Origin: Paludibacteraceae bacterium
Lineage (GTDB): Bacteria; Bacteroidota; Bacteroidia; Bacteroidales; Paludibacteraceae
Assembly (NCBI GenBank): GCA_905235505.1
Contig: CAJOMJ010000017.1
Location: 26,843 to 90,842 of the forward strand
DNA: 64,000 bases
Direction of reading: 5' to 3'
Positions 1-64,000 of this stretch are shown here, piece after piece; within the stretch, counting starts at the first letter, position 1; each line of letters starts with the position of its first letter. The notes beneath the pieces were generated by a model. The model ran no database searches. It was given only the letters and a program-made list of their open reading frames with translations, and was not told the origin of the DNA. Made by a program: the position numbers and the translations under genes.

Positions 1-2
1 CT

Positions 3-596
3 GTTATTCAGCCTCCTATCATGCGTGCCCTGACTACTAAGGAAGAACGCGCTATCAAGATGAAACAGCTTCGCTCAGTCAGCAAGACCGAGAAGATAGT
101 GTTCCCCGTCATGGTAGCAACCATAGTGGCTCTTATTCTCCCCGATGCAGCTCCGCTGATTGGCTGTCTGATGTTGGGTAACTTGATGAAAGAGTGCGGT
201 GTGGTTGACCGTTTGAGCAAGACAGCGCAGAATGAGTTGATGAATATCGTGGTTATCTTCCTCGGTCTCTCTGTCGGTGCTACGGCTACAGGTGCTTCTT
301 TCCTCAATCTGCAGACTATCATGATTCTTGTGATGGGTATAGTTGCTTTCGCATGCGGTAGTGCAGGCGGTGTGCTGCTTGCCAAACTGATGAATGTATT
401 CTCCAAAGAGAAGATCAATCCGCTTATCGGTTCGGCAGGTGTGAGCGCAGTGCCTATGGCTGCACGTGTAAGTCAGCAGGTTGGTCAGGAAGAGAATCCC
501 AGCAACTTCCTACTTATGCACGCTATGGGTCCCAATGTGGCAGGTGTAATCGGCAGTGCGGTAGCAGCCGGTCTTCTGCTCACGTTCTTAGGTTGA
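3..596 (+). CDS. oadB: Sodium-pumping decarboxylase beta subunit, C-terminal part
   Basis: This is the C-terminal 197 residues of the membrane beta subunit of a biotin-dependent Na+-translocating decarboxylase (oxaloacetate or methylmalonyl-CoA type), which couples decarboxylation of carboxybiotin to Na+ export. The frame is open to the left edge, so the start lies outside the window; the first visible codons read [12 protein letters not shown], a family motif. At least four hydrophobic segments are visible, including one with [17 protein letters not shown], and the conserved tail contains [14 protein letters not shown] and [18 protein letters not shown]. The alpha and gamma subunits are presumably just outside the window. 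A strong hairpin follows the stop. The family is certain; which decarboxylase substrate it serves cannot be told from this subunit alone. Confidence 0.93.
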
Positions 597-614
597 TAAG
601 ATAACCGATATAAT

Positions 615-659
615 TTGCAATGCCGCTTATTCCTTTGAATCAACGGCATTGCAATTTTT
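615..659 (+). terminator. Rho-independent terminator after oadB
   Basis: A perfect 11-bp inverted repeat, TTGCAATGCCG (615-625) with CGGCATTGCAA (644-654), is followed directly by five T. It lies 18 bp after the oadB stop, as expected for the end of the decarboxylase operon. Confidence 0.85.
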
Positions 660-689
660 AGTAACATTGCGGTTGGCTTGATATAGAAG

Positions 690-1940
690 ATGAATGTAGT
701 TTTTCATACATTAGGGTGCAAGTTGAACTTTGCAGAGAGTTCCTCATTGGCAAAGCAGTTGCAGAGTCGCGGTCACAAGAAGGCACAAAGCGGAGAGCAC
801 GTGGATGTGTGCGTGCTGAATACGTGCAGCGTAACCGATGCTGCCGACCACAAGGGTCGTCAGGCTATACACAGGTTGCGCCGTCAGTATCCTGATGCTA
901 TACTTATTGTTACAGGTTGTTATGCTCAGTTGAAGCCTCAGGAGATTGTCCGGATGCCGGAGGTGGATTATGTGCTTGGGATGAACGAGAAATTCTCTAT
1001 TCCTGATTTCGTGGACGAATTGGAGAAGAGAGTGAATCACGAAGAGGTGTCGGTGGGCAGAATCCGTGAAACAGACAGTTTCCACCCCTCATATTCCAAA
1101 GATGATAGAACTCGCTGTTTTCTTAAAGTGCAGGATGGCTGCGACTATTTCTGCACCTATTGTACTATTCCCTATGCACGTGGCAAGAGCAGGAATGCAG
1201 ACATTCAATCTACAGTCCGCGAAGCGCAGAACGCCCTTAATGAAGGGGCTAAAGAGCTGGTGCTTACCGGAGTCAATATAGGCGATTTCGGCAAGACTAC
1301 CGGCGAACATTTCATAGACTTGATAAAGGCTATTGACAGTTTAGAGGGTGAGTACAGGGTCAGAATATCTTCCTGTGAACCTAACTTGCTGACAGATGAG
1401 ATAATAGAATTCGTGGCTCATAGCAGGCATTTCGCTCCCCATTTCCACATACCGCTCCAGAGTGGAAGTAATGAGGTGCTGCGCATAATGAAACGCCGAT
1501 ATACAAGAGAATTGTTCAAGGAGAGAGTAGAACATATTCGCAGCGTTATGCCTAATGCCTTTATAGGTGTTGACTGCATGGTAGGAGTGAGGGGAGAAAC
1601 CAAAGAGTGCTTCGAAGATTACTATAAGTTCGTAGAAGGTCTGCCGGTTAGTCAACTTCATGTATTCACTTATTCCGAACGCGAGGGTACACGTATGCTT
1701 GAACTTGATTTGCCTGTTGTGCCCCAGAAAGAAAGGAAACTCCGAAGTGATATGATGCATCGTCTTTCTGAGCAGAAACTTAATGATTTCTATACTCAGC
1801 ACAAAGGTGAAGAAGCGGTAGTGTTATGGGAAAGCAAACATTCGGACGGCATGATGTGGGGATTTACTGAAAACTACATAAAAGTATCAGGTGTGTATGA
1901 CAGAAAAAAAGTGAATACGTTCGAGAAAATACGTATTTGA
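690..1940 (+). CDS. mtaB: tRNA t6A37 methylthiotransferase MtaB
   Basis: A 416-residue radical-SAM methylthiotransferase that converts t6A to ms2t6A at position 37 of ANN-decoding tRNAs. The N-terminal UPF0004 domain starts with TLGCKLNFAES and carries further cysteines (NTCSVTD, VTGCYAQ) that should bind the second Fe-S cluster. The radical SAM signature CDYFCTYC (CxxxCxxC) sits near residue 150 and a C-terminal TRAM-like segment closes the protein. Length and motif order fit MtaB rather than MiaB or RimO. No good promoter was seen in the 30 bp after the oadB terminator. The stop is about 120 bp before the rho start. Confidence 0.93.
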   Translation: MNVVFHTLGCKLNFAESSSLAKQLQSRGHKKAQSGEHVDVCVLNTCSVTDAADHKGRQAIHRLRRQYPDAILIVTGCYAQLKPQEIVRMPEVDYVLGMNEKFSIPDFVDELEKRVNHEEVSVGRIRETDSFHPSYSKDDRTRCFLKVQDGCDYFCTYCTIPYARGKSRNADIQSTVREAQNALNEGAKELVLTGVNIGDFGKTTGEHFIDLIKAIDSLEGEYRVRISSCEPNLLTDEIIEFVAHSRHFAPHFHIPLQSGSNEVLRIMKRRYTRELFKERVEHIRSVMPNAFIGVDCMVGVRGETKECFEDYYKFVEGLPVSQLHVFTYSEREGTRMLELDLPVVPQKERKLRSDMMHRLSEQKLNDFYTQHKGEEAVVLWESKHSDGMMWGFTENYIKVSGVYDRKKVNTFEKIRI

Positions 1941-1962
1941 GACTATAAATCTACTATAAATG

Positions 1963-1993
1963 TTGTGTATATGAAAATATTGTATTACCTTTG
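1963..1993 (+). promoter_or_regulatory. Promoter for rho
   Basis: TTG at 1963-1965 and TACCTTTG at 1986-1993 with a 20-bp spacer match the Bacteroidetes -33/-7 consensus (TTG, TAnnTTTG). The predicted transcript start near 2000 leaves a leader of about 55 nt before rho. Confidence 0.8.
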
Positions 1994-2058
1994 CAACCGT
2001 AAATCGTGAGACCAATCTTCTCCGATTGTTTCCTAACGAACAATATTTTCTTATTTTT

Positions 2059-3951
2059 ATGATATACGACAAGCAACGACTCGGGCGTATGACGCTCGAA
2101 GAACTGACAGAGCTTGCAAAGAGCTTCGGATTGAACCCGGGCAAGAAGCTTACTGAGCAGGATCTTGTATATGAGATTCTTGATGCTCAAGCCAATCAGA
2201 AGGCCCAACAAGTAGAAGAGAAACTTGCAAGCAGACCGGAAGGACAGCGACGCAAACAGCGTGTCCATATTCAGAAAAAGGCAGAGCGTGTAAGCCTTGA
2301 CCACTTCCAGAAACACGACAATCTCCCGGATGAGACATTAGTAAGCGTGACTGCGACCAATGAGCCGACAGCCAAAGAGAAGGCGGAAACGCTATTTACA
2401 CCTGCAACCGGTGTACAGCAGTCTCCTGCCACCCCTGCCCAACCGCAGAAAAAGAGGACAAAGAAGTCAAAGGCAGTGGCAGCAAAGGCCGTAGCAGAAG
2501 AAACGGTTATCTCTTTCCCAACCGCACAAGAGGTTGCTCCACAGAAAGAGACACCCAAACAAGAAGAGCAGCCAAAGGAAGTACCAGCAAGCAGTGAACC
2601 GCAGGCAACGGTTGCTCCGAGTGATGTTCCCGTACCTCAGAAGAGAAAGCGCGGACGCCCAAGGAAGACGGATACTGTGCAGAATGCAGAGCCTCAACAA
2701 GAGGAGACTCCGGCTAAACCACAGCCTGAGGAACAGAAGGCGGAAGCACAGCCCGAAGTTAATCAGAAGAAGGGCAAACACCAGAAACAGGCTGGAGACA
2801 ATAAGACAGAACAGCAACGGCAACAATTCGACTTTGCTGACAATATAAAAGGTGTAGGTACACTTGAGATGCTGCCTGACGGCTATGGTTTCCTCCGTAG
2901 TGCAGACTATAACTATATTTCTTCTCCCGATGATATATATGTATCCCAACAACAGGTAAAACAATATGGTCTGAAAGCAGGAGATACGGTGGAATGTACT
3001 ATACGTCCGCCGCGCGACGGGGAAAAGTATTTCCCGATGAACAAGGTGCTTAAGATAAATGGTTGTGACCCGGAAAAGGTGCGTGACAGAGTGGCATTTG
3101 AGCACTTGACTCCATTGTTTCCTGATGAGAAGTTCACCTTATGTCAGGGTAAGAACGACCCGCTTTCGTGCCGTATAATTGATTTGTTTGCTCCGATAGG
3201 GAAGGGGCAGCGCGGACTTATTGTTGCCCAACCCAAGACCGGTAAGACGGTGCTTCTGAAAGATATTGCTAATGCCATCGCTGCCAATCACCCTGAAGTA
3301 TATATGATTGTTCTTCTGATAGACGAACGTCCTGAGGAGGTTACTGATATGGCTCGCAGTGTGAAGGCAGAGGTTATAGCAAGTACGTTCGATGAGCCTG
3401 CTGAGAACCATGTGAAAGTGGCCAATATAGTACACGAGAAAGCCAAGCGTCTGGTGGAATGCGGACACGATGTAGTCATACTGCTGGACTCTATCACCCG
3501 TCTTGCACGGGCATACAACACTGTGGCTCCGGCATCGGGCAAGGTGCTGTCAGGCGGTGTAGAGGCACAGGCACTTCATAAGCCAAAACGATTCTTCGGT
3601 GCGGCACGTAACATAGAGAACGGAGGTTCACTGACAATAATCGCCACTGCACTCACAGAGACCGGCAGTAAGATGGATGATGTGATATTCGAAGAGTTCA
3701 AGGGTACAGGCAATATGGAGTTGCAGCTCGACCGCAGACTCAGTAACAAACGCGTATTCCCTGCAGTAGATATCATGGCTTCAAGCACGCGTCGTGACGA
3801 CCTGCTTCTGCCGCCGGAGGTATTGAGCCGTATGTGGATTCTGCGCCGACACCTGAGTGACATGAATTCGGTAGAGGCAATGGAGTTCCTTAAGGAACGA
3901 ATGGAACGCACGGAAAACAACGAGGAGTTTCTCCTATCTATGAACAGCTGA
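2059..3951 (+). CDS. rho: Transcription termination factor Rho
   Basis: A 630-residue hexameric RNA-dependent ATPase that ends transcription. The Rho_N helical domain ([17 protein letters not shown]) is followed by about 220 residues rich in P, Q, E and K, a low-complexity insertion usual in Bacteroidetes Rho and absent from the roughly 420-residue E. coli protein. Next come the cold-shock-like RNA-binding domain ([15 protein letters not shown]) and the ATPase core with Walker A ([11 protein letters not shown], about residue 387), [13 protein letters not shown], and [12 protein letters not shown] chose the ATG at 2059 ([11 protein letters not shown]) because it starts the conserved domain; an upstream in-frame ATG at 2026 would add 11 atypical residues. 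The next gene starts 1 bp after the stop. Confidence 0.96.
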
Positions 3952-3952
3952 T

Positions 3953-4897
3953 ATGAGATATGTAGCAGACATTGAGCGATATGCTGACTCCGAGCGATTG
4001 TATGCACGGTGTGGCAGAAGTGGAGTATTGCTCCCTAAGGTAAGTCTTGGTATGTGGCATAACTTTGGAGGTGTAAACCCCTATGAACGTAGCAGGGACA
4101 TCACGCATTATGCTTTTGACCATGGTATCACACACTTTGACCTTGCCAATAACTATGGTCCTCCTTACGGGTCGGCAGAGTTGACTATGGGAAAACTGAT
4201 GGATGAAGATTTCCGTCCTTACAGAGACGAGATGTTTATATCCACCAAGGCAGGTTACGATATGTGGGAGGGACCTTACGGTAACTGGGGTTCAAGGAAA
4301 TACCTTATGGCAAGTCTTGACCAGAGTTTGAAACGCATGAGACTGGATTATGTAGATCTGTTCTATTCTCATCGTTATGACCCTAACACACCGGTGGAGG
4401 AGACATTGCAGGCTCTTGTTGATATAGTGCACGCGGGCAAGGCCTTGTATGTAGGAATAAGCAACTGGCCGTTAGAGCCTCTCAAATATGCAGAGGAGTA
4501 TCTTCGTGAACGTGATGTACCTCTCCTGATATATCAGGGCAGACTCAACATGCTTGACAGAGAACCCTTGGAAGGGGGCATACTTGATTTCTGTGAGGAG
4601 AAAGGTATAGGATTTATTGCCTATTCACCATTAGCACAAGGTCTGCTTACAGACCGGTATCTCAATGGTATTCCGGCAGACTCACGCATGGCACAGGAGA
4701 AGTTCCTTCGTTCTTCACGTCTGACACCTGATATGCTACAATATATCAAGAGACTTCGTGAGGAGGGGCTTGCAGCAGGCAGAACGACGGCGCAGCAGGC
4801 GCTCAGCTGGATACTGGGTCAGAAGGCTGTTACCTCAGTATTGGTTGGAGCGAGCAGTGTTGAACAACTTGCTGATAACCTGAAAGTGTTAGGGTAA
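3953..4897 (+). CDS. Aldo/keto reductase, YghZ-like
   Basis: A 314-residue NAD(P)H-dependent aldo/keto reductase. It resembles the YghZ (L-glyceraldehyde 3-phosphate reductase) branch: [15 protein letters not shown] carries the catalytic Asp and Tyr, [18 protein letters not shown] the lysine region, and [17 protein letters not shown] the substrate-side histidine. [15 protein letters not shown] near the C-terminus is the usual cofactor-phosphate-binding region. The start is 1 bp after the rho stop, which suggests read-through from the rho promoter. The true substrate is unknown; detoxification of methylglyoxal or triose aldehydes is the usual guess for the family. Confidence 0.88.
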
Positions 4898-4905
4898 ATG
4901 CCCGT

Positions 4906-5199
4906 ATGCGTATCATTCTCATCATATTGGCGGTATATATTGCGGGTATAAATCTCGTGGCGTTTTTTATGTATGGTATTGACAAGTACAAAGCGAAACA
5001 TGAGCTTTACAGGATATCGGAAAAAGCGCTATTGAGAGTCGCAATATTAGGCGGCAGTGTGGGAGCATTGTTGGGTATGATTGTATTTCACCATAAAACA
5101 AAGCATGCCAAATTTGAGATACTGCTCCCGTTGCTGTTTGTTCTGCAGATCGCTTTGGTGGTGGCGCTATATTGGTATCTATTCATATATGCAAGATAG
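4906..5199 (+). CDS. DUF1294 small membrane protein
   Basis: A 97-residue inner-membrane protein with three hydrophobic stretches: residues about 2-22, 43-63 and 74-94. The family motifs FFMYGIDKYKA, RISEKALL and GMIVFHHKTKHAKF are all visible and match DUF1294. No function is established for the family. It starts 8 bp after the aldo/keto reductase stop and is likely co-transcribed with rho and that gene. The 368 bp that follow hold only repeats, so it is probably the last gene of the unit. Confidence 0.85.
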   Translation: MRIILIILAVYIAGINLVAFFMYGIDKYKAKHELYRISEKALLRVAILGGSVGALLGMIVFHHKTKHAKFEILLPLLFVLQIALVVALYWYLFIYAR

Positions 5200-5270
5200 A
5201 CGCTGCAGGAACTGATGCGTTATTTAGTTTCATGCAGAAATGTGTGAAATAGCAAAGTGTAAGCAAAAAG

Positions 5271-5345
5271 GCAAAAAAGGTGACAAAGTGTCAAATGAAG
5301 GAGTAGGCTAACACTCGGCTTAGAGTAGGCTTAAAGTGGGCTACC
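5271..5345. repeat. Dispersed repeat module, copy 1 (11-bp TAAG units)
   Basis: It contains the 20-mer GGCTAACACTCGGCTTAGAG (5306-5325), found exactly again at 63427-63446. In both places it is preceded by a related A-rich block (AAAAAGG/CGAC...TGT.AAAT). On the minus strand the right half reads as 11-bp units CCCACTTTAAG, CCTACTCTAAG, CCGAGTGTTAG. Related units occur at 25361-25386 and 43264-43294. Confidence 0.75.
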
Positions 5346-5422
5346 CGTGAACTTACACTTTGCTATGTAAATCGCCCGAAAAGGTGACAAAATGTCAGAA
5401 TGAGGTTTGACGCTGATAATTT

Positions 5423-5503
5423 AATATGAAAACCGGTAAGGGCGAATATGAAAACCGGTGAGGGAGAACATGAAAATGGTTAAGGGAGAATATTTGAAAC
5501 GGG
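5423..5503 (+). repeat. 22-bp tandem repeat, 3.6 copies
   Basis: Units start at 5423, 5445, 5467 and 5489. The consensus core is AATATGAAAACCGGTRAGGG; the third unit has TGGTTAAGGG and the fourth is partial. The period equals about two helical turns. It lies 65 bp upstream of era and no reading frame explains it. Confidence 0.8.
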
Positions 5504-5567
5504 AGGGCAGGACAGTATTGCAGTGTTCAAACTCTATATTCAAACTCAATAATAATCAGATATAAAG

Positions 5568-6449
5568 ATGCATCGCAGTGGATTCGTAAATATAGTAGGA
5601 AACCCCAATGTAGGGAAGTCAACGCTGATGAATGCGCTTGTAGGAGAACGGCTGAGTATCATCACCAGCAAGGCGCAGACTACACGTCATCGTATAATGG
5701 GAATTGTTAATGGCGAAGACTTTCAGATAGTGTATTCCGACACTCCCGGTGTGCTGAAGCCCAACTATAAACTGCAGGAGCAGATGCTTGAGTTCTCCAA
5801 CTCTGCTTTGGTGGATGCCGACATACTGCTCTATGTGACCGACGTGCAGGATAACCCTGAGAAGAACAAGGACTTCATAGAGAAAGTGAAGAGCAACCGC
5901 GCCAAGACACTGCTCGTAATCAACAAGATAGACCTAACCACGCAACAGACGCTGGAGCAACTTGTGGAGTTCTGGCACAAAGAGCTGCCCGAAGCGGAGA
6001 TTTATCCTATTTCCGCACAAGAGCGTTTCGGAGTGGACGGATTGTTTGAGAGAATAAAACAACTGTTACCTGAGTGCCCGCCGTATTTTGACAAGGACCA
6101 GATGACTGACAAACCTGCCAAGTTCTTTGTAACGGAGATTATTCGTGAGAAGATTTTGCAAAACTACGACAAAGAGATACCGTATGCAGTGGAGGTAGAG
6201 GTGGAGAGTTTTAAGGAAACGGACCGACTGATACGTATATGTGCCGTGATTTATGTAGAGCGTGACAGTCAGAAGGGTATAATAATCGGCAAGCAGGGCA
6301 AGGCACTGAAGAAAGTGGGCACGGACGCAAGAAAAGATATAGAGTCGTTTTTTCAGAAGCAGGTATATCTTGAACTCTTCGTGAAGGTTGACAAGGACTG
6401 GCGTCAGAAAGCGGGCAGGCTGAAGCATTACGGCTACGACCTGACATGA
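5568..6449 (+). CDS. era: GTPase Era, 30S ribosome assembly
   Basis: A 293-residue GTPase that binds the 3' end of 16S rRNA during 30S maturation. G1 is GNPNVGKST (residues 11-19), G2 lies around TTRHRIMG, G3 is DTPGV and G4 is NKID. The C-terminal KH domain holds GIIIGKQGKALKKVG near residue 240. Length is normal for Era (about 300). No TAnnTTTG promoter was found in the repeat-rich spacer upstream. A terminator follows about 65 bp after the stop. The call is secure. Confidence 0.97.
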   Translation: MHRSGFVNIVGNPNVGKSTLMNALVGERLSIITSKAQTTRHRIMGIVNGEDFQIVYSDTPGVLKPNYKLQEQMLEFSNSALVDADILLYVTDVQDNPEKNKDFIEKVKSNRAKTLLVINKIDLTTQQTLEQLVEFWHKELPEAEIYPISAQERFGVDGLFERIKQLLPECPPYFDKDQMTDKPAKFFVTEIIREKILQNYDKEIPYAVEVEVESFKETDRLIRICAVIYVERDSQKGIIIGKQGKALKKVGTDARKDIESFFQKQVYLELFVKVDKDWRQKAGRLKHYGYDLT

Positions 6450-6512
6450 CTCTAAAGGGTATTTCCTGATATTCTGAAACCAATGTAGGACAGGCATCAG
6501 AAGTACATAAAG

Positions 6513-6548
6513 AAGGTGAAGAACAGAGCGGTTTTTCACCCTTTTTTT
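6513..6548 (+). terminator. Terminator after era
   Basis: AAGGTGAA (6513-6520) pairs with TTTTCACC (6533-6540) around a 12-nt loop and is followed by C and seven T. It lies just upstream of the receptor promoter. Confidence 0.75.
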
Positions 6549-6551
6549 ATC

Positions 6552-6582
6552 TTGCCTGTTTTAGAGATTTGCAGTATCTTTG
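6552..6582 (+). promoter_or_regulatory. Promoter for TonB-dependent receptor
   Basis: TTG at 6552-6554 and TATCTTTG at 6575-6582, 20-bp spacer. The leader to the ATG at 6614 is only about 25 nt, too short for a riboswitch. Confidence 0.8.
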
Positions 6583-6613
6583 CACCCGCTTACAACAGCA
6601 AGCATAAAACTTA

Positions 6614-8644
6614 ATGAACAAACATTTTCTTAAACAAGTGACGCTTCGCTTTCGTCGTTTCACACGCAAGGCATACGCAGCGTTTGCCTCTATGCACAAG
6701 CAAGTTAGCATAGGGCATGTAAGTCGCGCGATAGCCGATATGGAGATGCTGAAAGCGGGCAAGGCGGTGGCTACCACTATTCTTATGGTAGTCTCCTCGC
6801 AGGTTCTTTTAGCCGAGGACGAACCGCCAGAAGGGGCGCTTGACCCTGCACTGCTGCAACTGCAGGAGGTGCAGGTTGTGTCAGAACGCTCTCAGTTCCA
6901 GTCGGAGCATTTCCGATTAGTCGCTAACCTTACTCAAGACGAGATTCGTCTGTTGCCTATGAAGACAGCAAGCGACCTCTTGAAATACCTGCCCGGCATA
7001 GACCTTCGGGAGAGAGGTGCTTCGGGTGTGCAGGCGGACCTGACTATGCGCGGAGGAACCGGTCGTCAGGTGAAGATACTGCTCAACGGAGTGGATATCA
7101 CCGACCCGCAGACCGACCACTATTCCATGGATCTGCCGGTGGATGCGGAGATGATAGAGCGTATAGAAGTGCTTCAGGGTACGAATTATGCTCTTGATGC
7201 TTTCTCGGGTGCAATCAATATCATTACGAAGCAGGCACCTGCTGCTTCTGCCGACACGAGATATGACATGTCGTATTCTCTTGCTGCGGGAGAATACGGT
7301 TATGTAAATCCACGGTTCTCGGCACTTGTCAGCAAGGCGGAGTGGTATATGAATGCCGGTGCATCATACAACAGATCATCTGGTTACATGTCCAACACAG
7401 ACTATAAGATTGCCAACGCATACGTTCAGACGGCATGGCGGGGTCTGAGTTTCCAGACGGGTGCACAATATAAGGACGCAGGTGCGAACTCGTTTTATAC
7501 GGTAAAATATCCTAACCAGTTTGACCAGACGCGCACGCTCATATCTTCTTTAAGCTATACCCACAATTGGGGAGGGTGGAACATGCAGGGCAATGTATAT
7601 TATCGTGCTCATTTCGACCGTTTCCATACTTATCGTGATAATGTGGATATGGACGGTAATCCTGCTCCTGAATGGTACAAAGGTCCGAATGTGACGTGGA
7701 CTCACACTTCGGGGGCACATCTGCAGGCAAGTTGGAATAACACATGGACAAAAACGACTGCCGGAATAGACGTGCGTGACGAGAAGATAGAGAGTTCCAG
7801 TTTGGGCAATCACAACAGGCTTAATATACGCTATTTTGCAGAGGAGCGTCTCTACTGGCGCACTCTCTCGGCTGCGGTAGGAGCAAGTGGCACATGGAAC
7901 TCGCAGTTCGGACACGACTGGGCGGTAGGTGCCAACATAGGATATGAGCCATTGAAAGACCTGGCTCTGTTTCTAAACTTCAACCGCGCAATACGTATTC
8001 CTACATATACAGACCTGTATTATCATACTGCCACGCAGTCGGCGGATGAGAATACACGACCGGAGAAAGCATTGCAACTCGAGCTTTCTCTCCGCTACAA
8101 CTATAAGCATCTCTACTTCTCGGCATCCGGTTTCTATCGTTGGGGGAGAGACATTATTGACTGGGTAAAAGACCCTGCACCGGAAGTGACAGTCTGGCAG
8201 AGCACCAACCACTCGAAGGTGGACGCAGCCGGTTGTGAGGGCACAATCGGTCTGCAAGGATACAACTGGATACGCAGGGTGGAGCTCAGTTACAGTTTTA
8301 CCGATGTCAGAGCGGATGCGGGCAATCTTCTTTCGTTGTATGCTCTCGACTACCTCAGACATAAGGCGGCACTGCGTATAGAACACAAGATTTACAAAGG
8401 GTTTGGAGCCACATGGTGTCTGCGCTTTGAGAAACGCGAAGGGGAATACACTTCGATGGAAGGAACGGTGGAGCAGTATAAACCGGTAGTCCTGCTTGAC
8501 GGAAGTCTGTATTGGGCAAACAGCCTGCTGAAAGTGAGTGTTGATGCCCGCAACATGACCAATGCGCGTTATGTAGATATAGGCGGAGTTGTGCAGCCAC
8601 AGCATTGGGTAAGCACAAAGGTGACATTCAATTTGACGAACTGA
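6614..8644 (+). CDS. TonB-dependent outer-membrane receptor
   Basis: A 676-residue TonB-dependent receptor. The plug domain has a short TonB-box-like stretch (LQEVQVVSE, residues about 77-85), then DLLKYLPGIDLRERG, LTMRGGTGRQVKILLNGVDI and RIEVLQGTNYALDAFSGAINIITK; the rest is a predicted 22-strand barrel ending with the aromatic-poor FNLTN. The overall layout resembles BtuB/FhuE-type siderophore or corrinoid receptors, without the SusC carboxypeptidase-like extension. The N-terminus is odd: about 50 residues with RFRRFTRKAYAAFASMHKQV precede the hydrophobic signal segment AVATTILMVVSSQVLLAED. No substrate gene is adjacent, so the ligand is unknown. It stands alone between a terminator and a convergent protease gene. 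Confidence 0.9.
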   Translation: MNKHFLKQVTLRFRRFTRKAYAAFASMHKQVSIGHVSRAIADMEMLKAGKAVATTILMVVSSQVLLAEDEPPEGALDPALLQLQEVQVVSERSQFQSEHFRLVANLTQDEIRLLPMKTASDLLKYLPGIDLRERGASGVQADLTMRGGTGRQVKILLNGVDITDPQTDHYSMDLPVDAEMIERIEVLQGTNYALDAFSGAINIITKQAPAASADTRYDMSYSLAAGEYGYVNPRFSALVSKAEWYMNAGASYNRSSGYMSNTDYKIANAYVQTAWRGLSFQTGAQYKDAGANSFYTVKYPNQFDQTRTLISSLSYTHNWGGWNMQGNVYYRAHFDRFHTYRDNVDMDGNPAPEWYKGPNVTWTHTSGAHLQASWNNTWTKTTAGIDVRDEKIESSSLGNHNRLNIRYFAEERLYWRTLSAAVGASGTWNSQFGHDWAVGANIGYEPLKDLALFLNFNRAIRIPTYTDLYYHTATQSADENTRPEKALQLELSLRYNYKHLYFSASGFYRWGRDIIDWVKDPAPEVTVWQSTNHSKVDAAGCEGTIGLQGYNWIRRVELSYSFTDVRADAGNLLSLYALDYLRHKAALRIEHKIYKGFGATWCLRFEKREGEYTSMEGTVEQYKPVVLLDGSLYWANSLLKVSVDARNMTNARYVDIGGVVQPQHWVSTKVTFNLTN

Positions 8645-8716
8645 ACCCTTATTGACAGAGATTAACCTTATAGACAGGAGATGTGACGGGGCATATATGG
8701 CTGCTACACTTTGAGA

Positions 8717-8740
8717 GAGACATTTCGTCAAATGTCTCTA
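8717..8740. repeat. Short palindrome, AGAGACATTT type
   Basis: AGAGACATTT (8717-8726) and its exact complement AAATGTCTCT (8731-8740) around a 4-nt loop, followed by ACAAGTTG. A half copy on the other strand is at 48800-48817 (CACTTGTAGAGACATTTA). It belongs with the GTAGAGAC repeat family listed elsewhere. Confidence 0.7.
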
Positions 8741-8767
8741 CAAGTTGGACACTTTTTTTTGGGAGGG

Positions 8768-8794
8768 GGAGACGTGACAGTGTCGCATTTCTAC
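8768..8794 (-). repeat. 27-bp GTAGARAYGCGACA element, copy 1
   Basis: On the minus strand this reads GTAGAAATGCGACA then CTGTCACGTCTCC. Three other intergenic copies are at 11994-12020 (minus), 36636-36662 and 39051-39077 (plus). It is an imperfect palindrome around the GACA/TGTC centre. Confidence 0.75.
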
Positions 8795-8804
8795 GGAATA
8801 AAGC

Positions 8805-8833
8805 ATAAGAGTCTGCTGTTGGCAGACTCTTAT
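8805..8833. terminator. Stem-loop between convergent genes
   Basis: A perfect 12-bp stem, ATAAGAGTCTGC (8805-8816) with GCAGACTCTTAT (8822-8833), and a 5-nt loop. It sits between the receptor (plus strand, ends 8644) and the M16 protease (minus strand, ends 8886). It lacks a clean T-run on either side, so it could serve as a bidirectional terminator or an mRNA 3' stabiliser. Confidence 0.5.
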
Positions 8834-8885
8834 GTCTTTATTGATTATGTTCGAAGGGTAGGTTAGATCAGACAGGTATGACCGA

Positions 8886-11798
8886 TTAGAAATCCATTGG
8901 TGAGAATATCTTCTCTTTGCTGAGTTTCTTTGCTTTGCCATGTTTGGCTTCTATGGTTTTCATATCTATCATCTTCGGGTCACCCATGATGGCAATCACT
9001 ATGTTTTTGCCTTGAAGATTGTCTTTATAGAACTGATTTATGCTATCGAATGATACATGTCTGATTTTGCGCACCTGAGTGATGGCGGGGTCATGCTTGT
9101 ATCCGAAACGCATCCAACTTGCATAGGTCTCACTCTTGCGGCGCATAGAAGGTTTGTTGGAGAGAGCCGACTGACGGAGATAGGTCTTTATACGCTCGGT
9201 GTTCCCGGTGTTCTGCGGCATGTCGTTAATCAGACTCATATACACGTCCACCACGTCTGCCACCTTGTCGGACTGCGTGCCAACATAGCCATAGTAGAGT
9301 GAGTTCCTGCCTTGTTGCTGCGGACGGATGAAGCGACCGGTGGCAGTATATGCCATTGAGCGCTTCTCACGAATCTCGTTCATAATGATACCTGAGAAAC
9401 TGCCGTCGAAATACTCGTTGAATGCCATATAGTCCACATCCTGCTCAATGGAGTAGGGTTGTCCTTCGACGAAGAACCATACTTTTGCCTGTTGCATTTC
9501 ACGATTGGGGAGGAAGAATATGACGGGTGAGTCGTATTGCTCGCGCTCGCGGGTAACGGGCGATGTGGTAGGAGTGGCATCGTCCTGCATCGGAAGATGG
9601 TCGATAATGAGACTCTTGGCACTATCCGGCGACAGTGTGCCGACATAGTGTATTTCAAGTTCGTAGTTGAGTGCCTTGTGGAACTGAGCAGACAGTTGTG
9701 AGGCGGTCATATTAAGTATCTGCTTCATAGAAGGTCTGTCGATGAAAGTAGAGCGGTTGCCATAGAGTGCGTATGACGAGAAGGCACTTGCTTGCATGTC
9801 TATGTTCTTTTTCTCCGTTGTGCGTTGCGAGTACTCCATACCTTTGATACGGTTGAGCTGTGCATTGTCGTCGGCGGAGAAGTCGGGGAAGAGCATGTGG
9901 AGATTGACGAGCGAGATTATCTCGGGCAGTTTGTCTTCGTTGCCCATGATATCTACATACATCCAACTGTCGTCAACCGAGTAAGTACATTTGCCGCCTA
10001 ACTGTGCAAGTTCCATACGGAACTCGTCGGCAGACTTGCCGGGCTTGCCTTGCAGACCTGCAAGGTTCATGAGTGGCACGGCATATCTGAGAAGGGGCAG
10101 TTCCTTGGTGCCAACACCATATTTGAGACGTATGCTGAAAATGTCGTTCTTGGTGTTCTTGGTGCAGAAGATATGTATGTTCTGATAGAGGTTGTCTATA
10201 TCCACCTCAGAGAAATCGCAGAACACGGGTTGCACTTTGCCTGAAGGTATATTCTGGAAGTTGTCGTAATAAGCAGAAGTGCCGATAGGTGAATCAAGAG
10301 GTTTGATTTTGGGTTTGCTCAGTTTGTTTTTCTTGGGTGAGCCTTCTGCAATGTCGAAATACATATATGGTGCGCCGAGATACTTCTTGGCTATATTCTG
10401 CACATCGTCTTTCGTATAGTTCTTAACTGCCTGCATCTGGCTGAGCACATCATCGAGGGTCTGATTGTAGGCAAAGCATGAGATAAGGAGGTTGGACTTG
10501 TCGTAGGCATGCTCGAGCATCAACTCATATTCCTGCCTATAGCTCTCGCGCACAGTCTCCAGAAGTTCGTCCGAGAATTTGCCATCAATGAGGTTCTGTA
10601 TCTCTTTCTCTATTAGCTGTTTGGTAGATTTCTGATTTATATATGCTCCGCTCTCGGGGTCATACATCGGTATGGCAACTATCTCCACCCGTCCGCCGTC
10701 GCGGCGTGCATCGCTTGCTGCTAAGGAGTACATCACCTTGCCGTTCATGGCCAGTTTGTCAAGCAGTCCTACGGACATGTCGTTGCTCAGCAGGGACAGG
10801 GTGAAGTCCAGCAACTGCTCGTCTTCGTGACCTACAGGAATGCCTTTCCATATCCATATCGACTCAGGCATATCTGCAAGACGGGCAGAGAAGGATGCGT
10901 TATGACTGAACTCGGTTGCATCGTAGCTTGTTCTTTCGGGCACAGGTTTGCTCTCCAAGCGGGAGAACGTCTTCTCTATCAGCGGCTTCACTTCTTCGGT
11001 GTTAAAGTTGCCGACGAGAATAAGTGCCATATTGCCGGGCACATACCATGTATTATAGAATTCGATGAGTTGTCTGAGTTTGGGATTCTTCAGGTCTTCA
11101 GGAAAACCAATGATATCGCGGGAGTAGGGGTGACCTGCCCAGATGCGCTCGTTAATGAATTCCTGCACATGTGTATCATTGTCATCCTGGTACATATTGT
11201 ATTCCTCGAACACATTCTCCAACTCTGCCTGGAAGGAACGGAAGACAGGATTGATGAGCCGGTCGGAATACAAAGTGAGCCAGCGCTCCATCTCGTATGG
11301 CGGAAAAGTGTTGAGAAAGACTGTCATGTCGTAGCTTGTGAAAGCATTAAGTCCTTCACCACCAATACCCTGCACGAGGTTGGAGAACTCGTCGGTAGCA
11401 GTAAATTGTGCAGAGGCGAGTGAGGCTTCGTTTATCTTTTTCTGAATCTGCTCGCGTTGTTTGTCGTCTGTTGTCTTGGCAAGTTCGTCGTAGAGAGAGA
11501 GTATCTGCTCGTAGTAAGGTTTCTCTTTCTCCCAGTCGAGGGCTCCGATGTTCTCTGTACCTTTGAAAAGCATGTGTTCAAGGTAGTGAGCCAGACCGGT
11601 GGCAGTTTCGGGTTCATCAAGCGAACCGGCACGAGTGACGGTGTAACCATATACATCAGGTTGGTCGTGGTCTTCCCATAGATAGACTGTCAAACCGTTA
11701 TCAAGTTTGTAGGTGGAAAAGCCTTGTGGCAACTCTACAGCCGTTGCACTCAGCAGAATACCAAAGAGGGCAATAAAAGGAAATAATGTTCGTTTCAT
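8886..11798 (-). CDS. M16 family zinc protease (pitrilysin/insulinase type)
   Basis: A 970-residue exported metalloprotease. A signal peptide (MKRTLFPFIALFGILLSATA) is followed by the first M16 domain with the inverted zinc motif HYLEH at residues 71-75 and its downstream acidic helix (ELENVFEEYNMY). The inactive second half and a further M16 C-terminal region follow (LVGNFNTEEVKPLIEKTF near residue 270). It probably degrades peptides in the periplasm or at the cell surface. The start was set at 11798 because it begins the signal peptide and lies about 90 nt downstream of a good promoter; a longer open frame reaches 11927 but would begin inside the promoter. It is transcribed alone, convergent with the receptor. 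Confidence 0.92.
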   Translation of the reverse strand: MKRTLFPFIALFGILLSATAVELPQGFSTYKLDNGLTVYLWEDHDQPDVYGYTVTRAGSLDEPETATGLAHYLEHMLFKGTENIGALDWEKEKPYYEQILSLYDELAKTTDDKQREQIQKKINEASLASAQFTATDEFSNLVQGIGGEGLNAFTSYDMTVFLNTFPPYEMERWLTLYSDRLINPVFRSFQAELENVFEEYNMYQDDNDTHVQEFINERIWAGHPYSRDIIGFPEDLKNPKLRQLIEFYNTWYVPGNMALILVGNFNTEEVKPLIEKTFSRLESKPVPERTSYDATEFSHNASFSARLADMPESIWIWKGIPVGHEDEQLLDFTLSLLSNDMSVGLLDKLAMNGKVMYSLAASDARRDGGRVEIVAIPMYDPESGAYINQKSTKQLIEKEIQNLIDGKFSDELLETVRESYRQEYELMLEHAYDKSNLLISCFAYNQTLDDVLSQMQAVKNYTKDDVQNIAKKYLGAPYMYFDIAEGSPKKNKLSKPKIKPLDSPIGTSAYYDNFQNIPSGKVQPVFCDFSEVDIDNLYQNIHIFCTKNTKNDIFSIRLKYGVGTKELPLLRYAVPLMNLAGLQGKPGKSADEFRMELAQLGGKCTYSVDDSWMYVDIMGNEDKLPEIISLVNLHMLFPDFSADDNAQLNRIKGMEYSQRTTEKKNIDMQASAFSSYALYGNRSTFIDRPSMKQILNMTASQLSAQFHKALNYELEIHYVGTLSPDSAKSLIIDHLPMQDDATPTTSPVTREREQYDSPVIFFLPNREMQQAKVWFFVEGQPYSIEQDVDYMAFNEYFDGSFSGIIMNEIREKRSMAYTATGRFIRPQQQGRNSLYYGYVGTQSDKVADVVDVYMSLINDMPQNTGNTERIKTYLRQSALSNKPSMRRKSETYASWMRFGYKHDPAITQVRKIRHVSFDSINQFYKDNLQGKNIVIAIMGDPKMIDMKTIEAKHGKAKKLSKEKIFSPMDF

Positions 11799-11897
11799 AA
11801 TGATTGATTGTTTGATGTTGACTAATGTTGATACGATGGTCCTGAGATAGAAGCAAGAACAATAACGTTCACGACAATCATCGTACCAAATATGTTG

Positions 11898-11927
11898 CAA
11901 AGGTAAGTATATTTTCCCAATTGGCAA
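11898..11927 (-). promoter_or_regulatory. Promoter for M16 protease
   Basis: On the minus strand TTG (11927-11925) and TACCTTTG (11905-11898) are separated by 19 bp. This supports the protease start at 11798 rather than an upstream ATG. Confidence 0.8.
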
Positions 11928-11993
11928 AATTTGGAGACATGAGCGGTATGCAAATCCTGTTCTTTACAGGAGATATCGGGATTGATTTTTCAT

Positions 11994-12020
11994 TGAGACG
12001 TGACAATGCGGCATCTCTAC
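11994..12020 (-). repeat. 27-bp GTAGARAYGCGACA element, copy 2
   Basis: On the minus strand it reads GTAGAGATGCCGCA then TTGTCACGTCTCA, matching the copies at 8768, 36636 and 39051 with a few changes. Confidence 0.75.
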
Positions 12021-12135
12021 ATAAAGTATTTACACGTGATGTTGGGGATGCTGTTTTGAAGAATGGGGGGCTTGGGTAAACGGATGTACCATGTCAGGTA
12101 AAATCAGCAGTAATTATACAGGTGATAACAGCTGT

Positions 12136-12166
12136 TTGTATATTTCAAAAATATTGTGTAACTTTG
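12136..12166 (+). promoter_or_regulatory. Promoter at the start of the polysaccharide locus
   Basis: TTG at 12136-12138 and TAACTTTG at 12159-12166, 20-bp spacer. The ATG of the truncated GT2 follows at 12191. This is the first recognisable promoter of the locus. Confidence 0.78.
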
Positions 12167-12190
12167 TGCGCTTATACAAACGACGTTTAT

Positions 12191-12427
12191 ATGCGATTAA
12201 GTATCATTACCATCAACCGTAATAATCTCGAGGGTCTAAAGAAGACAGTAGAGTCAGTGCTATGTCAGACCCGCACTGACTTTGAATATATTATCATAGA
12301 TGGTGCTTCTACAGATGGTAGTGCGGAATATCTTGCAGAGTTTCCTATAAAATATCATTTATGGGGATTTGCATACTTTATTGAGCGGGTTCTTTTTAAA
12401 CTTGAAAAATGGTACATACTCAAATGA
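12191..12427 (+). pseudogene. GT2 glycosyltransferase remnant (N-terminal)
   Basis: The first about 52 of 78 codons are a typical GT2 start: MRLSIITINRNNLEGLKKTV, then DFEYIIIDGASTDGS with the nucleotide-binding aspartate. After EYLAEFP the sequence loses family character (IKYHLWGFAYFIERVLFKLE) and stops, about 200 residues short of a working enzyme. It keeps a good promoter, and its stop overlaps the next ATG (ATGA), so it may now act only as a leader for the following glycosyltransferase. It appears to be the deletion-truncated first gene of an older version of the locus. Confidence 0.8.
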
Positions 12428-13422
12428 AACTATCATTTATTGTTCCTGTATATAACGTGGCTTCATACTTACAAAAATGTGTGGATAGTCTTATTGCGCA
12501 AGATTATAGTGATTATGAGATTATTCTCGTAGATGATGGTTCTACAGACGAAAGTCCGCAAATATGTGAATTATATGCAACAGAAGCACGACAATATAAC
12601 GACCAATTACCATCAATTAAAGTTATTCACCAACCTAATTGTGGTTTGTCTGTTGCACGAAATGCAGGATTGTCAATAGCACAGGGAGATTATGTTTGCT
12701 TTGTAGATTCTGATGACTATTGGGAGAAGAATGTCCTCAGTGAACTCATGACACAAATAGATAAAGAGCATCTTGATGTTTTGAGGTTTGATTATCAAAA
12801 TGTTCGCATAAACAATGAAGGTTTATACGAAGCTTTTCAACCATATAAGTTTCCCCATCGTGTTGATATACGACACGATGTTGTGGATGGGGAAACTTAT
12901 ATGGATGAGAGAATGGGTTATACTTGTTATGCTTGGCAGTTCGTGATTAATCACGAACTGACAAGCACGTTTATGCCTGGCATTCATTTTGAGGATACAG
13001 AATGGTTACCTCGTATGATGCTGAAAGCTAAAAGAGTGAATAGTACATCGAGGGTTATATATAATTATTTTATTCGTGAAGGCAGTATCACACACGTACA
13101 AGGGAATAGAGCGAAAGTAAAAAGGAATGTGGATAACTGTCTTGATGTGATAAAACAGTATAATTTATATATTGAGCATTATCCTAATTGCCGTTGGTTA
13201 AAGAATATGCGTAGCAATATGACTGTGAGTATTATCGCCTTAGTGGCACAACATCTATATGACGAAAGAAGATACTATATTAGTCGCTTGAATGATTTGA
13301 AAGTATTTCCTCTTACAATTGCGGACCAAGGCAGGACTTATGTTCATAAGGCGAGGTTAATTAATATTTCACCGCTTCTAACAATTGACTTATTATATTT
13401 CAAAAATATCCTTATAAAATGA
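12424..13422 (+). CDS. GT2 family glycosyltransferase
   Basis: A 332-residue inverting glycosyltransferase of the GT-A fold, adding a sugar to a lipid-linked glycan at the cytoplasmic face. The N-terminal motif is MKLSFIVPVYNVASYLQKCV, with VDDGSTDES, the GLSVARNAG segment and the metal-binding DSDD (VCFVDSDDYWE). The acidic catalytic motif is FEDTEWLP near residue 190. The start at 12424 overlaps the stop of the truncated GT2 (ATGA). AT-rich codon use matches the mosaic locus rather than the left-arm genes. Donor and acceptor cannot be read from the sequence. Confidence 0.88.
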   Translation: MKLSFIVPVYNVASYLQKCVDSLIAQDYSDYEIILVDDGSTDESPQICELYATEARQYNDQLPSIKVIHQPNCGLSVARNAGLSIAQGDYVCFVDSDDYWEKNVLSELMTQIDKEHLDVLRFDYQNVRINNEGLYEAFQPYKFPHRVDIRHDVVDGETYMDERMGYTCYAWQFVINHELTSTFMPGIHFEDTEWLPRMMLKAKRVNSTSRVIYNYFIREGSITHVQGNRAKVKRNVDNCLDVIKQYNLYIEHYPNCRWLKNMRSNMTVSIIALVAQHLYDERRYYISRLNDLKVFPLTIADQGRTYVHKARLINISPLLTIDLLYFKNILIK

Positions 13423-13449
13423 ATAATTGTATGTTCCTGAAATGATTTT

Positions 13450-13647
13450 TTGAGTGAAAAGAAAACAATACTATTGGTTTTTGGTACTCGTCCTGAGGCA
13501 ATAAAAATGTCGGAGTACAACGCATTTGATATAGAACCTTTAACTAAATATGTTAATGCCAACAAACATAAATTACGGCTGATGAACATTTCCCCGGACT
13601 TGTTTTGTCGATTGGTGCACTTCAAGAATAAACAATTATATAGCTAA
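13450..13647 (+). pseudogene. wecB (UDP-GlcNAc 2-epimerase) remnant
   Basis: A 65-codon open frame with a TTG start whose first 20 codons contain the epimerase signature LLVFGTRPEAIKM of non-hydrolysing UDP-GlcNAc 2-epimerases. After IKM the sequence switches to unrelated residues (SEYNAFDIEPLTKY...), so at least 300 residues of the enzyme are missing. Two intact epimerases lie at 33266 and 34949. I read this as deletion debris from recombination of the locus; a functional peptide is unlikely. Confidence 0.7.
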
Positions 13648-13724
13648 TTCAGAACAATAATTACCTTAAACAACATGAGTTTTGTTGCAGTTAAATGTAT
13701 AGTTTGTATAATGGGGCAAACAAA

Positions 13725-14876
13725 ATGAATATGAAAGTCGCCTATATGCTTGGAAGTCTTAATCGCGGCGGCACAGAGACGTTGCTGCTTGATGTGTTCA
13801 AGAGTGCTGACAAGGCACCCTACGAATTCATCGGCATTCATCGTAAGAGTGGAGCATATAAAGACGATTTCTATCAAACGACGCCACGCATGTTGCAGTG
13901 TGCTCCCAAACGATTCGGACTGTTGCGATACTTGCACAGGCTTCGTAAGTTGCTTAAACAAGAGGGGGTAACAATAGTGCATGCACAACAATCAGTTGAT
14001 TGTATTTATGCTTCTCTCGCAACTATCGGCACTGATATACAAGTCGTAGAGACTTTTCATGGCTATGACATTGAAGCAAGTAGAGCAGGCAAACTGATAA
14101 ACAGTCTCTCTATCAGAATGGCTGACGCGGTATGTTTCGTAAGCAATGCGCAGAAAGACCATTATATACAACAATATAACATACAAAAGTGTCGGAATAA
14201 ACTGCATGTGGTATATAACGGAGTGGATTTTACAAAACTCGACTGCGAATATCCTATTCCAGAATTCCTCACTGAAACCGACTCGGCAAAAGCCGAGATT
14301 TACACAGACCATGCGGCACAACAATCGGGAATACGACTGGCAATGGTGGGCAACTTTGTGAGCGTCCGCTCACAAAGTGTCATCTGTAGGAGTATTCAGC
14401 TTCTGAGGGGGCAGGGTGTCACAGACTTTGATTTCTATTTTATTGGCAGACGCAACGAAAAAGAACCTTGGAGATATGATGATTGTTTGCGTTTCTGTCA
14501 GGAGAATCAGTTGAATAATGTGCATTTTCTTGGGGGCAGGGCGGATGTGCCTGCTATCTTGCAGAATATCGACGGGTTTGTATATTCCACCGACCACGAC
14601 ACGTTCGGTATAGCTGTAGTTGAGGCTATGGCAGCCGGAGTTCCGGTGGTGGTGAATGACTGGGTGGTAATGCAAGAGATAACGCAGAATGGCGAGTGGG
14701 CATCATTGTATGAAAGTAATAATGCTAATGATTGTGCAAGGGCAATAGCTGATTTTATCGAGCATAGGGAAGACAGAAAACAGCAGGCTAAACTTATAGC
14801 ACCTATGGTTAGAGATGAATATTCAATAGAAAGACATATCAGTCGTCTTAACGAGGTGTATAAAATGCTAAAGTAA
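13725..14876 (+). CDS. GT4 family glycosyltransferase
   Basis: A 383-residue GT-B retaining glycosyltransferase. It starts MNMKVAYMLGSLNRGGTET, the usual Gly-rich N-terminal loop, with VVETFHGYDIE and VYNGVDF in the N domain. The C domain has the EX7E-type motif HDTFGIAVVEAMAAGVPVVV near residue 300. It may start at 13725 or at the second Met (13731). GC content is higher than in the neighbouring 17.9-21 kb genes. The stop is 4 bp before the next gene, so the pair is co-transcribed. Confidence 0.88.
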   Translation: MNMKVAYMLGSLNRGGTETLLLDVFKSADKAPYEFIGIHRKSGAYKDDFYQTTPRMLQCAPKRFGLLRYLHRLRKLLKQEGVTIVHAQQSVDCIYASLATIGTDIQVVETFHGYDIEASRAGKLINSLSIRMADAVCFVSNAQKDHYIQQYNIQKCRNKLHVVYNGVDFTKLDCEYPIPEFLTETDSAKAEIYTDHAAQQSGIRLAMVGNFVSVRSQSVICRSIQLLRGQGVTDFDFYFIGRRNEKEPWRYDDCLRFCQENQLNNVHFLGGRADVPAILQNIDGFVYSTDHDTFGIAVVEAMAAGVPVVVNDWVVMQEITQNGEWASLYESNNANDCARAIADFIEHREDRKQQAKLIAPMVRDEYSIERHISRLNEVYKMLK

Positions 14877-14880
14877 TATC

Positions 14881-16332
14881 ATGAACTACTTCATACCCAA
14901 ATATATAACGAATAATGCCATCGTGTTGTATTTCCTGATTTTGGCGACGGTGAGTCTGTTGTTCATGAACTATGCGCTCAGGTGGATGTGGATAGCGTTC
15001 GGCGTGGTGGAAGTGTTCAGCTTCTTCTATTTCAGCAATCTCCTTACCAAATCGTGGGGCAGATACTCCAACCATCTGTTTGCCCGCAGTCTGTTCGGTT
15101 GGGCGTTGGCAATCAGGGTCTTGTACGTGATATTCAGTTATTTCTTCTATCTGGAGCAGACCGGTGCGCCGTTCGAGTTCGACGCTGCCGATGTGGGCTT
15201 CTATCACGAAATGGGTAAGTACGGCGCTTCGCTATTGGAGAACGGGGAGTTTGATTTGATACCGAAATTCAACAAGTATTCAGGGGGAATGGCATTCTCG
15301 GATACAGGTTATCCGATATATCTGTCTGTTGTCTATTACCTTACGGGCAACAGTATTTTCATCACCCGTGTGCTGAAAGCGGTGTGGAGTGCATGGACGG
15401 TGCTGCTGATATACAAGCTGGCAAGGCGCAACTTTTCAGAGCCCACAGCCCGCATGGCAGGCATACTGTGCATGTTGATGCCGAACCTGATTTATTACTG
15501 CGGTCTGCACCTCAAGGAGACAGAGATGGTGTTCCTGATGACGCTGTTTATCGAGCGGGCGGACTACGTGATGCGGCAGGGGCGGTTTGTACTCGCGCCC
15601 ACGCTGACAGTGGTGTTGACAGGTCTGTATCTCTTCATGTTCCGCACGGTGCTCGGAGCAGTGCTTTTTATTGCATTCTTCATGGCGCTCACGCTGAGTA
15701 GTACCCGTCTTGTCAGTTGGGGTAGGCGAACCATACTGGTAGTGCTCTCGCTGGCTATGCTAGGACTGATGTTCTCAAACAGGATAGGGGAAGAGATATT
15801 AAGTATCTCCGAAACCAATGTGCAACAACAGCAGCAGGGCAACTACGAGTGGCGTGCAAACCGTGAGAATGGAAACGCTTTTGCCAAATATGGAAGCATG
15901 GTCGTGTTCGCTCCTATGATTTTTACCATCCCGTTCCCGACTATGGTAGAGACCTCCGGACAGGAGAATCAGAAGATGATACACGGCGGCAACTTCTGCA
16001 AGAATATAACCTCGTTTTTCACTATCATCGGCCTCGTGATGCTTATCTGGCCATACAACTGGCGCAAGCGGTTGCTTGACGGCGAGTGGCGCAAACACTT
16101 GTTGCCGATAGCGGTGTTGGGCGGCTATCTGATAGTACTTGTGTTCTCCAACTTTGCGCACTCCGAGCGTTTCCACTTGCCCACTTTGCCATTGGCTATG
16201 ATGTTTGCCGCGTATGGCATAAGCAATTTCCAACCCAAGTGGAAACGTTGGTATTGGGTGTGGTTAGCAATTATTTTCGTTGCCAACATAGGTTGGGCAT
16301 ACATCAAACTCGCCGGTAGAGGAATGTTGTAA
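14881..16332 (+). CDS. Polytopic GT39-like glycosyltransferase
   Basis: A 483-residue integral membrane protein with about 11-12 hydrophobic segments. The first large extracytoplasmic loop carries FEFDAADVGFYHEMGKYGAS and the sequence SDTGYPIYLSVVYYLTG, typical of lipid-phosphate-sugar-dependent transferases (GT39/ArnT/PMT-like). Such enzymes use a polyprenyl-phosphate sugar outside the inner membrane; a Wzy-like polymerase is the alternative reading. The last 151 bp (16176-16326) are repeated almost exactly at 17792-17942, downstream of an inserted ATPase gene. The gene itself is complete. Confidence 0.7.
   Translation: MNYFIPKYITNNAIVLYFLILATVSLLFMNYALRWMWIAFGVVEVFSFFYFSNLLTKSWGRYSNHLFARSLFGWALAIRVLYVIFSYFFYLEQTGAPFEFDAADVGFYHEMGKYGASLLENGEFDLIPKFNKYSGGMAFSDTGYPIYLSVVYYLTGNSIFITRVLKAVWSAWTVLLIYKLARRNFSEPTARMAGILCMLMPNLIYYCGLHLKETEMVFLMTLFIERADYVMRQGRFVLAPTLTVVLTGLYLFMFRTVLGAVLFIAFFMALTLSSTRLVSWGRRTILVVLSLAMLGLMFSNRIGEEILSISETNVQQQQQGNYEWRANRENGNAFAKYGSMVVFAPMIFTIPFPTMVETSGQENQKMIHGGNFCKNITSFFTIIGLVMLIWPYNWRKRLLDGEWRKHLLPIAVLGGYLIVLVFSNFAHSERFHLPTLPLAMMFAAYGISNFQPKWKRWYWVWLAIIFVANIGWAYIKLAGRGML
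16176..16326 (+). repeat. 151-bp direct repeat, left copy (in GT39-like gene)
   Basis: The 3' end of the GT39-like gene. It matches 17792-17942 over 151 bp with 4 mismatches (one near 16233, three in the last 16 bp) and a constant offset of 1616. The two copies bracket the AAA ATPase gene and a glycosyltransferase stub. Confidence 0.95.
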
Positions 16333-16358
16333 TGAGAAATCTGTAGATAAGTGAAGGT

Positions 16359-16386
16359 ATTTCCATAAAATGATTTCCATAAAATG
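16359..16386 (+). repeat. 14-bp tandem duplication upstream of the ATPase
   Basis: ATTTCCATAAAATG occurs twice head-to-tail (16359-16372, 16373-16386) and abuts the -7 box at 16398. The second copy covers the place where the -33 box should be. It may be an operator. Confidence 0.7.
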
Positions 16387-16397
16387 GAAAAATGTAT

Positions 16398-16405
16398 TAT
16401 CTTTG
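16398..16405 (+). promoter_or_regulatory. -7 box for the AAA ATPase
   Basis: TATCTTTG followed by GCAG, 26 bp before the ATG at 16432. The -33 position holds TTTCC, part of the 14-bp tandem repeat, so the promoter is incomplete or activator dependent. Confidence 0.6.
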
Positions 16406-16431
16406 CAGTCGGAACATAAAAGAAAGTATAT

Positions 16432-17568
16432 ATGAAGATAGTAAACCCCTTTATAACAACCGGTTATGTTGGCGCTGAATATTTCTGCGACCGTGAGCGC
16501 GAGACGCAAGATATCAATAATCTTCTTATCAATGGCAACAATGTTGCACTTATTTCACCACGTCGGTACGGGAAAACCAATTTGCTGAGACATTGTTTTA
16601 CCCAACCTGAAATAGCGGACAATTATTATACATTTATCATTGATATCTATTCTACCAAGTCTGTTGCTGAAATGGTTCATCGCTTGGGAGCATCTATTTT
16701 GGAAACACTAAAACCCAAGGGCAGGCAAGCATGGGAAAAGTTCGTTTTGATACTCTCGTCAGTAAAATCAGGAATAGGTTTTGACATTACGGGTATGCCA
16801 TCATGGACACTTAGTGTAGGTGATATAGCCGTGCCTACCACCACATTAGATGAGATATTCTCATATCTTGAGCAGGCAGAAAAACCATGTATAGTTGCTA
16901 TTGACGAATTCCAGCAGATTACTCAATATGGTGACAGCAATATTGAAGCAGTTTTACGCACTTATGTCCAGTCTTGTTCCAACACACATTTCGTGTTCTC
17001 CGGTTCGCAGCGGCATTTAATGGGGCAAATGTTTACCTCTCCTGCACGACCTTTCTATCAGAGTGTTTCTCTTTACAATCTGCCATTGTTACCTGAAGAT
17101 AAATATACATCATTCTGCATCCGTCATTTCCGGAATAATGGTAAATCGCTTCAAAAAGAGGTGCCGCAAGAGGTTTATAAACGTTTTGATGGCATAACCT
17201 ACTATATGCAACGCACAATGAATGAGTTGTATGCACATACAGCGAGTGGAGAAATCTGCACTGTTAATGATATTGATGATGCGTTGCGCAGTATTATTGA
17301 AGCATCGGCAATGGTATATGAGGACCTGATGTATCAGTTGCCTGAAAAGCAGGCATTGGTATTAAGGGCCATTGCTGCAGAAGGGAAAGCAACTAATCTC
17401 ACTTCCGGACAATTTGCAAAGAAGTATGGTCTGGTTTCTCCCAGTTCCGTTAAATCTGCGGTCCCGGCATTGCTTGATAAAGGCATGTTGACCTATGAAC
17501 ACGGTGTCTATCAGGTGTATGACAAATTCCTTGAGATGTGGTTGCAGGCTGCCCAAAACAGGTATTAA
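16432..17568 (+). CDS. ATP-binding protein, archaeal-type AAA ATPase (PF01637-like)
   Basis: A 378-residue P-loop ATPase. Walker A is SPRRYGKTNLL near residue 45, Walker B is CIVAIDEFQQI near 155, and sensor-like FVFSGSQRHLM follows. The C-terminus looks like a winged helix (ATNLTSGQFAKKYGLVSPSS). This family of stand-alone ATPases is common in Bacteroidetes and archaea, often as accessory genes; its role is not established. It interrupts the polysaccharide operon, has its own -7 box, and is bracketed by a 151-bp direct repeat. It is unlikely to act in sugar transfer. The gene 4 bp downstream is a glycosyltransferase stub. Confidence 0.82.
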   Translation: MKIVNPFITTGYVGAEYFCDRERETQDINNLLINGNNVALISPRRYGKTNLLRHCFTQPEIADNYYTFIIDIYSTKSVAEMVHRLGASILETLKPKGRQAWEKFVLILSSVKSGIGFDITGMPSWTLSVGDIAVPTTTLDEIFSYLEQAEKPCIVAIDEFQQITQYGDSNIEAVLRTYVQSCSNTHFVFSGSQRHLMGQMFTSPARPFYQSVSLYNLPLLPEDKYTSFCIRHFRNNGKSLQKEVPQEVYKRFDGITYYMQRTMNELYAHTASGEICTVNDIDDALRSIIEASAMVYEDLMYQLPEKQALVLRAIAAEGKATNLTSGQFAKKYGLVSPSSVKSAVPALLDKGMLTYEHGVYQVYDKFLEMWLQAAQNRY

Positions 17569-17572
17569 CAAG

Positions 17573-17989
17573 ATGAAGATACTCATAGTAGCGTCATATA
17601 ACAAAGGGTATTTCTCTCCGTTCATCACGGAACAGGCTCAGGCACTGGCAGATGCAGGATGTGAGATACGTTATTTCGGTGTCGTGGGGCACGGATTGTT
17701 CGGTTATCTGAAACATATCCGGGCATTAAGACAGTATATCAGGAAGGAGAAGCCCGATTTTGTTCATGCGCACTACGGACTTTGCGGACTGCTTGCCCAC
17801 TTTGCCATTGGCTATGATGTTTGCCGCGTATGGCATAAGCAATTTCCGACCCAAGTGGAAACGTTGGTATTGGGTGTGGTTAGCAATTATTTTCGTTGCC
17901 AACATAGGTTGGGCATACATCAAACTCCGCGGCAGAGGAATGGTATAGAATATTTATGTGCATTATCAAATAGAAAGAGTAGGTTATGA
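17573..17989 (+). pseudogene. GT4 glycosyltransferase stub fused to repeat DNA
   Basis: The first about 74 codons match a GT4 start (MKILIVASYNKGYFSPFITE, then PDFVHAHYGLCGLL) and align with the next gene, which has PDIIHAHFGLCGLL. At LCGLLA the reading passes into the 151-bp repeat from the GT39-like gene, but in a different frame, giving a meaningless tail (HFAIGYDVCRVWHKQF...). The join lies at a CTTGCC shared by both parents. About 240 residues, including the sugar-nucleotide domain, are gone. The stop overlaps the next ATG (ATGA at 17986), so translation coupling is kept. Confidence 0.85.
17792..17942 (+). repeat. 151-bp direct repeat, right copy
   Basis: A near-perfect second copy of the GT39-like gene's 3' end (16176-16326), placed after a glycosyltransferase stub. 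Recombination between the copies would delete 1,616 bp including the whole ATPase gene and leave an intact GT39-like gene next to the GT4 gene at 17986. Confidence 0.95.
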
Positions 17990-18939
17990 AAGTCTTAGTA
18001 GTTTGTAGCTATAGAAATTATGTAATAAATGGAGTTGCCCCTTTTATTAGTGAACAAGTAGATGCAATTATTAATAATGGAGTAGAGTGTGATTACTTTT
18101 TGGTTACAGGTAAAGGAGTATGGGGATATCTGCACAATTATAGGAAACTAAAAGAAAAGATTTACGATTATAAACCTGATATTATTCACGCACATTTCGG
18201 ATTATGTGGACTTTTGGCAAATCTCCAGCGTAAGATTCCTGTTATAACAACATATCATGGGAGTGATATCAATAAAATAGGGGTATATTTGTTTTCGATA
18301 TGGTCGATGCTTCTATCGCGTTGGAATATAATAGTATCGCATAGGCAGGAGCGCCGAGTTATTTGTAAAAAAAAGTATAGTTTAATTCCTTGTGGTATAA
18401 ATATGGAATTATTTAGGCCACTAGATAGAATGGAATGCCGGAAGAGAATGAGATTTGATACAAATATACAATACGTATTGTTCTCAAAGATGTTTACAGA
18501 TCCCGTAAAGAATTATCCCCTAGCAAAAGCATCAATAGATAGGTTAAACATGCATTCTCAGAAAAGTGGGAAAAAGACAACACTATTGGAATTCACAGGA
18601 TATTCGCGTGAAGATGCCGTTATATTGCTTAATGCTGTAGATGCCGTGATTCTTACGTCTCATTCAGAAGGTAGTCCTCAATTTATAAAAGAAGCTATGG
18701 CATGTTGTACTCCTATCGTAAGTGTTGATGTTGGCGATGTAAAGAAGACAATTGGCAACACAAGGGGATGTTATATAGTAGAAAGTGATGCTGATAAAAT
18801 AGCTAATGCATTGGCTAAAGCAGTATCTTTTGGTACCACAAAAGGTAGAGAACGTATCATACAACTTGGATATTCAAATGATTTAATAGCTCAAAGAGTG
18901 ATAGAAATATATAACAAAGTCCTGAATAATAATGAATAA
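17986..18939 (+). CDS. GT4 family glycosyltransferase
   Basis: A 317-residue GT-B transferase. The N domain has MKVLVVCSYRNYVINGVAPF, IIHAHFGLCGLLANLQ and TTYHGSDIN; the C domain has the EX7E-type motif HSEGSPQFIKEAMACCTPIV near residue 230. It is a paralogue of the stub immediately upstream. It is much more AT-rich than the genes before 16.3 kb, a sign of separate origin. It overlaps the next gene by 8 bp. Donor sugar unknown. Confidence 0.88.
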   Translation: MKVLVVCSYRNYVINGVAPFISEQVDAIINNGVECDYFLVTGKGVWGYLHNYRKLKEKIYDYKPDIIHAHFGLCGLLANLQRKIPVITTYHGSDINKIGVYLFSIWSMLLSRWNIIVSHRQERRVICKKKYSLIPCGINMELFRPLDRMECRKRMRFDTNIQYVLFSKMFTDPVKNYPLAKASIDRLNMHSQKSGKKTTLLEFTGYSREDAVILLNAVDAVILTSHSEGSPQFIKEAMACCTPIVSVDVGDVKKTIGNTRGCYIVESDADKIANALAKAVSFGTTKGRERIIQLGYSNDLIAQRVIEIYNKVLNNNE

Positions 18940-19945
18940 TGAAATAATAAAAAATAGATCATTGTTCGAATGGCTAATTATTGAACGATTAAGGCAATTT
19001 CGTTCATTAATTTGGTATATATTACCTGAAAAATTGAAGAACATAATTTATGAGTACTATAGCAACAAAAAAACAGCACGAGAGTTGAATATTTTTCTTA
19101 ACAACTTCGTTTCTGAGACTGATGTAGAGGATGCTTTTAAAAAACTGAATATAAATGGTGATGTATTGGTCCATTCTTCTCTGGTAGATATTGGTAATAT
19201 AGATAAAAAACATCGAACTATTGTTAAGTGCCTGTCCAATAAAGTAATTGATAATAATAGAACTATTTTGGCTATTGCAATTCCAGTTAAAGGTAGTTCT
19301 AAGGATTATCTAAAGAGGATTACTTCGTTTGACAAAAATGCGCCAATCGCAATGGGAAAATTAAGTAAATACTATGCGTCTCTACCAGATGCTTGCCGTA
19401 GTTTAAATCCAACTCATTCCGTTGTTGCCATTGGGACTTCAGCAAAATACTATACGTCTAATCACCATTTGGATTCAACTCCATTTGATAAGAATAGTCC
19501 GTTCCGTAGATTGGTAGAGCAGGATGGAAATGTTTTAATGGTTGGAGCAGGATTAAATCATCTTACACTCATTCACCTGTTGGAAGATATTATGGGTGAG
19601 GATTTCCCATTCAAGGTATATTCGAAAAACAAATATAATGTGGATATTTATTTTGATGACGGAACAATTTACCATGGTCAATATTACGCTCATAACAAAC
19701 TAATGGGGGCATTAAGAGTGCCACAATATATAAATTCAAAGATTCTTGCTTTACCAAGTACGCAAGTTGTCCCGCTTGGAGCCGGAAATATAATTAATCT
19801 TAGAGCACGAGATGTCTTAAAATGTTTACTTAAAGAGTTATATGCCGGAAATACAATTTATGGGCATTGCTATGTAAGTAGACGGTGTAAAAATAGGGTA
19901 AAACAAAACTTAATTTGGCTGGAGAATTTAGGAAATGAGATATAG
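18932..19945 (+). CDS. AAC(3)-fold N-acetyltransferase, probably for glycan sugars
   Basis: A 337-residue protein of the aminoglycoside 3-N-acetyltransferase (Antibiotic_NAT) fold: VLVHSSLVDIGNI, LNPTHSVVAIG, TPFDKNSPFRRLVEQDGNVLMVGAG and LTLIHLLED follow the family order. The first 75 residues are an extra leader rich in charged and aromatic residues. It lies inside a glycosyltransferase operon (8-bp overlap upstream, 11-bp overlap downstream). From that context I infer N-acetylation of an amino sugar nucleotide, as described for other AAC(3)-fold proteins in O-antigen loci, rather than drug resistance. Confidence 0.78.
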   Translation: MNNEIIKNRSLFEWLIIERLRQFRSLIWYILPEKLKNIIYEYYSNKKTARELNIFLNNFVSETDVEDAFKKLNINGDVLVHSSLVDIGNIDKKHRTIVKCLSNKVIDNNRTILAIAIPVKGSSKDYLKRITSFDKNAPIAMGKLSKYYASLPDACRSLNPTHSVVAIGTSAKYYTSNHHLDSTPFDKNSPFRRLVEQDGNVLMVGAGLNHLTLIHLLEDIMGEDFPFKVYSKNKYNVDIYFDDGTIYHGQYYAHNKLMGALRVPQYINSKILALPSTQVVPLGAGNIINLRARDVLKCLLKELYAGNTIYGHCYVSRRCKNRVKQNLIWLENLGNEI

Positions 19946-20978
19946 ACTGAAATTCACATTAGATTATGAGATTCACGGGAATGGTGATGGCAATCCTATG
20001 GATTTGATGGTGAATCCGACATGGCGTTTAATGGATTTGCTTGAAAAGTATGGTCAGCGTGTTACAATAATGGCGGATGTGGCTGAGATATTGAAATTTA
20101 GGGAATACTATGAGCAGACAGGTGATGATAAGTTTGGAGTTGTGCAGATAGAAGAGCAACTATGTGATGCTATCAAGAGAGGACATGATGTTCAACTTCA
20201 TATTCATTCTTCATATTTCAATGCAGTTTGGGACGGCAAGCATTGGGATCAATATATTGAAGAATATAATATGGCAGCATTGCCTTATCAACGAATAAAT
20301 GAGATGGTCGGTAAGTGCGTATGTTATTTGCAAAACCTGTTGTCACCAATTAACCCCGACTATAGATGTCATATTTTCCGTGCAGCTAATTGGAGTATGA
20401 TGCCAACTCCTGCGATATATGATGCGTTGGTTAATAATGGTATTGATATTGATACATCTGTTTATAAAGGAGGAATGCAAGTCGGTAATGTTAACTATGA
20501 TTATACTTTAGCTTTTGATGCTTTATATCACTACTCTGCGTCACGCCTTAATATCAATAATTTTGATCCTATCGGAAAGATAACTGAATATCCTATTTAT
20601 TGTGAAATGCGTCCCTTCTGGTCGTTTATATCTATCTTAAGAATCTATCGTATGCTCCGTGCAAAATTCCACAAACATAAGCATGTAGTGACTCCTGCTG
20701 CCGCAGTGAGCGACAATCCTAATATGTATGACAAACATAAATTGACACTAAAATCTTTCTTCACATTAAGTCCTTGGAAGATGGACTTCAATCAGGCCAC
20801 AAGTCGCCAATTATGTCATGCTATAGATAGAATTCAGAATCGCTCTAAATACACAGAAATGGACATTGTTGATATAGTGCTTATCGGACATTCCAAAACA
20901 TTTCTGCCATATAATGAAAAAACACTTGAACCCTTCCTTAAATATATTTCTTCAAAAGAGGAGGTCTTTAAATATTGA
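19935..20978 (+). CDS. Polysaccharide deacetylase-like protein
   Basis: A 347-residue protein with features of the NodB/polysaccharide-deacetylase superfamily: an acidic first motif (KFTLDYEIHGNGDGNP), a histidine motif (GHDVQLHIHSSYFNAVW) and a late histidine (VLIGHSKTFLPYNE). It may remove an acetyl group from a glycan precursor, which would pair with the acetyltransferase it overlaps by 11 bp. The motifs diverge from classical enzymes, so activity is inferred. About 270 bp without a gene follow, ending in the hipB promoter. Confidence 0.65.
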   Translation: MRYRLKFTLDYEIHGNGDGNPMDLMVNPTWRLMDLLEKYGQRVTIMADVAEILKFREYYEQTGDDKFGVVQIEEQLCDAIKRGHDVQLHIHSSYFNAVWDGKHWDQYIEEYNMAALPYQRINEMVGKCVCYLQNLLSPINPDYRCHIFRAANWSMMPTPAIYDALVNNGIDIDTSVYKGGMQVGNVNYDYTLAFDALYHYSASRLNINNFDPIGKITEYPIYCEMRPFWSFISILRIYRMLRAKFHKHKHVVTPAAAVSDNPNMYDKHKLTLKSFFTLSPWKMDFNQATSRQLCHAIDRIQNRSKYTEMDIVDIVLIGHSKTFLPYNEKTLEPFLKYISSKEEVFKY

Positions 20979-21157
20979 AGTCACTCTCATTATAGCTGTT
21001 CACTAAAGTCCTAAATAGATATGACATATAGATTAACGCAACAGATTATGTAGTTACGATATGATAGTGCAATAGTGTAGGTATTTTATAAGACGACTTC
21101 TTCTATGTTCTCTATTATTGTTTTAAAGTGAATATTTTGACATTTTCCAGAATACTC

Positions 21158-21188
21158 TTGCATATCTCAGATTTTCTTACTACCTTTG
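21158..21188 (+). promoter_or_regulatory. Promoter for hipBA
   Basis: TTG at 21158-21160 and TACCTTTG at 21181-21188, 20-bp spacer. Two copies of a putative operator lie immediately downstream. Confidence 0.8.
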
Positions 21189-21195
21189 CAAACGA

Positions 21196-21258
21196 ATACA
21201 ATAGTATGCAAAAACTATCTTTTTGTTGTGTTTTAGATATAATAGTATGCAAAAACAA
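21196..21258 (+). promoter_or_regulatory. Putative HipB operator, two direct repeats
   Basis: ATANAATAGTATGCAAAAAC occurs at 21196-21215 and again at 21237-21256, 41 bp (about four helical turns) apart. The first copy covers the expected transcript start; the second covers the hipB start codon. That placement suits autorepression by the HTH protein encoded next. Confidence 0.65.
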
Positions 21259-21573
21259 TACACATTGGAGGGCGCATCATCTGCGGAGTTGATACTCTTG
21301 CTCTCATCTCGCATCAGGCAACGCAGACTTGAGAAGGGTATGTCGAGAGAGGGACTCTCAGACGTATCTGGAGTACCGGTACCAACAATTGCCAAATTCG
21401 AAAACATGCATGCTATCTCATTGCATCAATTCTTAGACCTCGCGATTGCGCTTGGTTACACAGAAGAGTTGCAAGAACTTCTCAAAGAGGCTAAATATTC
21501 TACAATGGAGGAATTGGAACAGATAAGATTAAATAAGGAGCGCAGGCATGGACGTAAACTTGGAGGTAAATAA
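21247..21573 (+). CDS. hipB: HipB-type antitoxin, XRE HTH
   Basis: A 108-residue DNA-binding protein with one XRE helix-turn-helix: RIRQRRLEKGMSREGLSDVS then VPVPTIAKFENMHAISLHQF at residues about 22-65. It should repress its own promoter and neutralise the HipA kinase whose gene overlaps it by 26 bp. The ATG at 21247 lies inside the second operator-like repeat; an alternative TTG at 21223 would add eight residues. The C-terminus is basic (NKERRHGRKLGGK). Confidence 0.85.
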   Translation: MQKQYTLEGASSAELILLLSSRIRQRRLEKGMSREGLSDVSGVPVPTIAKFENMHAISLHQFLDLAIALGYTEELQELLKEAKYSTMEELEQIRLNKERRHGRKLGGK

Positions 21574-22651
21574 ATTACTGGTTAAATATCACAAGAGGCT
21601 TGTGGGTACATTAATGATGTCTCCCACAGAAGATGTTGTGGTGTTTGAGTATAGCAAGCAGTGGCTTGCAGAGGGATTCTCTATTTCCCCGATTGAATTG
21701 CCATTGGAGAGTAAAATATTTATTGCCCATAGAAAGCCATTCTACGGAAACTTTGGTATATTTGAAGACAGCCTGCCTGATGGTTATGGTAGATATCTCC
21801 TCAACAGAATGCTGAAGTCAATCGGTATCAATGAGTTTGAGCTCAGCCCTTTGCAACGGCTTAGTATCGTCGGTAGCGGAGGAATGGGGGCATTATGTTA
21901 TGAACCCGAAGCATCTGTTTGTGACGCACTACCATTATCTGACTTTGACATGCTGCAAGAAAAGGCTCTCAGTGTGCTATCGGAAAGAAGTGAAGATATG
22001 ATAGGTGAACTCTATCTTAGTAGCGGTAATAGCGGGGGGTGTCGTCCAAAGTGTATTTATCGGGACAAAGACGGAGACTGGCTCGTCAAGTTTAGGCATA
22101 CTTACGACCCCAAAGATATAGGAGTTAGAGAGTACGATACCATGTGCCTGGCAAGTGAGTGCGGAATAGATGTGCCAGATTTCAAACTGATAAATGACAG
22201 ATACTTTGCCTCAAGACGATTTGATATAGCTGAAGACGGAACGCGACTTCATGTCGCCACGGCAGCTGCATTGCTTTCTATCAGTATAAATCCCCCTATG
22301 GCGGATTACAGACAACTGCTCAACCTGACAGGTTATCTCACACAATCTGCTGCTGCTGTGGAGCAGATGTTTCGAAGAATGGTATTTAACGTGCTGATAG
22401 AGAATAAAGATGATCATGCTAAGAATTTCAGTTTTATTGCCAATGAAGATGGCAGTTGGCAACTGGCTCCGGCATACGACCTGTTGCCATTTCCTGAAGG
22501 ATATCATGGTCAACATGCGACATCTGTTTTCAATAACGGCAATCCTACTGATGAAGATATAATCAGGGCAGGTGAAGGTATAAGAATACCAAGAAAACGA
22601 GGGAAGGAAATATTAGAACAGATTAAAGATATTGTCAATAATCATGCGTGA
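21548..22651 (+). CDS. hipA: HipA-type Ser/Thr kinase toxin
   Basis: A 367-residue HipA-like kinase. The N-terminal HipA-N1 domain (GTLMMSPTEDVVVFEYSKQW... FGIFEDSLPDGYGRYLL) is followed by a Gly-rich loop (SSGNSGGCRPKCIY), VKFRHTYDPKDIGVREYD, and the catalytic loop LIENKDDHAKNFSFI with LAPAYDLLPFPEG as the metal-binding motif. HipA kinases phosphorylate aminoacyl-tRNA synthetases or other targets and induce dormancy. It overlaps hipB by 26 bp and the next gene by 8 bp, so the toxin is translationally tied to a deacetylase-like gene. Confidence 0.88.
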   Translation: MDVNLEVNKLLVKYHKRLVGTLMMSPTEDVVVFEYSKQWLAEGFSISPIELPLESKIFIAHRKPFYGNFGIFEDSLPDGYGRYLLNRMLKSIGINEFELSPLQRLSIVGSGGMGALCYEPEASVCDALPLSDFDMLQEKALSVLSERSEDMIGELYLSSGNSGGCRPKCIYRDKDGDWLVKFRHTYDPKDIGVREYDTMCLASECGIDVPDFKLINDRYFASRRFDIAEDGTRLHVATAAALLSISINPPMADYRQLLNLTGYLTQSAAAVEQMFRRMVFNVLIENKDDHAKNFSFIANEDGSWQLAPAYDLLPFPEGYHGQHATSVFNNGNPTDEDIIRAGEGIRIPRKRGKEILEQIKDIVNNHA

Positions 22652-23483
22652 TTTTACACTCGGGAAATATCGTGAACTGCTCAAGGCTCTTAGTGGAGCA
22701 GGGTATAAGTTGATTTCGTTTGAAGAGTACCTGCAAACTTGCCAACCTGCTTACGGCTCTGCTGTCTGTTACGAGCAAATCGAGGATAAGAACCTGCCAA
22801 CAGACGACCCTGCAAAGAAGTTCGTCATCCTGCGTCATGACATAGACAAGAGGGCTGCACAGGCAGTGAGTGTGGCAGAGATAGAGCAAGAGGCAGGGGC
22901 GCATGCATCGTATTATTTCCGTGTCGTAAAAGAGAGTAACCGGCCTGAGGTAATACGAAAGATTGCTGATATGGGGTTTGAAGTGGGGTATCATTATGAA
23001 GATATGTCGCTTTGTAAGGGTGAGCCGGAAGCAGCAAAGGCGCATTTTGAGGAGTGGCTTGAATATTTCAGAAGGTATTATCCGGTCAGAACCATTTGTA
23101 TGCACGGTGCTCCACAGTCGGGATACGATAGTAAGGACTTGTGGAAACATTGTGATTATCACGACTTTGGCATTATCGGTGAGCCGTATTTCGATACAGA
23201 TTTCTCCCGAGTGGTATATCTGACGGATACCGGTCGCCGCTGGGACGGATACAGAGTCTCGGTGCGCGACAAAATACCTCAGTATCAGGAGCAATGGCAA
23301 CAGCTGGGCTATGTGTATCACTCTACTGATGACATCATTCGCGCTGCAAATACAGGCACTCTGCCCGGGCAACTGATGATTACCACTCATCCGCAGCGGT
23401 GGACAGACAAACCATGGTTGTGGCACTACGAACTGCTACGACAGACATTTGTGAATATGCTGAAGAAAATGATAGTAAAATAG
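22644..23483 (+). CDS. Polysaccharide deacetylase family protein
   Basis: A 279-residue protein of the NodB-like carbohydrate esterase superfamily. Motifs: VILRHDIDKRAAQAVSVAE (catalytic/metal Asp pair), GYHYEDMSL, MHGAPQSGYDS and the terminal TTHPQRWTD, which supplies a histidine. It most likely trims acetyl groups from a surface-glycan precursor in the cytoplasm, since no signal peptide is seen. The start at 22644 overlaps the hipA stop by 8 bp. It is the only glycan gene between the two Hip modules. Confidence 0.78.
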   Translation: MRDFTLGKYRELLKALSGAGYKLISFEEYLQTCQPAYGSAVCYEQIEDKNLPTDDPAKKFVILRHDIDKRAAQAVSVAEIEQEAGAHASYYFRVVKESNRPEVIRKIADMGFEVGYHYEDMSLCKGEPEAAKAHFEEWLEYFRRYYPVRTICMHGAPQSGYDSKDLWKHCDYHDFGIIGEPYFDTDFSRVVYLTDTGRRWDGYRVSVRDKIPQYQEQWQQLGYVYHSTDDIIRAANTGTLPGQLMITTHPQRWTDKPWLWHYELLRQTFVNMLKKMIVK

Positions 23484-23492
23484 CAAAATCAC

Positions 23493-23544
23493 AGTAGATT
23501 GCGATTTTGCTTGTTTTGTTCTATAAAAAGTATTATCTTTGCAG
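23493..23544 (+). repeat. 52-bp direct repeat carrying a promoter, left copy
   Basis: Identical over 52 bp to 25062-25113 (offset 1569). Both copies contain a full TTG-N20-TATCTTTG promoter. Together they bracket the hipS-hipT-hipB module exactly. Confidence 0.95.
23511..23541 (+). promoter_or_regulatory. Promoter for hipS-hipT-hipB
   Basis: TTG at 23511-23513 and TATCTTTG at 23534-23541, 20-bp spacer, inside the left 52-bp repeat. The hipS ATG follows at 23576. Confidence 0.8.
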
Positions 23545-23575
23545 CCGGAATCACACTATAGTGGTATTTTCTAAT

Positions 23576-23920
23576 ATGAGAAAATGCAATATATATATTA
23601 AAGATATCTTTGCCGGAATACTCACCGAGAACTCTCGGGATGACTATGAATTTGAGTATTGCGACGATTATTTTTACAACGCTGCATTGCCTTCGATTGG
23701 TCTGAGTTTCCCGAAGACGAACAAGAAATACCAATCCCGTTATCTTTTCCCTCTTTTTGCCAATATTCTCTCTGAAGGCCATAATCGACAGATGCAATCT
23801 GCTCTGCTGCATATCGATGAGAAAGATGATTTTGGAATTCTCATGGAGACTGCTCAGTATGATACAATAGGAGCGCTTACCGTTAAACCGATAAAAGATG
23901 ATATCTCAAACAAAATATGA
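23576..23920 (+). CDS. hipS: HipS-like protein (separate HipA N-terminal domain)
   Basis: A 114-residue protein equal to the N-terminal subdomain 1 of HipA: MRKCNIYIKDIFAGILTE, FEYCDDYFYN, PSIGLSFPKTNKKYQSRYLF and GILMETAQYDTIGALTV. In tripartite HipBST systems this small protein, not HipB, acts as the antitoxin of the HipT kinase. The ATG at 23576 starts the conserved region and lies about 27 nt after the expected transcript start. It overlaps hipT by 23 bp. The order here (S-T-B) differs from the B-S-T order described in E. coli. Confidence 0.82.
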   Translation: MRKCNIYIKDIFAGILTENSRDDYEFEYCDDYFYNAALPSIGLSFPKTNKKYQSRYLFPLFANILSEGHNRQMQSALLHIDEKDDFGILMETAQYDTIGALTVKPIKDDISNKI

Positions 23921-24863
23921 TAAACGCACGTTGCGCTCTATGTTCGATGGGGTGGATGTGTCTCCTATGTTACCGTATGAGAGTTTTGAAGACGATAGAG
24001 ATATTGTTCTCAAAATAGCAGAGGGTAATGGGCGGATATCATTGTCCGGCGTGCAACCCAAATATTCGATGGTTCTTGACGGCAATCATTTGCGTCTTAC
24101 CAATGCAGGCGAGAGAGGTAGATATATACTCAAACCCGCACCCGTATCATCGTTTATAATAGACAAACAATATTGTCCTGAGAATGAATATGTGACAATG
24201 CATATTGCGAGTGATGTTTATCACATTCCGACAGCTGCCAATTGCCTATGTTTCTTTGGAAATGGATCGGCTGCTTATCTAACCCGCAGATTTGATATGG
24301 ATACTAATGGCAATAAGTATCAGCAGGAAGATTTTGCCTCAGTAGCATCTATTAGCAGAGATACTCATGGCGAAAACTACAAGTACACTGCGCTTAGCTA
24401 TGAAGAATGTGCCGCATTGATTGATAGATGTTGTGCTTCTGCTGTGGTTGAGAAGTTGAAGTTTTATCGTGTCGTATTGTTCAATTTCTTATGCCTTAAT
24501 GATGACGCACATATAAAGAACTTCTCTCTTGTTGCCTACAGAGCAAACGATTACGTTCTGGCACCTGCGTACGACCTGATGAATACCTCGCTACATCTGG
24601 CATCTCCTCAGATCTTTGCTTTGACAAAGGGACTCTTTAAAGAGGGCATGCCACACGCTGATACATTTGCTATTGACAGAGGAGTATTTCTTCGGTTTGG
24701 ACTTAATATCGGTTTGCCGGAAGCCATTATCAGGAAGGAGCTCGATAAATTCTCAAAAGAATATCCGCAAGTGGAGCAACTGATTGCCTCATGTGGCATG
24801 CCACAGTATATGAAAGAGCATTATCTGAAGTCGTTTAACTATAGAAGGAGAATGTTGGAATGA
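23898..24863 (+). CDS. hipT: HipT-like kinase toxin
   Basis: A 321-residue HipA-C-type kinase without the N1 domain, which is encoded by hipS. The Gly-rich loop is GRISLSGVQPKYSM near residue 47, with the two serines of the autophosphorylation motif. YILKPAP holds the ATP-binding lysine, the catalytic loop is NDDAHIKNFSLV and the metal motif LAPAYDLMN. Known HipT phosphorylates TrpS; the target here is unknown. It overlaps hipS by 23 bp and hipB by 4 bp, so the three proteins are translationally coupled. The module lies between 52-bp direct repeats. Confidence 0.85.
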   Translation: MISQTKYDKRTLRSMFDGVDVSPMLPYESFEDDRDIVLKIAEGNGRISLSGVQPKYSMVLDGNHLRLTNAGERGRYILKPAPVSSFIIDKQYCPENEYVTMHIASDVYHIPTAANCLCFFGNGSAAYLTRRFDMDTNGNKYQQEDFASVASISRDTHGENYKYTALSYEECAALIDRCCASAVVEKLKFYRVVLFNFLCLNDDAHIKNFSLVAYRANDYVLAPAYDLMNTSLHLASPQIFALTKGLFKEGMPHADTFAIDRGVFLRFGLNIGLPEAIIRKELDKFSKEYPQVEQLIASCGMPQYMKEHYLKSFNYRRRMLE

Positions 24864-25066
24864 ATACTGATAACAACATAGGAAAGGCTATAAAGCAACG
24901 CCGCAAGGATTTAAAGATTGACCAACGCACTCTTTCCTTATTGGCCCATGTTAGTGTGAACACTATTGTAGCCATAGAGCGTGGCACGACTGACCCGTCA
25001 TTGTCAACAATTTACAAAATCTGCTCTGTACTCGGACTTGATATAAACTTGGATATTAAAAAGTAG
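24860..25066 (+). CDS. hipB: HipB-like XRE regulator
   Basis: A 68-residue protein that is essentially one XRE helix-turn-helix: KQRRKDLKIDQRTLSLLAHV, then NTIVAIERGTTDPSLSTIYK. It probably binds the promoter in the flanking 52-bp repeat and helps control HipT. The start overlaps the hipT stop (ATGA, 4 bp). The stop TAG lies at the edge of the right 52-bp repeat: the repeat begins within the last codons. Confidence 0.82.
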   Translation: MNTDNNIGKAIKQRRKDLKIDQRTLSLLAHVSVNTIVAIERGTTDPSLSTIYKICSVLGLDINLDIKK

Positions 25067-25113
25067 ATTGCGATTTTGCTTGTTTTGTTCTATAAAAAGT
25101 ATTATCTTTGCAG
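25062..25113 (+). repeat. 52-bp direct repeat carrying a promoter, right copy
   Basis: A perfect copy of 23493-23544. It begins in the last codons of hipB and supplies a promoter to the FemAB-like gene downstream. A recombination between copies would remove hipSTB and leave that promoter intact. Confidence 0.95.
25080..25110 (+). promoter_or_regulatory. Promoter for the FemAB-like gene
   Basis: TTG at 25080-25082 and TATCTTTG at 25103-25110 with a 20-bp spacer, inside the right 52-bp repeat. The gene start at 25194 leaves a leader of about 75 nt. Confidence 0.75.
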
Positions 25114-25193
25114 AGCCTATGTAAATTATTACTTTATAATAATTACAAAATAGTCATGAATTCCATTTGACTAAGGATTCTTACTGAACTGAT

Positions 25194-26255
25194 ATGGTCG
25201 TTGTAACCGATTATAGAAAAATAGCTGCTGAAGAGTGGGACAGGTTGCTAAGTGAGTCGCCTGTAGCAACGTGGTTTCAGTCGAGAGAGGCGTATGAGTT
25301 TTTTCTCTCGCTGCCTGACTTGATGACACCGTTCTTTGTGGCAGTACTCAGAGAGCCAACCTCACCCCAAGCTCACCCTAAGCTCAAGCCATGTGTTCAT
25401 ACCGACCTTGCTACTGTTCCAACTTCTCATACTTCACAAATTTCTTCGACTTTAGTGGGTCTTGTAGTAGGTTATGTGACCAAGGAGAAGAACAAGTTAA
25501 AGCAGTATTTCACCCGTCGTGCGATAATCTATGGCGGACCATTGCTTGCTGAAGACATTACTGATGAAGAACTGACAGAACTGCTTTCAACTCTCAATTC
25601 CCAACTCTCAAAGAAGTCGATATTCGTAGAGACCCGCAACTTCAACGACTACTCCCGCTGGTGCTCCGTCTTCTGTCACTGCGGCTTCCAATATCAGCCT
25701 CACTACGATATGCACATCTCATGTTCCGATAGTCAGCAGATGTGGGCCAGTGTCTCGGAGAGCAAGCAGCGTCAGATTCGCAAGTCGATGGCTGACGGTG
25801 TGGAGATTGTGGAGGCGGCTACTGAGGCTGATATCCACGGGTTCTACTTATTGTTGCGCGAGCTATATCGCACCAAGGTTCGCACTCCGCTGTTTGCCGA
25901 GTCGTTTTTCCAGACTTTTGTCAGACAAGGCAGGGGAGTACTTTTGCTTCTTAGACAGAACGGACAGTTGCTTGGTGGCATGTTGTGCCCAGTGTTTGAG
26001 GGTAAGGTGTTGTACGAGTGGTATGTTGTTGGTCCTGCTGTTGTTACATGGGCTGCTATGGATTATGCCAACCGCCACGGTTTGCCATTGTTCGACCTTA
26101 TGGGTGCCGGCGCTCCTGATGTGCCTTATGGCGTTCGCGACTTCAAACTGCAGTTCGGTGGCGAACTGAAAGAGTACGGACGGTTTTTGTGCGTGAATCA
26201 GCCATTGTTATATCAGTTAGGCAGTGTTGTCGTTAAACTGATGAGGGCTGTTTGA
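25194..26255 (+). CDS. FemAB-like GNAT aminoacyltransferase
   Basis: A 353-residue protein with the paired GNAT folds of the FemABX/lipid II glycyltransferase group: WDRLLSESPVATWFQS at the start, AIIYGGPLL, SESKQRQIRKSMADGVEI, VRTPLFAESFF and the closing LFDLMGAGAPDVPYGVRDF. Such proteins attach an amino acid from aminoacyl-tRNA or a CoA-linked group to a cell-wall or glycan precursor. Residues about 55-86 (EPTSPQAHPKLKPCV...) are an insertion between FFVAVLR and LVGLVVGY that contains two 11-bp dispersed-repeat units. The promoter comes from the 52-bp repeat. Confidence 0.82.
   Translation: MVVVTDYRKIAAEEWDRLLSESPVATWFQSREAYEFFLSLPDLMTPFFVAVLREPTSPQAHPKLKPCVHTDLATVPTSHTSQISSTLVGLVVGYVTKEKNKLKQYFTRRAIIYGGPLLAEDITDEELTELLSTLNSQLSKKSIFVETRNFNDYSRWCSVFCHCGFQYQPHYDMHISCSDSQQMWASVSESKQRQIRKSMADGVEIVEAATEADIHGFYLLLRELYRTKVRTPLFAESFFQTFVRQGRGVLLLLRQNGQLLGGMLCPVFEGKVLYEWYVVGPAVVTWAAMDYANRHGLPLFDLMGAGAPDVPYGVRDFKLQFGGELKEYGRFLCVNQPLLYQLGSVVVKLMRAV
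25361..25386 (+). repeat. 11-bp TAAG repeat units inside the FemAB-like gene
   Basis: CTCACCCCAAG (25361-25371), CTCACCCTAAG (25372-25382), then CTCA. They share AAGCTCACCCTAAGCTCA with 43277-43294, which is non-coding. Here the units are translated. Confidence 0.75.
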
Positions 26256-26277
26256 AATAGTAGATGACTGGTATATT

Positions 26278-26307
26278 TTGTAAAATAATAAATAATATAT
26301 AACTTTG
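26278..26307 (+). promoter_or_regulatory. Promoter for the acyl cassette
   Basis: TTG at 26278-26280 and TAACTTTG at 26300-26307, 19-bp spacer. It should drive the unit from the ACP at 26343 through the genes to about 31972. Confidence 0.78.
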
Positions 26308-26342
26308 CACACTTTTTGTGTTGCTATAATTTAAGAGGATAT

Positions 26343-26576
26343 ATGGAAATTCAAGAATTTGTTGAAAATTTCGCATCACAGTTCGATGAAACTCCTCCTG
26401 AAATATTTTCAGCTGAAACCAAATTCAGAGAATTGGATGAATGGTCATCATTTATGGCATTAGTTGTAATGGCAATGGTTAAATGTGACTATGATGTGGC
26501 TCTTACTGCTGATGAAATGCGCAGTGCCAAAACTATTCAACAGCTTTACGACATAGTGAAATCGCATCTGTCATAA
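26343..26576 (+). CDS. Acyl carrier protein, SSF variant
   Basis: A 77-residue acyl carrier protein. The phosphopantetheine region reads ELDEWSSFMALVVMAM: the serine is present but the usual DSL is SSF, a variant seen in ACPs of Bacteroidetes surface-glycan loci. It probably carries a small acyl unit for the KAS III encoded 18 bp downstream. The ATG at 26343 is preceded by AAGAGGATAT; an upstream in-frame ATG at 26316 lies too close to the -7 box. Confidence 0.82.
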   Translation: MEIQEFVENFASQFDETPPEIFSAETKFRELDEWSSFMALVVMAMVKCDYDVALTADEMRSAKTIQQLYDIVKSHLS

Positions 26577-26594
26577 AAAGAAACATTAGAATAA

Positions 26595-27659
26595 ATGGCG
26601 ATACTTAGATATAAAAATATAGGCATAAAAGCAATCGCTGCATGTGTTCCTCCGCGAATTGTACGTAATAAGGATTTGACGTACATGATGAGTGATGAGG
26701 AGATTACTAAAACGATAGAAAATATCGGTATAGAAGAACGTAGAATAGCAGATAACGATGTATGCTCGTCAGATTTGTGCTATCAAGCTGCCATGCAGTT
26801 GATGAAAGATAATTCTATAGATCCGAAATCAATTGATGCACTTATTTTTGTTTCTCAAACTTCTGACTATCACCAACCGGCAACAGCTCCTATACTTCAG
26901 CACCGTTTGGGACTGACTAAAGATTGCTTGTCTTTTGATATCAATCTTGCATGCTCGGGATATGTGTATGGACTTTCCTCAGCGTATGCTTACGCAGCAT
27001 CTGAAGGTGTTAATAGGGTGTTACTGCTTGTAGGCGAGACCATGTCGAAGATAGTCTCGCTGCATGATAAAGTAAGTACACCTTTGTTTGGTGATGCCGG
27101 TACAGCCACGCTTATTGAGTGTGGTGAGTATGGAGATGCCGTATTCTCGCTTCATTCAGATGGAAAAGGCGCTGAAGTTATGATGATTCCAGCAGGTGGA
27201 TTCCGCAACCAGAGTAGCGCAGAATCTATCGTAGTAGAAACCGACAAAGATGGTAACGAGCGCACTGCAGAGCAGTTCCGTATGGACGGAATGGCTGTAT
27301 TCAATTTCGGAATGAGTGAAGAACCGCGTGATGTTAAAAATCTTTTAGCTGCAGCCGGTATAACTATCGCTGATGTTGATTTGTTGATTTATCATCAGGC
27401 CAATAAGTTTATGACAGATTTCTTCAGCAAGTGGTTAAAGATTGATAGAGCAAGAACTCCATATAGCATACGAAAGTTTGGCAATACCTCATCTGCATCA
27501 ATACCTTTGACTATAGTTACGGAGTTGAAAGATGGCTATCCCGATAGACAGAAAGTGGTATTGTCCGGTTTTGGTGCAGGATTAAGTTGGGGTAGTGTGC
27601 TTGTTGACTTGAGCAAATGTAGCATAAGTACTCTGACAGAATACATTAGAGAGAACTGA
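26595..27659 (+). CDS. 3-oxoacyl-ACP synthase III family (FabH-like)
   Basis: A 354-residue ketosynthase III. The catalytic triad is visible: Cys120 (INLACSGYVYGL), His267 (LIYHQANKF) and Asn297 (KFGNTSSASI). It should condense or transfer an acyl group on one of the two flanking ACPs. Its position between an ACP and a FkbH gene separates it from housekeeping FabH and suggests synthesis of an unusual short acyl decoration. It ends 1 bp before the next ATG. Confidence 0.88.
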   Translation: MAILRYKNIGIKAIAACVPPRIVRNKDLTYMMSDEEITKTIENIGIEERRIADNDVCSSDLCYQAAMQLMKDNSIDPKSIDALIFVSQTSDYHQPATAPILQHRLGLTKDCLSFDINLACSGYVYGLSSAYAYAASEGVNRVLLLVGETMSKIVSLHDKVSTPLFGDAGTATLIECGEYGDAVFSLHSDGKGAEVMMIPAGGFRNQSSAESIVVETDKDGNERTAEQFRMDGMAVFNFGMSEEPRDVKNLLAAAGITIADVDLLIYHQANKFMTDFFSKWLKIDRARTPYSIRKFGNTSSASIPLTIVTELKDGYPDRQKVVLSGFGAGLSWGSVLVDLSKCSISTLTEYIREN

Positions 27660-27660
27660 T

Positions 27661-29262
27661 ATGACTTACATTTTTCGAAATCATACGGTTGAACGTTTTT
27701 TTCGAGGAGAGTATATCTTTTCGGGATATGATGACTATACTGCTATTCCTCAGGCAGACGAATATATATGGTGGTATCAGATTCCATATAGAACTGATAC
27801 GTCGAAATTAGCTGAGGAAGTCGCATCATATGCGGAAAAACTGAAGTATTCAGTAGTGCAGATAAATGCAAGACCATTTCTTATTCTAACGCTTGTTAAG
27901 TTGTTCGATACATCATGTGTACAAAGCGATTGGCAATTGGATGAAGCAATAAACGCTTTCAATAACACAGCCCGTCAGTTGGCTGAGCAACATCCCAATA
28001 TTAAGATTCTGGATTTTGCAGAGTTTATCAGAAGAGTTGAGAATGGCGGGTGGGCTGAACTTAGAGGAACTGATGCTATTGACTGGAGGTTCTATTTTAT
28101 TTCTCAAATGCCGCTCAATCCTCGTTGGAGCAATGCTTTTGAGTCGTGGTTGGCCGAGTGCCGTCAATCAATCAAACTATCTCGTAAAAAGTGTCTGGTG
28201 CTCGACTTGGATAATACACTATGGGGTGGAATAATCGGAGAGGATGGGATTGAGAAAATTCAAATGTCAGGTGATTATCCGGGGAAAGCGTACCATTGGT
28301 GGCAGGGTAGTTTGAAACAACTGGCTGATAGTGGAGTTATACTGGCTATTTGCAGCAAAAACAATCCTACAGACGTTGAGCAGGTCTGGAATGTCTATCC
28401 TGATATGCCGCTTAAGAAAACTGATTTTTCTGCGAGCAGAATTAATTGGAACAATAAGGCCGATAATTTGATTGAGATATCCCAAGAATTAAACATTGGT
28501 TTGGACAGCATGGTTTTTGTGGATGATAATCCTGCTGAACGTGAGCTTGTTCGTCAGCAATTGCCTCAAGTGGAAGTCCCAGATTGGCCATCACAACCTT
28601 ATGAATTTCCGATGTTTTATCAGCAGTTGGTACGACGATATTTCCGAATATATGAGCTAACTCAGGAAGACCTTCAAAAAACGCAACAATACAGACAACG
28701 CGCTGAGAGAGAGACTGAGAAATTGCGTTATTCGAGTATGGAAGATTTTCTGAAATCTCTGGAGATGAAGCTCAAAGTTTGCAAGGTGAATGATGTGACT
28801 CTTGCTCGTGTCGTACAGATGACGCAGAAAACCAACCAGTTTAATCTTACAACCCATCGTTATACCGAAGATGATATAAGGCGCTTGATGAATGAAGGGG
28901 CCGAAGTTTGGACACTGGCAGTTTCTGACAGGTTTGGTGATAGCGGAATAACAGGACTAATGATTTGCAAGAAAACTGGAATTTTACTGAAGGTGGATAC
29001 ACTACTGCTCAGTTGCAGGATCTTGGGCAAAGGAATCGAAAAAGCTTTTGTGAAAGCTGTTCTTGGCAAATCTATGCAGAAAAACGATATTGTGGAAGCG
29101 GAATATATCCCAACAGAGAAAAATGTTCAGACGGCCGGGTTCTGGAATCAATGTGGATTTAAATTGATTGAAACGCATGAATCCGGCATAAAAATATACA
29201 GGGCTACATTCGATGAATTGAACTTAGAACAGGAAGAATATTATAAAGTAGAGATTGAGTGA
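27661..29262 (+). CDS. FkbH-like HAD-IIIC protein (glyceryl-ACP synthase type)
   Basis: A 533-residue FkbH-family protein. The HAD signature LVLDLDNTLWGG has the nucleophile and acid aspartates at 182 and 184; LAICSKNNP is motif II and FVDDNPAERELVR motif III. The C-terminal third resembles a GNAT domain (VVQMTQKTNQFNLTTHRYTE, then WTLAVSDRFGDSGITGL). FkbH enzymes dephosphorylate 1,3-bisphosphoglycerate and load D-glycerate onto an ACP thiol, which fits the ACP encoded immediately downstream. It is translationally close to both neighbours (1-bp gaps). Confidence 0.88.
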   Translation: MTYIFRNHTVERFFRGEYIFSGYDDYTAIPQADEYIWWYQIPYRTDTSKLAEEVASYAEKLKYSVVQINARPFLILTLVKLFDTSCVQSDWQLDEAINAFNNTARQLAEQHPNIKILDFAEFIRRVENGGWAELRGTDAIDWRFYFISQMPLNPRWSNAFESWLAECRQSIKLSRKKCLVLDLDNTLWGGIIGEDGIEKIQMSGDYPGKAYHWWQGSLKQLADSGVILAICSKNNPTDVEQVWNVYPDMPLKKTDFSASRINWNNKADNLIEISQELNIGLDSMVFVDDNPAERELVRQQLPQVEVPDWPSQPYEFPMFYQQLVRRYFRIYELTQEDLQKTQQYRQRAERETEKLRYSSMEDFLKSLEMKLKVCKVNDVTLARVVQMTQKTNQFNLTTHRYTEDDIRRLMNEGAEVWTLAVSDRFGDSGITGLMICKKTGILLKVDTLLLSCRILGKGIEKAFVKAVLGKSMQKNDIVEAEYIPTEKNVQTAGFWNQCGFKLIETHESGIKIYRATFDELNLEQEEYYKVEIE

Positions 29263-29263
29263 T

Positions 29264-29485
29264 ATGGAAGAGAAAATTATTGAAATAATGCGTAGAGTTT
29301 TTGCAGATGTCTCAGTGGATAAAACATGCTCCCAAGCAAACTGCAAAACTTGGGATTCTATGAATCATCTGAATTTGATAGTAGAACTTGAGATGGAGTT
29401 TGGTGTCTCGTTTGAACCTGAAGAGATAGCCCGGATGGTTGACTTTGTAGAGGTGCTGAGATTGGTAGAACAAAAAACACGATAA
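29264..29485 (+). CDS. Acyl carrier protein, FkbH partner
   Basis: A 73-residue acyl carrier protein with TWDSMNHLNLIVELEMEFGV around the phosphopantetheine serine and VDFVEVLRLVEQK as the last helix. The 1-bp gap from the FkbH gene marks it as the likely acceptor of the glyceryl group. It differs from the first ACP (26343), which suggests two carriers with different cargos. Confidence 0.87.
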   Translation: MEEKIIEIMRRVFADVSVDKTCSQANCKTWDSMNHLNLIVELEMEFGVSFEPEEIARMVDFVEVLRLVEQKTR

Positions 29486-29490
29486 CAGTC

Positions 29491-30018
29491 ATGGCAACAA
29501 GTAGTGATTCAAAACGATGGATTATGCGTGAGGTAAAAAAAATTCCTTATGGTCATCCCAAGCGTACTCCCGGAAAATTTATGCGTAAGGTGTTCAACAC
29601 CATACTGAGTAGGTGGGCATATTCATGTTCCAGCAATTCGCTCCGCATATGGCTTCATCGCATGAGAGGTTGCCATATAGGGAAAGGGGTATATATCGGT
29701 CGCTATTGTTTCCTTGACAATATGTATCCAGAGTACATCTACATCTACGATGGTGCAAGTGTTAATGCCGAGTCCATGCTCCTGACTCATTTCAACCCAT
29801 TCCCTACTTATCAGAAAGTTTTCGCTGCCGAGGTTCGTCCTGTCGTTATCGATGAGAATGCCATAGTTGCTGTCCGCTGCACTATTATGCCCGGTGTACG
29901 TGTTGGCAAGTTTGCCGTTATTAGTGCCGGAATGACTGTTGAAAAGAGTGTCGACGACTACATGATGTGCACCGTCAAGCAGGAAATGAAGCAGATTAGT
30001 ATTAAGGCTTTGATATAG
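29491..30018 (+). CDS. Hexapeptide-repeat acyltransferase
   Basis: A 175-residue left-handed beta-helix acyltransferase: CHIGKGVYIGRYCFLD, then VVIDENAIVAVRCTIMPGVR and VGKFAVISAGMTVEKSV are imperfect hexapeptide repeats. SMLLTHFNP contains the usual catalytic histidine. It probably moves the acyl group made by the KAS III/FkbH/ACP cassette onto a sugar. It starts 5 bp after the second ACP. Confidence 0.82.
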   Translation: MATSSDSKRWIMREVKKIPYGHPKRTPGKFMRKVFNTILSRWAYSCSSNSLRIWLHRMRGCHIGKGVYIGRYCFLDNMYPEYIYIYDGASVNAESMLLTHFNPFPTYQKVFAAEVRPVVIDENAIVAVRCTIMPGVRVGKFAVISAGMTVEKSVDDYMMCTVKQEMKQISIKALI

Positions 30019-30023
30019 TTATT

Positions 30024-30794
30024 ATGGAAGATATATATTTGAAACAATATAATCCTGAAGGCTCTCCATTAAGAGAGTTGCAATTGCGTTTATTAAATAT
30101 ATTAATAGCATTTGATGATTATTGCACAAAGAACAATCTTAAATATTCGTTGGCTTTTGGCACTCTACTTGGTGCTGTTCGTCACAAAGGGTTCATTCCT
30201 TGGGATGATGATGTAGATGTTATGATGACTAGGCAACAATGGAATGATTTAATAAGAGTAGCTGGAACAGACGAAGGATATATAACTGATCATTTATATA
30301 TACGCAGGAGACTTAAACCCGAGATCTGTTTGGATGGGGTAGGAATGATAGATTTATTTATAATTGATGATTGTCCCAATACGAAACTGAAACAGCTTAT
30401 TAAAAGAACAACATTACAAATCTTGCAATGGTTATATAGATGTAGATTGTACTATTCTGCATGGCGAGCTGGAGGACATCCTCATTTAAAAATATGGCTA
30501 CTATTGCTTCCTATATCTTTTCTACAGTCAAAAGAAAAGTGGCAAAAATATTGGGATAATGTAATATTATGGTTCTCAACGGAATATAATAATTATATGT
30601 GCTGTTATACGGCTGCTGTACGAGATATTCCCAAATTATATCCCAAATCTGCATTTGATGATACGATTGATTTGTATTTTGAAGGAAGGCAATTCCCATG
30701 TATTGCCGGCTACAATGCCTTTTTAGCATCTCGTTATGGGGATTACATGTCTCTACCGAAAAACATACGCAATCACGGAAGAATAACTAAATAA
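30024..30794 (+). CDS. LicD family phosphotransferase
   Basis: A 256-residue LicD-type nucleotidyltransferase-fold enzyme with YSLAFGTLLGAVRHKGFIPW and DDDVDVMM, the metal-binding acidic cluster. LicD proteins transfer phosphocholine or related phospho-alcohols from a CDP carrier onto glycans. The next gene encodes a cytidylyltransferase, so the donor may be made on the spot. It is AT-rich and starts 5 bp after the acyltransferase. Confidence 0.85.
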   Translation: MEDIYLKQYNPEGSPLRELQLRLLNILIAFDDYCTKNNLKYSLAFGTLLGAVRHKGFIPWDDDVDVMMTRQQWNDLIRVAGTDEGYITDHLYIRRRLKPEICLDGVGMIDLFIIDDCPNTKLKQLIKRTTLQILQWLYRCRLYYSAWRAGGHPHLKIWLLLLPISFLQSKEKWQKYWDNVILWFSTEYNNYMCCYTAAVRDIPKLYPKSAFDDTIDLYFEGRQFPCIAGYNAFLASRYGDYMSLPKNIRNHGRITK

Positions 30795-30803
30795 TAAGTA
30801 ACA

Positions 30804-31256
30804 ATGTATAACGGAAAAATTGTAGTTTATACAAGTGGAACTTTCGATATGTTCCATTCCAATCATTTGAAAATGATTGAATATGCTCGCGGTTTAGGAG
30901 ATGTCTTAATCGTAGGCGTAAGTACTGATGAGTTGGTAGCGTCATACAAAAGACCTCCAATAATTCCGTTTGAGGAGAGGATAGCTATTATAAAAGCACT
31001 GAAATATCCGGATGTAGTAATACCTCAACATACGTTGGATCACTCTGAAGTGGTTAGAAAACTTAATATTGACGTATTTGTTGTAGGTGACGATTGGACA
31101 GGTAAATATGATTATCTTCATGAGTTAGGTGTGACGGTATTCTATTTCCCTTATGGCAAGGGTATTTCTACTACTCAGATCAAGAAGGATATAATTGCCA
31201 ACTACGAAGAATTAAAAGGAAAAATTGATAATCAACCCAATCCGGACATTAAATAA
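30804..31256 (+). CDS. TagD-like cytidylyltransferase, HSNH variant
   Basis: A 150-residue nucleotidyltransferase of the glycerol-3-phosphate cytidylyltransferase family: VVYTSGTFDMFHSNHLKMIE, VGVSTDELVASYKRPPIIPF, VFVVGDDWTGKYDYL and GKGISTTQIKK. The class motif HxGH is HSNH (residues 18-21), with Asn in place of Gly; the rest of the active site looks normal. It probably makes a CDP-alcohol for the LicD upstream. Its stop overlaps the next ATG by 1 bp. Confidence 0.85.
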   Translation: MYNGKIVVYTSGTFDMFHSNHLKMIEYARGLGDVLIVGVSTDELVASYKRPPIIPFEERIAIIKALKYPDVVIPQHTLDHSEVVRKLNIDVFVVGDDWTGKYDYLHELGVTVFYFPYGKGISTTQIKKDIIANYEELKGKIDNQPNPDIK

Positions 31257-31972
31257 TGAAGAATGCATTAGTTACTGGTGGAACTAAAGGAATAGGTTGG
31301 GCTATAACCAGAATGCTCCTTAATGAAGGATATGCTGTTACTGCAACATATGCTCATGATGATGATGTCGCTGAAAAATGTAGGCAATCGTTGATGTACT
31401 CACAAAATGTTGAATTCATTCGAGTCGATCAAACATCAACTACGGAAATCCATCGTTTATCCTTAGAGTTATGTAATAAAAAACATATAGATTGTATAAT
31501 ATGCAATGCTGGCATTACTTTAAGGAAAGGTTTAAGTGAAACTAAAGATTCTGAATGGGAGAAAGTGATGCAGACGAATGTGAATAATAATCTATATTTA
31601 ATTCGTGATTTGTTAGGTGTTATACCTCATGATTCCAGGATCGTGTTTGTTAGTTCATTAATGGGAATTTTACCTCATGGAACATCTTTAGCATATGGTG
31701 TTAGTAAGGCTGCAATAATAGCATTGGCAAAGAATCTTGTTAAGGTGTTCGAAGCTACAGGAACCACTGTAAATGTTATTGCCCCTGGCTTTGTTGAAAC
31801 CGATTGGCAACAGAATAAGCCTGAAATAATAAGACATAATATTTGTGAGAAAACGGCATTAAAACGATTTGCAACTCCGGATGAAATAGCAGATTCAGTG
31901 AGATTCTGTATCAATAATGCATTCGTAAATGGTAGCGTGATAGAGGTAAGCGGTGGTTATGATTTTAAGTAA
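31256..31972 (+). CDS. SDR family oxidoreductase
   Basis: A 238-residue short-chain dehydrogenase/reductase. The Rossmann motif is VTGGTKGIGWAI, then NAGITLRKG, SSLMGILPHGTSLAYGVSKAA with the catalytic Ser, Tyr and Lys, and APGFVETDW. It could reduce a sugar or an acyl intermediate; next to LicD and a cytidylyltransferase, making the alcohol for a CDP donor is plausible. It overlaps the cytidylyltransferase gene by 1 bp. Confidence 0.85.
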   Translation: MKNALVTGGTKGIGWAITRMLLNEGYAVTATYAHDDDVAEKCRQSLMYSQNVEFIRVDQTSTTEIHRLSLELCNKKHIDCIICNAGITLRKGLSETKDSEWEKVMQTNVNNNLYLIRDLLGVIPHDSRIVFVSSLMGILPHGTSLAYGVSKAAIIALAKNLVKVFEATGTTVNVIAPGFVETDWQQNKPEIIRHNICEKTALKRFATPDEIADSVRFCINNAFVNGSVIEVSGGYDFK

Positions 31973-32036
31973 TGTCACATTTTTTATATAACGCAATTTG
32001 AAAACAATATAGAATATTTGTATGTAGTCATAAAAT

Positions 32037-33146
32037 ATGAATATACTTGTCCAACTTAGCCATCCGGCACATTTCCATTTGTATAAAAATGTAGCAAAGA
32101 ACCTGATGAATGATGGTCATCAGGTGTTTATACTTATAAAGACAAAGGATATTTTGGAAGATTTGCTGCGCGATGCCGGATTGCCATATTACAATATTCT
32201 CCGAGTACCTCATCGCAAAAACAAATTGGGCATCTTATTAGATATGTTGTTGCGTGACTGGAGAATTATGTGTTTTAGCATTAAGCACAGGATAGATTTG
32301 CTGACTGGTTCCACGCCGGAGGTTGCGCATGTGTCGTGGCTTCTGCGCAAAAAATCTATCAATACCGGAGAGGATGATATGGCAGTAGTTCCCGCATTTG
32401 CCAAGGTTGCCGGACCTTTCATACAGTCTATGTTATCACCTGTGGTCTGTGACAATGCAGGGATTGAAAGTATGACCATTCACTATTCTTCCTATCAAGA
32501 ACTTGCATATCTGCATCCTAATCATTTTAAGGCTGAGGCGGGTGTTGTTGAGAAATATGGTATCCAAATTGACAAACCATACTTCATATTGCGTTTTGCT
32601 AGTCTGAACGCTCATCATGATACAGGAATAAAGGGAATCAATACTGACATCGCACAACATCTGGTAGATATGCTTAATCCGCATGGCACAATCTATATTA
32701 CCTCTGAACGTCCTCTGGAGCCTCAGTTTGAGCAATATCGCATTCATATCAATCCGCTTGACATGCATCATGTTATGGCATTTGCTTCGCTCTATATAGG
32801 TGACAGCCAGACCATGGCGGCAGAGGCTGGGGTTTTAGGCGTTCCGTTTGTGCGTTACAACGATTTCGTAGGACGCATAGGTTATTTGCGTGAGTTGGAA
32901 GACGTGTATGTACTTGGTTATGGATTCAAGGCGTCTGAGGCAGGCTCTCCTGAGCGTATGTATAGTATAGTTGACAAATTGCTCTCAATGCCTAATTTGA
33001 AGGACGAATGGAAGCTGCGTCGTCAGCGTATGCTTGCGGATAAGATTGACTATGCCAAGTTTCTCACTTGGTTTATTGAGAATTATCCCAAGTCAGTTGG
33101 TGAAGTAAAGGATGCTGACAATGATTTCTGGGTAAGATTCAAGTAA
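32037..33146 (+). CDS. DUF354 family protein
   Basis: A 369-residue protein with GT-B/epimerase-like features: MNILVQLSHPAHFHLYKNVA, DLLTGSTPEVAHVSWLL and a C-terminal half with YIGDSQTMAAEAGVLGVPFV like the WecB/GT28 superfamily. DUF354 has no settled function; glycosyltransferase or sugar-nucleotide epimerase activity is likely from the fold and locus. No strong promoter was seen in the 64 bp upstream. Confidence 0.75.
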   Translation: MNILVQLSHPAHFHLYKNVAKNLMNDGHQVFILIKTKDILEDLLRDAGLPYYNILRVPHRKNKLGILLDMLLRDWRIMCFSIKHRIDLLTGSTPEVAHVSWLLRKKSINTGEDDMAVVPAFAKVAGPFIQSMLSPVVCDNAGIESMTIHYSSYQELAYLHPNHFKAEAGVVEKYGIQIDKPYFILRFASLNAHHDTGIKGINTDIAQHLVDMLNPHGTIYITSERPLEPQFEQYRIHINPLDMHHVMAFASLYIGDSQTMAAEAGVLGVPFVRYNDFVGRIGYLRELEDVYVLGYGFKASEAGSPERMYSIVDKLLSMPNLKDEWKLRRQRMLADKIDYAKFLTWFIENYPKSVGEVKDADNDFWVRFK

Positions 33147-33169
33147 GAGGCGGGAAAGAATTGGTCTGT

Positions 33170-33200
33170 TTGCATATATCCGTAAAATAATGTAACTTTG
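33170..33200 (+). promoter_or_regulatory. Promoter for the wecB pair
   Basis: TTG at 33170-33172 and TAACTTTG at 33193-33200, 20-bp spacer, followed by GCAG. It should drive the genes from 33266 to 36112. Confidence 0.78.
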
Positions 33201-33265
33201 CAGCGTTTTGTAAATAAGAGACATTAGGTTTTTACAATCTCTGCAATAGAAATCATTTATAATTT

Positions 33266-34372
33266 ATGCACGTCACTCTCATAGCAGGGGCAAGACCTAA
33301 TTTTATGAAGGTTGCGCCTATAATAAAAGCCATAAAAATTGCACGGACACAAGGCAAGAATATTAGTTACAGCCTTGTGCATACCGGTCAGCACTACGAC
33401 AAGAATATGTCCGAGACTTTCTTTGAGGAACTCGGGATACCTCAACCTGATATCAATCTCGGGTGCGGCGGCGGGTCGCAGGCAGAGCAGACGGCGGCAA
33501 TAATGGTGGCGTTTGAACGATATCTCATCAATAACCCTACTGATTTGGTGCTTGTTGTGGGTGATGTTACTTCTACTATGGCATGTTCTATTGTGGCGAA
33601 AAAACTCAATACGAAGGTGACACACGTGGAGGCGGGTATCCGCTCGTGGGACCTCAGTATGCCCGAGGAAATCAACCGTATGGTTACGGATAGTCTTGCG
33701 GATTTCTATTTCACAACTTCGGAAGTGGCAAACATGAATCTCAGAAATGCCGGAGTAAGCGAGGAAAAAATACACTTTGTAGGCAATGTGATGATAGATA
33801 CACTCTTGCAGAACCGCAGCCGTTTTCGCAGAACATCTATTAGTGACGAACTTAATCTTCATGAAGGCAAGTATATTGTTTTGACCTTGCATCGTCCTGC
33901 CAATGTGGATGAGGTGGAGAGTCTGAAGTGCCTAATGAATGAGATTTTGGAGAATGTATGCGGAGAGCCGGTAGTCTTTCCTATTCATCCGCGCACTGCC
34001 AAGATATTCTCTGACTCTGGCATATCAGCACCTAATCTTCATATTGTAGAACCTTTGGGTTATCTCGAGTTTAACTATCTTGTTGAACACGCTCGTGCTG
34101 TAGTAACCGATTCAGGGGGTATTACGGAAGAGACCACTGTAATGGGAATTCCTTGTCTCACTCTCAGGAACAACACGGAGAGACCTGAAACATGTACTCT
34201 CGGCACCAACGAACTTATTGGAACTAATCCTAAGAACTTGAAGCCTGCACTTGAGAGACTCTACTCAGGACAATGGAAACAAGGTTCGATTCCTCCTCTC
34301 TGGGACGGTCATGCTGCTGAGAGAATAGTTGATATTCTGCTCTCAAAGCAGAACCTTATATGTTGTTCTTAA
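33266..34372 (+). CDS. wecB: UDP-N-acetylglucosamine 2-epimerase (non-hydrolysing)
   Basis: A 368-residue WecB-type epimerase that interconverts UDP-GlcNAc and UDP-ManNAc. It has [64 protein letters not shown], and [17 protein letters not shown] near residue 290. It is one of two intact paralogues in this operon plus a remnant at 13450; sequence differences between them suggest different sugar substrates. The O-acetyltransferase gene follows by 22 bp. Confidence 0.9.
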
Positions 34373-34394
34373 TTTGCTCAATATCATAGTTCTT

Positions 34395-34913
34395 ATGTTA
34401 TACCGGATTATATATTACTCTTTTGCACGTCACTTGCCCAAGTCCACAATGCCTATTTTAGGAAAGTTCGCCTTCAGACTTCGTCAATGGTGCTGCCGCA
34501 ATATGTTTGCTTCTTGTGGAAAAAATCTCAATGTGGAACAGGGGGCCTATGTCGGCAGCGGAAAGGATTTCCATATTGGGAACGATGTTGGTATCGGAAA
34601 AGACTTCTGCTCTCACAATCGTATTCTTACTATAGATGACGGCTGTCTCATGGGCGAAGATGTGCTGTTTCTCGGGGGGGGGCATTTGTTCGCAGACAAA
34701 AATATACCGATTGGTCAACAGGGAAACAAAGAGAAAACTCCTTTGCATATAGCCGGTGATGTGTGGATTGGTGCAAGAGCAATCATACTGCCCGGTTGCA
34801 AGCGTATAGGTCATGGTGCGGTTATTGGGGCGGGAGCAGTAGTGACCAAAGATGTGCCTGACTTTGCGGTAGTCGGCGGGAATCCGGCAAGAGTAATAAA
34901 ATATAGGGAATAA
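34395..34913 (+). CDS. Hexapeptide O-acetyltransferase (WcaF/CysE-like)
   Basis: A 172-residue left-handed beta-helix acetyltransferase. The C-terminal signature [20 protein letters not shown], then [20 protein letters not shown] and [11 protein letters not shown], is typical of the NodL/WcaF/CysE group. GGGHLFAD may hold the catalytic histidine. It most likely acetylates a sugar hydroxyl of the glycan. I chose the ATG at 34395 ([13 protein letters not shown]); an in-frame ATG at 34329 lies inside the upstream epimerase gene. It is set between the two epimerases. Confidence 0.84.
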
Positions 34914-34948
34914 TACTCAGGAATGGAGTGCGATAGTCAAAAAGAAAG

Positions 34949-36112
34949 ATGCTTAAACTTCTTACAGTCATAGGTGCCCGGCCGCAGATAATAAAGGCTG
35001 CGGCTCTCACAAGAACTATTCAGAAGTGGAATAGTTCCCACTGCTTGGAAGACCGGATAGCCGAGGTGTTGCTTCATACCGGTCAGCACTACGATGACAA
35101 TATGTCGGGCAGTTTCTTCAAGGAACTTGGTATTCCCGAGCCAGATATTAACCTTCATGTCGGCTCAGGCACTCACGGTGTGCAGACGGCAAGAATGATA
35201 GAGGGAATAGAAAGTGCTCTAATGGGGCAGAATTTTGATGGTGTGGTTCTCTATGGCGATACCAACTCCACGCTTGCCGGGGCAGTGGCAGCCGCCAAAC
35301 TGCATATACCTGTGTTTCACATAGAAGCGGGGTTGCGCTCTTTCAATATGTCAATGCCTGAGGAGCAGAACCGCATTGTGTGTGACAGGCTGTCCTCTGT
35401 CTTGTTTGCTCCTACACAGACCGCAGTGGACAATCTGCAGAATGAGGGAATAGGACAAGGCAGCATGCGATTCAGTGCCGGTAAAAAGCAGAAGGTGGTT
35501 CTCTCGGGCGATGTGATGTACGACAACAGTATGTATTTCTCTTCTGTCGCAGAGGAGAAAAGTAATATACTGCAGTGTCTCGGAATAGAAAGTAAGAACT
35601 TCATACTCGCCACTATTCATAGAGATAATAATACTGACTCAAGGGAAAGACTAAGCAGCATATTCAGTGCTTTGCTCAGTGTGGCGCAAAAGCAACAGCA
35701 ACCTGTGGTACTGCCTTTGCACCCGCGTACACGCAAGATGCTGCCGATGAATCTTTCCGAGGAACTTTATAAAACTATTATCTCTTCGCCTCTGATCAAG
35801 ATAACCGAACCTGCAGGATTCTTCGATATAATGATGCTTGAGCGTCATGCTTCGCTTGTGATGACAGACTCAGGCGGGGTACAGAAAGAGGCATTCTTCT
35901 TCGAGACACCTTGCGTTATTCTGCGACCCGAGATAGAGTGGGTAGAGATAGTCGATGCCGGTGCGGGAATCATTGCTGATGCGGACTACAACAAAATTTG
36001 CTCTGCCGCCGATAGTTTGATAGGGCAAAAGGTGCATTTCCCGCAGTTGTTCGGCAATGCTCATGCAGCAGAAAATATACTTAATGAAATAAACGCATAT
36101 TTGGATAATTAG
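34949..36112 (+). CDS. wecB: UDP-GlcNAc 2-epimerase family protein, second copy
   Basis: A 387-residue non-hydrolysing epimerase: TVIGARPQIIKAAALTRTIQ, HTGQHYDDNMSG, HIEAGLRSFNMSMPEEQNR, ATIHRDNNTD, LPLHPRTRKML and MTDSGGVQKEAFFFETPCVI. The IHRDNNTD and KEAFFF forms differ from the first copy and resemble epimerases acting on other UDP-HexNAc sugars (for example WbpI-like, UDP-diacetylamino sugars). It is the last recognised gene of the polysaccharide region. Confidence 0.86.
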   Translation: MLKLLTVIGARPQIIKAAALTRTIQKWNSSHCLEDRIAEVLLHTGQHYDDNMSGSFFKELGIPEPDINLHVGSGTHGVQTARMIEGIESALMGQNFDGVVLYGDTNSTLAGAVAAAKLHIPVFHIEAGLRSFNMSMPEEQNRIVCDRLSSVLFAPTQTAVDNLQNEGIGQGSMRFSAGKKQKVVLSGDVMYDNSMYFSSVAEEKSNILQCLGIESKNFILATIHRDNNTDSRERLSSIFSALLSVAQKQQQPVVLPLHPRTRKMLPMNLSEELYKTIISSPLIKITEPAGFFDIMMLERHASLVMTDSGGVQKEAFFFETPCVILRPEIEWVEIVDAGAGIIADADYNKICSAADSLIGQKVHFPQLFGNAHAAENILNEINAYLDN

Positions 36113-36133
36113 GTTGTGAATTATGCGATTTGT

Positions 36134-36164
36134 TTGTGTATATACCAAAAATGTATTAACTTTG
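36134..36164 (+). promoter_or_regulatory. Promoter for the 36212 gene
   Basis: TTG at 36134-36136 and TAACTTTG at 36157-36164, 20-bp spacer. It marks the end of the polysaccharide transcription unit. Confidence 0.8.
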
Positions 36165-36211
36165 CAGCGTAAAACAAACTGAATCTATCAACTTCAATAC
36201 GGATAAATGTC

Positions 36212-36622
36212 ATGAAAACAGGAACAAAAGTAGTAACAATCATTAGTGTAGTGGCAGTACTTGTGCTTGCCGGTTGGTTTTGGTTTACCTACTATTTTGT
36301 GTTTGCCGAAGGTGTGAAAGCGGGAGAACTGAACCGTTTTACATACAAGGGCTATATCTTCAAGACCTATGAAGGCAAAATCATTCAGGCGGGCTACAAC
36401 TCGGAGAATGCCAAAGGTACTATTCAGTCCAACGAATTCGACTTCTCCGTTGAGAGCGAAGAAGTGGCGGACAAACTGATGAAAAGCACGGGCAAGACTG
36501 TGGAGTTGCATTACAAGGAGTACAAGGGTGCTCTGCCGTGGCGCGGTATGCAGAAGTTTGTAGTGGACTCTATCATCTCTGTTTCGCAGAATGATATGCC
36601 GCTTAATGTGCCGATATTCTAA
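36212..36622 (+). CDS. Conserved membrane-anchored hypothetical protein
   Basis: A 136-residue protein with one N-terminal membrane anchor (VVTIISVVAVLVLAGWFWFT, residues 7-26) and a soluble periplasmic part. Conserved-looking segments are GVKAGELNRFTYKGYIFKT, EGKIIQAGY and TGKTVELHYKEYKGALPWRG. I recognise it as a small Bacteroidetes family of unknown role, sometimes mislabelled as 6-phosphogluconate dehydrogenase, which it clearly is not. It stands alone with its own promoter. Confidence 0.75.
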   Translation: MKTGTKVVTIISVVAVLVLAGWFWFTYYFVFAEGVKAGELNRFTYKGYIFKTYEGKIIQAGYNSENAKGTIQSNEFDFSVESEEVADKLMKSTGKTVELHYKEYKGALPWRGMQKFVVDSIISVSQNDMPLNVPIF

Positions 36623-36635
36623 AGTTGATAGTTTT

Positions 36636-36662
36636 GTAGAGACACGACATTGTCACGTCTAA
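36636..36662 (+). repeat. 27-bp GTAGARAYGCGACA element, copy 3
   Basis: GTAGAGACACGACA then TTGTCACGTCTAA, 14 bp after the stop of the 36212 gene. It matches the copies at 8768, 11994 and 39051. Confidence 0.75.
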
Positions 36663-36819
36663 AGGTTGATAAGTGGTAAGTCAGCAGATTGATTGGTTCA
36701 TTGTGTACGTGTATGACGCTATGAATCAGTTGTAGGGAATTGAGAATTATTCTGCCAGGGCTTGTGTCCGTAGGGGCATGGGCGACGACAGGACTTTAAT
36801 ATATTAAATTACACACTTT

Positions 36820-38541
36820 ATGGTAAAAGAAAATTTTGTAGAGATGTTCCAAAACTCCTTCCGTGAGAATTGGGATCTTGAGGCGTACACGGACTATGAG
36901 ACCAAGTACACCATGACTTACGCTCAGGTGGCTGAGCAAGTGGAAAAACTGCATCTGTTGTTTCAGCAGTGCGGAATAGAAAGAAACGACAAGGTGGGCC
37001 TTATAGGGCGCAACTGCGCTCACTGGGCGGTTGCGTATGTCGCAACAGTAACCTACGGAGCGGTGATAGTGCCTATCCTTCAGGACTTCCGTCCGGACAA
37101 TGTGCACCATATTTTGAAGCACTCCGACTCTAAACTGCTTTTCACGGCAGACTATATCTGGGATCATCTTGACGAGAACGAACTCGGCAATGTGCGTGCT
37201 GTGGTCTCGCTTACCAAGTTCAAGCCTCTCGCTGTTATAGAATCCGCTCTGCCAATAGTGGACGAGGAGACAGGCATCCGCCTTACTCTTACCAAGGAAC
37301 TTATCTCCAACGAGACTATTCAGCAACTCTTTGACCGCAAATATAAGGGCAATTTCACTCCTCAGTGCATTAACTATTATCTGAAAGACAACGAGGAGAT
37401 GGCATCGCTTAACTATACTTCCGGTACAACCGGTTTCTCCAAGGGTGTAATGACTTCCGGTCGTGCACTTGCCTCCAATGCCGTATTTGGGCATAATACT
37501 TACTCGGGTAGCAGTCCTACAGGGAAAATGCTCTACAAAGGAGACCGTATGGTAACATTCCTTCCTTTGGCTCATGCATACGGTTGTGCATTCGATTTTC
37601 TTGGCAATACCACTGCCGGCGGACATACCTATTTCATTACCCGTGTGCCGACTCCTAAGGTGTTGCTGGCTGCATTCGCAGAGGTGAAACCTACTCTAAT
37701 ACTGTCTGTACCCCTCATTATAGAGAAGATATACCGCAAACAGATTCAGCCGATGATAGCCAAGCCCCCGGTAAGTTGGGTTCTTAAAGTGCCATATCTG
37801 AATGAGGTCGTACTCAATCAGATACGTCAGAAACTGATGGGAGTGTTCGGCGGTTGTTTCGAGGAAATTATTGTCGGTGGTTCCGCAATGAACGCAGAGG
37901 TGGAGAGTTTCTTCCGTAAACTCAAGTTCCCGATAACTATTGGTTATGGTATGACAGAAACCGCACCTCTTATCTCATATACTTATTGGTCCCAGTTCAA
38001 GTCAACCAGTTGCGGACAGGTGCTTGGCAATATGGAAGTTCGTATAACCGACAAAAATAAAGAAGGAGTAGGCGAGATAGAAGTCCGTGGCGACAATGTG
38101 ATGATGGGCTACTACAAGAACGAGGAGGCAACAAGGGCAGCCTTTACCAAAGACGGCTGGTTGCGTACAGGTGACCTCGGCTATGTTGACGAAGACGGAT
38201 TCATCTACATAAAGGGACGTTCCAAAACAATGATGCTCGGGAGCAACGGACAGAATATATATCCAGAAGAACTTGAGGACAAACTGAACAATATGCCATA
38301 CGTGATGGAGAGCCTGGTTGTGCAACGCAATGAAAAGATTGTAGCACTCGTGTTCCCTGACATTGATGCCTGTGACAAGGCAGGTTTTACCCATGAAGAC
38401 GTTTTGGCACAGATGGAGCAGGTCCGCAAAGATGTAAACAAACAACTTGCCGCATACGAGCAAATCAACTTTATAGAGGTTCAGGCGCATGAGTTTGAAA
38501 AGACTCCGAAGAACTCTATAAAACGCTATATGTACAAATAA
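36820..38541 (+). CDS. AMP-binding acyl-CoA/ACP ligase
   Basis: A 573-residue ANL-superfamily enzyme, most like bacterial long-chain fatty acid-CoA ligases. Motifs: LNYTSGTTGFSKGV (P-loop, near residue 199), FLPLAHAYG, GYGMTETAPLIS, GWLRTGDLGYVDEDGFIYIKG and the C-terminal EKTPKNSIKRYMYK with the catalytic lysine. It activates a fatty acid with ATP; the acceptor (CoA or ACP) is not clear. No TAnnTTTG promoter was seen in the 197-bp upstream spacer, which instead holds a 27-bp repeat. Confidence 0.88.
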   Translation: MVKENFVEMFQNSFRENWDLEAYTDYETKYTMTYAQVAEQVEKLHLLFQQCGIERNDKVGLIGRNCAHWAVAYVATVTYGAVIVPILQDFRPDNVHHILKHSDSKLLFTADYIWDHLDENELGNVRAVVSLTKFKPLAVIESALPIVDEETGIRLTLTKELISNETIQQLFDRKYKGNFTPQCINYYLKDNEEMASLNYTSGTTGFSKGVMTSGRALASNAVFGHNTYSGSSPTGKMLYKGDRMVTFLPLAHAYGCAFDFLGNTTAGGHTYFITRVPTPKVLLAAFAEVKPTLILSVPLIIEKIYRKQIQPMIAKPPVSWVLKVPYLNEVVLNQIRQKLMGVFGGCFEEIIVGGSAMNAEVESFFRKLKFPITIGYGMTETAPLISYTYWSQFKSTSCGQVLGNMEVRITDKNKEGVGEIEVRGDNVMMGYYKNEEATRAAFTKDGWLRTGDLGYVDEDGFIYIKGRSKTMMLGSNGQNIYPEELEDKLNNMPYVMESLVVQRNEKIVALVFPDIDACDKAGFTHEDVLAQMEQVRKDVNKQLAAYEQINFIEVQAHEFEKTPKNSIKRYMYK

Positions 38542-38666
38542 TGTATGTAGATGCAAACTTCAGAAAAAACACTGCATAAATATAGAAATATTCCATATTA
38601 TGGAGAAAAATGTGACAAAATGCAACTTTTTTGAGGTAAAAGTGTACAACATAACAAAAATAGTTG

Positions 38667-38674
38667 TATCTTTG
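38667..38674 (+). promoter_or_regulatory. -7 box for the small lipoprotein
   Basis: TATCTTTG followed by GCAGCG, 57 bp before the ATG at 38731. No TTG is at the right distance upstream. Confidence 0.6.
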
Positions 38675-38730
38675 CAGCGTTTTTTGAAAAACGAATATAA
38701 ATAACATGTTTAATTAAACACTTTACAACA

Positions 38731-38982
38731 ATGAAAAAGGTATTATTCGTACTTGCAATTGCTGCTTGCACCGTATCTTGTGGCAAGAAAGCTGAGAACA
38801 AAGAGTGCAACGAGGAGCAGAAACCTTGCTGCGAACAGAAAGCTGAGTGCCAGGCTGCTGCTGAGCCCGCTGCTGAAGTAACAACAGAGGAAGAGAAGAC
38901 TCTCACAGAGACTGCTGCAGACGCAGGAAAGCAAATCATCAATGCAAGTGCTGCTAAGGCTGTAGAGGAAATCAAGAAATAA
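38731..38982 (+). CDS. Small Cys/Glu/Ala-rich lipoprotein
   Basis: An 83-residue protein with a lipoprotein signal (MKKVLFVLAIAACTVSCGKK; lipobox Cys17) and a mature part of only about 66 residues rich in E, K, A and with four more cysteines (KECNEEQKPCCEQKAECQ). The C-terminal part is a likely amphipathic helix (AADAGKQIINASAAKAVEE). I do not recognise a family. A strong terminator follows within 20 bp, so it is transcribed singly, as often seen with abundant small envelope lipoproteins. Confidence 0.8.
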   Translation: MKKVLFVLAIAACTVSCGKKAENKECNEEQKPCCEQKAECQAAAEPAAEVTTEEEKTLTETAADAGKQIINASAAKAVEEIKK

Positions 38983-39002
38983 TTATCTCAGATTTCTTAA
39001 AG

Positions 39003-39033
39003 AAAAGTCCGCTCGTATGGGTGGACTTTTTTT
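39003..39033 (+). terminator. Terminator after the small lipoprotein
   Basis: AAAAGTCC (39003-39010) pairs with GGACTTTT (39023-39030), with three more T following. Confidence 0.8.
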
Positions 39034-39050
39034 AACCGACCTCTCAAACC

Positions 39051-39077
39051 GTAGAAACGCGACATTGTCACTTCTCC
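39051..39077 (+). repeat. 27-bp GTAGARAYGCGACA element, copy 4
   Basis: GTAGAAACGCGACA then TTGTCACTTCTCC, followed by ACAACTTG as in the palindrome at 8717. It lies between a terminator and coaX. Confidence 0.75.
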
Positions 39078-39094
39078 ACAACTTGCCAAACATT

Positions 39095-39117
39095 TAGACG
39101 CAATAGTGTTGCGTCTA
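39095..39117 (+). other. Stem-loop just before coaX
   Basis: A perfect 9-bp stem, TAGACGCAA (39095-39103) with TTGCGTCTA (39109-39117), and a 5-nt loop, 24 bp before the coaX ATG. It may be a degenerate member of the intergenic palindrome family or a leader structure. Confidence 0.55.
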
Positions 39118-39141
39118 TACAGAACTTGCAAAACTTGTCCC

Positions 39142-39876
39142 ATGAATCTCTGCATTGACCAAGGCAACTCCAGAACAAAAGTGGCACTCTTCCGCGAGGA
39201 CGGAAAACTGATAAAATCGTTTATATACCGCAGTTTCCACTCTTCGGAAGTAGAGCGTCTGTTCTCTTTGTATCCCATATCCGACTCAATAATATCTTCT
39301 GTATCCAATGTGGAGCCGGCTGTGGTAAATGCCTTGAACCGTCTCAGCAAACTTTTTATATTGTTTGACCACACCACACCGATACCTATTAAGAACCTCT
39401 ACGACACTCCCCAAACTCTCGGTCAAGACCGTCTTGCAGCAGCAGTCGGAGGAAATGCTCTGTTGCCCGACACCAATCTGCTGATTATAGATGCCGGTTC
39501 TGCTATCACTTATGACTTTGTGAACAGCGACAATGAGTATATGGGAGGCAACATTGCTCCCGGAATAAAGATGCGTCTGACTGTTCTCCGTCAGATGACA
39601 AAGAAACTGCCGCAAGTGGAAGTGGAAGAAAACCAACTTATACCTCTCTTTGGCAAGAATACCAATGATGCCATTGCTGCGGGAGTGATACGCGGCATAG
39701 TGTTCGAAGTAAAAGGTTATATGCGCACACTGGGCGAGAAAGTGGATAGCTTCGAGACCATTATCTCCGGCGGTAGCGCACCATATATAATTAACAACCT
39801 GCACCAATCTGTCCGCAATGAGAAATACCTTGTGCTCATAGGTCTTAATAGAATCCTTGAGTTCAACAAGGCATAA
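39142..39876 (+). CDS. coaX: Type III pantothenate kinase
   Basis: A 244-residue type III pantothenate kinase, first step of CoA synthesis. MNLCIDQGNSRTKVALF is the phosphate-binding loop, LGQDRLAAAVGGNAL the pantothenate region, and IIDAGSAITYDFV plus GGNIAPGIKMRL the second half of the ASKHA fold. I chose the ATG at 39142 because the 12 residues upstream (MLRLYRTCKTCP) are encoded by the stem-loop region and are not family-like. Confidence 0.93.
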   Translation: MNLCIDQGNSRTKVALFREDGKLIKSFIYRSFHSSEVERLFSLYPISDSIISSVSNVEPAVVNALNRLSKLFILFDHTTPIPIKNLYDTPQTLGQDRLAAAVGGNALLPDTNLLIIDAGSAITYDFVNSDNEYMGGNIAPGIKMRLTVLRQMTKKLPQVEVEENQLIPLFGKNTNDAIAAGVIRGIVFEVKGYMRTLGEKVDSFETIISGGSAPYIINNLHQSVRNEKYLVLIGLNRILEFNKA

Positions 39877-39968
39877 TATTCCAAGGATATATTCTCTCGG
39901 TGCAGGTCCTTTACTGTTCAAAATATACAAATATGCACATTTTGCTTTCATGTTTGGCAAAGATTTTG

Positions 39969-39976
39969 TAACTTTG
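39969..39976 (+). promoter_or_regulatory. -7 box for the FadL-like gene
   Basis: TAACTTTG followed by GCACC, 20 bp before the ATG at 39997. The -33 element is weak. Confidence 0.6.
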
Positions 39977-39996
39977 CACCACGAAACAAGAGATAA

Positions 39997-41214
39997 ATGC
40001 GTCGTTGTGCATATATATTGCCTGTAATTCTGTCGTTTACAATGTGTATTGTTGTAAGCGCCCAGAACAACACTTCTTCTCCATATTCCCGATTCGGGTA
40101 TGGCGAGCTCAATGACAATGTTCCGGGAGCGTTCCGGGCCATGGGTGGGGTAGGTACAGGTATGCGTGACAAACGTGTTATTAACCCCTCGCAACCTGCT
40201 TCATATAGTGTGGTGGATAGCACCACATTCATGTTCGACCTCGGTCTGAGTGCCATGTGGAGTCAGTATGGAGATGCAACAGGCAAACGCAACAAGGGCA
40301 ACGGCAACCTTGAGTATCTGACTCTGCAGATGCCTTTCTTCTGGAAATACATCGGCTTTTCTGTAGGTATAATGCCTTATTCTATGGTCGGATACAATCT
40401 CGTAGATTCTGTGAAGAATGTTCCGCATCCGTACTCAAAGGTATATACGGGTCTTGGCGGAATAAGCCAAGTGTATGGTGGCTTGTCGTTTAACATAATG
40501 AACTGGGTGGCTCTTGGTGCCAATGTATATTATATGTTCGGTACTACCACTAATAACCGTATGCTCTCTTTTACGGAAACGGAGTTGGCTGCCGTATCGC
40601 AACAGACTACATTGCGGGCAAATAGTGTGCGTTTCCGCTATGGTGCGCAGTTCTTCCACACGTTTGCGGATGAACATACCGTGGTGTTAGGCGCAACATT
40701 CGAGAACCGCTCCAAACTGCGTGGACAGTTTACGCAGATAGAAACCACCACTTATGATACCATTCCCAACGACAATACAGATTGTGACCTGCCGATGATG
40801 TACAGTGTAGGCGCAAGCTATAATTGGGGGAACCGCCTTATTGTGGGTGCTGATTATACAATGACAGACTGGGCACATACAAGATACATGGGAGATATGG
40901 GTGTGCTGCGTTCCCGAATGAAGATAAACTTCGGAGCTGAATACTGCCACAATCCTTATGGAAAGAAGTATGTTGAGCGTATGCCTTTCCGCCTCGGTTT
41001 CAGCGTGTCGGACCCATACATACTGAACATCAATCAGAAAGATTTCACTGTAAGCATAGGTATGGGTTTCCCGCTGAGGAATGTGGCTACGGTGATAAAC
41101 ACCTCGCTTGAATATGGTCACAGAGGCTCCGCAGGACAACTGCAGGAGAACTACTTGCGTTTGACTGTCAATGCCTCAATCAGTGAGATGTGGTTCTTCA
41201 AGCGCAAATTGTAA
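39997..41214 (+). CDS. Outer-membrane beta-barrel protein, FadL/OmpP1-like
   Basis: A 405-residue exported protein: signal peptide MRRCAYILPVILSFTMCIVV ending at SAQ, then SPYSRFGYGELNDNVPGAFR and AMGGVGTG, a start typical of Bacteroidetes FadL-like outer-membrane proteins. The rest alternates short aromatic strands and ends in an aromatic/basic strand (SEMWFFKRKL). It probably passes hydrophobic compounds; the substrate is unknown. It lies upstream of the lipoprotein and lptC genes, consistent with an envelope-assembly cluster. Confidence 0.75.
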   Translation: MRRCAYILPVILSFTMCIVVSAQNNTSSPYSRFGYGELNDNVPGAFRAMGGVGTGMRDKRVINPSQPASYSVVDSTTFMFDLGLSAMWSQYGDATGKRNKGNGNLEYLTLQMPFFWKYIGFSVGIMPYSMVGYNLVDSVKNVPHPYSKVYTGLGGISQVYGGLSFNIMNWVALGANVYYMFGTTTNNRMLSFTETELAAVSQQTTLRANSVRFRYGAQFFHTFADEHTVVLGATFENRSKLRGQFTQIETTTYDTIPNDNTDCDLPMMYSVGASYNWGNRLIVGADYTMTDWAHTRYMGDMGVLRSRMKINFGAEYCHNPYGKKYVERMPFRLGFSVSDPYILNINQKDFTVSIGMGFPLRNVATVINTSLEYGHRGSAGQLQENYLRLTVNASISEMWFFKRKL

Positions 41215-41299
41215 CCAATAAACAGGAACACTATAATAATAAACTTTGGCACGATAATTGTTTTGCGATATGAAAAGACTAACATTAAAATCAATTTAT

Positions 41300-42697
41300 A
41301 TGAAAACGAAATCATTACTAATCGCTGTCCTCTGTGTAGTATGCGTTATGAGTTGCGCTGCACAGAAGAAGACAAAGAAAGACAAGAACGCTCAGAAGAC
41401 TGAGACTGTTCAGGAAGTGAAGAAACCCGTGGTTGAGGATGAAACGCCTATTATTACTGAGGAGTGCATAATGAATATCTCCCTCTTCCAACAGTCTGCA
41501 AAGAACAAACAGTTCGCTGATGCTGTTGAGCCGTGGTATCAGGTTTATAACACCTGCCCGAATGCTAACAGAGCTATATATACCCGTGGCGATGATATTA
41601 TCGGTTGGCAGATCGAACAGGCTCAGACCGAAGAGGAGAAAGCTCAACTGAAGCAGACTCTCATGCAGATGTATGATAGCTGGAACAAGTGGTTCGGTGA
41701 TGACCCGCTGTATCCTACTGCATACATACTCGGTGCCAAAGGTATGGACTATTGCAGATATTTCACTGAGGACGAACTTAAAGAACCTGCCTACAACTGG
41801 CTCAAAGAGTCTATCAAGGGCATGGGAGTAAAGAGTTCGCTCAATGTGATCAACAAGTTCGCTGAACTTGCAAACGGACTGTATAAATCTGACCCTGAGA
41901 AATATGCAGAGCAGTATATCGCCGACTACCAGATTGCAACCGAAGTGCTTAATCTTATCGCTTCTGATCCTACTAATAAATATGCCAACGAGGCGAAGGC
42001 TTACAAAGAGTATATAGACGGCACTTTCGCCGCATCGGGTGCTGCCGATTGTGCCAAACTTGACGAGTTGTATGCCAAGACTGTTCAGGCTAACCTTAAT
42101 GACTTGGAGATGCTTGGCAAGATAATGAAACTTTATCGCAGGGTAGGTTGCACCGAGTCGGACGTATATTTTGCTGCAGCAGAAGCTTCCCACAAACTCC
42201 AGCCTACAGCCGAGTCTGCCGCCGGTTGCGCTGCCATGAGTGCAAAGAAGGGTAACTACAAAGATGCCATCGCATATTATGACCAGGCTGTGGCTCTCGC
42301 TGACGACGATGACGACAAGGCAAACTATCTGTATAATAATGCTGTGTATGCTTTCAATAATCTCGGTCAGTATAGTGTGGCTCGTCAGTATGCCCGCCGC
42401 TCACTTGAGGTGAAACCCGACCAGGGACGTTGCTATATGCTTATCGGACTTATGTACGCAGCAAGCAAACCCTACGACGATGCAGTGCTCAACAAGACAG
42501 TATTCTGGGTGGCAGTAGATAAGTTCGTCAAGGCAAAACAGGTTGACCCGTCGGTAACTGAAGAAGCCAACAAATTCATTTCTTCCTACAGTCGCTACTT
42601 CCCCACCACGGAAGAGATATTCTTCCAACCTGAACTCGGCAAGGGAAAACCGTTCACGGTAGGAGGATGGATAGGTGAAACAACTACCTGTCGGTAA
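41300..42697 (+). CDS. TPR-containing lipoprotein
   Basis: A 465-residue lipoprotein: MKTKSLLIAVLCVVCVMSCAAQ gives a lipobox cysteine at residue 19, followed by a Lys-rich linker. The body is helical with TPR-like repeats in the C-terminal half, for example AMSAKKGNYKDAIAYYDQAV, LYNNAVYAFNNLGQYSVARQ and ARRSLEVKPDQGRCYMLIGL. The N half (IISLFQQ... WYQVYNTCPNANRAIY) matches a Bacteroidetes family of unknown role. An alternative ATG at 41270 would add 10 residues before the signal. Its stop overlaps the lptC ATG (TAATG). Confidence 0.8.
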   Translation: MKTKSLLIAVLCVVCVMSCAAQKKTKKDKNAQKTETVQEVKKPVVEDETPIITEECIMNISLFQQSAKNKQFADAVEPWYQVYNTCPNANRAIYTRGDDIIGWQIEQAQTEEEKAQLKQTLMQMYDSWNKWFGDDPLYPTAYILGAKGMDYCRYFTEDELKEPAYNWLKESIKGMGVKSSLNVINKFAELANGLYKSDPEKYAEQYIADYQIATEVLNLIASDPTNKYANEAKAYKEYIDGTFAASGAADCAKLDELYAKTVQANLNDLEMLGKIMKLYRRVGCTESDVYFAAAEASHKLQPTAESAAGCAAMSAKKGNYKDAIAYYDQAVALADDDDDKANYLYNNAVYAFNNLGQYSVARQYARRSLEVKPDQGRCYMLIGLMYAASKPYDDAVLNKTVFWVAVDKFVKAKQVDPSVTEEANKFISSYSRYFPTTEEIFFQPELGKGKPFTVGGWIGETTTCR

Positions 42698-43266
42698 TGA
42701 AACAACGCAAGACATATAAACAATTGAGCATCATGGTCTTCGTGACTATGGTGCTCACTTGCTTTCTGGCTTGCAACAATAATGACAAACCAAGAGCAGA
42801 GGCAGTGGCTGACCGTGCTGCAATGCCTGTCCTGTTGGCTGATACCGTTAATACTCTCGTCTCTGACTCAGGAGTTACCCGCTATCGTATCAAGACCCCC
42901 AAATGGGAGATATACGACAAGTCGAGTCCCCCTCATTGGCTCTTCCCTGATGGTGTGTACCTTGAGAAATTCAATGAGGCGTTAGAGACTGAAGCATATC
43001 TCGAGGCCGATTATGCCTACTATGACGAGGATACGCAGATATGGGAGCTTGACGGCAATGTGCACGCTTTGAACCTTGAGGGAGAGAAGTTCGAGACACA
43101 ACAGATGTTCTGGAATCAGAAGACAGAACGTGTATATTCCGATTCGGCTATCACCATCACCAAGGCAACAAGCATAATCAACGGCATCGGGTTCGAGAGC
43201 AATCAGACTATGACCAGATACACTATCCGCAAACCGCAGGGAGTGTTCCCAATAAAGGATGAATAA
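42697..43266 (+). CDS. lptC: LPS export protein LptC
   Basis: A 189-residue membrane-anchored periplasmic protein of the LPS transport bridge. A lipoprotein-like anchor (VFVTMVLTCFLACNNN) is followed by the OstA/LptC beta-jellyroll: VSDSGVTRYRIKTPKWEIYD, then PDGVYLEKFNEAL, YYDEDTQIWELDGNVHALN and FETQQMFWNQKTERVYSDSA. It overlaps the TPR lipoprotein gene by 1 bp. The stop TAA is itself part of a TAAG repeat array. Confidence 0.88.
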   Translation: MKQRKTYKQLSIMVFVTMVLTCFLACNNNDKPRAEAVADRAAMPVLLADTVNTLVSDSGVTRYRIKTPKWEIYDKSSPPHWLFPDGVYLEKFNEALETEAYLEADYAYYDEDTQIWELDGNVHALNLEGEKFETQQMFWNQKTERVYSDSAITITKATSIINGIGFESNQTMTRYTIRKPQGVFPIKDE

Positions 43267-43294
43267 GCCCACCCTAAGCTCACCCTAAGCTCAG
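43264..43294 (+). repeat. 11-bp TAAG repeat units after lptC
   Basis: TAAG CCCACCCTAAG (43268-43278) CTCACCCTAAG (43279-43289) CTCAG. It starts at the lptC stop codon and shares 18 nt with the coding copy at 25369-25386. Confidence 0.75.
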
Positions 43295-43321
43295 TATATG
43301 TCCATAAGAAATACATAAGTA

Positions 43322-44068
43322 ATGAATCTACTTGAAAACAAAACAGCCCTAATCACCGGAGCGGCACGAGGTATCGGTCGTGCTATTGCTCTAAAGTTCG
43401 CCTCCGAAGGTTGCAACATTGCCTTTACCGACCTCGCTTATAACGACTTGGTAGAGCAGACGGCCGCCGATATTGAGGCATACGGAGTAAGAGTGCAGTT
43501 CTATGCCGGCAATGCTGCCGACTATGAGTCTGCACACGAGATAGTAAAGCAGGTAAAGCAGGACTTCGGAAACATAGATATTCTGGTTAATAATGCAGGT
43601 ATCACCAAAGACGGTCTGTTGCTAAGAATGAACGAGCAGCAGTGGGACGCAGTCATCAATGTGAACCTCAAGTCCGCATTCAATTTCATTCATGCCTGCA
43701 CTCCTGTCATGATGTCACAGCGCGCAGGAAGTATCATTTCTCTTGCGTCGGTGGTAGGAGTCAACGGCAATGCAGGGCAGGCCAACTATGCTGCCTCAAA
43801 GGCGGGTATAATTGGTCTTACCAAGTCTGTTGCCAAAGAACTCGGCTCCCGCGGAATACGCGCCAATGCTATTGCTCCCGGGTTTATTCTTACTGATATG
43901 ACTTCCGCCCTCAGTGAAGAACAGCGCAAGCAGTGGGAGCAGATGATTCCGCTCCGTAGGGGGGGTACTCCCGAAGAAGTGGCAAAAGTGGCACTTTTCC
44001 TCGCATCCGACCTTTCGTCATACGTCTCTGGACAAGTGATACACTGCTGCGGAGGAATGAGCTGCTGA
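43322..44068 (+). CDS. fabG: 3-oxoacyl-ACP reductase FabG
   Basis: A 248-residue SDR that reduces 3-oxoacyl-ACP in fatty acid elongation. Motifs: ITGAARGIGRAIALKFASEG, NNAGITKDGLLLRM, SLASVVGVNGNAGQANYAAS with the catalytic Ser and Tyr, AAS-KAG, and IAPGFILTDMT. The length and NNAGITKDG motif are classical FabG. It begins 28 bp after the repeat units that follow lptC. Confidence 0.92.
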   Translation: MNLLENKTALITGAARGIGRAIALKFASEGCNIAFTDLAYNDLVEQTAADIEAYGVRVQFYAGNAADYESAHEIVKQVKQDFGNIDILVNNAGITKDGLLLRMNEQQWDAVINVNLKSAFNFIHACTPVMMSQRAGSIISLASVVGVNGNAGQANYAASKAGIIGLTKSVAKELGSRGIRANAIAPGFILTDMTSALSEEQRKQWEQMIPLRRGGTPEEVAKVALFLASDLSSYVSGQVIHCCGGMSC

Positions 44069-44103
44069 CAGATTGTAGAGTATGATATTAACTTTCTATA
44101 CGT

Positions 44104-44922
44104 ATGAAAGAACTGATTAAAAGAACTGTGTTTGGTGCAATATATGTTGCACTTGTTGTGTGCAGTATTTTGTTTTGGCGCCCGTTTTTCTTCCAACTGC
44201 TGTTTCTGCTTGTAAGTGCCTTTGCCTTGTTGGAGTTTCACCGTATCAACAAGTCGGATGTATTGCTTACGGTAAGCGGGATGTTGCTTGCGTGGCTCAT
44301 GTTCTCCACCTTGGCACTTTTGATGAGCACTACCTGTTTCAAAGCGTCTTGTGTGATGGGGGCAACGTACGGGTTGGTGCTTATATTGTCGCTCGTGGCG
44401 GAACTGTTCAAGAAGGCCGAGGATCCTATCCGTAACTGGGGCATGTTGCTCGAAGGTCAGATACTTGTGGCACTGCCTTTCGCACTGATGAATGTGCTGT
44501 TCGCGGAGTCATATATGTTGTTGCTCTCGGTGTTCATCATCATCTGGGTGAATGATACCGGAGCATATTGCACCGGCTCGCTGATAGGCAGACACAAGAT
44601 GTTTCCCCGCGTAAGTCCGGGTAAGTCATGGGAAGGATTCTGTGGAGGAGCTGTCTTTGCATTGCTCGCAGGGTGGGTACTATTGTCCGACCCGCTCGGT
44701 TTCACAGGTATGAGTTATGAGTGGTGGAAGTCTGTGATGATTACACTTGTGATAGTGGTGTTCGGCACTCTCGGCGACTTGATGGAGAGCCTGATGAAAC
44801 GTACACTCGGAATAAAAGATTCGGGTAATGTAATCCCGGGTCACGGAGGCTGGCTCGACCGCTTTGACAGTATGCTGCTCGCCACTCCTGCTGTAGTGCT
44901 GCTCCTTATGTTTTTTGTATAG
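44104..44922 (+). CDS. cdsA: Phosphatidate cytidylyltransferase
   Basis: A 272-residue inner-membrane enzyme that makes CDP-diacylglycerol from phosphatidate and CTP. It has about seven hydrophobic segments and the C-terminal signature KRTLGIKDSGNVIPGHGGW followed by LDRFDSMLLATP. WVNDTGAYCTGSLIGRHKMF is the upstream catalytic region. It follows fabG by 35 bp and converges on dtd with only 15 bp between the stops. Confidence 0.95.
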   Translation: MKELIKRTVFGAIYVALVVCSILFWRPFFFQLLFLLVSAFALLEFHRINKSDVLLTVSGMLLAWLMFSTLALLMSTTCFKASCVMGATYGLVLILSLVAELFKKAEDPIRNWGMLLEGQILVALPFALMNVLFAESYMLLLSVFIIIWVNDTGAYCTGSLIGRHKMFPRVSPGKSWEGFCGGAVFALLAGWVLLSDPLGFTGMSYEWWKSVMITLVIVVFGTLGDLMESLMKRTLGIKDSGNVIPGHGGWLDRFDSMLLATPAVVLLLMFFV

Positions 44923-44937
44923 CTACGGCAAGTTGCG

Positions 44938-45393
44938 TCATTTGCCGGACTCGTTGCTGTCTATTATGATAGTGACGGGTCCGTCGTTTATTAGAGATAT
45001 CTGCATGTCTGCGCCGAATCGGCCTGTCTCAACGTGTATGCCATACTCTTCGCAAAGAACTCTGTTGAACATATCATACAGAGGTTCCGCCGTTTCCGGT
45101 CTTGCTGCCGAGATGAAGGCAGGACGATTGCCATGACGGGTGTCAGCGTAGAGAGTGAACTGTGAGATACTGAGAATAGCACCGCCTGTGTCCTTAAGCG
45201 AGAGGTTCATCTTGCCCTCCGCATCAGAGCAGACACGCAACTGTGCCACTTTCTTTGCTACTTGGCGAACCTCTTTCTCTGTGTCAGAGTGCGTGAACCC
45301 GACAAGCAGAAGGAAACCGTTGTCAATACTGCCTACGGTCTCGCCGCCTATATCACATCTGGCACAACTGACACGCTGGACAACTACACGCAT
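44938..45393 (-). CDS. dtd: D-aminoacyl-tRNA deacylase
   Basis: A 151-residue DTD that hydrolyses D-aminoacyl-tRNA and mischarged Gly-tRNA-Ala. It starts MRVVVQRVSCARCDIGGETV and contains ILSISQFTLYADT (the SQFTL motif) and the C-terminal GPVTIIID (Gly-Pro motif). It is the last gene of a reverse-strand thyA-folA-dtd unit, 22 bp after folA. Confidence 0.94.
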   Translation of the reverse strand: MRVVVQRVSCARCDIGGETVGSIDNGFLLLVGFTHSDTEKEVRQVAKKVAQLRVCSDAEGKMNLSLKDTGGAILSISQFTLYADTRHGNRPAFISAARPETAEPLYDMFNRVLCEEYGIHVETGRFGADMQISLINDGPVTIIIDSNESGK

Positions 45394-45415
45394 ACTTATA
45401 GTCTTTTGGTTGCAG

Positions 45416-45907
45416 TTACGATTTTCTTACGTACTCCGCAAAGGTGTAAGGGTAGGGATTCTGCTCGTCCGCTTCATGACGCCCGGAAGACACAAGTTGC
45501 CACAGCGCAGGGGCTATCGCAGGGAAGAAGGTGTCGGCATCTTGCCACGAGTGATGAATATGAGTGATATACAGTTTGTCTGCAAGAGGCATAAACTGCC
45601 GATATACCATACCTCCGCCAATGATGAAATTCTCTTTGTCGGGGTCTGCCATGCGTATCGCCTCGTCAATGGAGTAGGCCGACTCCGCCCCTTCGAACTG
45701 CTCGCCCGGGATGTCGGTTATCACGATGTTGCGACGGTTGGGCAGCGGGTGGCGGGGCAGGGAGAAAAAGGTGCGTTTGCCCATAATGACTGTGCAACCC
45801 GAAGTAATCTGCTTGAAATGTTTCAGGTCGTTGGGCAGATGACAAAGCAAATCGCCTTGTCTGCCTATCTCGTTGTTTTCCGCTATGGCTACTATGATGG
45901 ATATCAT
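45416..45907 (-). CDS. folA: Dihydrofolate reductase
   Basis: A 163-residue DHFR: MISIIVAIAENNEIGRQGDL, then LCHLPNDLKHFKQIT with the folate-binding acidic residue replaced in the usual position by Asn-Asp, VIMGKRTFFSL and FIIGGGMVYRQFM. It regenerates tetrahydrofolate consumed by ThyA, whose gene lies 59 bp upstream on the same strand. Confidence 0.94.
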   Translation of the reverse strand: MISIIVAIAENNEIGRQGDLLCHLPNDLKHFKQITSGCTVIMGKRTFFSLPRHPLPNRRNIVITDIPGEQFEGAESAYSIDEAIRMADPDKENFIIGGGMVYRQFMPLADKLYITHIHHSWQDADTFFPAIAPALWQLVSSGRHEADEQNPYPYTFAEYVRKS

Positions 45908-45966
45908 TTCTGTATATTGTTTTATAGTTGGCTATGATAAAGAGTGTTATGTCTATTCCTGCTGCG

Positions 45967-46761
45967 TTACACTGCGACTACTCCCGCAATATGAGGGTGC
46001 GGGTCGTAATCAACGAGCGTGAAGTCCTCATATTGGAAACCGAACAGGTCTTTTACCTCCTGATTGAGGAGCATCTTGGGTAATGGACGCGGCTCGCGGG
46101 TGAGTTGCAGACGTACTTGGTCAAGGTGATTGACGTAGATGTGGGCATCGCCCAAAGTATGCACGAAGTCGCCTGCACGAAGCCCTGTTACCTGCGCCAT
46201 CATGAGTAGCAGCAATGAGTAGGAGGCAATGTTGAAAGGTACACCCAGAAATACGTCTGCCGAGCGTTGGTACAGTTGCAGGGAGAGGCGGCCGTCTGCC
46301 ACATAGAACTGAAACAGAGTATGGCATGGCGGGAGAGCCATCTTGTTGACTTCTGCCACGTTCCACGCACTGACAATCAAACGGCGTGAGTCAGGGTTGT
46401 TCTTTATCTGGTCAACCAAGAGCGCAATCTGGTCGATGGTTCCTCCGTCGTAGTCGGGCCATGAGCGCCACTGATGACCGTAGATGGGACCAAGTTCGCC
46501 GTTCTCGTCTGCCCACTCGTTCCAGATGCGGACACCATGCTCCTGAAGCCAGTGCACATTGGTGTCGCCCTGCAGAAACCACAGGAGTTCGTATATTATA
46601 CTCTTCAAGTGCAGTTTCTTAGTGGTGAGCAGAGGAAAGCCTTCCTCAAGGTTAAAACGCATCTGGTGCCCGAAGACACTGATTGTGCCGGTACCAGTAC
46701 GGTCTTCTTTGCGAACTCCTTCAGTGAGTATGCGGTTGCATAAGTCAAGATACTGTTGCAT
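45967..46761 (-). CDS. thyA: Thymidylate synthase
   Basis: A 264-residue ThyA that makes dTMP from dUMP using methylene-tetrahydrofolate. The catalytic cysteine is in [13 protein letters not shown]; other motifs are [32 protein letters not shown], and [20 protein letters not shown]. The length matches E. coli ThyA exactly. It is the first gene of the thyA-folA-dtd operon with a clear promoter upstream. Confidence 0.97.
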
Positions 46762-46789
46762 GTCGGAATAGGGTTTGTTTTATCTGCTA

Positions 46790-46820
46790 CAAAGGTATAA
46801 CAAATAATACAAATACACAA
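46790..46820 (-). promoter_or_regulatory. Promoter for thyA-folA-dtd
   Basis: On the minus strand TTG (46820-46818) and TACCTTTG (46797-46790) with a 20-bp spacer, 28 bp before the thyA ATG. Confidence 0.8.
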
Positions 46821-46901
46821 GCATATTTTTCACGTAAGCACAAACAACCGATATAAAGGGTACTCCTAAGACTGCTATATATCGATTTCCCGCGTACGGA
46901 T

Positions 46902-46932
46902 TTGCGTATGTTAGAAAATGAGTGTATCTTTG
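46902..46932 (+). promoter_or_regulatory. Promoter for the M48 protease
   Basis: TTG at 46902-46904 and TATCTTTG at 46925-46932, 20-bp spacer. It overlaps an in-frame ATG at 46918, so translation must start at 46954. Confidence 0.8.
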
Positions 46933-46953
46933 TATGTTGAAAGATATTTGAAT

Positions 46954-48183
46954 ATGAGCACAACTATTTTTATTATCATCATCGTTATTGTGGCAGGCAA
47001 TTATCTGTTGGAGCAGTTGCTTGCCGTACTTAATCTTCGGGAGTCAAAGAAAGCGATTCCTGCTGAACTCAGCGACCTCTATACAACGGAGAAACGCAAC
47101 AGACAACGTGAGTATCAACGCACTAACATACGTTTCGGCACTGTTACCAACACGATAGGAGTAGCGTTCAGTCTCTTTATGATCTGCCTTGGTTTCGCTT
47201 GGCTGAACAACGGTCTGCTGTCTGTCACTGACCATCCGCTGTGGCACACACTGCTCTTCATCGCTGTCTATATCGCTCTTGAGACGCTGATAGAACTGCC
47301 TGCGTCCATCTACGACACTTTCAAGATAGAAACACGCTTCGGATTCAACACTACCACACCCAAGACTTTCCTCAAAGATACGGTCATCTCGCTGCTTCTT
47401 TCACTACTGCTGCAAGGTGTGCTGATGTCTGTCTTGGTGCTCGGATATATGTGGCAACCGGATTGGTTATGGCTCATTGCATGGGTGGTGGTGAGCATAT
47501 TCATGATATTCTTGAATATGTTTTACCCGCAACTCATTGTGCCGCTGTTCAATAAACAGACTCCTTTGCCCGAAGGTGAACTCAGAGAGGCAATAGAGAA
47601 GTTTGCAGAGAGAGTAGGGTTCAGCATTGAGAATATATACGTGATGGACTCCTCTAAACGCTCCACCAAGGCAAACGCTTATTTTACTGGGTTCGGGAAA
47701 AAGAAGCGTATTGTATTGTTCGACACATTGATAAAGCAACTGACCACTGACGAGATTGTGGCGGTTCTTGCGCACGAGATAGGACATCAGAAGCACAATC
47801 ACACAATAAAAGCTTTGCTCTCGTCGCTTACAAAAATGCTTCTGTTGTTTGTGTTGCTCGGTATTATCATCCGTTACGATGTGTTTGCTCTGGCAATAGG
47901 TTGCGAACCTACGTTTGTGGCAAAATTCATCGTCTTTATGATGCTCTATCAGCCTGTAACAGTGCTGCTCTCTATAATATCTAATATCGCCTCGCGCCGT
48001 CATGAATATGAAGCGGATGAGTTCGCAAAGCAGAACAATATGCAGACACAGCTGGTTTCCGCACTGAAGAAGATGACGGTGAATGACCTTGGTAACCCAA
48101 CACCTCATCCGTTTACAGTCTTTCTCACATATTCGCATCCTACACTCTCTGAGAGGATAAGACATTTGGAAACGAAAGAATAA
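46954..48183 (+). CDS. M48 family (Ste24-like) membrane protease
   Basis: A 409-residue integral membrane zinc protease. It has an N-terminal membrane helix, several more hydrophobic segments, the zinc motif HEIGH at residues 274-278, and the third ligand region EYEADEFAKQNNM. SSKRSTKANAYFTGFGKKKR before the zinc site and HPTLSERIRHLE at the end are Ste24/M48A signatures. The role in bacteria is likely quality control or cleavage of membrane proteins. The start follows from promoter placement. Confidence 0.92.
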   Translation: MSTTIFIIIIVIVAGNYLLEQLLAVLNLRESKKAIPAELSDLYTTEKRNRQREYQRTNIRFGTVTNTIGVAFSLFMICLGFAWLNNGLLSVTDHPLWHTLLFIAVYIALETLIELPASIYDTFKIETRFGFNTTTPKTFLKDTVISLLLSLLLQGVLMSVLVLGYMWQPDWLWLIAWVVVSIFMIFLNMFYPQLIVPLFNKQTPLPEGELREAIEKFAERVGFSIENIYVMDSSKRSTKANAYFTGFGKKKRIVLFDTLIKQLTTDEIVAVLAHEIGHQKHNHTIKALLSSLTKMLLLFVLLGIIIRYDVFALAIGCEPTFVAKFIVFMMLYQPVTVLLSIISNIASRRHEYEADEFAKQNNMQTQLVSALKKMTVNDLGNPTPHPFTVFLTYSHPTLSERIRHLETKE

Positions 48184-48188
48184 CAACT

Positions 48189-48713
48189 ATGCTGAATGAC
48201 TTTGTTGCAATAGATTTCGAGACTGCCAACGGAGAGAAGAGTAGTGTCTGCTCTGTTGGTGTAGTGATAGTGAAAGGTGGTGAGGTAGTGGATAGTTTCT
48301 ATAGTCTGATTCATCCGCGACCGGATTATTATGCGTGGTTCTGTCAGCAGGTGCACGGTCTTGGTTATGACGACACTTGTGATGCCTATGATTTTCCCGA
48401 GGTGTGGAGCGAGTTGACAGAGCGTGTACACAACTATTTCCCCTATATGGAGGACTCTGAAGTGCCCTTTGTGGCGCATAATGCCCGCTTTGACGAGGGA
48501 TGCTTGAAGGCGGTATTCAGGGCATACGGAATGGCATATCCTGACTATGTCTTTCTCGACACACTGTGTGCTTCGCGCCGTTGCTTCGGAAAGACTCTTC
48601 CCAACCACCAGTTGCAGACGGTGGCTTTAGCCTGCGGATTCGACCTCCGGCAGCACCACCATGCTCTCGCCGATGCCGAGGCATGTGCCGCAATAGCACT
48701 GAAAATATTGTGA
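48189..48713 (+). CDS. 3'-5' exonuclease, DnaQ/epsilon-like
   Basis: A 174-residue DEDDh exonuclease: FVAIDFETANGEKSSVCSVG has the first Asp-Glu pair, VAHNARFDEGCLKAVF the second acidic residue, and HHALADAEACAAIAL the final His and Asp. Stand-alone DnaQ-type nucleases act in replication proofreading or RNA/DNA trimming. It starts 5 bp after the M48 protease stop, so the two are co-transcribed. Confidence 0.86.
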   Translation: MLNDFVAIDFETANGEKSSVCSVGVVIVKGGEVVDSFYSLIHPRPDYYAWFCQQVHGLGYDDTCDAYDFPEVWSELTERVHNYFPYMEDSEVPFVAHNARFDEGCLKAVFRAYGMAYPDYVFLDTLCASRRCFGKTLPNHQLQTVALACGFDLRQHHHALADAEACAAIALKIL

Positions 48714-48956
48714 CAATGCTGATGAATCTCCGTCTCTGATAATGAGTCTCTGTCTCTGTTAATGAAGCACCATCTCCCCCCCCCGCACAATTACTATCCA
48801 CTTGTAGAGACATTTACTCAGATGTTGACCTTCCCTGCTCCGAAACAGTAGCCTTGGGCAGGAGATTATCATTTGGCTTAGTATCATGAAAATCTCCTGT
48901 CAGAATATAAGGAAATGACAAAAAATACATAAAAAGCAAAAAAAACGAAAAAAGTT

Positions 48957-48988
48957 GCGAAAGAGGTGATAGATTTCGCCCTTTTTTT
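48957..48988 (+). terminator. Terminator-like hairpin in the spacer
   Basis: GCGAAA (48957-48962) pairs with TTTCGC (48974-48979), followed by CC and seven T. It is about 240 bp beyond the nearest upstream stop, so it could end that transcript or a non-coding RNA. Confidence 0.5.
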
Positions 48989-49237
48989 GCCTATATATGG
49001 AGGGGTATATGTAATTGAGATATGGATGGTGGAAAATCATTATAGATTTCTATAGCCGATAAATACCTTACTGACCCTTATTGCTCATGGCAGAAAGGAA
49101 ACCACAAATATACTAACAAACTAATCAGACAATACATTTGAAAAGAAACTTACTATGACACAACTGCTGACTACACTATTACAACATAAAATGCACCGAA
49201 GACCGAGAGAAAAACTCAACTTTATGACACTGCATAA

Positions 49238-49267
49238 TTGCTTCTTCAAACATTCTTACTAATTTTG
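49238..49267 (+). promoter_or_regulatory. Upstream promoter of the DUF1016 gene
   Basis: TTG at 49238-49240 and TAATTTTG at 49260-49267, 19-bp spacer. It lies 170 bp before the ATG. Confidence 0.6.
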
Positions 49268-49312
49268 CACTTTGGTGTTGAACCTGCCCAGCAGTATTTT
49301 ATATGTTTAGAT

Positions 49313-49343
49313 TTGGATATATCATATACTTTTTGTACTTTTG
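49313..49343 (+). promoter_or_regulatory. Downstream promoter of the DUF1016 gene
   Basis: TTG at 49313-49315 and TACTTTTG at 49336-49343, 20-bp spacer, about 90 bp before the ATG at 49436. Confidence 0.7.
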
Positions 49344-49435
49344 TGCGAATTTTAGTTTATAAATACAAGCAGCCTCCATTGCGAGTACAGAACTCCTTAA
49401 AGCAAGGAGAAGAACGAGAGACAAGTTATTGGAAA

Positions 49436-50629
49436 ATGAGAGAAGAAAACGAAATATTAGGACAACCGCGTATTGTAAAATCCCACGATATACGTATCGA
49501 TGGTGACTATGCGGAATGGATTGCTGAGTTGAAGCATCGGTATCGTTCGGCGCAAGTGAAGGCATCTGTCCGTGTGAATGCGGAGAAGTTGCTCTTCAAT
49601 TGGGAACTGGGGCGTGACTTGGTGCAAAAGAAAGCCGAAGAACGTTGGGGCGCAGGAGTCGTCGAGCAAGTAAGCCTTGATCTACAGCGCGAGTTCCCGA
49701 ATGCAGATGGTTTTTCTGCGCGTAATATTTGGTATATGAAGCAGTGGTATCTGTTTTATTATCAAGAAAATATAAAACTGCAACAGTTTGTTGCAGAAAT
49801 AGGAGTTGAAAAACTCCACCAGACCGGTGGAGAAACAGAGAATTTAAAACTCCACCAACTTGGTGGAGAATTTCCATCTCCTTTTGCATGTGTACCGTGG
49901 GGACATCATATTGCTATCATTTCCAAATGCAAATCCGTGGATGAAGCGTTGTTCTATATTGATAAGACGGTAGAGCAGGGTATGAGTCGTGCGGCATTGG
50001 TGAATTGCATTAAGGCGAACTTATACGAGCATCAGGGAAAGATACTCAATAACTTTGCTGAGCACATGCCTGCTTTGCAAAGCAAACTTGTGCAAGAGGT
50101 GCTCAAAGAGAACTATGACTTCGGCTTTGCAACTGTCAAACATGAGATATATGATGAGCAGGAGTTAGAGGAAGCATTAAGCAAAAGTGTAACAGACCTG
50201 TTACTGGAACTCGGAACCGGTTTTGCTTTCATTGGACGACAGAAAGAACTGATAGCCTGAGATACAACGCGCAAAATAGACTTGCTGTTTTACCATATCC
50301 GCTTGCGCTGCTATGTAGTGTGCGAACTGAAGGCCAAAGCTTTTGAACCAGAGTTTGCAGGGAAACTGAATTTCTATGTTAATGCGGTGGATGATTTGTT
50401 GAAGACCAGTGATGATAATCCAACGATAGGCCTGCTTATTTGTTCGGATATGAATAAGGCGGATGTCCAATGGTCGTTCCGTGGCATCAGTACTCCGATG
50501 GGAGTGGCTACATATAATAATGTACGCATCAAAGACATGCTGCCTACACAGGAGCAATTGAAAGAACGTATGGAACTGCTGCAAAAAGAACTGCGCGAAA
50601 CCAAACGGTTGATGAAATCTAATAAGTGA
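49436..50629 (+). pseudogene. DUF1016 (YhcG-type) nuclease gene with in-frame stop
   Basis: The frame encodes a DUF1016/PDDEXK nuclease family protein of about 397 codons, broken by one in-frame TGA at 50258-50260. Before it: RIDGDYAEWIAELKHRYRSA, SARNIWYMKQWYLFY, VPWGHHIAIISKCK and the closing FAFIGRQKELIA. After it, in the same frame: KIDLLFYHIRLRCYVVCELK, FEPEFAGKLNFYVNAVDD and NPTIGLLICSD. The nuclease residues (D in IDLLFYH, E and K in ELKAK) are all after the stop, so a 274-residue product would lack activity. A single base change from GGA could explain it. Two tandem promoters lie upstream. Confidence 0.85.
49814..49868 (+). repeat. Two tandem hairpins inside the DUF1016 gene
   Basis: CTCCACC-N5-GGTGGAG occurs at 49814-49832 and again at 49850-49868, 36 bp (12 codons) apart. 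They encode the repeated peptide KLHQTGGE / KLHQLGGE, in a variable-length region of the family. Confidence 0.85.
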
Positions 50630-50677
50630 TAAGCGAGTGTAGAGCGGGAGATAACCGAGAGAAAAATGTAAATATAT

Positions 50678-52249
50678 ATGAAAATTTACCACGGAAAAAT
50701 TCTGACGATAGATGAAAAGAACAGCATCTATCAATATCTTGTAGAAGATGCAGGACGGATTGTTTATGTAGGAAATGAATGTCCTCCGGAGAAATACTCC
50801 AAAGCAGAAAAAGTAGAGTTAGACGATAAGGTGCTTCTTCCATCCTTCGTGGATACGCATCAGCATTTTGCATCGTTTGCTCTCTTTCATTCAGGACTGA
50901 ATGTGATGGAAATCACCTCGAACAAAGAGATGATGAAGGCAATTAAAGAGTATGCCGACAAGACAGAAGACAAGATATTATTCGCATTTGGTGCATCCCC
51001 ATACTCTGTAAAAGAGGGAATACTGATTAACCGCGAAGAATTGGATAGCGTTTGTCCCGACCGACCCATTATGTTGGTGAAATATGATGGTCATGCTTGC
51101 GTGGTTAATACCAAATTGCTGAAAAAATTAGACGGAAAATTGAAAAAGCTCCGCGGCTATCATCCGGAAAGCGGAGAGATGAACCAAGAGGCCTTCTTTG
51201 CATGTTCTGACTATATATCTAATTCTGTATCCATACCTAAATTGATACGGAATATGCAACGCGCAGTGGATTATGAGGCTTCAAAAGGGATCGGAATGGT
51301 ACACACGGTTAGTGGTGTCGGTTTCCCGCTAAATGCAGATATTACAATAGAGAAACTCTTTGCAAAAAGTGTACAGGGAGGCTTTCAGATACGGGTATTC
51401 CCTCAATCGATGGATACAACTGTAGCAACAAGCAGAAATATCCCCAGAATAGGCGGTTGTTTCGAGTGTGCGTTGGACGGTTGCTATGGTTCGCAAGACG
51501 CAGCATTAATAGAGCCTTATGAGAATGATAAAAGTAATTATGGCGTATTGTACAAAACCGATGAAAAAGTCATTGAGTTTTGCAAGAAAGCCAATAGGAT
51601 GGGATTGCAGATAGAAATGCATGCAATAGGCGATAAGGCGTTTGCGCAAGCGACGAAAGCGTTGAAGGCTGCATTAGATGATTATCCCAGAACAGATCAT
51701 CGGCACGGCATCATTCACGCTTGCTTGCCAACAAAAGAAGGAACTGACATTTGTGCGAAATATCATATTAACCTATTGATGCAGTCCGCTTTTGATAACT
51801 GGCGTCAAGAACCACCGGAGTATACGGAGAGCATTTTAGGTAAGGAGCGCAATGCGCAACTGAATCCGGTGAAGACATTTTTGGAAAAAGGCTGTGTAAT
51901 AGGTCAAGGAAGTGACGCCCCTTGTACTAATCCCGATCCGATAGATTGGTTGTACCATGCATGCAATCATACAAATCCGAGTCAATCCGTCAGTGTCTAT
52001 AACGCATTACGGATGTTGACATATAATGGTTGTTATGCTACTTTTGACGAAAAAGAACGCGGTACATTAGAGGTCGGCAAGATAGCAGATATGGTCATCC
52101 TTTCTGCCAATCCCTATAAACTGAATCCGCAAGAATTGCGGCAGTTAAAGGTGGAGAAACTGATTCTAAATGGTGAGGAATACAAACCTCAAAATCAATC
52201 TATGATGTCCGTTCTTTGGAAGGGATTGACCAACAAACAGAAATATTAA
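50678..52249 (+). CDS. YtcJ-like amidohydrolase
   Basis: A 523-residue metal-dependent amidohydrolase of the YtcJ/Amidohydro_3 type. Motifs: GKILTIDEKNSIYQYLV in the small beta-sandwich, LLPSFVDTHQHFASF (HxH metal motif), IEMHAIGDKAFAQATKAL, HRHGIIHACLPT, and IGQGSDAPCTNPDPIDWLYH with the late aspartate. The reaction is hydrolysis of an amide, formamide or related bond; the substrate is unknown. It has no promoter of its own and lies 48 bp after the broken DUF1016 gene and 19 bp before the synthetase-cytidylyltransferase fusion, so a joint pathway is likely. Confidence 0.82.
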   Translation: MKIYHGKILTIDEKNSIYQYLVEDAGRIVYVGNECPPEKYSKAEKVELDDKVLLPSFVDTHQHFASFALFHSGLNVMEITSNKEMMKAIKEYADKTEDKILFAFGASPYSVKEGILINREELDSVCPDRPIMLVKYDGHACVVNTKLLKKLDGKLKKLRGYHPESGEMNQEAFFACSDYISNSVSIPKLIRNMQRAVDYEASKGIGMVHTVSGVGFPLNADITIEKLFAKSVQGGFQIRVFPQSMDTTVATSRNIPRIGGCFECALDGCYGSQDAALIEPYENDKSNYGVLYKTDEKVIEFCKKANRMGLQIEMHAIGDKAFAQATKALKAALDDYPRTDHRHGIIHACLPTKEGTDICAKYHINLLMQSAFDNWRQEPPEYTESILGKERNAQLNPVKTFLEKGCVIGQGSDAPCTNPDPIDWLYHACNHTNPSQSVSVYNALRMLTYNGCYATFDEKERGTLEVGKIADMVILSANPYKLNPQELRQLKVEKLILNGEEYKPQNQSMMSVLWKGLTNKQKY

Positions 52250-52268
52250 TCAATAAACATATAAGATT

Positions 52269-53738
52269 ATGGTAGACAAGAATTATTGCATGAGTTCGTT
52301 TCTGACGTTCCGTTACATCGAAGATCCTAAGATGGAGTTCTATGAGGGCTTGCATCATACGGGAGATATGCCTTATCCTGAAGAGAAGAAAGTATTGGTG
52401 CGAACCGCGCAAGATATAGCAAACGCCTATAGAGAGATGTTTGCCGCCAAGGAGAAAGAAGCAAAATTAGGTATATTGTTGTCCGGCGGTATGGACTCAG
52501 GTTGCCTCGCTGCGTTTATGAAACCCGGCACAGATGCATATACATTCCGTTTCTTGGATGCAACCTATTCTACAGGGGATATGGAACGTGCAAAGTTGTA
52601 TGCAGAGAAATACAAATTGAACTTGCACTATGTAGATATTAATTGGGAAGTGGTGCAAAAGAATCTTCCTGCGCTGATGAAAACGAAAGGAGCTCCGGTC
52701 CATTCGATAGAGCCGCAAATCATGGAAGCGGCTTTGCAAGCCAAGAAGGACGGAGTGGAGATGATGGTGGCAGCCGATGGAAGCGATCTTGTGTTTGGAG
52801 GTATGGACAAGATGCTTTCCAAAGACTGGACTTTCGATGAGTGGGTTGAATTCTATACATTCCTTGACCCGAAAAAAGTTCTTCGTGAACCGGTGTCAAT
52901 GATAGATATCTATGAACGCTTCCGCTTGCCGGATAACATGATTGATTTCTTACGGTTCCAAGATGAGATTTTCGCCCATGAGTCCAGCGCGTCATATTGC
53001 AATGCTTTTATTACGGCAGGAATGAAATATACACCATTCTTTGATCCATCGGGAATGGTGAAGATGGCAGAGCCGTTGGATCTGAAACGCGTTCGTAGCG
53101 GGGAATCAAAATATCTTATAAGGGAATTATTCCATATGTGCTATCCGGAATTCCCGATTCCGGAAAAAGTGCCTATGCCACGTCCTGTGGATATCTATTT
53201 CAAGGATTGGCAAGGTCCTACACGCCCGGAGTTCCGCAGAGATATAGATATATCTGCTCTTACGGGCAATCAGAAATGGTTGTTGTATTGTTTGGAGCAA
53301 TTCCTGAATATGCACGAGCCGCTCAAAATAGGTTATACCACGGGAGTCTATGACCTTTTCCATATAGGTCACCTAAACTTGCTGCGCAAGGCAAAAGCGC
53401 AATGCGACTACCTCATAGTAGGTGTATCTACGGATGACTTGGTGGAGTATAAGGGCAAGCGCTCTGTCATTCCGTTTGAGGAACGTAAAGAGATAGTAGG
53501 TGCTATTAAGTATGTGGATGAGGTAGTTATTCAAGAAGACATGGATAAACTTGGTGCTTGGAAGAAATATCATTTTGATGTTATGTTCGTGGGTGATGAT
53601 TGGAAGGGAACCGAAAAATGGAATAAGATTGAGTCCGAACTCGCAGGGGTAGATGCAAAAGTTGTCTATTTCCCTTATACAAAGGGTACCAGTTCCACTC
53701 TTATCAATGAAACCTTAAATAAATTACGTACCATATGA
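52269..53738 (+). CDS. Asparagine-synthetase domain fused to cytidylyltransferase
   Basis: A 489-residue two-domain protein. Residues about 10-345 resemble the synthetase half of AsnB: SSFLTFRYIEDPKMEFYEGL is the linker strand that follows the glutaminase domain in AsnB, LSGGMDS (71-77) is the PP-loop, and AADGSDLVFGGMDKML the second ATP site. The glutaminase domain with its N-terminal Cys is absent. Residues about 352-489 are a TagD-type cytidylyltransferase: TTGVYDLFHIGHLNLLRKAK with HIGH at 365-368, FVGDDWKG, and TKGTSSTLI. I infer that the first domain adenylates an acid and forms an amide, and the second makes a CDP conjugate for the LicD gene that overlaps it by 4 bp. Confidence 0.85.
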   Translation: MVDKNYCMSSFLTFRYIEDPKMEFYEGLHHTGDMPYPEEKKVLVRTAQDIANAYREMFAAKEKEAKLGILLSGGMDSGCLAAFMKPGTDAYTFRFLDATYSTGDMERAKLYAEKYKLNLHYVDINWEVVQKNLPALMKTKGAPVHSIEPQIMEAALQAKKDGVEMMVAADGSDLVFGGMDKMLSKDWTFDEWVEFYTFLDPKKVLREPVSMIDIYERFRLPDNMIDFLRFQDEIFAHESSASYCNAFITAGMKYTPFFDPSGMVKMAEPLDLKRVRSGESKYLIRELFHMCYPEFPIPEKVPMPRPVDIYFKDWQGPTRPEFRRDIDISALTGNQKWLLYCLEQFLNMHEPLKIGYTTGVYDLFHIGHLNLLRKAKAQCDYLIVGVSTDDLVEYKGKRSVIPFEERKEIVGAIKYVDEVVIQEDMDKLGAWKKYHFDVMFVGDDWKGTEKWNKIESELAGVDAKVVYFPYTKGTSSTLINETLNKLRTI

Positions 53739-54673
53739 ACTTACCAAAGATCCCTGATGTCTTTTTTCAGAATCAGGTTATATGCGACTATCAGGTTAAT
53801 TCCCGCATGAAAAAAATATGGGCAGTTGAATTTGATTTGCTTAATGAGTTAATCAAAGTATGTGAGGAATACCATCTAACATATTACTTATTCGGAGGAA
53901 CAATGCTTGATGCTGTTAGACACCAAGGGTTTATACCATGGGATAATGATGTAGATGTGATATTACCAAGAAAAGATTATGATAAATTATTGGAAATAGG
54001 GCCAAAAGTATTTAAAGCTCCATACTATTTTCAAACACCTAAGACAGAAGATGGTAAATATTTCTACTTTTTTGCCAAACTATGTAATAGTCTAACAACG
54101 GGACGTAGCGATGTCGAATATAAGGCAGGACAGAATTGTGGTATATTCATAGATATTTTCTTCTTGGATAATTTGCCTGACGGTAAATTGGAACGTTGGT
54201 GGTATGTACATAAACTTAGTAGAATAACACGTATGGCACGCTTTTGTGGGGCTTCTATTTTGTTTACTCCAAAGAAAGGACTAATCAACATTCTGAAAAT
54301 GAAAATTAACAAACTGATATACAAATTAAGTGGTAGCCCTTCGCCGAGTAAATTATTTGATAGATATAACCATGTGGCAGGGAAATATAAAGACAAAGAA
54401 ACTGAAGAATGGGGACAAATAGTATGGGGGTATAGAGATAGTGTAACATGGAAAAGACATGATTGGAAGTCATCAATACTCGCATCTTTTGGTCCACTCG
54501 AAACCGTTATCCCGGAAAAATATGATATAGTATTAAGAAAGCAATATGGAGATTATATGCAATTTCCTCCCAAAGAACAACGCGTATGTCACGAATACTA
54601 CGATTTCGATGCCGAGACACCATATAAAGAATACTTTGAACGAAAAACGAATGGTCGAAACTATGATACCTAA
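53735..54673 (+). CDS. LicD family phosphotransferase
   Basis: A 312-residue LicD enzyme: YYLFGGTMLDAVRHQGFIPW then DNDVDVILPRKDYDKLLE. It should move a phospho-substituent from a CDP carrier to a glycan. It overlaps the fusion gene by 4 bp (ATGA) and the following GT2 by 11 bp, so the CDP donor, the transferase and a glycosyltransferase are translationally coupled. It differs in sequence from the LicD at 30024. Confidence 0.87.
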   Translation: MNLPKIPDVFFQNQVICDYQVNSRMKKIWAVEFDLLNELIKVCEEYHLTYYLFGGTMLDAVRHQGFIPWDNDVDVILPRKDYDKLLEIGPKVFKAPYYFQTPKTEDGKYFYFFAKLCNSLTTGRSDVEYKAGQNCGIFIDIFFLDNLPDGKLERWWYVHKLSRITRMARFCGASILFTPKKGLINILKMKINKLIYKLSGSPSPSKLFDRYNHVAGKYKDKETEEWGQIVWGYRDSVTWKRHDWKSSILASFGPLETVIPEKYDIVLRKQYGDYMQFPPKEQRVCHEYYDFDAETPYKEYFERKTNGRNYDT

Positions 54674-55721
54674 GATAATCCACATCGTCATGACGCCGAC
54701 ACGCAATGAGGCATGGGTGATACGGGCGTTTCTGGAATCCACCACACGCTGGGCGGATTATATTATCATCTGTGACCAGTTTTCTACTGATGGGACGAGG
54801 GAGATTGTCGCGGAATATGCTGCGCAGACCGCATCGCTGACAGAAGACAGACCGTTAGCACTGACAGAAAAGAAACGGGCGGAGGTAATACTTATTGATA
54901 ACCCGAATACAGAGTTCAATGAGGCAGAGCGGCAACGTATACTCGTTGCCAAGGCGCGTGAGGTAGCCGCAGGGCGTGATGCACTGCTTTGGGGGTTGGA
55001 TGCCGATGAGATATTGGCTGCCAACGCCTTTGAGACTGACGACTGGCAGAAGATACTTCATTCCAAACCCGGTGCAGTATTTTGGTTCCAATGGGCACAA
55101 CTGACGCACGACAAACAGCATTACTATAATCCGCTAGCGTTCTATCCTTTGCTCTTCCACGATGATGGTGTAGAACCCCACGGCAATTATGTGCGCGAGA
55201 TGCACTCCATGCGTATTCCTTACCCATTGGACGAGCATGATATGACACATGTGCAGGATTTCCGCGTGCTGCATCTTGGACCGGCTCCTCTAAATCGTGT
55301 CCATGCCAAGGAGCGGTTCTATATGTTTGTTGATTGGCAGGTCAATCACCGTCCGCCCTATACGATGGGACGCAGCTATATAGGCAGCAATGCTTATCCT
55401 GCGGAGCAGTTTGATTTGCCTGAGGAGTGGATATATACCCATGAGAAGGACAGTTGGAGCCTATGGGAGAATGTAGAATTGGACGAGACGCATTGCTGGA
55501 TGGATGATTATATCTATGAGCGATTGGACAAGTTCCCGAAATCCACACTCGCCAAACTACCCATCTGGACGCCTGAGTTTATGGATTACTATAGCATCCA
55601 AGACCCCCGTCCGTGGTATGTGCGGTTGGTGCACAAGTACATTGACCTCACACAACCTCACAAGAATAACATCTGCGTTAGAGCAATAGACAAGTTGCTA
55701 CGTAAGTTCAGCAAACATTAA
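54663..55721 (+). CDS. GT2-like glycosyltransferase
   Basis: A 352-residue GT-A enzyme: IIHIVMTPTRNEAWVIRAFL, DYIIICDQFSTDGTREIV and the metal-binding region LLWGLDADEILAANAF. HNHRPPYTMG and the mature C-terminal basic tail are unique. It starts at MIPKIIHIV (54663), inside the end of the LicD gene. It likely builds the sugar that receives the LicD-transferred group. It is more GC-rich than the LicD gene before it. It converges on tdh. Confidence 0.8.
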   Translation: MIPKIIHIVMTPTRNEAWVIRAFLESTTRWADYIIICDQFSTDGTREIVAEYAAQTASLTEDRPLALTEKKRAEVILIDNPNTEFNEAERQRILVAKAREVAAGRDALLWGLDADEILAANAFETDDWQKILHSKPGAVFWFQWAQLTHDKQHYYNPLAFYPLLFHDDGVEPHGNYVREMHSMRIPYPLDEHDMTHVQDFRVLHLGPAPLNRVHAKERFYMFVDWQVNHRPPYTMGRSYIGSNAYPAEQFDLPEEWIYTHEKDSWSLWENVELDETHCWMDDYIYERLDKFPKSTLAKLPIWTPEFMDYYSIQDPRPWYVRLVHKYIDLTQPHKNNICVRAIDKLLRKFSKH

Positions 55722-55804
55722 AATCAATCATGGTGAACCGCCAAATCAGCACATTCGAGACATCAACAGACTGTCGAAGCCTTGTTCCGAAGATTATTCA
55801 GTTA

Positions 55805-56830
55805 TCACCACTCAAGGAGTACTTTGCCGCATTGACCTGATTCCATGAGATCGAAGGCTTCCTGATACTGTTCAAACGGGAACCTATGTGTAATCACCGG
55901 TGACAGATCCAAGCCGCCGAGCAACATCTGCTCCATCTGATACCATGTCTCCCACATGCGTCTGCCTGTGATACCCTTGATGGTTAGCGCATTGAAGATG
56001 ACATCCGACCAATTGACCTTCGTGTCAGATGGGAGAATGCCCAACTGGGCGATGTTGGCACCCTTATACATGTGCTGTACCATATCGTTGAAAGCGGCAG
56101 GGGCACCGGACATCTCAAGTCCTACATCGAAACCTTTGATATTCAACTGCTTCATTGCATCTTCCACGGTCTCTCCTCGTGAACCGTCAACCGTGAGAGT
56201 GGCTCCCATACGCTTGGCGATGTCAAGGCGAAGCGGGTTGAGGTCGGTGACCACGATGTTCTTCGCGCCTGCAAAACGGCATATCCCGGTTGCCATTGTG
56301 CCAATCAGCCCGGCACCTGTGATGAGCACATCTTCTCCAAGAACGGGGAAGGCAAGGGCGGTATGTGTGGCGTTGCCGAATGGGTCCATGATTGCGGCGA
56401 AGTCGTCGGGTATGGAGTCTTTGAGTTTGACAATATTGCTCTCGGGAATAGTAACATACTCTGCAAAAGCACCGTCTTTGCCAAAGATACCTACCGACAG
56501 AGAATGTTCGCACACGTGCCCCATGCCTCTGCGGCAGTTTCTGCAATGACCACATACGATATGCCCCTCGGCAGTTACGCGCTCGCCAACATGCACGTTT
56601 CTCACACCGGCACCTGTCTCTACCACTGTGCCGACAAACTCATGACCCATGGTGTAGGGTGGGGTGCAGTGGGTCTGACTCCACTCGTCCCACTTGTACA
56701 TGTGCAAGTCTGTGCCACAGATGGCCGCTTTCTTGACTTTTATAAGAACATCGTTCACCCCCACCTCGGGCATCTGAACATCCTCCATCCAGATTCCACG
56801 CTCGGGGTAACGCTTAACCAAGGCTTTCAT
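55805..56830 (-). CDS. tdh: L-threonine 3-dehydrogenase
   Basis: A 341-residue zinc medium-chain dehydrogenase oxidising L-threonine to 2-amino-3-oxobutyrate. CGTDLHMYKWDEW and TMGHEFVGTVVETGAGV hold the catalytic zinc ligands; HIVCGHCRNCRRGMGHVC is the structural zinc site; VLITGAGLIGTMATGICRFA is the NAD Rossmann loop. It is the second gene of a kbl-tdh unit (66-bp gap), the standard threonine-to-glycine pathway. Confidence 0.95.
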   Translation of the reverse strand: MKALVKRYPERGIWMEDVQMPEVGVNDVLIKVKKAAICGTDLHMYKWDEWSQTHCTPPYTMGHEFVGTVVETGAGVRNVHVGERVTAEGHIVCGHCRNCRRGMGHVCEHSLSVGIFGKDGAFAEYVTIPESNIVKLKDSIPDDFAAIMDPFGNATHTALAFPVLGEDVLITGAGLIGTMATGICRFAGAKNIVVTDLNPLRLDIAKRMGATLTVDGSRGETVEDAMKQLNIKGFDVGLEMSGAPAAFNDMVQHMYKGANIAQLGILPSDTKVNWSDVIFNALTIKGITGRRMWETWYQMEQMLLGGLDLSPVITHRFPFEQYQEAFDLMESGQCGKVLLEW

Positions 56831-56896
56831 ATTGAAGAATTATATTAGAGATTTGAACACTATTATATTATAATTATACCGTTGCGCTGTCAGATG

Positions 56897-58096
56897 TTAT
56901 GCTAATACGCCTAATTGTTTGCCTACTTTGACAAATGCTGCAACACCCTTGTCGAGTTGCTCTTTTGTATGCGCTGCACTTACCTGAACGCGGATACGCG
57001 CCTGACCCTGAGGCACAACAGGATAATAGAATCCTGTAACATATATGCCCTCATCTTGCAATGCTGCTGCAAACTCCTGACTGAGACGTGCATCGTACAG
57101 CATAACTGCACAGATAGCCGATTGTGTGGGTTTGATGTCGAAACCTGCCGCCTTCATCCTTGTGACAAAATACTCTGTGTTCTCATGCAGACGGTCTTGC
57201 AGAGTGTTGTCGCGTGTAAGAAGTTCGAAGGTCTTCAACCCTGCTGCCGCAATCATAGGCGGGATACTGTTGCTAAACATATACGGACGCGAACGCTGGC
57301 GAAGCATGTCGATAATCTCCTTTCTTCCGGTAGTAAAACCTCCGACAGAGCCTCCAAACGCCTTGCCCAGTGTGCCGGTGATAATCTCTATCTGTCCGCG
57401 CAGATTGTACAACTCTGTTACGCCATGGCCTGTCTTGCCTACAACACCTGCCGAGTGACTCTCATCTACCATGACGAGGGCATTGTATTTCTTTGCCAGT
57501 TCGTATATCTTGTCAAGCGGACATACATTGCCGTCCATTGAGAATACACCATCTGTGGCAATGATGCGGAAACGCTGCTCCTGAGCCTTCTTCAGTTGCT
57601 CCTCGAGGTCGGCTACATCGCCATTCTTATAGCGGTAGCGCACTGCCTTGCAAAGACGCACACCGTCGATGATGCTGGCATGATTGAGTGCATCGGAGAT
57701 GATGGCATCTTCGTCGGTGAGCAGAGGTTCGAACAGACCTCCGTTGGCATCGAAACAAGCGGCATAGAGTATGGTGTCTTCTGTGCCAAAGAAGTCGCTG
57801 ATGGCTTTCTCCAACTGCTTGTGAGTGTCCTGAGTACCGCAAATGAAGCGCACTGACGCCATTCCGTAGCCTCTCTTGTCCATGCGCTCTTTGGCTGCTT
57901 TGATGAGTTCCGGATTGTCGGCAAGGCCAAGGTAATTGTTGGCGCAGAAGTTGATTACTTCTGTCTCTTTGCCGTTGTTGTCAACTTTGATTCCGCTTGA
58001 CTGCGGACTGACGATTACACGCTCGTTTTTGTAGAGCCCTGCTTCACGAATTGACTGCAGTTCCGCCTGCAGATGTTTCTGAAATTCTGTGTACAT
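56897..58096 (-). CDS. kbl: Glycine C-acetyltransferase (KBL)
   Basis: A 399-residue PLP enzyme of the alpha-oxoamine synthase family that cleaves 2-amino-3-oxobutyrate with CoA to glycine and acetyl-CoA. The PLP lysine is in TGTLGKAFGGSVGGF; NFCANNYLGLADNPELI and VMVDESHSAGVVGKTGHGV are further signatures. It is first in the operon with tdh. Confidence 0.95.
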   Translation of the reverse strand: MYTEFQKHLQAELQSIREAGLYKNERVIVSPQSSGIKVDNNGKETEVINFCANNYLGLADNPELIKAAKERMDKRGYGMASVRFICGTQDTHKQLEKAISDFFGTEDTILYAACFDANGGLFEPLLTDEDAIISDALNHASIIDGVRLCKAVRYRYKNGDVADLEEQLKKAQEQRFRIIATDGVFSMDGNVCPLDKIYELAKKYNALVMVDESHSAGVVGKTGHGVTELYNLRGQIEIITGTLGKAFGGSVGGFTTGRKEIIDMLRQRSRPYMFSNSIPPMIAAAGLKTFELLTRDNTLQDRLHENTEYFVTRMKAAGFDIKPTQSAICAVMLYDARLSQEFAAALQDEGIYVTGFYYPVVPQGQARIRVQVSAAHTKEQLDKGVAAFVKVGKQLGVLA

Positions 58097-58161
58097 GGTA
58101 TGTTAGTGTTTATAGTTGTTTTGTGTTAATCTGTTCTTTGAAAGAATATCTTTTGAGCACA

Positions 58162-58192
58162 CAAAGGTAGTGCAAGATTTTGGATTTTGCAA
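58162..58192 (-). promoter_or_regulatory. Promoter for kbl-tdh
   Basis: On the minus strand TTG (58192-58190) and TACCTTTG (58169-58162), 20-bp spacer, 65 bp before the kbl ATG. It is back to back with the C10 protease promoter. Confidence 0.8.
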
Positions 58193-58201
58193 GTAGAATA
58201 T

Positions 58202-58232
58202 TTGCCCCTGTCGTTTTTTTTCTTTACCTTTG
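58202..58232 (+). promoter_or_regulatory. Promoter for the C10 protease
   Basis: TTG at 58202-58204 and TACCTTTG at 58225-58232, 20-bp spacer, 55 bp before the ATG at 58288. Its -33 box lies 9 bp from the divergent kbl promoter. Confidence 0.8.
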
Positions 58233-58287
58233 TGCGCTCTTAGAGAATGAATATATAAATGTGAACCCCAAAATATCAATCTATACG

Positions 58288-60393
58288 ATGAGAAAGTCTA
58301 TATTTATACTGCTGGCTGTTGCGATATGCAGTATCTGTTTTGCAGAAGAACGTACTGAGAAAGAGGCTGCTGAGATTGCAGCTTCATTCACCAACAATCA
58401 TCCCCAACTGAGTATGGCGCGCAAGTCGCCCCGCAAGTCTGTTGATATGCGTCTTGTTCAGACACGCAAACAGACAGGTAGAGAAAAGCCCGCATACTAC
58501 GTGTTCAACCAAGACGACAACTCAGGATTCGTCATCGTCTCGGGCGATGACAGAACAGATGATGTGCTCGTATATAGCAACGAAGGTAGTTTCAATCCGG
58601 AGACGGTTAATCCTAATTTCCGCTTCTGGCTTGACTATCTTGCTGAGTCAATATCTACTATTGATAGCCTTGATGATGCCGGCGTAACTTCGTTAAAGAC
58701 CAATGCCGCTTCTGTTACTGAAATAAAGCCTCTTCTCGGCAATACGGCATGGGAACAGGGCACGCCCTACAATAATCTCTGCCCGATAGACATTTGGGAC
58801 AATACACGCTCTTATACCGGTTGTGTGGCTACGGCTGCTGCTCAGATTATGCGCAAATGGGAGTGGCCCAAGGTCGGCGTCGGTAGTAAAACATATACTT
58901 GGGAAAACTACGCATACACTAAGGTGCTTCAGCGGGTAGAACTCACTGCCAACTTCGGCGAGACGGAATACGACTGGGATAATATGCTCGACCACTACCA
59001 AGGTGTTAAATACAACGAGCAACAGGCACTTGCCGTGGCAACGCTGATGTATCACTGCGGTGTGGCATGCGAGATGATGTACGGGGGCGACAAAGCGTAT
59101 GGCAGCGGCTCATTCACCGAGTTGATGGCTGACGGGTTAAACAAGTATTTCTCCTATACCTATGACCGTCTTCTCAGTACCTATTCCGAAAGAGAATATA
59201 CATCTAATGGTAAAACCCCCATGCCCGAAGGAATGACTGTTGAATGGAAAGCCCCGGCAAGTCGCTTTGAAGAACTCTTTAATGCAGACCTTGAGGCGGG
59301 GAGACCTATTATTTTGGGTGGTGTTGATAGTAGTGAAGGAGGACATGAGTTCGTTTGTGATGGTCGTGATGCCGACGGTAAGTTTCATATAAACTGGGGT
59401 TGGGAAGGAGTCGGCAATTCTTATTGCTCTATCTCCTTGCTCCGTCCGAAAGGCGAATCTGCGAACTTCTCATCTTCTATTGATGCTCTGATCGGGCTTG
59501 AACCTGTAACTATAGACACCGTGTTTGTAACGGGCGTGGAGCTGGCACCTGAAAAACTTGAACTCAAGATAAACGAGAAACAGACTCTCGCTGCAACCGT
59601 CTCTCCTCAGAACGCTACTGTGAAGAGACTTACGTGGCATAGCGGCGATAGCACTATTGCCGTGGTTAATAGCAATGGAAAAGTGAGGGGCGTATCTCAA
59701 GGTACAACAGTCATTACGGTGACCACGGTTGAAGGTGGCTTTGAGGCGCAATGTGCTGTAACTGTAACAAACGAGGTTGTGCCGATAGAGGAGTTTACTC
59801 TTGTGACCGATATAAACGAACTCTCTGCAGGAGACGAGTTGATAATGGTTGCCTTACATTCATCCGCACCTCAGGCGGCTACGAAGAATATCTCCGCCAA
59901 TGCTTCTGTGTCATATATGGGAGTGGAGAAGGTTTCAATAACCGAAAACACCATCACTCTTGAAGAGGGTAGCAACGTGGCTGTATTTACACTCGCCGGC
60001 AACTCTGATGCATGGACTCTTACCAATCAGGACGGGGCTTTGCTCGGCACTACTGCTGTGAAGAAACTTAGTTGGACAGAAGGCGTTACCGACTGGAATA
60101 TCTCCATCTCTGACACCAAGGCTACTATCGTGCCGGTTGCTGACAATGCCGAAGACTACGGGCGTATGATTTACAACTACAACAACGGTAACCCCCGTAT
60201 GTCTCTCTACACCTCTAATACAAGTTCCGCTATGTTGCTGCCGCAGATTTATGCCCGACCGCGAGACCCAAAACAACCTGCGGCACTCGACAACACGAGA
60301 ACAGTTCCTGCTGTACACAAACTGATACGTGACGGCAGGATACTGATTATTCGTGACGGAGTAACCTACGATATTCTGGGCAGGAGACTGTAA
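58288..60393 (+). CDS. Secreted C10 (streptopain-like) cysteine protease
   Basis: A 701-residue exported protease. Signal peptide MRKSIFILLAVAICSICFA, then a Spi-type propeptide (YYVFNQDDNSGFVIVSGDDR), then the C10 catalytic domain with Cys179 (SYTGCVATAAAQIMRKW), His353 (GGHEFVCDGRD) and HINWGWEG. A Big2 Ig-like domain (VTGVELAPEKLELKINEKQT ... AQCAVTVTN) and a second beta-rich domain follow. The C-terminus ends RDGVTYDILGRRL, resembling a short sorting tail. It probably degrades external proteins at the cell surface. The ATG at 58288 was chosen as the signal-peptide start. Confidence 0.9.
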   Translation: MRKSIFILLAVAICSICFAEERTEKEAAEIAASFTNNHPQLSMARKSPRKSVDMRLVQTRKQTGREKPAYYVFNQDDNSGFVIVSGDDRTDDVLVYSNEGSFNPETVNPNFRFWLDYLAESISTIDSLDDAGVTSLKTNAASVTEIKPLLGNTAWEQGTPYNNLCPIDIWDNTRSYTGCVATAAAQIMRKWEWPKVGVGSKTYTWENYAYTKVLQRVELTANFGETEYDWDNMLDHYQGVKYNEQQALAVATLMYHCGVACEMMYGGDKAYGSGSFTELMADGLNKYFSYTYDRLLSTYSEREYTSNGKTPMPEGMTVEWKAPASRFEELFNADLEAGRPIILGGVDSSEGGHEFVCDGRDADGKFHINWGWEGVGNSYCSISLLRPKGESANFSSSIDALIGLEPVTIDTVFVTGVELAPEKLELKINEKQTLAATVSPQNATVKRLTWHSGDSTIAVVNSNGKVRGVSQGTTVITVTTVEGGFEAQCAVTVTNEVVPIEEFTLVTDINELSAGDELIMVALHSSAPQAATKNISANASVSYMGVEKVSITENTITLEEGSNVAVFTLAGNSDAWTLTNQDGALLGTTAVKKLSWTEGVTDWNISISDTKATIVPVADNAEDYGRMIYNYNNGNPRMSLYTSNTSSAMLLPQIYARPRDPKQPAALDNTRTVPAVHKLIRDGRILIIRDGVTYDILGRRL

Positions 60394-60402
60394 TAGCCTT
60401 GT

Positions 60403-61857
60403 TTACAACTCCACTTCTTCGCCCTTCTTCGGAATGCTTATTCCGCGGAAGCCGGCTTCGTAGAGATGGTCTTTGTAGGTTTCTGCTGCTACTTGTTCGC
60501 CGTGTACAATGAAGGTGTGGCTAATCTGCGTGACATCTTGGGTAGAGAGATAATCTGTCATCTCTTTCCAGTCGCCGTGACCGGAGAAACCGTCTATGCG
60601 GCGTATGTCTGCTCTGACCTTGTGCTCCTCGCCGAAGATGGAGATATACTTCGGAGAATCCGTCGTAGTATGATTCTCTATGAAGGCACGCGGACTGTCT
60701 CCCAAACCCGCAAGATTCAACAGTCGGGCACCGAGAGATGTGGGGGTGCAGTAGCCTACTATAAGTATTGTAGTCCTCGGGTCTTCGATATGGTTCGCCA
60801 CATGGTGCTTCACACGACCTGCCTCCAGCATGCCCGAAGCAGAGATGATGATTGCAGGACGAGGGTCTGTGTTCAGGCGCTTTGACTCGCGAATATCGGT
60901 TATATAATGCAGGGTATTGAAACCGAACGGGTCAGGGTCATGACGCATCACTTGCTGCACTTCTTCGTTCAGCTGGTCGGTATATTGACGGAAAATCTCT
61001 GTTGCATTAACTGAAAGCGGACTGTCAACATATACGTCCACGTGGGGCAGAAAGCCTGCGTTATACAAGTTGTTAAGCACATAAACTATCTCTTGTGTCC
61101 TACCTACGGAGAAACTCGGTATTATCAATTTGCCTTGCTTCTTTACACACGTGTCGCGCACTATCTCAAGCAACTCGTTCTCCGTAACCTCCCTCTCGTC
61201 GTGAAGACGGTCGCCGTAGGTGGATTCGCAAATCAGATAGTCGCATTGCGGAAACGGCTTCGGAGGACACAGAATATGACTATGGGGGCGACCTATGTCA
61301 CCTGTGTATGCAAGGTGTTTGACCTCGCCAAACTCGGTGATGGTGAAATTGGCTATCGCACTGCCTAACATGTGACCGGAGTCGGTGAAACGGAGCATCA
61401 CACCCTCGCACAGGAAATAGTCGCGGTCGTACTCCACTGTCTTGAACAGACGCATGCAGCGTTGTGCCTGTTGGGCATCGTACAGCACATCTGCCGGAGG
61501 AAGCCCTTTCTTCTGCTGTTTGCGGTTGTACCACTTGATATCAAGCGCCTGAATATATGCCGTGTCAAGCAGCATTATCGAACACAACTCCTTCGTTGCT
61601 GGTGTGCATACCACCGTGCCCTTGAATCCTTTTCTATATAGATATGGTATCAAACCGCTGTGGTCGATATGTGCATGAGTGAGAACGATATAGTCTATCT
61701 CGCTTGGGTCAAAGCCCAAATCGCGGTTTGCACGGTCGGTATCCATACCTTTACCTTGATACATTCCGCAGTCAAGAAGAATATGCTTTCTTCCTACTGT
61801 CAAAAGATGTTTGCTGCCCGTAACTTCCTGAGCCGCTCCTAAAAATTGAAGTTTCAT
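60403..61857 (-). CDS. Beta-CASP metallo-beta-lactamase RNA hydrolase
   Basis: A 484-residue MBL-fold protein with a beta-CASP insertion, the YSH1/CPSF-73-like branch of bacterial RNases. Motifs: LDCGMYQGKG, LTHAHIDHSGLIPYLYRKGF (HxHxDH), TDSGHMLGSAIANF (motif 3), TGDIGR, ESTYGDRLH, IISASGMLEAGRVKHH and the late VHGEQVA histidine region. It should cut RNA endo- or exonucleolytically. It converges on the C10 protease with 9 bp between stops and has its own promoter. Confidence 0.9.
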   Translation of the reverse strand: MKLQFLGAAQEVTGSKHLLTVGRKHILLDCGMYQGKGMDTDRANRDLGFDPSEIDYIVLTHAHIDHSGLIPYLYRKGFKGTVVCTPATKELCSIMLLDTAYIQALDIKWYNRKQQKKGLPPADVLYDAQQAQRCMRLFKTVEYDRDYFLCEGVMLRFTDSGHMLGSAIANFTITEFGEVKHLAYTGDIGRPHSHILCPPKPFPQCDYLICESTYGDRLHDEREVTENELLEIVRDTCVKKQGKLIIPSFSVGRTQEIVYVLNNLYNAGFLPHVDVYVDSPLSVNATEIFRQYTDQLNEEVQQVMRHDPDPFGFNTLHYITDIRESKRLNTDPRPAIIISASGMLEAGRVKHHVANHIEDPRTTILIVGYCTPTSLGARLLNLAGLGDSPRAFIENHTTTDSPKYISIFGEEHKVRADIRRIDGFSGHGDWKEMTDYLSTQDVTQISHTFIVHGEQVAAETYKDHLYEAGFRGISIPKKGEEVEL

Positions 61858-61884
61858 GGTATAGAGTGTTTACTATTCTGTTTG

Positions 61885-61915
61885 CAAAGATAGTACAATA
61901 CTTTCATATTTGCAA
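61885..61915 (-). promoter_or_regulatory. Promoter for the beta-CASP hydrolase
   Basis: On the minus strand TTG (61915-61913) and TATCTTTG (61892-61885), 20-bp spacer, 28 bp before the ATG. Confidence 0.8.
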
Positions 61916-61958
61916 GCAAAATAAGTTTTCTAATATACAGGAATTGCTGAATCAGTAT

Positions 61959-61978
61959 CTAAACCACACTAAACATCA
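61959..61978. repeat. 10-bp CTAAACCACA repeat, two units, at a stop codon
   Basis: CTAAACCACA and CTAAACATCA. The last three bases are the stop codon (TGA) of the minus-strand gene. They are the inverse complement of the 12-unit array at 63261-63380 on the other side of that gene. Confidence 0.75.
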
Positions 61979-63217
61979 ATATATCTCCACTATCGTGCGT
62001 TTGACGCGCTTCTTCATCTCCTTCTCTGTCATGGGTTTTACGTTGTCCGTCTTGATAGATACTGCACGTTGGGTGGCGCGGATTTTGAGAGGGATATCCG
62101 CCTTCTTTGTTGAGGTTATGAGCGCATCTGCTTTCAGATTTTTTTCCTGAGGGTAGAGATAGCCGTTCTCTCGCTTGTATATAGTGTTGAGATTCACTTT
62201 GGTGGAGGCACGGCGGATACGATATTTCTCTATGCGCTCGTTGTCCATATTCAAGAGATTGAGCATGTCAAGATAGACACCCTTCACCTTGTAGCCGAAC
62301 GGAATAGATACTTGCACCTCGGCTTCTTCCGAGAAGCTGTGAACGCTGTAAGTGTCGCTGTCAACTATGAAATGACGCCTGAAGTCAATCTTCAGTATTC
62401 CCATATAATTATGTTTCTCGGTGTGAGTGAGCACTGTCTCGCCCTCATTCTCGTTGCTTACTGTCCAATGGCGGACATCACCCATCAGTTTCTCGAAGTC
62501 ATAGCGGATATTGCCTAACGCCCACAGACCCTGATGTACAACGGCGCCCGAGTCGATATCTCCCGCTGCTGCACGCATGTTTACCGTCATCTTCGTGTCT
62601 GCGTACATGCTGTCGGCACGGCTGCGGATATTGCTGTCGATGAATCGTTTGCACACCTCGCCCGCTATCTGCACCGAGTCTCTGCCCTCATAACCTATCT
62701 TGGGTATGGAGACGGCTCTCGCTATCATCTGCTCCATGCCCCAAGGCTGATTGTCCGCATCCATCCGCACATCGCTTACAATACGAGCCTCGTATATCTC
62801 CTCAAGAAAGTCGTATTGCATCTGATTGTAAACCTTATAGAGCAGTTGTGACATCTCTTTGCGCTTGTTCTTCTGCTTGGAGGCTTTGGCAGAGACTACG
62901 GTCTCTTCAAGTGCGAGCGGATGTTCTTTCAGTCGCACGGTCTTGAGGGTGGTGTCGGCAAAATACTCAAGCGTGAGCTCCTGCTTCTCGTAGCCGAGAA
63001 AAGAGACTATCACCTGCGATTGTAGAGAGACGCCGGTCTGAAGGGTGAATATGCCATCTGCGTTGGTGGCAGTGCCTATCGACGGGTCTTGAAGCAGATA
63101 GACGGTAGCGTAGGGTAGGGGTGCACCCTTCTCATCGGTTACACGCCCTGTATATGTCTGTGCCTGAACAAGAAAGCAGAAGCAGAGAAAACTGAGTGTG
63201 AGAATTGTATGTTTCAT
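61976..63217 (-). CDS. Exported protein with CarboxypepD_reg-like domain
   Basis: A 413-residue exported protein: signal peptide MKHTILTLSFLCFCFLVQA, then a carboxypeptidase regulatory-like domain (YTGRVTDEKGAPLPYATVYL, GTATNADGIFTLQTG, VSFLGYEKQELTL). A Lys-rich linker (KASKQKNKRKEM) leads to a beta-rich region (VHQGLWALGNIRYDFEKLMG, LKIDFRRHFIVDSDTYSVH) like Bacteroidetes DUF5686/outer-membrane assembly-type proteins without the barrel. The function is unknown. Both ends abut copies of a 10-bp repeat. No TAnnTTTG promoter was found upstream, where a repeat array sits. Confidence 0.72.
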   Translation of the reverse strand: MKHTILTLSFLCFCFLVQAQTYTGRVTDEKGAPLPYATVYLLQDPSIGTATNADGIFTLQTGVSLQSQVIVSFLGYEKQELTLEYFADTTLKTVRLKEHPLALEETVVSAKASKQKNKRKEMSQLLYKVYNQMQYDFLEEIYEARIVSDVRMDADNQPWGMEQMIARAVSIPKIGYEGRDSVQIAGEVCKRFIDSNIRSRADSMYADTKMTVNMRAAAGDIDSGAVVHQGLWALGNIRYDFEKLMGDVRHWTVSNENEGETVLTHTEKHNYMGILKIDFRRHFIVDSDTYSVHSFSEEAEVQVSIPFGYKVKGVYLDMLNLLNMDNERIEKYRIRRASTKVNLNTIYKRENGYLYPQEKNLKADALITSTKKADIPLKIRATQRAVSIKTDNVKPMTEKEMKKRVKRTIVEIY

Positions 63218-63260
63218 GCTTGACTCTTTGCAAAAAATGTACCAAAATAGAGGGGTATAG

Positions 63261-63380
63261 TGTTGTTTAGTATTGTTTAGTGTGGTTTAGAGTTGTTTAG
63301 TGTGGTTTAGTGTGGTTTAGTGTGGTTTAGAGTGGTTTAGAGTTGTTTAGTGTGGTTTAGAGTTGTTTAGTGTTGTTTAG
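63261..63380 (+). repeat. 10-bp tandem repeat, 12 units
   Basis: Exactly twelve units of NRTNGTTTAG with no indels (variants TGTGGTTTAG, AGTTGTTTAG, TGTTGTTTAG and others). The 10-bp period keeps each GTTTAG on nearly one face of the helix. Confidence 0.95.
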
Positions 63381-63394
63381 AATGGATGACAATC

Positions 63395-63446
63395 GCAAAA
63401 AGCGACTTTTTGTTAAATTTAGAGATGGCTAACACTCGGCTTAGAG
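63395..63446. repeat. Dispersed repeat module, copy 2
   Basis: GCAAAAAGCGAC, a T-rich spacer, TGTTAAAT, then the 20-mer GGCTAACACTCGGCTTAGAG (63427-63446), the same order as at 5271-5325. Confidence 0.8.
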
Positions 63447-63517
63447 ATAGCATTCCGATAGCATGGCGGTATAGTGGAAAAAGCGACAAATTGTTAAATT
63501 TTGTGATGTGATATTTC

Positions 63518-63606
63518 GTCTCTCTATCTTCTCTTCTCTATTTTTGTTTCTTCTCTCTTTCTTCTCTCTTTTTGTTTTGTTTCTTCTCTCTTTCTTCTCT
63601 CTTTTT
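63518..63606 (+). repeat. Pyrimidine-rich tract with repeated blocks
   Basis: Blocks of CTTCTCTCTTTCTTCTCTC joined by TTTTTGTTT-type links, two clear copies. The purine-rich complement could form a triplex. Confidence 0.7.
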
Positions 63607-63801
63607 GTCGGCGGGCAGGTTGGGGGCATATAGACAATGATTGGGGATAAGCGGAAAAACAAGGCATACACTTGTGCATGTAGGGCAGAGATATAATTTT
63701 ATGATGGATAATCTTAAAAATCGGCATGTTTTAGGGCAATAATATGGCTTATTTATATATGTGAGTCTTAATAATAGTATATTCTTTCGTAATGATAGAT
63801 A

Positions 63802-63832
63802 TTGTGTAGTGGTAAATATCATAGTATCTTTG
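63802..63832 (+). promoter_or_regulatory. Promoter for the gene at the right edge
   Basis: TTG at 63802-63804 and TATCTTTG at 63825-63832, 20-bp spacer. The leader to the ATG at 63917 is about 75 nt. Confidence 0.8.
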
Positions 63833-63916
63833 CACCGTGAAACCAAGCGCATTTGCGTGCAGTGGTTTTTCACTAATAATCAAGAGTATTAATAAGACAA
63901 CAAAACAATAAAAGAT

Positions 63917-64000
63917 ATGAGAAAAAACTACTTGCTTAAGATTAGTAAGGTATTAGTATTGGCGGCGATAACAGGTATAAGTGTCAATACCTATTCACAA
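63917..64000 (+). CDS. Exported protein, N-terminus only
   Basis: The first 28 codons of a gene cut by the window edge. They encode a Sec signal peptide: MRKNYLLKISKVLVLAAITG, ending near NTYSQ, a frequent Bacteroidetes cleavage context. A long leader and strong promoter precede it. Secreted or outer-membrane proteins such as SusC-like receptors often start this way, but nothing of the mature protein is visible. Confidence 0.75.
   Translation, partial: MRKNYLLKISKVLVLAAITGISVNTYSQ

Follow-up and report, generated by a model that had tools for sequence, protein, structure and literature searches.

The locus described here raises the question of what is made by a single protein in which an asparagine synthetase-type domain, devoid of its glutaminase, is joined to a cytidylyltransferase. 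The window, i.e. the whole 64,000-nt stretch that was analysed (forward strand 26,843-90,842 of contig CAJOMJ010000017.1, assembly GCA_905235505.1), belongs to Paludibacteraceae bacterium, a gut bacterium. At 50678-55721, on the + strand, it carries four ORFs in the order amidohydrolase (AMH), fusion of a glutaminase-less AsnB-type synthetase (ASN) with a TagD-like cytidylyltransferase (CT), LicD and GT2. Relatives of the fusion adjoin phosphate-transferring enzymes in surface-sugar clusters of unrelated bacteria, which makes it probable that its product is an amide-bearing unit destined for the sugar coat of the cell.

The locus and its fusion protein

The ORF positions agree with the four-gene arrangement of the initial annotation: 19 bp separate AMH from the fusion, the fusion and LicD genes overlap by 4 bp, and LicD and GT2 by 11 bp if the ATG at 54663 is the GT2 start (the longest ORF runs from 54546, and the similarity search used 54651). 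A promoter and terminator scan gave signals no stronger than those in shuffled sequence, and no PEP mutase is found within 8 kb of ASN (window positions 42001-62000). AMH matches Pfam family PF07969; the name YtcJ-like comes from the initial annotation and was returned by no search.

Features of the four-gene locus, in window coordinates
Feature	Position	Strand	Basis
AMH, YtcJ-like amidohydrolase, 523 aa	50678..52249	+	PF07969, 173.8 bits (gathering score 29.7)
ASN-CT fusion, 489 aa	52269..53738	+	PF00733 and PF01467 (Pfam)
ASN half, AsnB-type ATP-pyrophosphatase/synthetase domain without glutaminase	52269..53318	+	PF00733, PDB profile match
SGGMDS PP-loop, fusion residues 72-77	52482..52499	+	translation; 31-row alignment
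Lys281, proposed counterpart of the AsnB catalytic Lys	53109..53111	+	invariant in 31 rows; equivalence by eye
CT half, TagD-like cytidylyltransferase	53319..53738	+	PF01467, Foldseek, identity to E. coli O82
HIGH motif of CT, fusion residues 365-368	53361-53372	+	translation
LicD-family phosphotransferase, 312 aa	53735..54673	+	PF04991, 133.4 bits (gathering score 22.6)
GT2 glycosyltransferase	54663..55721	+	PF13704, 30.8 bits; PF00535

The fusion noticed earlier, together with the lack of the glutaminase half, is confirmed by a single ORF that contains both the SGGMDS and HIGH motifs and matches PF00733 (52.1 bits over residues 64-201, cut-off 21) and PF01467 (69.8 bits, residues 356-479), the Pfam search giving no match to the glutaminase domain PF13537 at E 0.01. 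Since the reading frame has no internal stop and the same fusion is found in 23 other loci, it is not an assembly artefact.

The profile search of the PDB with the ASN half gives E. coli AsnB (1ct9, E 1.1e-6) as its best match. Both share the PF00733 core and the PP-loop, in which S72, G74, D76 and S77 are invariant and G73 nearly so throughout the 31-row alignment. A candidate for the catalytic Lys is Lys281, which is also invariant and was matched by eye (EKHILR with SKYLIR, hhalign not placing it) to the catalytic residue of AsnB, K449 in the E. coli enzyme. Further invariant basic residues of this alignment are R274, R276, R285, K300 and R305, any of which might bind the phosphate of the substrate. 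Unlike AsnB, ASN has no glutaminase domain, is about 25% identical over part of the domain, and is fused to, or lies beside, a cytidylyltransferase. The predicted ASN model has a pLDDT of 90.2 and retrieves human ASNS with Foldseek at E 2e-7, but with a TM-score of just 0.36.

The CT half shows the CTP_transf_like fold with its HxGH motif (Pfam, Foldseek), and the TagD structures 1coz and 2b7l are its nearest solved fold relatives. TagD/TarD and CT have the fold, the HIGH motif and PF01467 in common, whereas CT travels with AsnB-type enzymes and the fusion scores 100.9 bits against the glycerol-3-phosphate cytidylyltransferase model TIGR01518, below its cut-off of 165.4, a score that does not identify it as an ordinary enzyme of CDP-glycerol synthesis.

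Recurrence of the unit and exchange of its partners

The initial annotation treated the four genes as one set and asked whether the neighbours recur. What recurs is ASN, CT and a CDP-dependent phosphotransferase, and a conserved four-gene operon is ruled out by the clustered loci and the 62-locus count. CT lies within 1.5 kb on the same strand at 55 of 62 ASN loci, and a LicD or PF04464-type transferase within 4 kb at 50 (33 LicD, 17 PF04464-type), these distance and strand rules being our own choice; the strict transferase count is 46/62, given that in L004, L036, L038 and L097 the gene type falls under the Pfam score. The LicD of L007 is marginally below that score (22.2 vs 22.6). AMH, in turn, occurs at only 8/62 loci, and GT2 at its own locus only, no relative besides its own copy being found in 48 clustered loci (E 1e-8, over half the length).

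A same-strand CT was not seen at 7/62 loci and a transferase at 12/62; some of these loci lie at contig ends, although L037, L039 and L093 do not, and in L093 the opposite strand carries a CT as well as a PF04464 gene. It should be noted that 46 loci came from a query with the whole fusion (one of its six peptide patterns lying within CT), so some CT enrichment is built into them. The nine loci obtained with ASN-only queries (L091-L095, L114, L122, L123, L125) serve as a control: CT is no more than 1.5 kb from ASN in every one of them, and on the same strand in eight. Left out of the count were L045, L046 and L047, with no ASN match over 500 nt, and repeats of counted places, CT-only loci and controls. 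Two more fused loci beyond the 62, L059 (G381) and L060 (G504), have one a PF04464-type and the other a LicD gene, and AMH in neither.

Among the carriers of ASN are Bacteroidales, Clostridia, Gastranaerophilales, Treponema, Lactiplantibacillus plasmids and two viral contigs; phage records gave no ASN match. TAG recoding of the L122 contig was considered and proved wrong, its in-frame stops being TGA at Trp sites.

The search for the fusion architecture, proposed in the initial annotation, finds it in 24 loci including the window, though ASN and CT are encoded separately at L097-L099 and L102, four loci that belong to this family. An AU test rejects a single origin of the ASN half across the 24 fused loci (p 1.3e-40); that the 16 subtype-B rows divide further could not be established (p 0.136). 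At four-fold sites the identity is 25-57%, mostly 26-39%, close to saturation in every region, which rules out recent swapping of the ASN half and makes its exchange old. The CT tree has only 7 of its 28 inner branches starred and gives L108 no firm position; it groups the E. coli O82 CT with the ASN-linked CTs at a support of 91/90, below the starred level of the tool.

Different types of AsnB pair with related CTs. The O-antigen cluster of E. coli O82 (NCTC9082) contains a full-length AsnB (PF13537 present, N-terminal MCG, 25% identical to ASN), a CT 68% identical to that of the window across 134 residues, and a PF04464 gene. It has the same three kinds of enzyme, but as separate genes, with the glutaminase kept, PF04464 in place of LicD and no AMH annotated. 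A 612-aa AsnB of a Bacteroidales genome is likewise paired with a CT 59-60% identical. CT relatives without an AsnB partner in view are found at L045, L046, L109 and L141, whose CTs share 50-59% identity with that of the window (loci of 4-20 kb), and, by annotation, at L142 and L143. In two Clostridial loci, L037 and L042, ASN lies within a phosphonate cluster. Both have a PEP mutase and an aspartate aminotransferase of type Ic that score higher than the respective NCBIfam cut-offs, and L042 also has an amino acid racemase next to ASN.

Candidate chemistry and its alternatives

In the reading we favour, to which we give an even chance, ASN amidates a small phosphorylated acid, CT makes a CDP donor of it, and LicD or TagF-type enzymes decorate a surface glycan. 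The ASN half would activate the carboxylate of the acid with ATP and amidate it with ammonia, taken up free here and derived from glutamine by the full-length O82 counterpart. The CT half would join the amidated phosphate to CMP. From this CDP donor the phosphate with its amide would be handed on to the glycan, in phosphodiester linkage, by LicD or, at other loci, by a PF04464 enzyme of TagF/TarF type. An amidated, CDP-activated small molecule was already suggested as product by the initial annotation, and O82 and the phosphonate loci strengthen that suggestion. As it had also supposed, no described pathway with this combination was found in the literature searched, candidate products and parallels included; nor did it yield an enzyme assay or glycan structure for any carrier.

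LicC and LicD are known for phosphocholine decoration. PntC and LicD serve 2-aminoethylphosphonate decoration, according to the part of PMC6697681 available. Both resemble the present set in bringing a CMP/CDP-activated small head group onto a surface glycan with LicD-like genes nearby, whereas the window has a TagD-type CT, an amidating enzyme and no PEP mutase in the locus.

An unsystematic look at the clustered loci shows no further biosynthetic gene that recurs next to ASN and CT in the majority of them, and the acid could thus come from general metabolism. Our first candidate, although on balance less likely than not, is 2- or 3-phosphoglycerate, which would yield CDP-glyceramide and glyceramide-phosphate substituents; phosphoserine is our second choice. 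CpgD converts phosphoglycerate to CDP-glycerate, an activation with CTP like the one proposed for CT, but in the available part of the source it is of COG1213 type, not TagD-like, its acceptor is a lipid, not a glycan, and amidation is not described (PMC12275187). Providencia alcalifaciens O22 contains D-glyceramide 2-phosphate (PMC6222762, available part). In the two Clostridial phosphonate loci the acid could be phosphonoalanine, to which PEP mutase and an AAT-family transaminase lead (PMC11867202, available part).

AMH had been put forward as a possible ammonia supplier, a role it does not have in general, since its 8/62 loci all belong to one ASN subtype, A; each of the eight Bacteroidales genomes found with subtype A has it, and the search of other genomes gave none. 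An amidohydrolase fragment adjoining ASN on an L. plantarum plasmid has no similarity to it. In subtype A, AMH may add a further step, perhaps the release of ammonia or of an amine. The latter would fit an alternative that we consider unlikely, namely that subtype-A ASN couples the phosphoacid with an organic amine instead of ammonia. The amine could be freed from an amide by AMH in Bacteroidales, or be an amino alcohol formed in Lachnospiraceae by two proteins flanking ASN, a PLP enzyme of HisC/CobD type and one with a PHP domain. There the order CT, HisC-like PLP enzyme, ASN is seen in L025, L026, L028 and L041, with PHP (PF02811) next in L025, L026 and L041; besides, the ASN of both groups form one clade. 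However, L027, which branches first in this clade (next fork 91/71), lacks a PLP enzyme close to ASN and has an AMH-free genome, and the pairing of CT with a full-length AsnB, as in O82 and L108, indicates ammonia.

We also regard as improbable that the two halves serve separate steps, ASN amidating an acidic sugar, as AsnB-family enzymes do in some O-antigen clusters, and CT with LicD delivering plain glycerol phosphate or a comparable alcohol. With ugd beside the O82 cluster, a uronic acid could be what the O82 AsnB amidates, and both the closeness of CT to TagD by fold and the AsnB-free CT-like genes agree with such a division. Against it speak the 24 fusions, even with four loci of the family unfused, the TIGR01518 score, the PEP mutase and transaminase adjoining ASN in phosphonate loci, and a viral contig where a Stealth-like gene and a further ORF follow CT and ASN and where no gene of sugar-acid synthesis could be recognised in the 11 kb seen. 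That the fusion is simply the asparagine synthetase of the cell, with CT attached by accident, is very improbable: the source genome (about 92% complete) lacks AsnA and any second PF00733 protein, but the fusion is present in 10 of the 30 same-genus genomes listed and absent from 20, the list leaving out 210 further genomes with no match, and the partnership with CT recurs across phyla.

Possible implications for surface decoration

If the amidation scheme is correct, an amide-bearing head group would join choline, ethanolamine, glycerol and ribitol among the known CDP-activated decorations of bacterial surfaces, be they LPS, capsules or teichoic-like polymers. The compact versions in E. coli O82 and Lactiplantibacillus plantarum offer a genetic handle, their glycans being open to analysis. 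It is possible, at somewhat less than even chances, that we are dealing with an undescribed class of donors, the CDP-linked carboxamides, whose biosynthesis would be carried by bacteria, plasmids and phages. Its members would be CDP-glyceramide or CDP-serinamide and, in the phosphonate variant, CMP-phosphonoalaninamide, and of the enzymes making them the AsnB-type half would be exchangeable, the CT half conserved. Such a class could account for the phosphate-linked glyceramide of O-antigens like that of P. alcalifaciens O22, and would supply the route, missing so far, by which bacteria make this phosphate-linked residue of their glycans.

The fusion and its place in the window

The four open reading frames of the candidate unit are present as the initial annotation had described them, and their Pfam domains are Amidohydro_3 (a YtcJ-like amidohydrolase, AMH), Asn_synthase plus CTP_transf_like (the fusion of an AsnB-type synthetase, ASN, with a TagD-like cytidylyltransferase, CT), LicD and Glyco_tranf_2_4, the glutaminase half being absent from the fusion, as had also been claimed. 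Judged by eye against AsnB sequences, fusion residues 1-40 resemble the end of the AsnB glutaminase domain. The predicted structure of the fusion, built from 52 rows, is a confident model (pLDDT 90.2, pTM 0.87). Foldseek matched the C-terminal half to TagD-type enzymes and, more weakly, the fusion to human asparagine synthetase (E 2e-7, TM-score 0.36), while the closest solved relative by ASN profile is E. coli AsnB (1ct9, E 1.1e-6).

Neither a second ASN match, nor AsnA, nor any further PF00733 protein was found in the window's own, incomplete genome. The second CT of the window shows about 42-44% identity to the fusion CT. Longer relatives of the split nuclease gene of the window lie upstream of the fusion in two other loci (L013, L024).

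Coordinates of the unit and of features observed in the window and in other sequences
Feature	Sequence	Coordinates	Strand	Remark
AMH	window	50678-52249	+	
ASN-CT fusion	window	52269-53738	+	
LicD	window	53735-54673	+	
GT2	window	54663-55721	+	
DUF1016/YhcG-type nuclease gene	window	49238-50629		directly upstream of the unit; broken into two ORFs
Second LicD and TagD-like CT	window	30024-31256		256 aa and 150 aa; polysaccharide cluster
CT and ASN, then Stealth-like gene	L122	4557-7131		viral contig IMGVR_UViG_3300021399_000106, 166,546 bases
LicD, CT, ASN, DUF362	L123	3873-7305		second putative viral contig
AsnB-like gene interrupted by IS1 element	L140	6700-9000		one E. coli O82 genome

Recurrence of the pair and of its transferase

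Searching GTDB contigs with the fusion as query yielded 46 loci, and this set was enlarged with loci from genome searches, L. plantarum plasmids (6 of 72,556 records matched, two of which were examined as loci) and two viral contigs. The ASN-CT fusion is present in 24 loci, the window included, whose record titles name either Paludibacteraceae or "uncultured Bacteroidales". As separate neighbouring genes, in either order, ASN and CT occur in Clostridia, Gastranaerophilales, Treponema and other Bacteroidales, among them four loci (L097-L099, L102) that belong to the window's own family.

Neighbourhoods were counted over 62 ASN loci (65 were entered and three dropped, their ASN match not extending over 500 nt). 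CT lies on the same strand within 1.5 kb of ASN in 55/62. Concerning the neighbours expected to recur, LicD is found within 4 kb of ASN in 33/62 loci and a PF04464-type gene in 17/62, one or the other being present in 50/62, or in 46/62 on a strict count that leaves out L004, L036, L038 and L097, where the PF04464-type call rests on gene type below the Pfam score or without a Pfam match (21.0 vs Pfam's 22.1 in L097, no match in L036). PF04464 is confirmed by Pfam in L015, L017, L110, L091, L114, L032, L021, L034, L040, L095 and L103. CDP-linked donors serve LicD and PF04464 enzymes alike, so these neighbourhoods are most naturally read as involving a CDP donor. The surroundings of several fused Bacteroidales loci, with SIS-CBS, HAD, IspD and heptose-type domains, are read as an LPS-core region.

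The module is an accessory trait: a match at E 1e-60 was obtained in 20/250 genomes of the window's family, and 4/295 genomes of its order matched, ASN itself only in the window's genome and G227. The families of two Clostridial carriers gave 5/200 and 5/150 genomes, carriers counted and four genomes common to both, and a sample of the Clostridial phylum gave 2/398, carrier counted. On the viral contig L122, whose CT shows 81% identity to an Oribacterium CT, six in-frame TGA codons sit at conserved Trp sites within CT and ASN, hence TGA is probably read there as Trp.

Synthetase lineages and the amidohydrolase

When the window is compared with the 23 further fused loci, identity to its CT half is 83-94% throughout. 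Identity to its ASN half is 84-91% in subtype A (L003-L009), the lineage of the window, and drops to 54-62% in the remaining 16 loci. Subtype A falls beside Lachnospiraceae in the ASN tree, apart from subtype B; the AU test rejects a tree that keeps all 24 fused ASN rows together (p 1.3e-40) and does not reject one that keeps the 16 subtype-B rows together (p 0.136). All regions approach saturation at four-fold sites, so the exchange of the ASN half is old.

AMH lies near ASN in just 8/62 loci, all of one clade, and its proposed role as part of the module is not borne out: it is a partner of subtype A alone. It was found in 4/40 genomes of one set (20 with and 20 without the module), all four subtype A, and in 7/40 module genomes of a second set, those of L003-L009; with three common to both by coordinates, the AMH genomes number eight, the window's included. 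As all eight form one clade, AMH was probably gained once and then kept in all of them.

Proposed chemistry of the module product

When a Gastranaerophilales ASN/CT stretch was used as query in a distant DNA search, seven of 5,426 E. coli genomes matched, through the CT part only, and in all seven the match is the O82 O-antigen cluster. Its CT has 68% identity to the window CT and groups with ASN-linked CTs (support 91/90, in a tree where the placement of L108 is unsettled). It overlaps a gene, following galF, for a full-length AsnB (GATase_7 plus Asn_synthase, N-terminal MCG), unlike the glutaminase-less ASN, with which that AsnB shares just 25% identity over 175 residues; a PF04464 transferase lies further along. 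L108 is a second case of full-length AsnB adjoining CT. That distinct AsnB types accompany related CTs argues more strongly than any other observation for the amide being part of what CT makes. Alternatively, the O82 AsnB could serve a uronamide in the O82 glycan, and other CTs do occur with no AsnB in view, which weakens the assignment of the amide to the CT product. A derivative of glyceric acid, linked through phosphate, may perhaps be present in O82. The O-antigen paper PMC4732683 does not mention O82. In two O82 records wzx is annotated as broken.

Several neighbours bear on the substrate. A HisC/CobD-like PLP enzyme lies between CT and ASN in L025, L026, L028 and L041, and a PHP-domain protein follows ASN in L025, L026 and L041. 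In the divergent ASN branch (37-41% identity), a DUF362 (PF04015) gene adjoins ASN in L091-L093, L097-L099 and L123. PEP mutase occurs near ASN in 2/62 loci, L037 (405.8 bits, fused to a CT-like domain) and L042 (419.8 bits; cut-off 319.55), along with an aspartate aminotransferase of type Ic (551.8 and 519, respectively; cut-off 435). Both loci further encode a MobA-like nucleotidyltransferase and a GNAT protein. The ASN gene is present twice in L042, where there is also an amino acid racemase that resembles cysteate racemase (156.6 vs cut-off 190). The phosphonoalamide work (PMC11867202) shows that phosphonoalanine is formed by PEP mutase and an AAT-family transaminase. Because phosphonoalanine, phosphoserine and 3-phosphoglycerate each carry their carboxylate on a short, phosphorus-terminated chain, we propose that ASN would amidate acids of this kind.

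No description of such a fusion or module was found among open-licence papers, in line with the initial view that no described pathway has this combination. Glyceramide is a tentative and rather doubtful candidate for the head group. As for product class, the best reading, in which we place about even confidence, is that the module would make an amidated, CDP-activated head group carried on a surface glycan.
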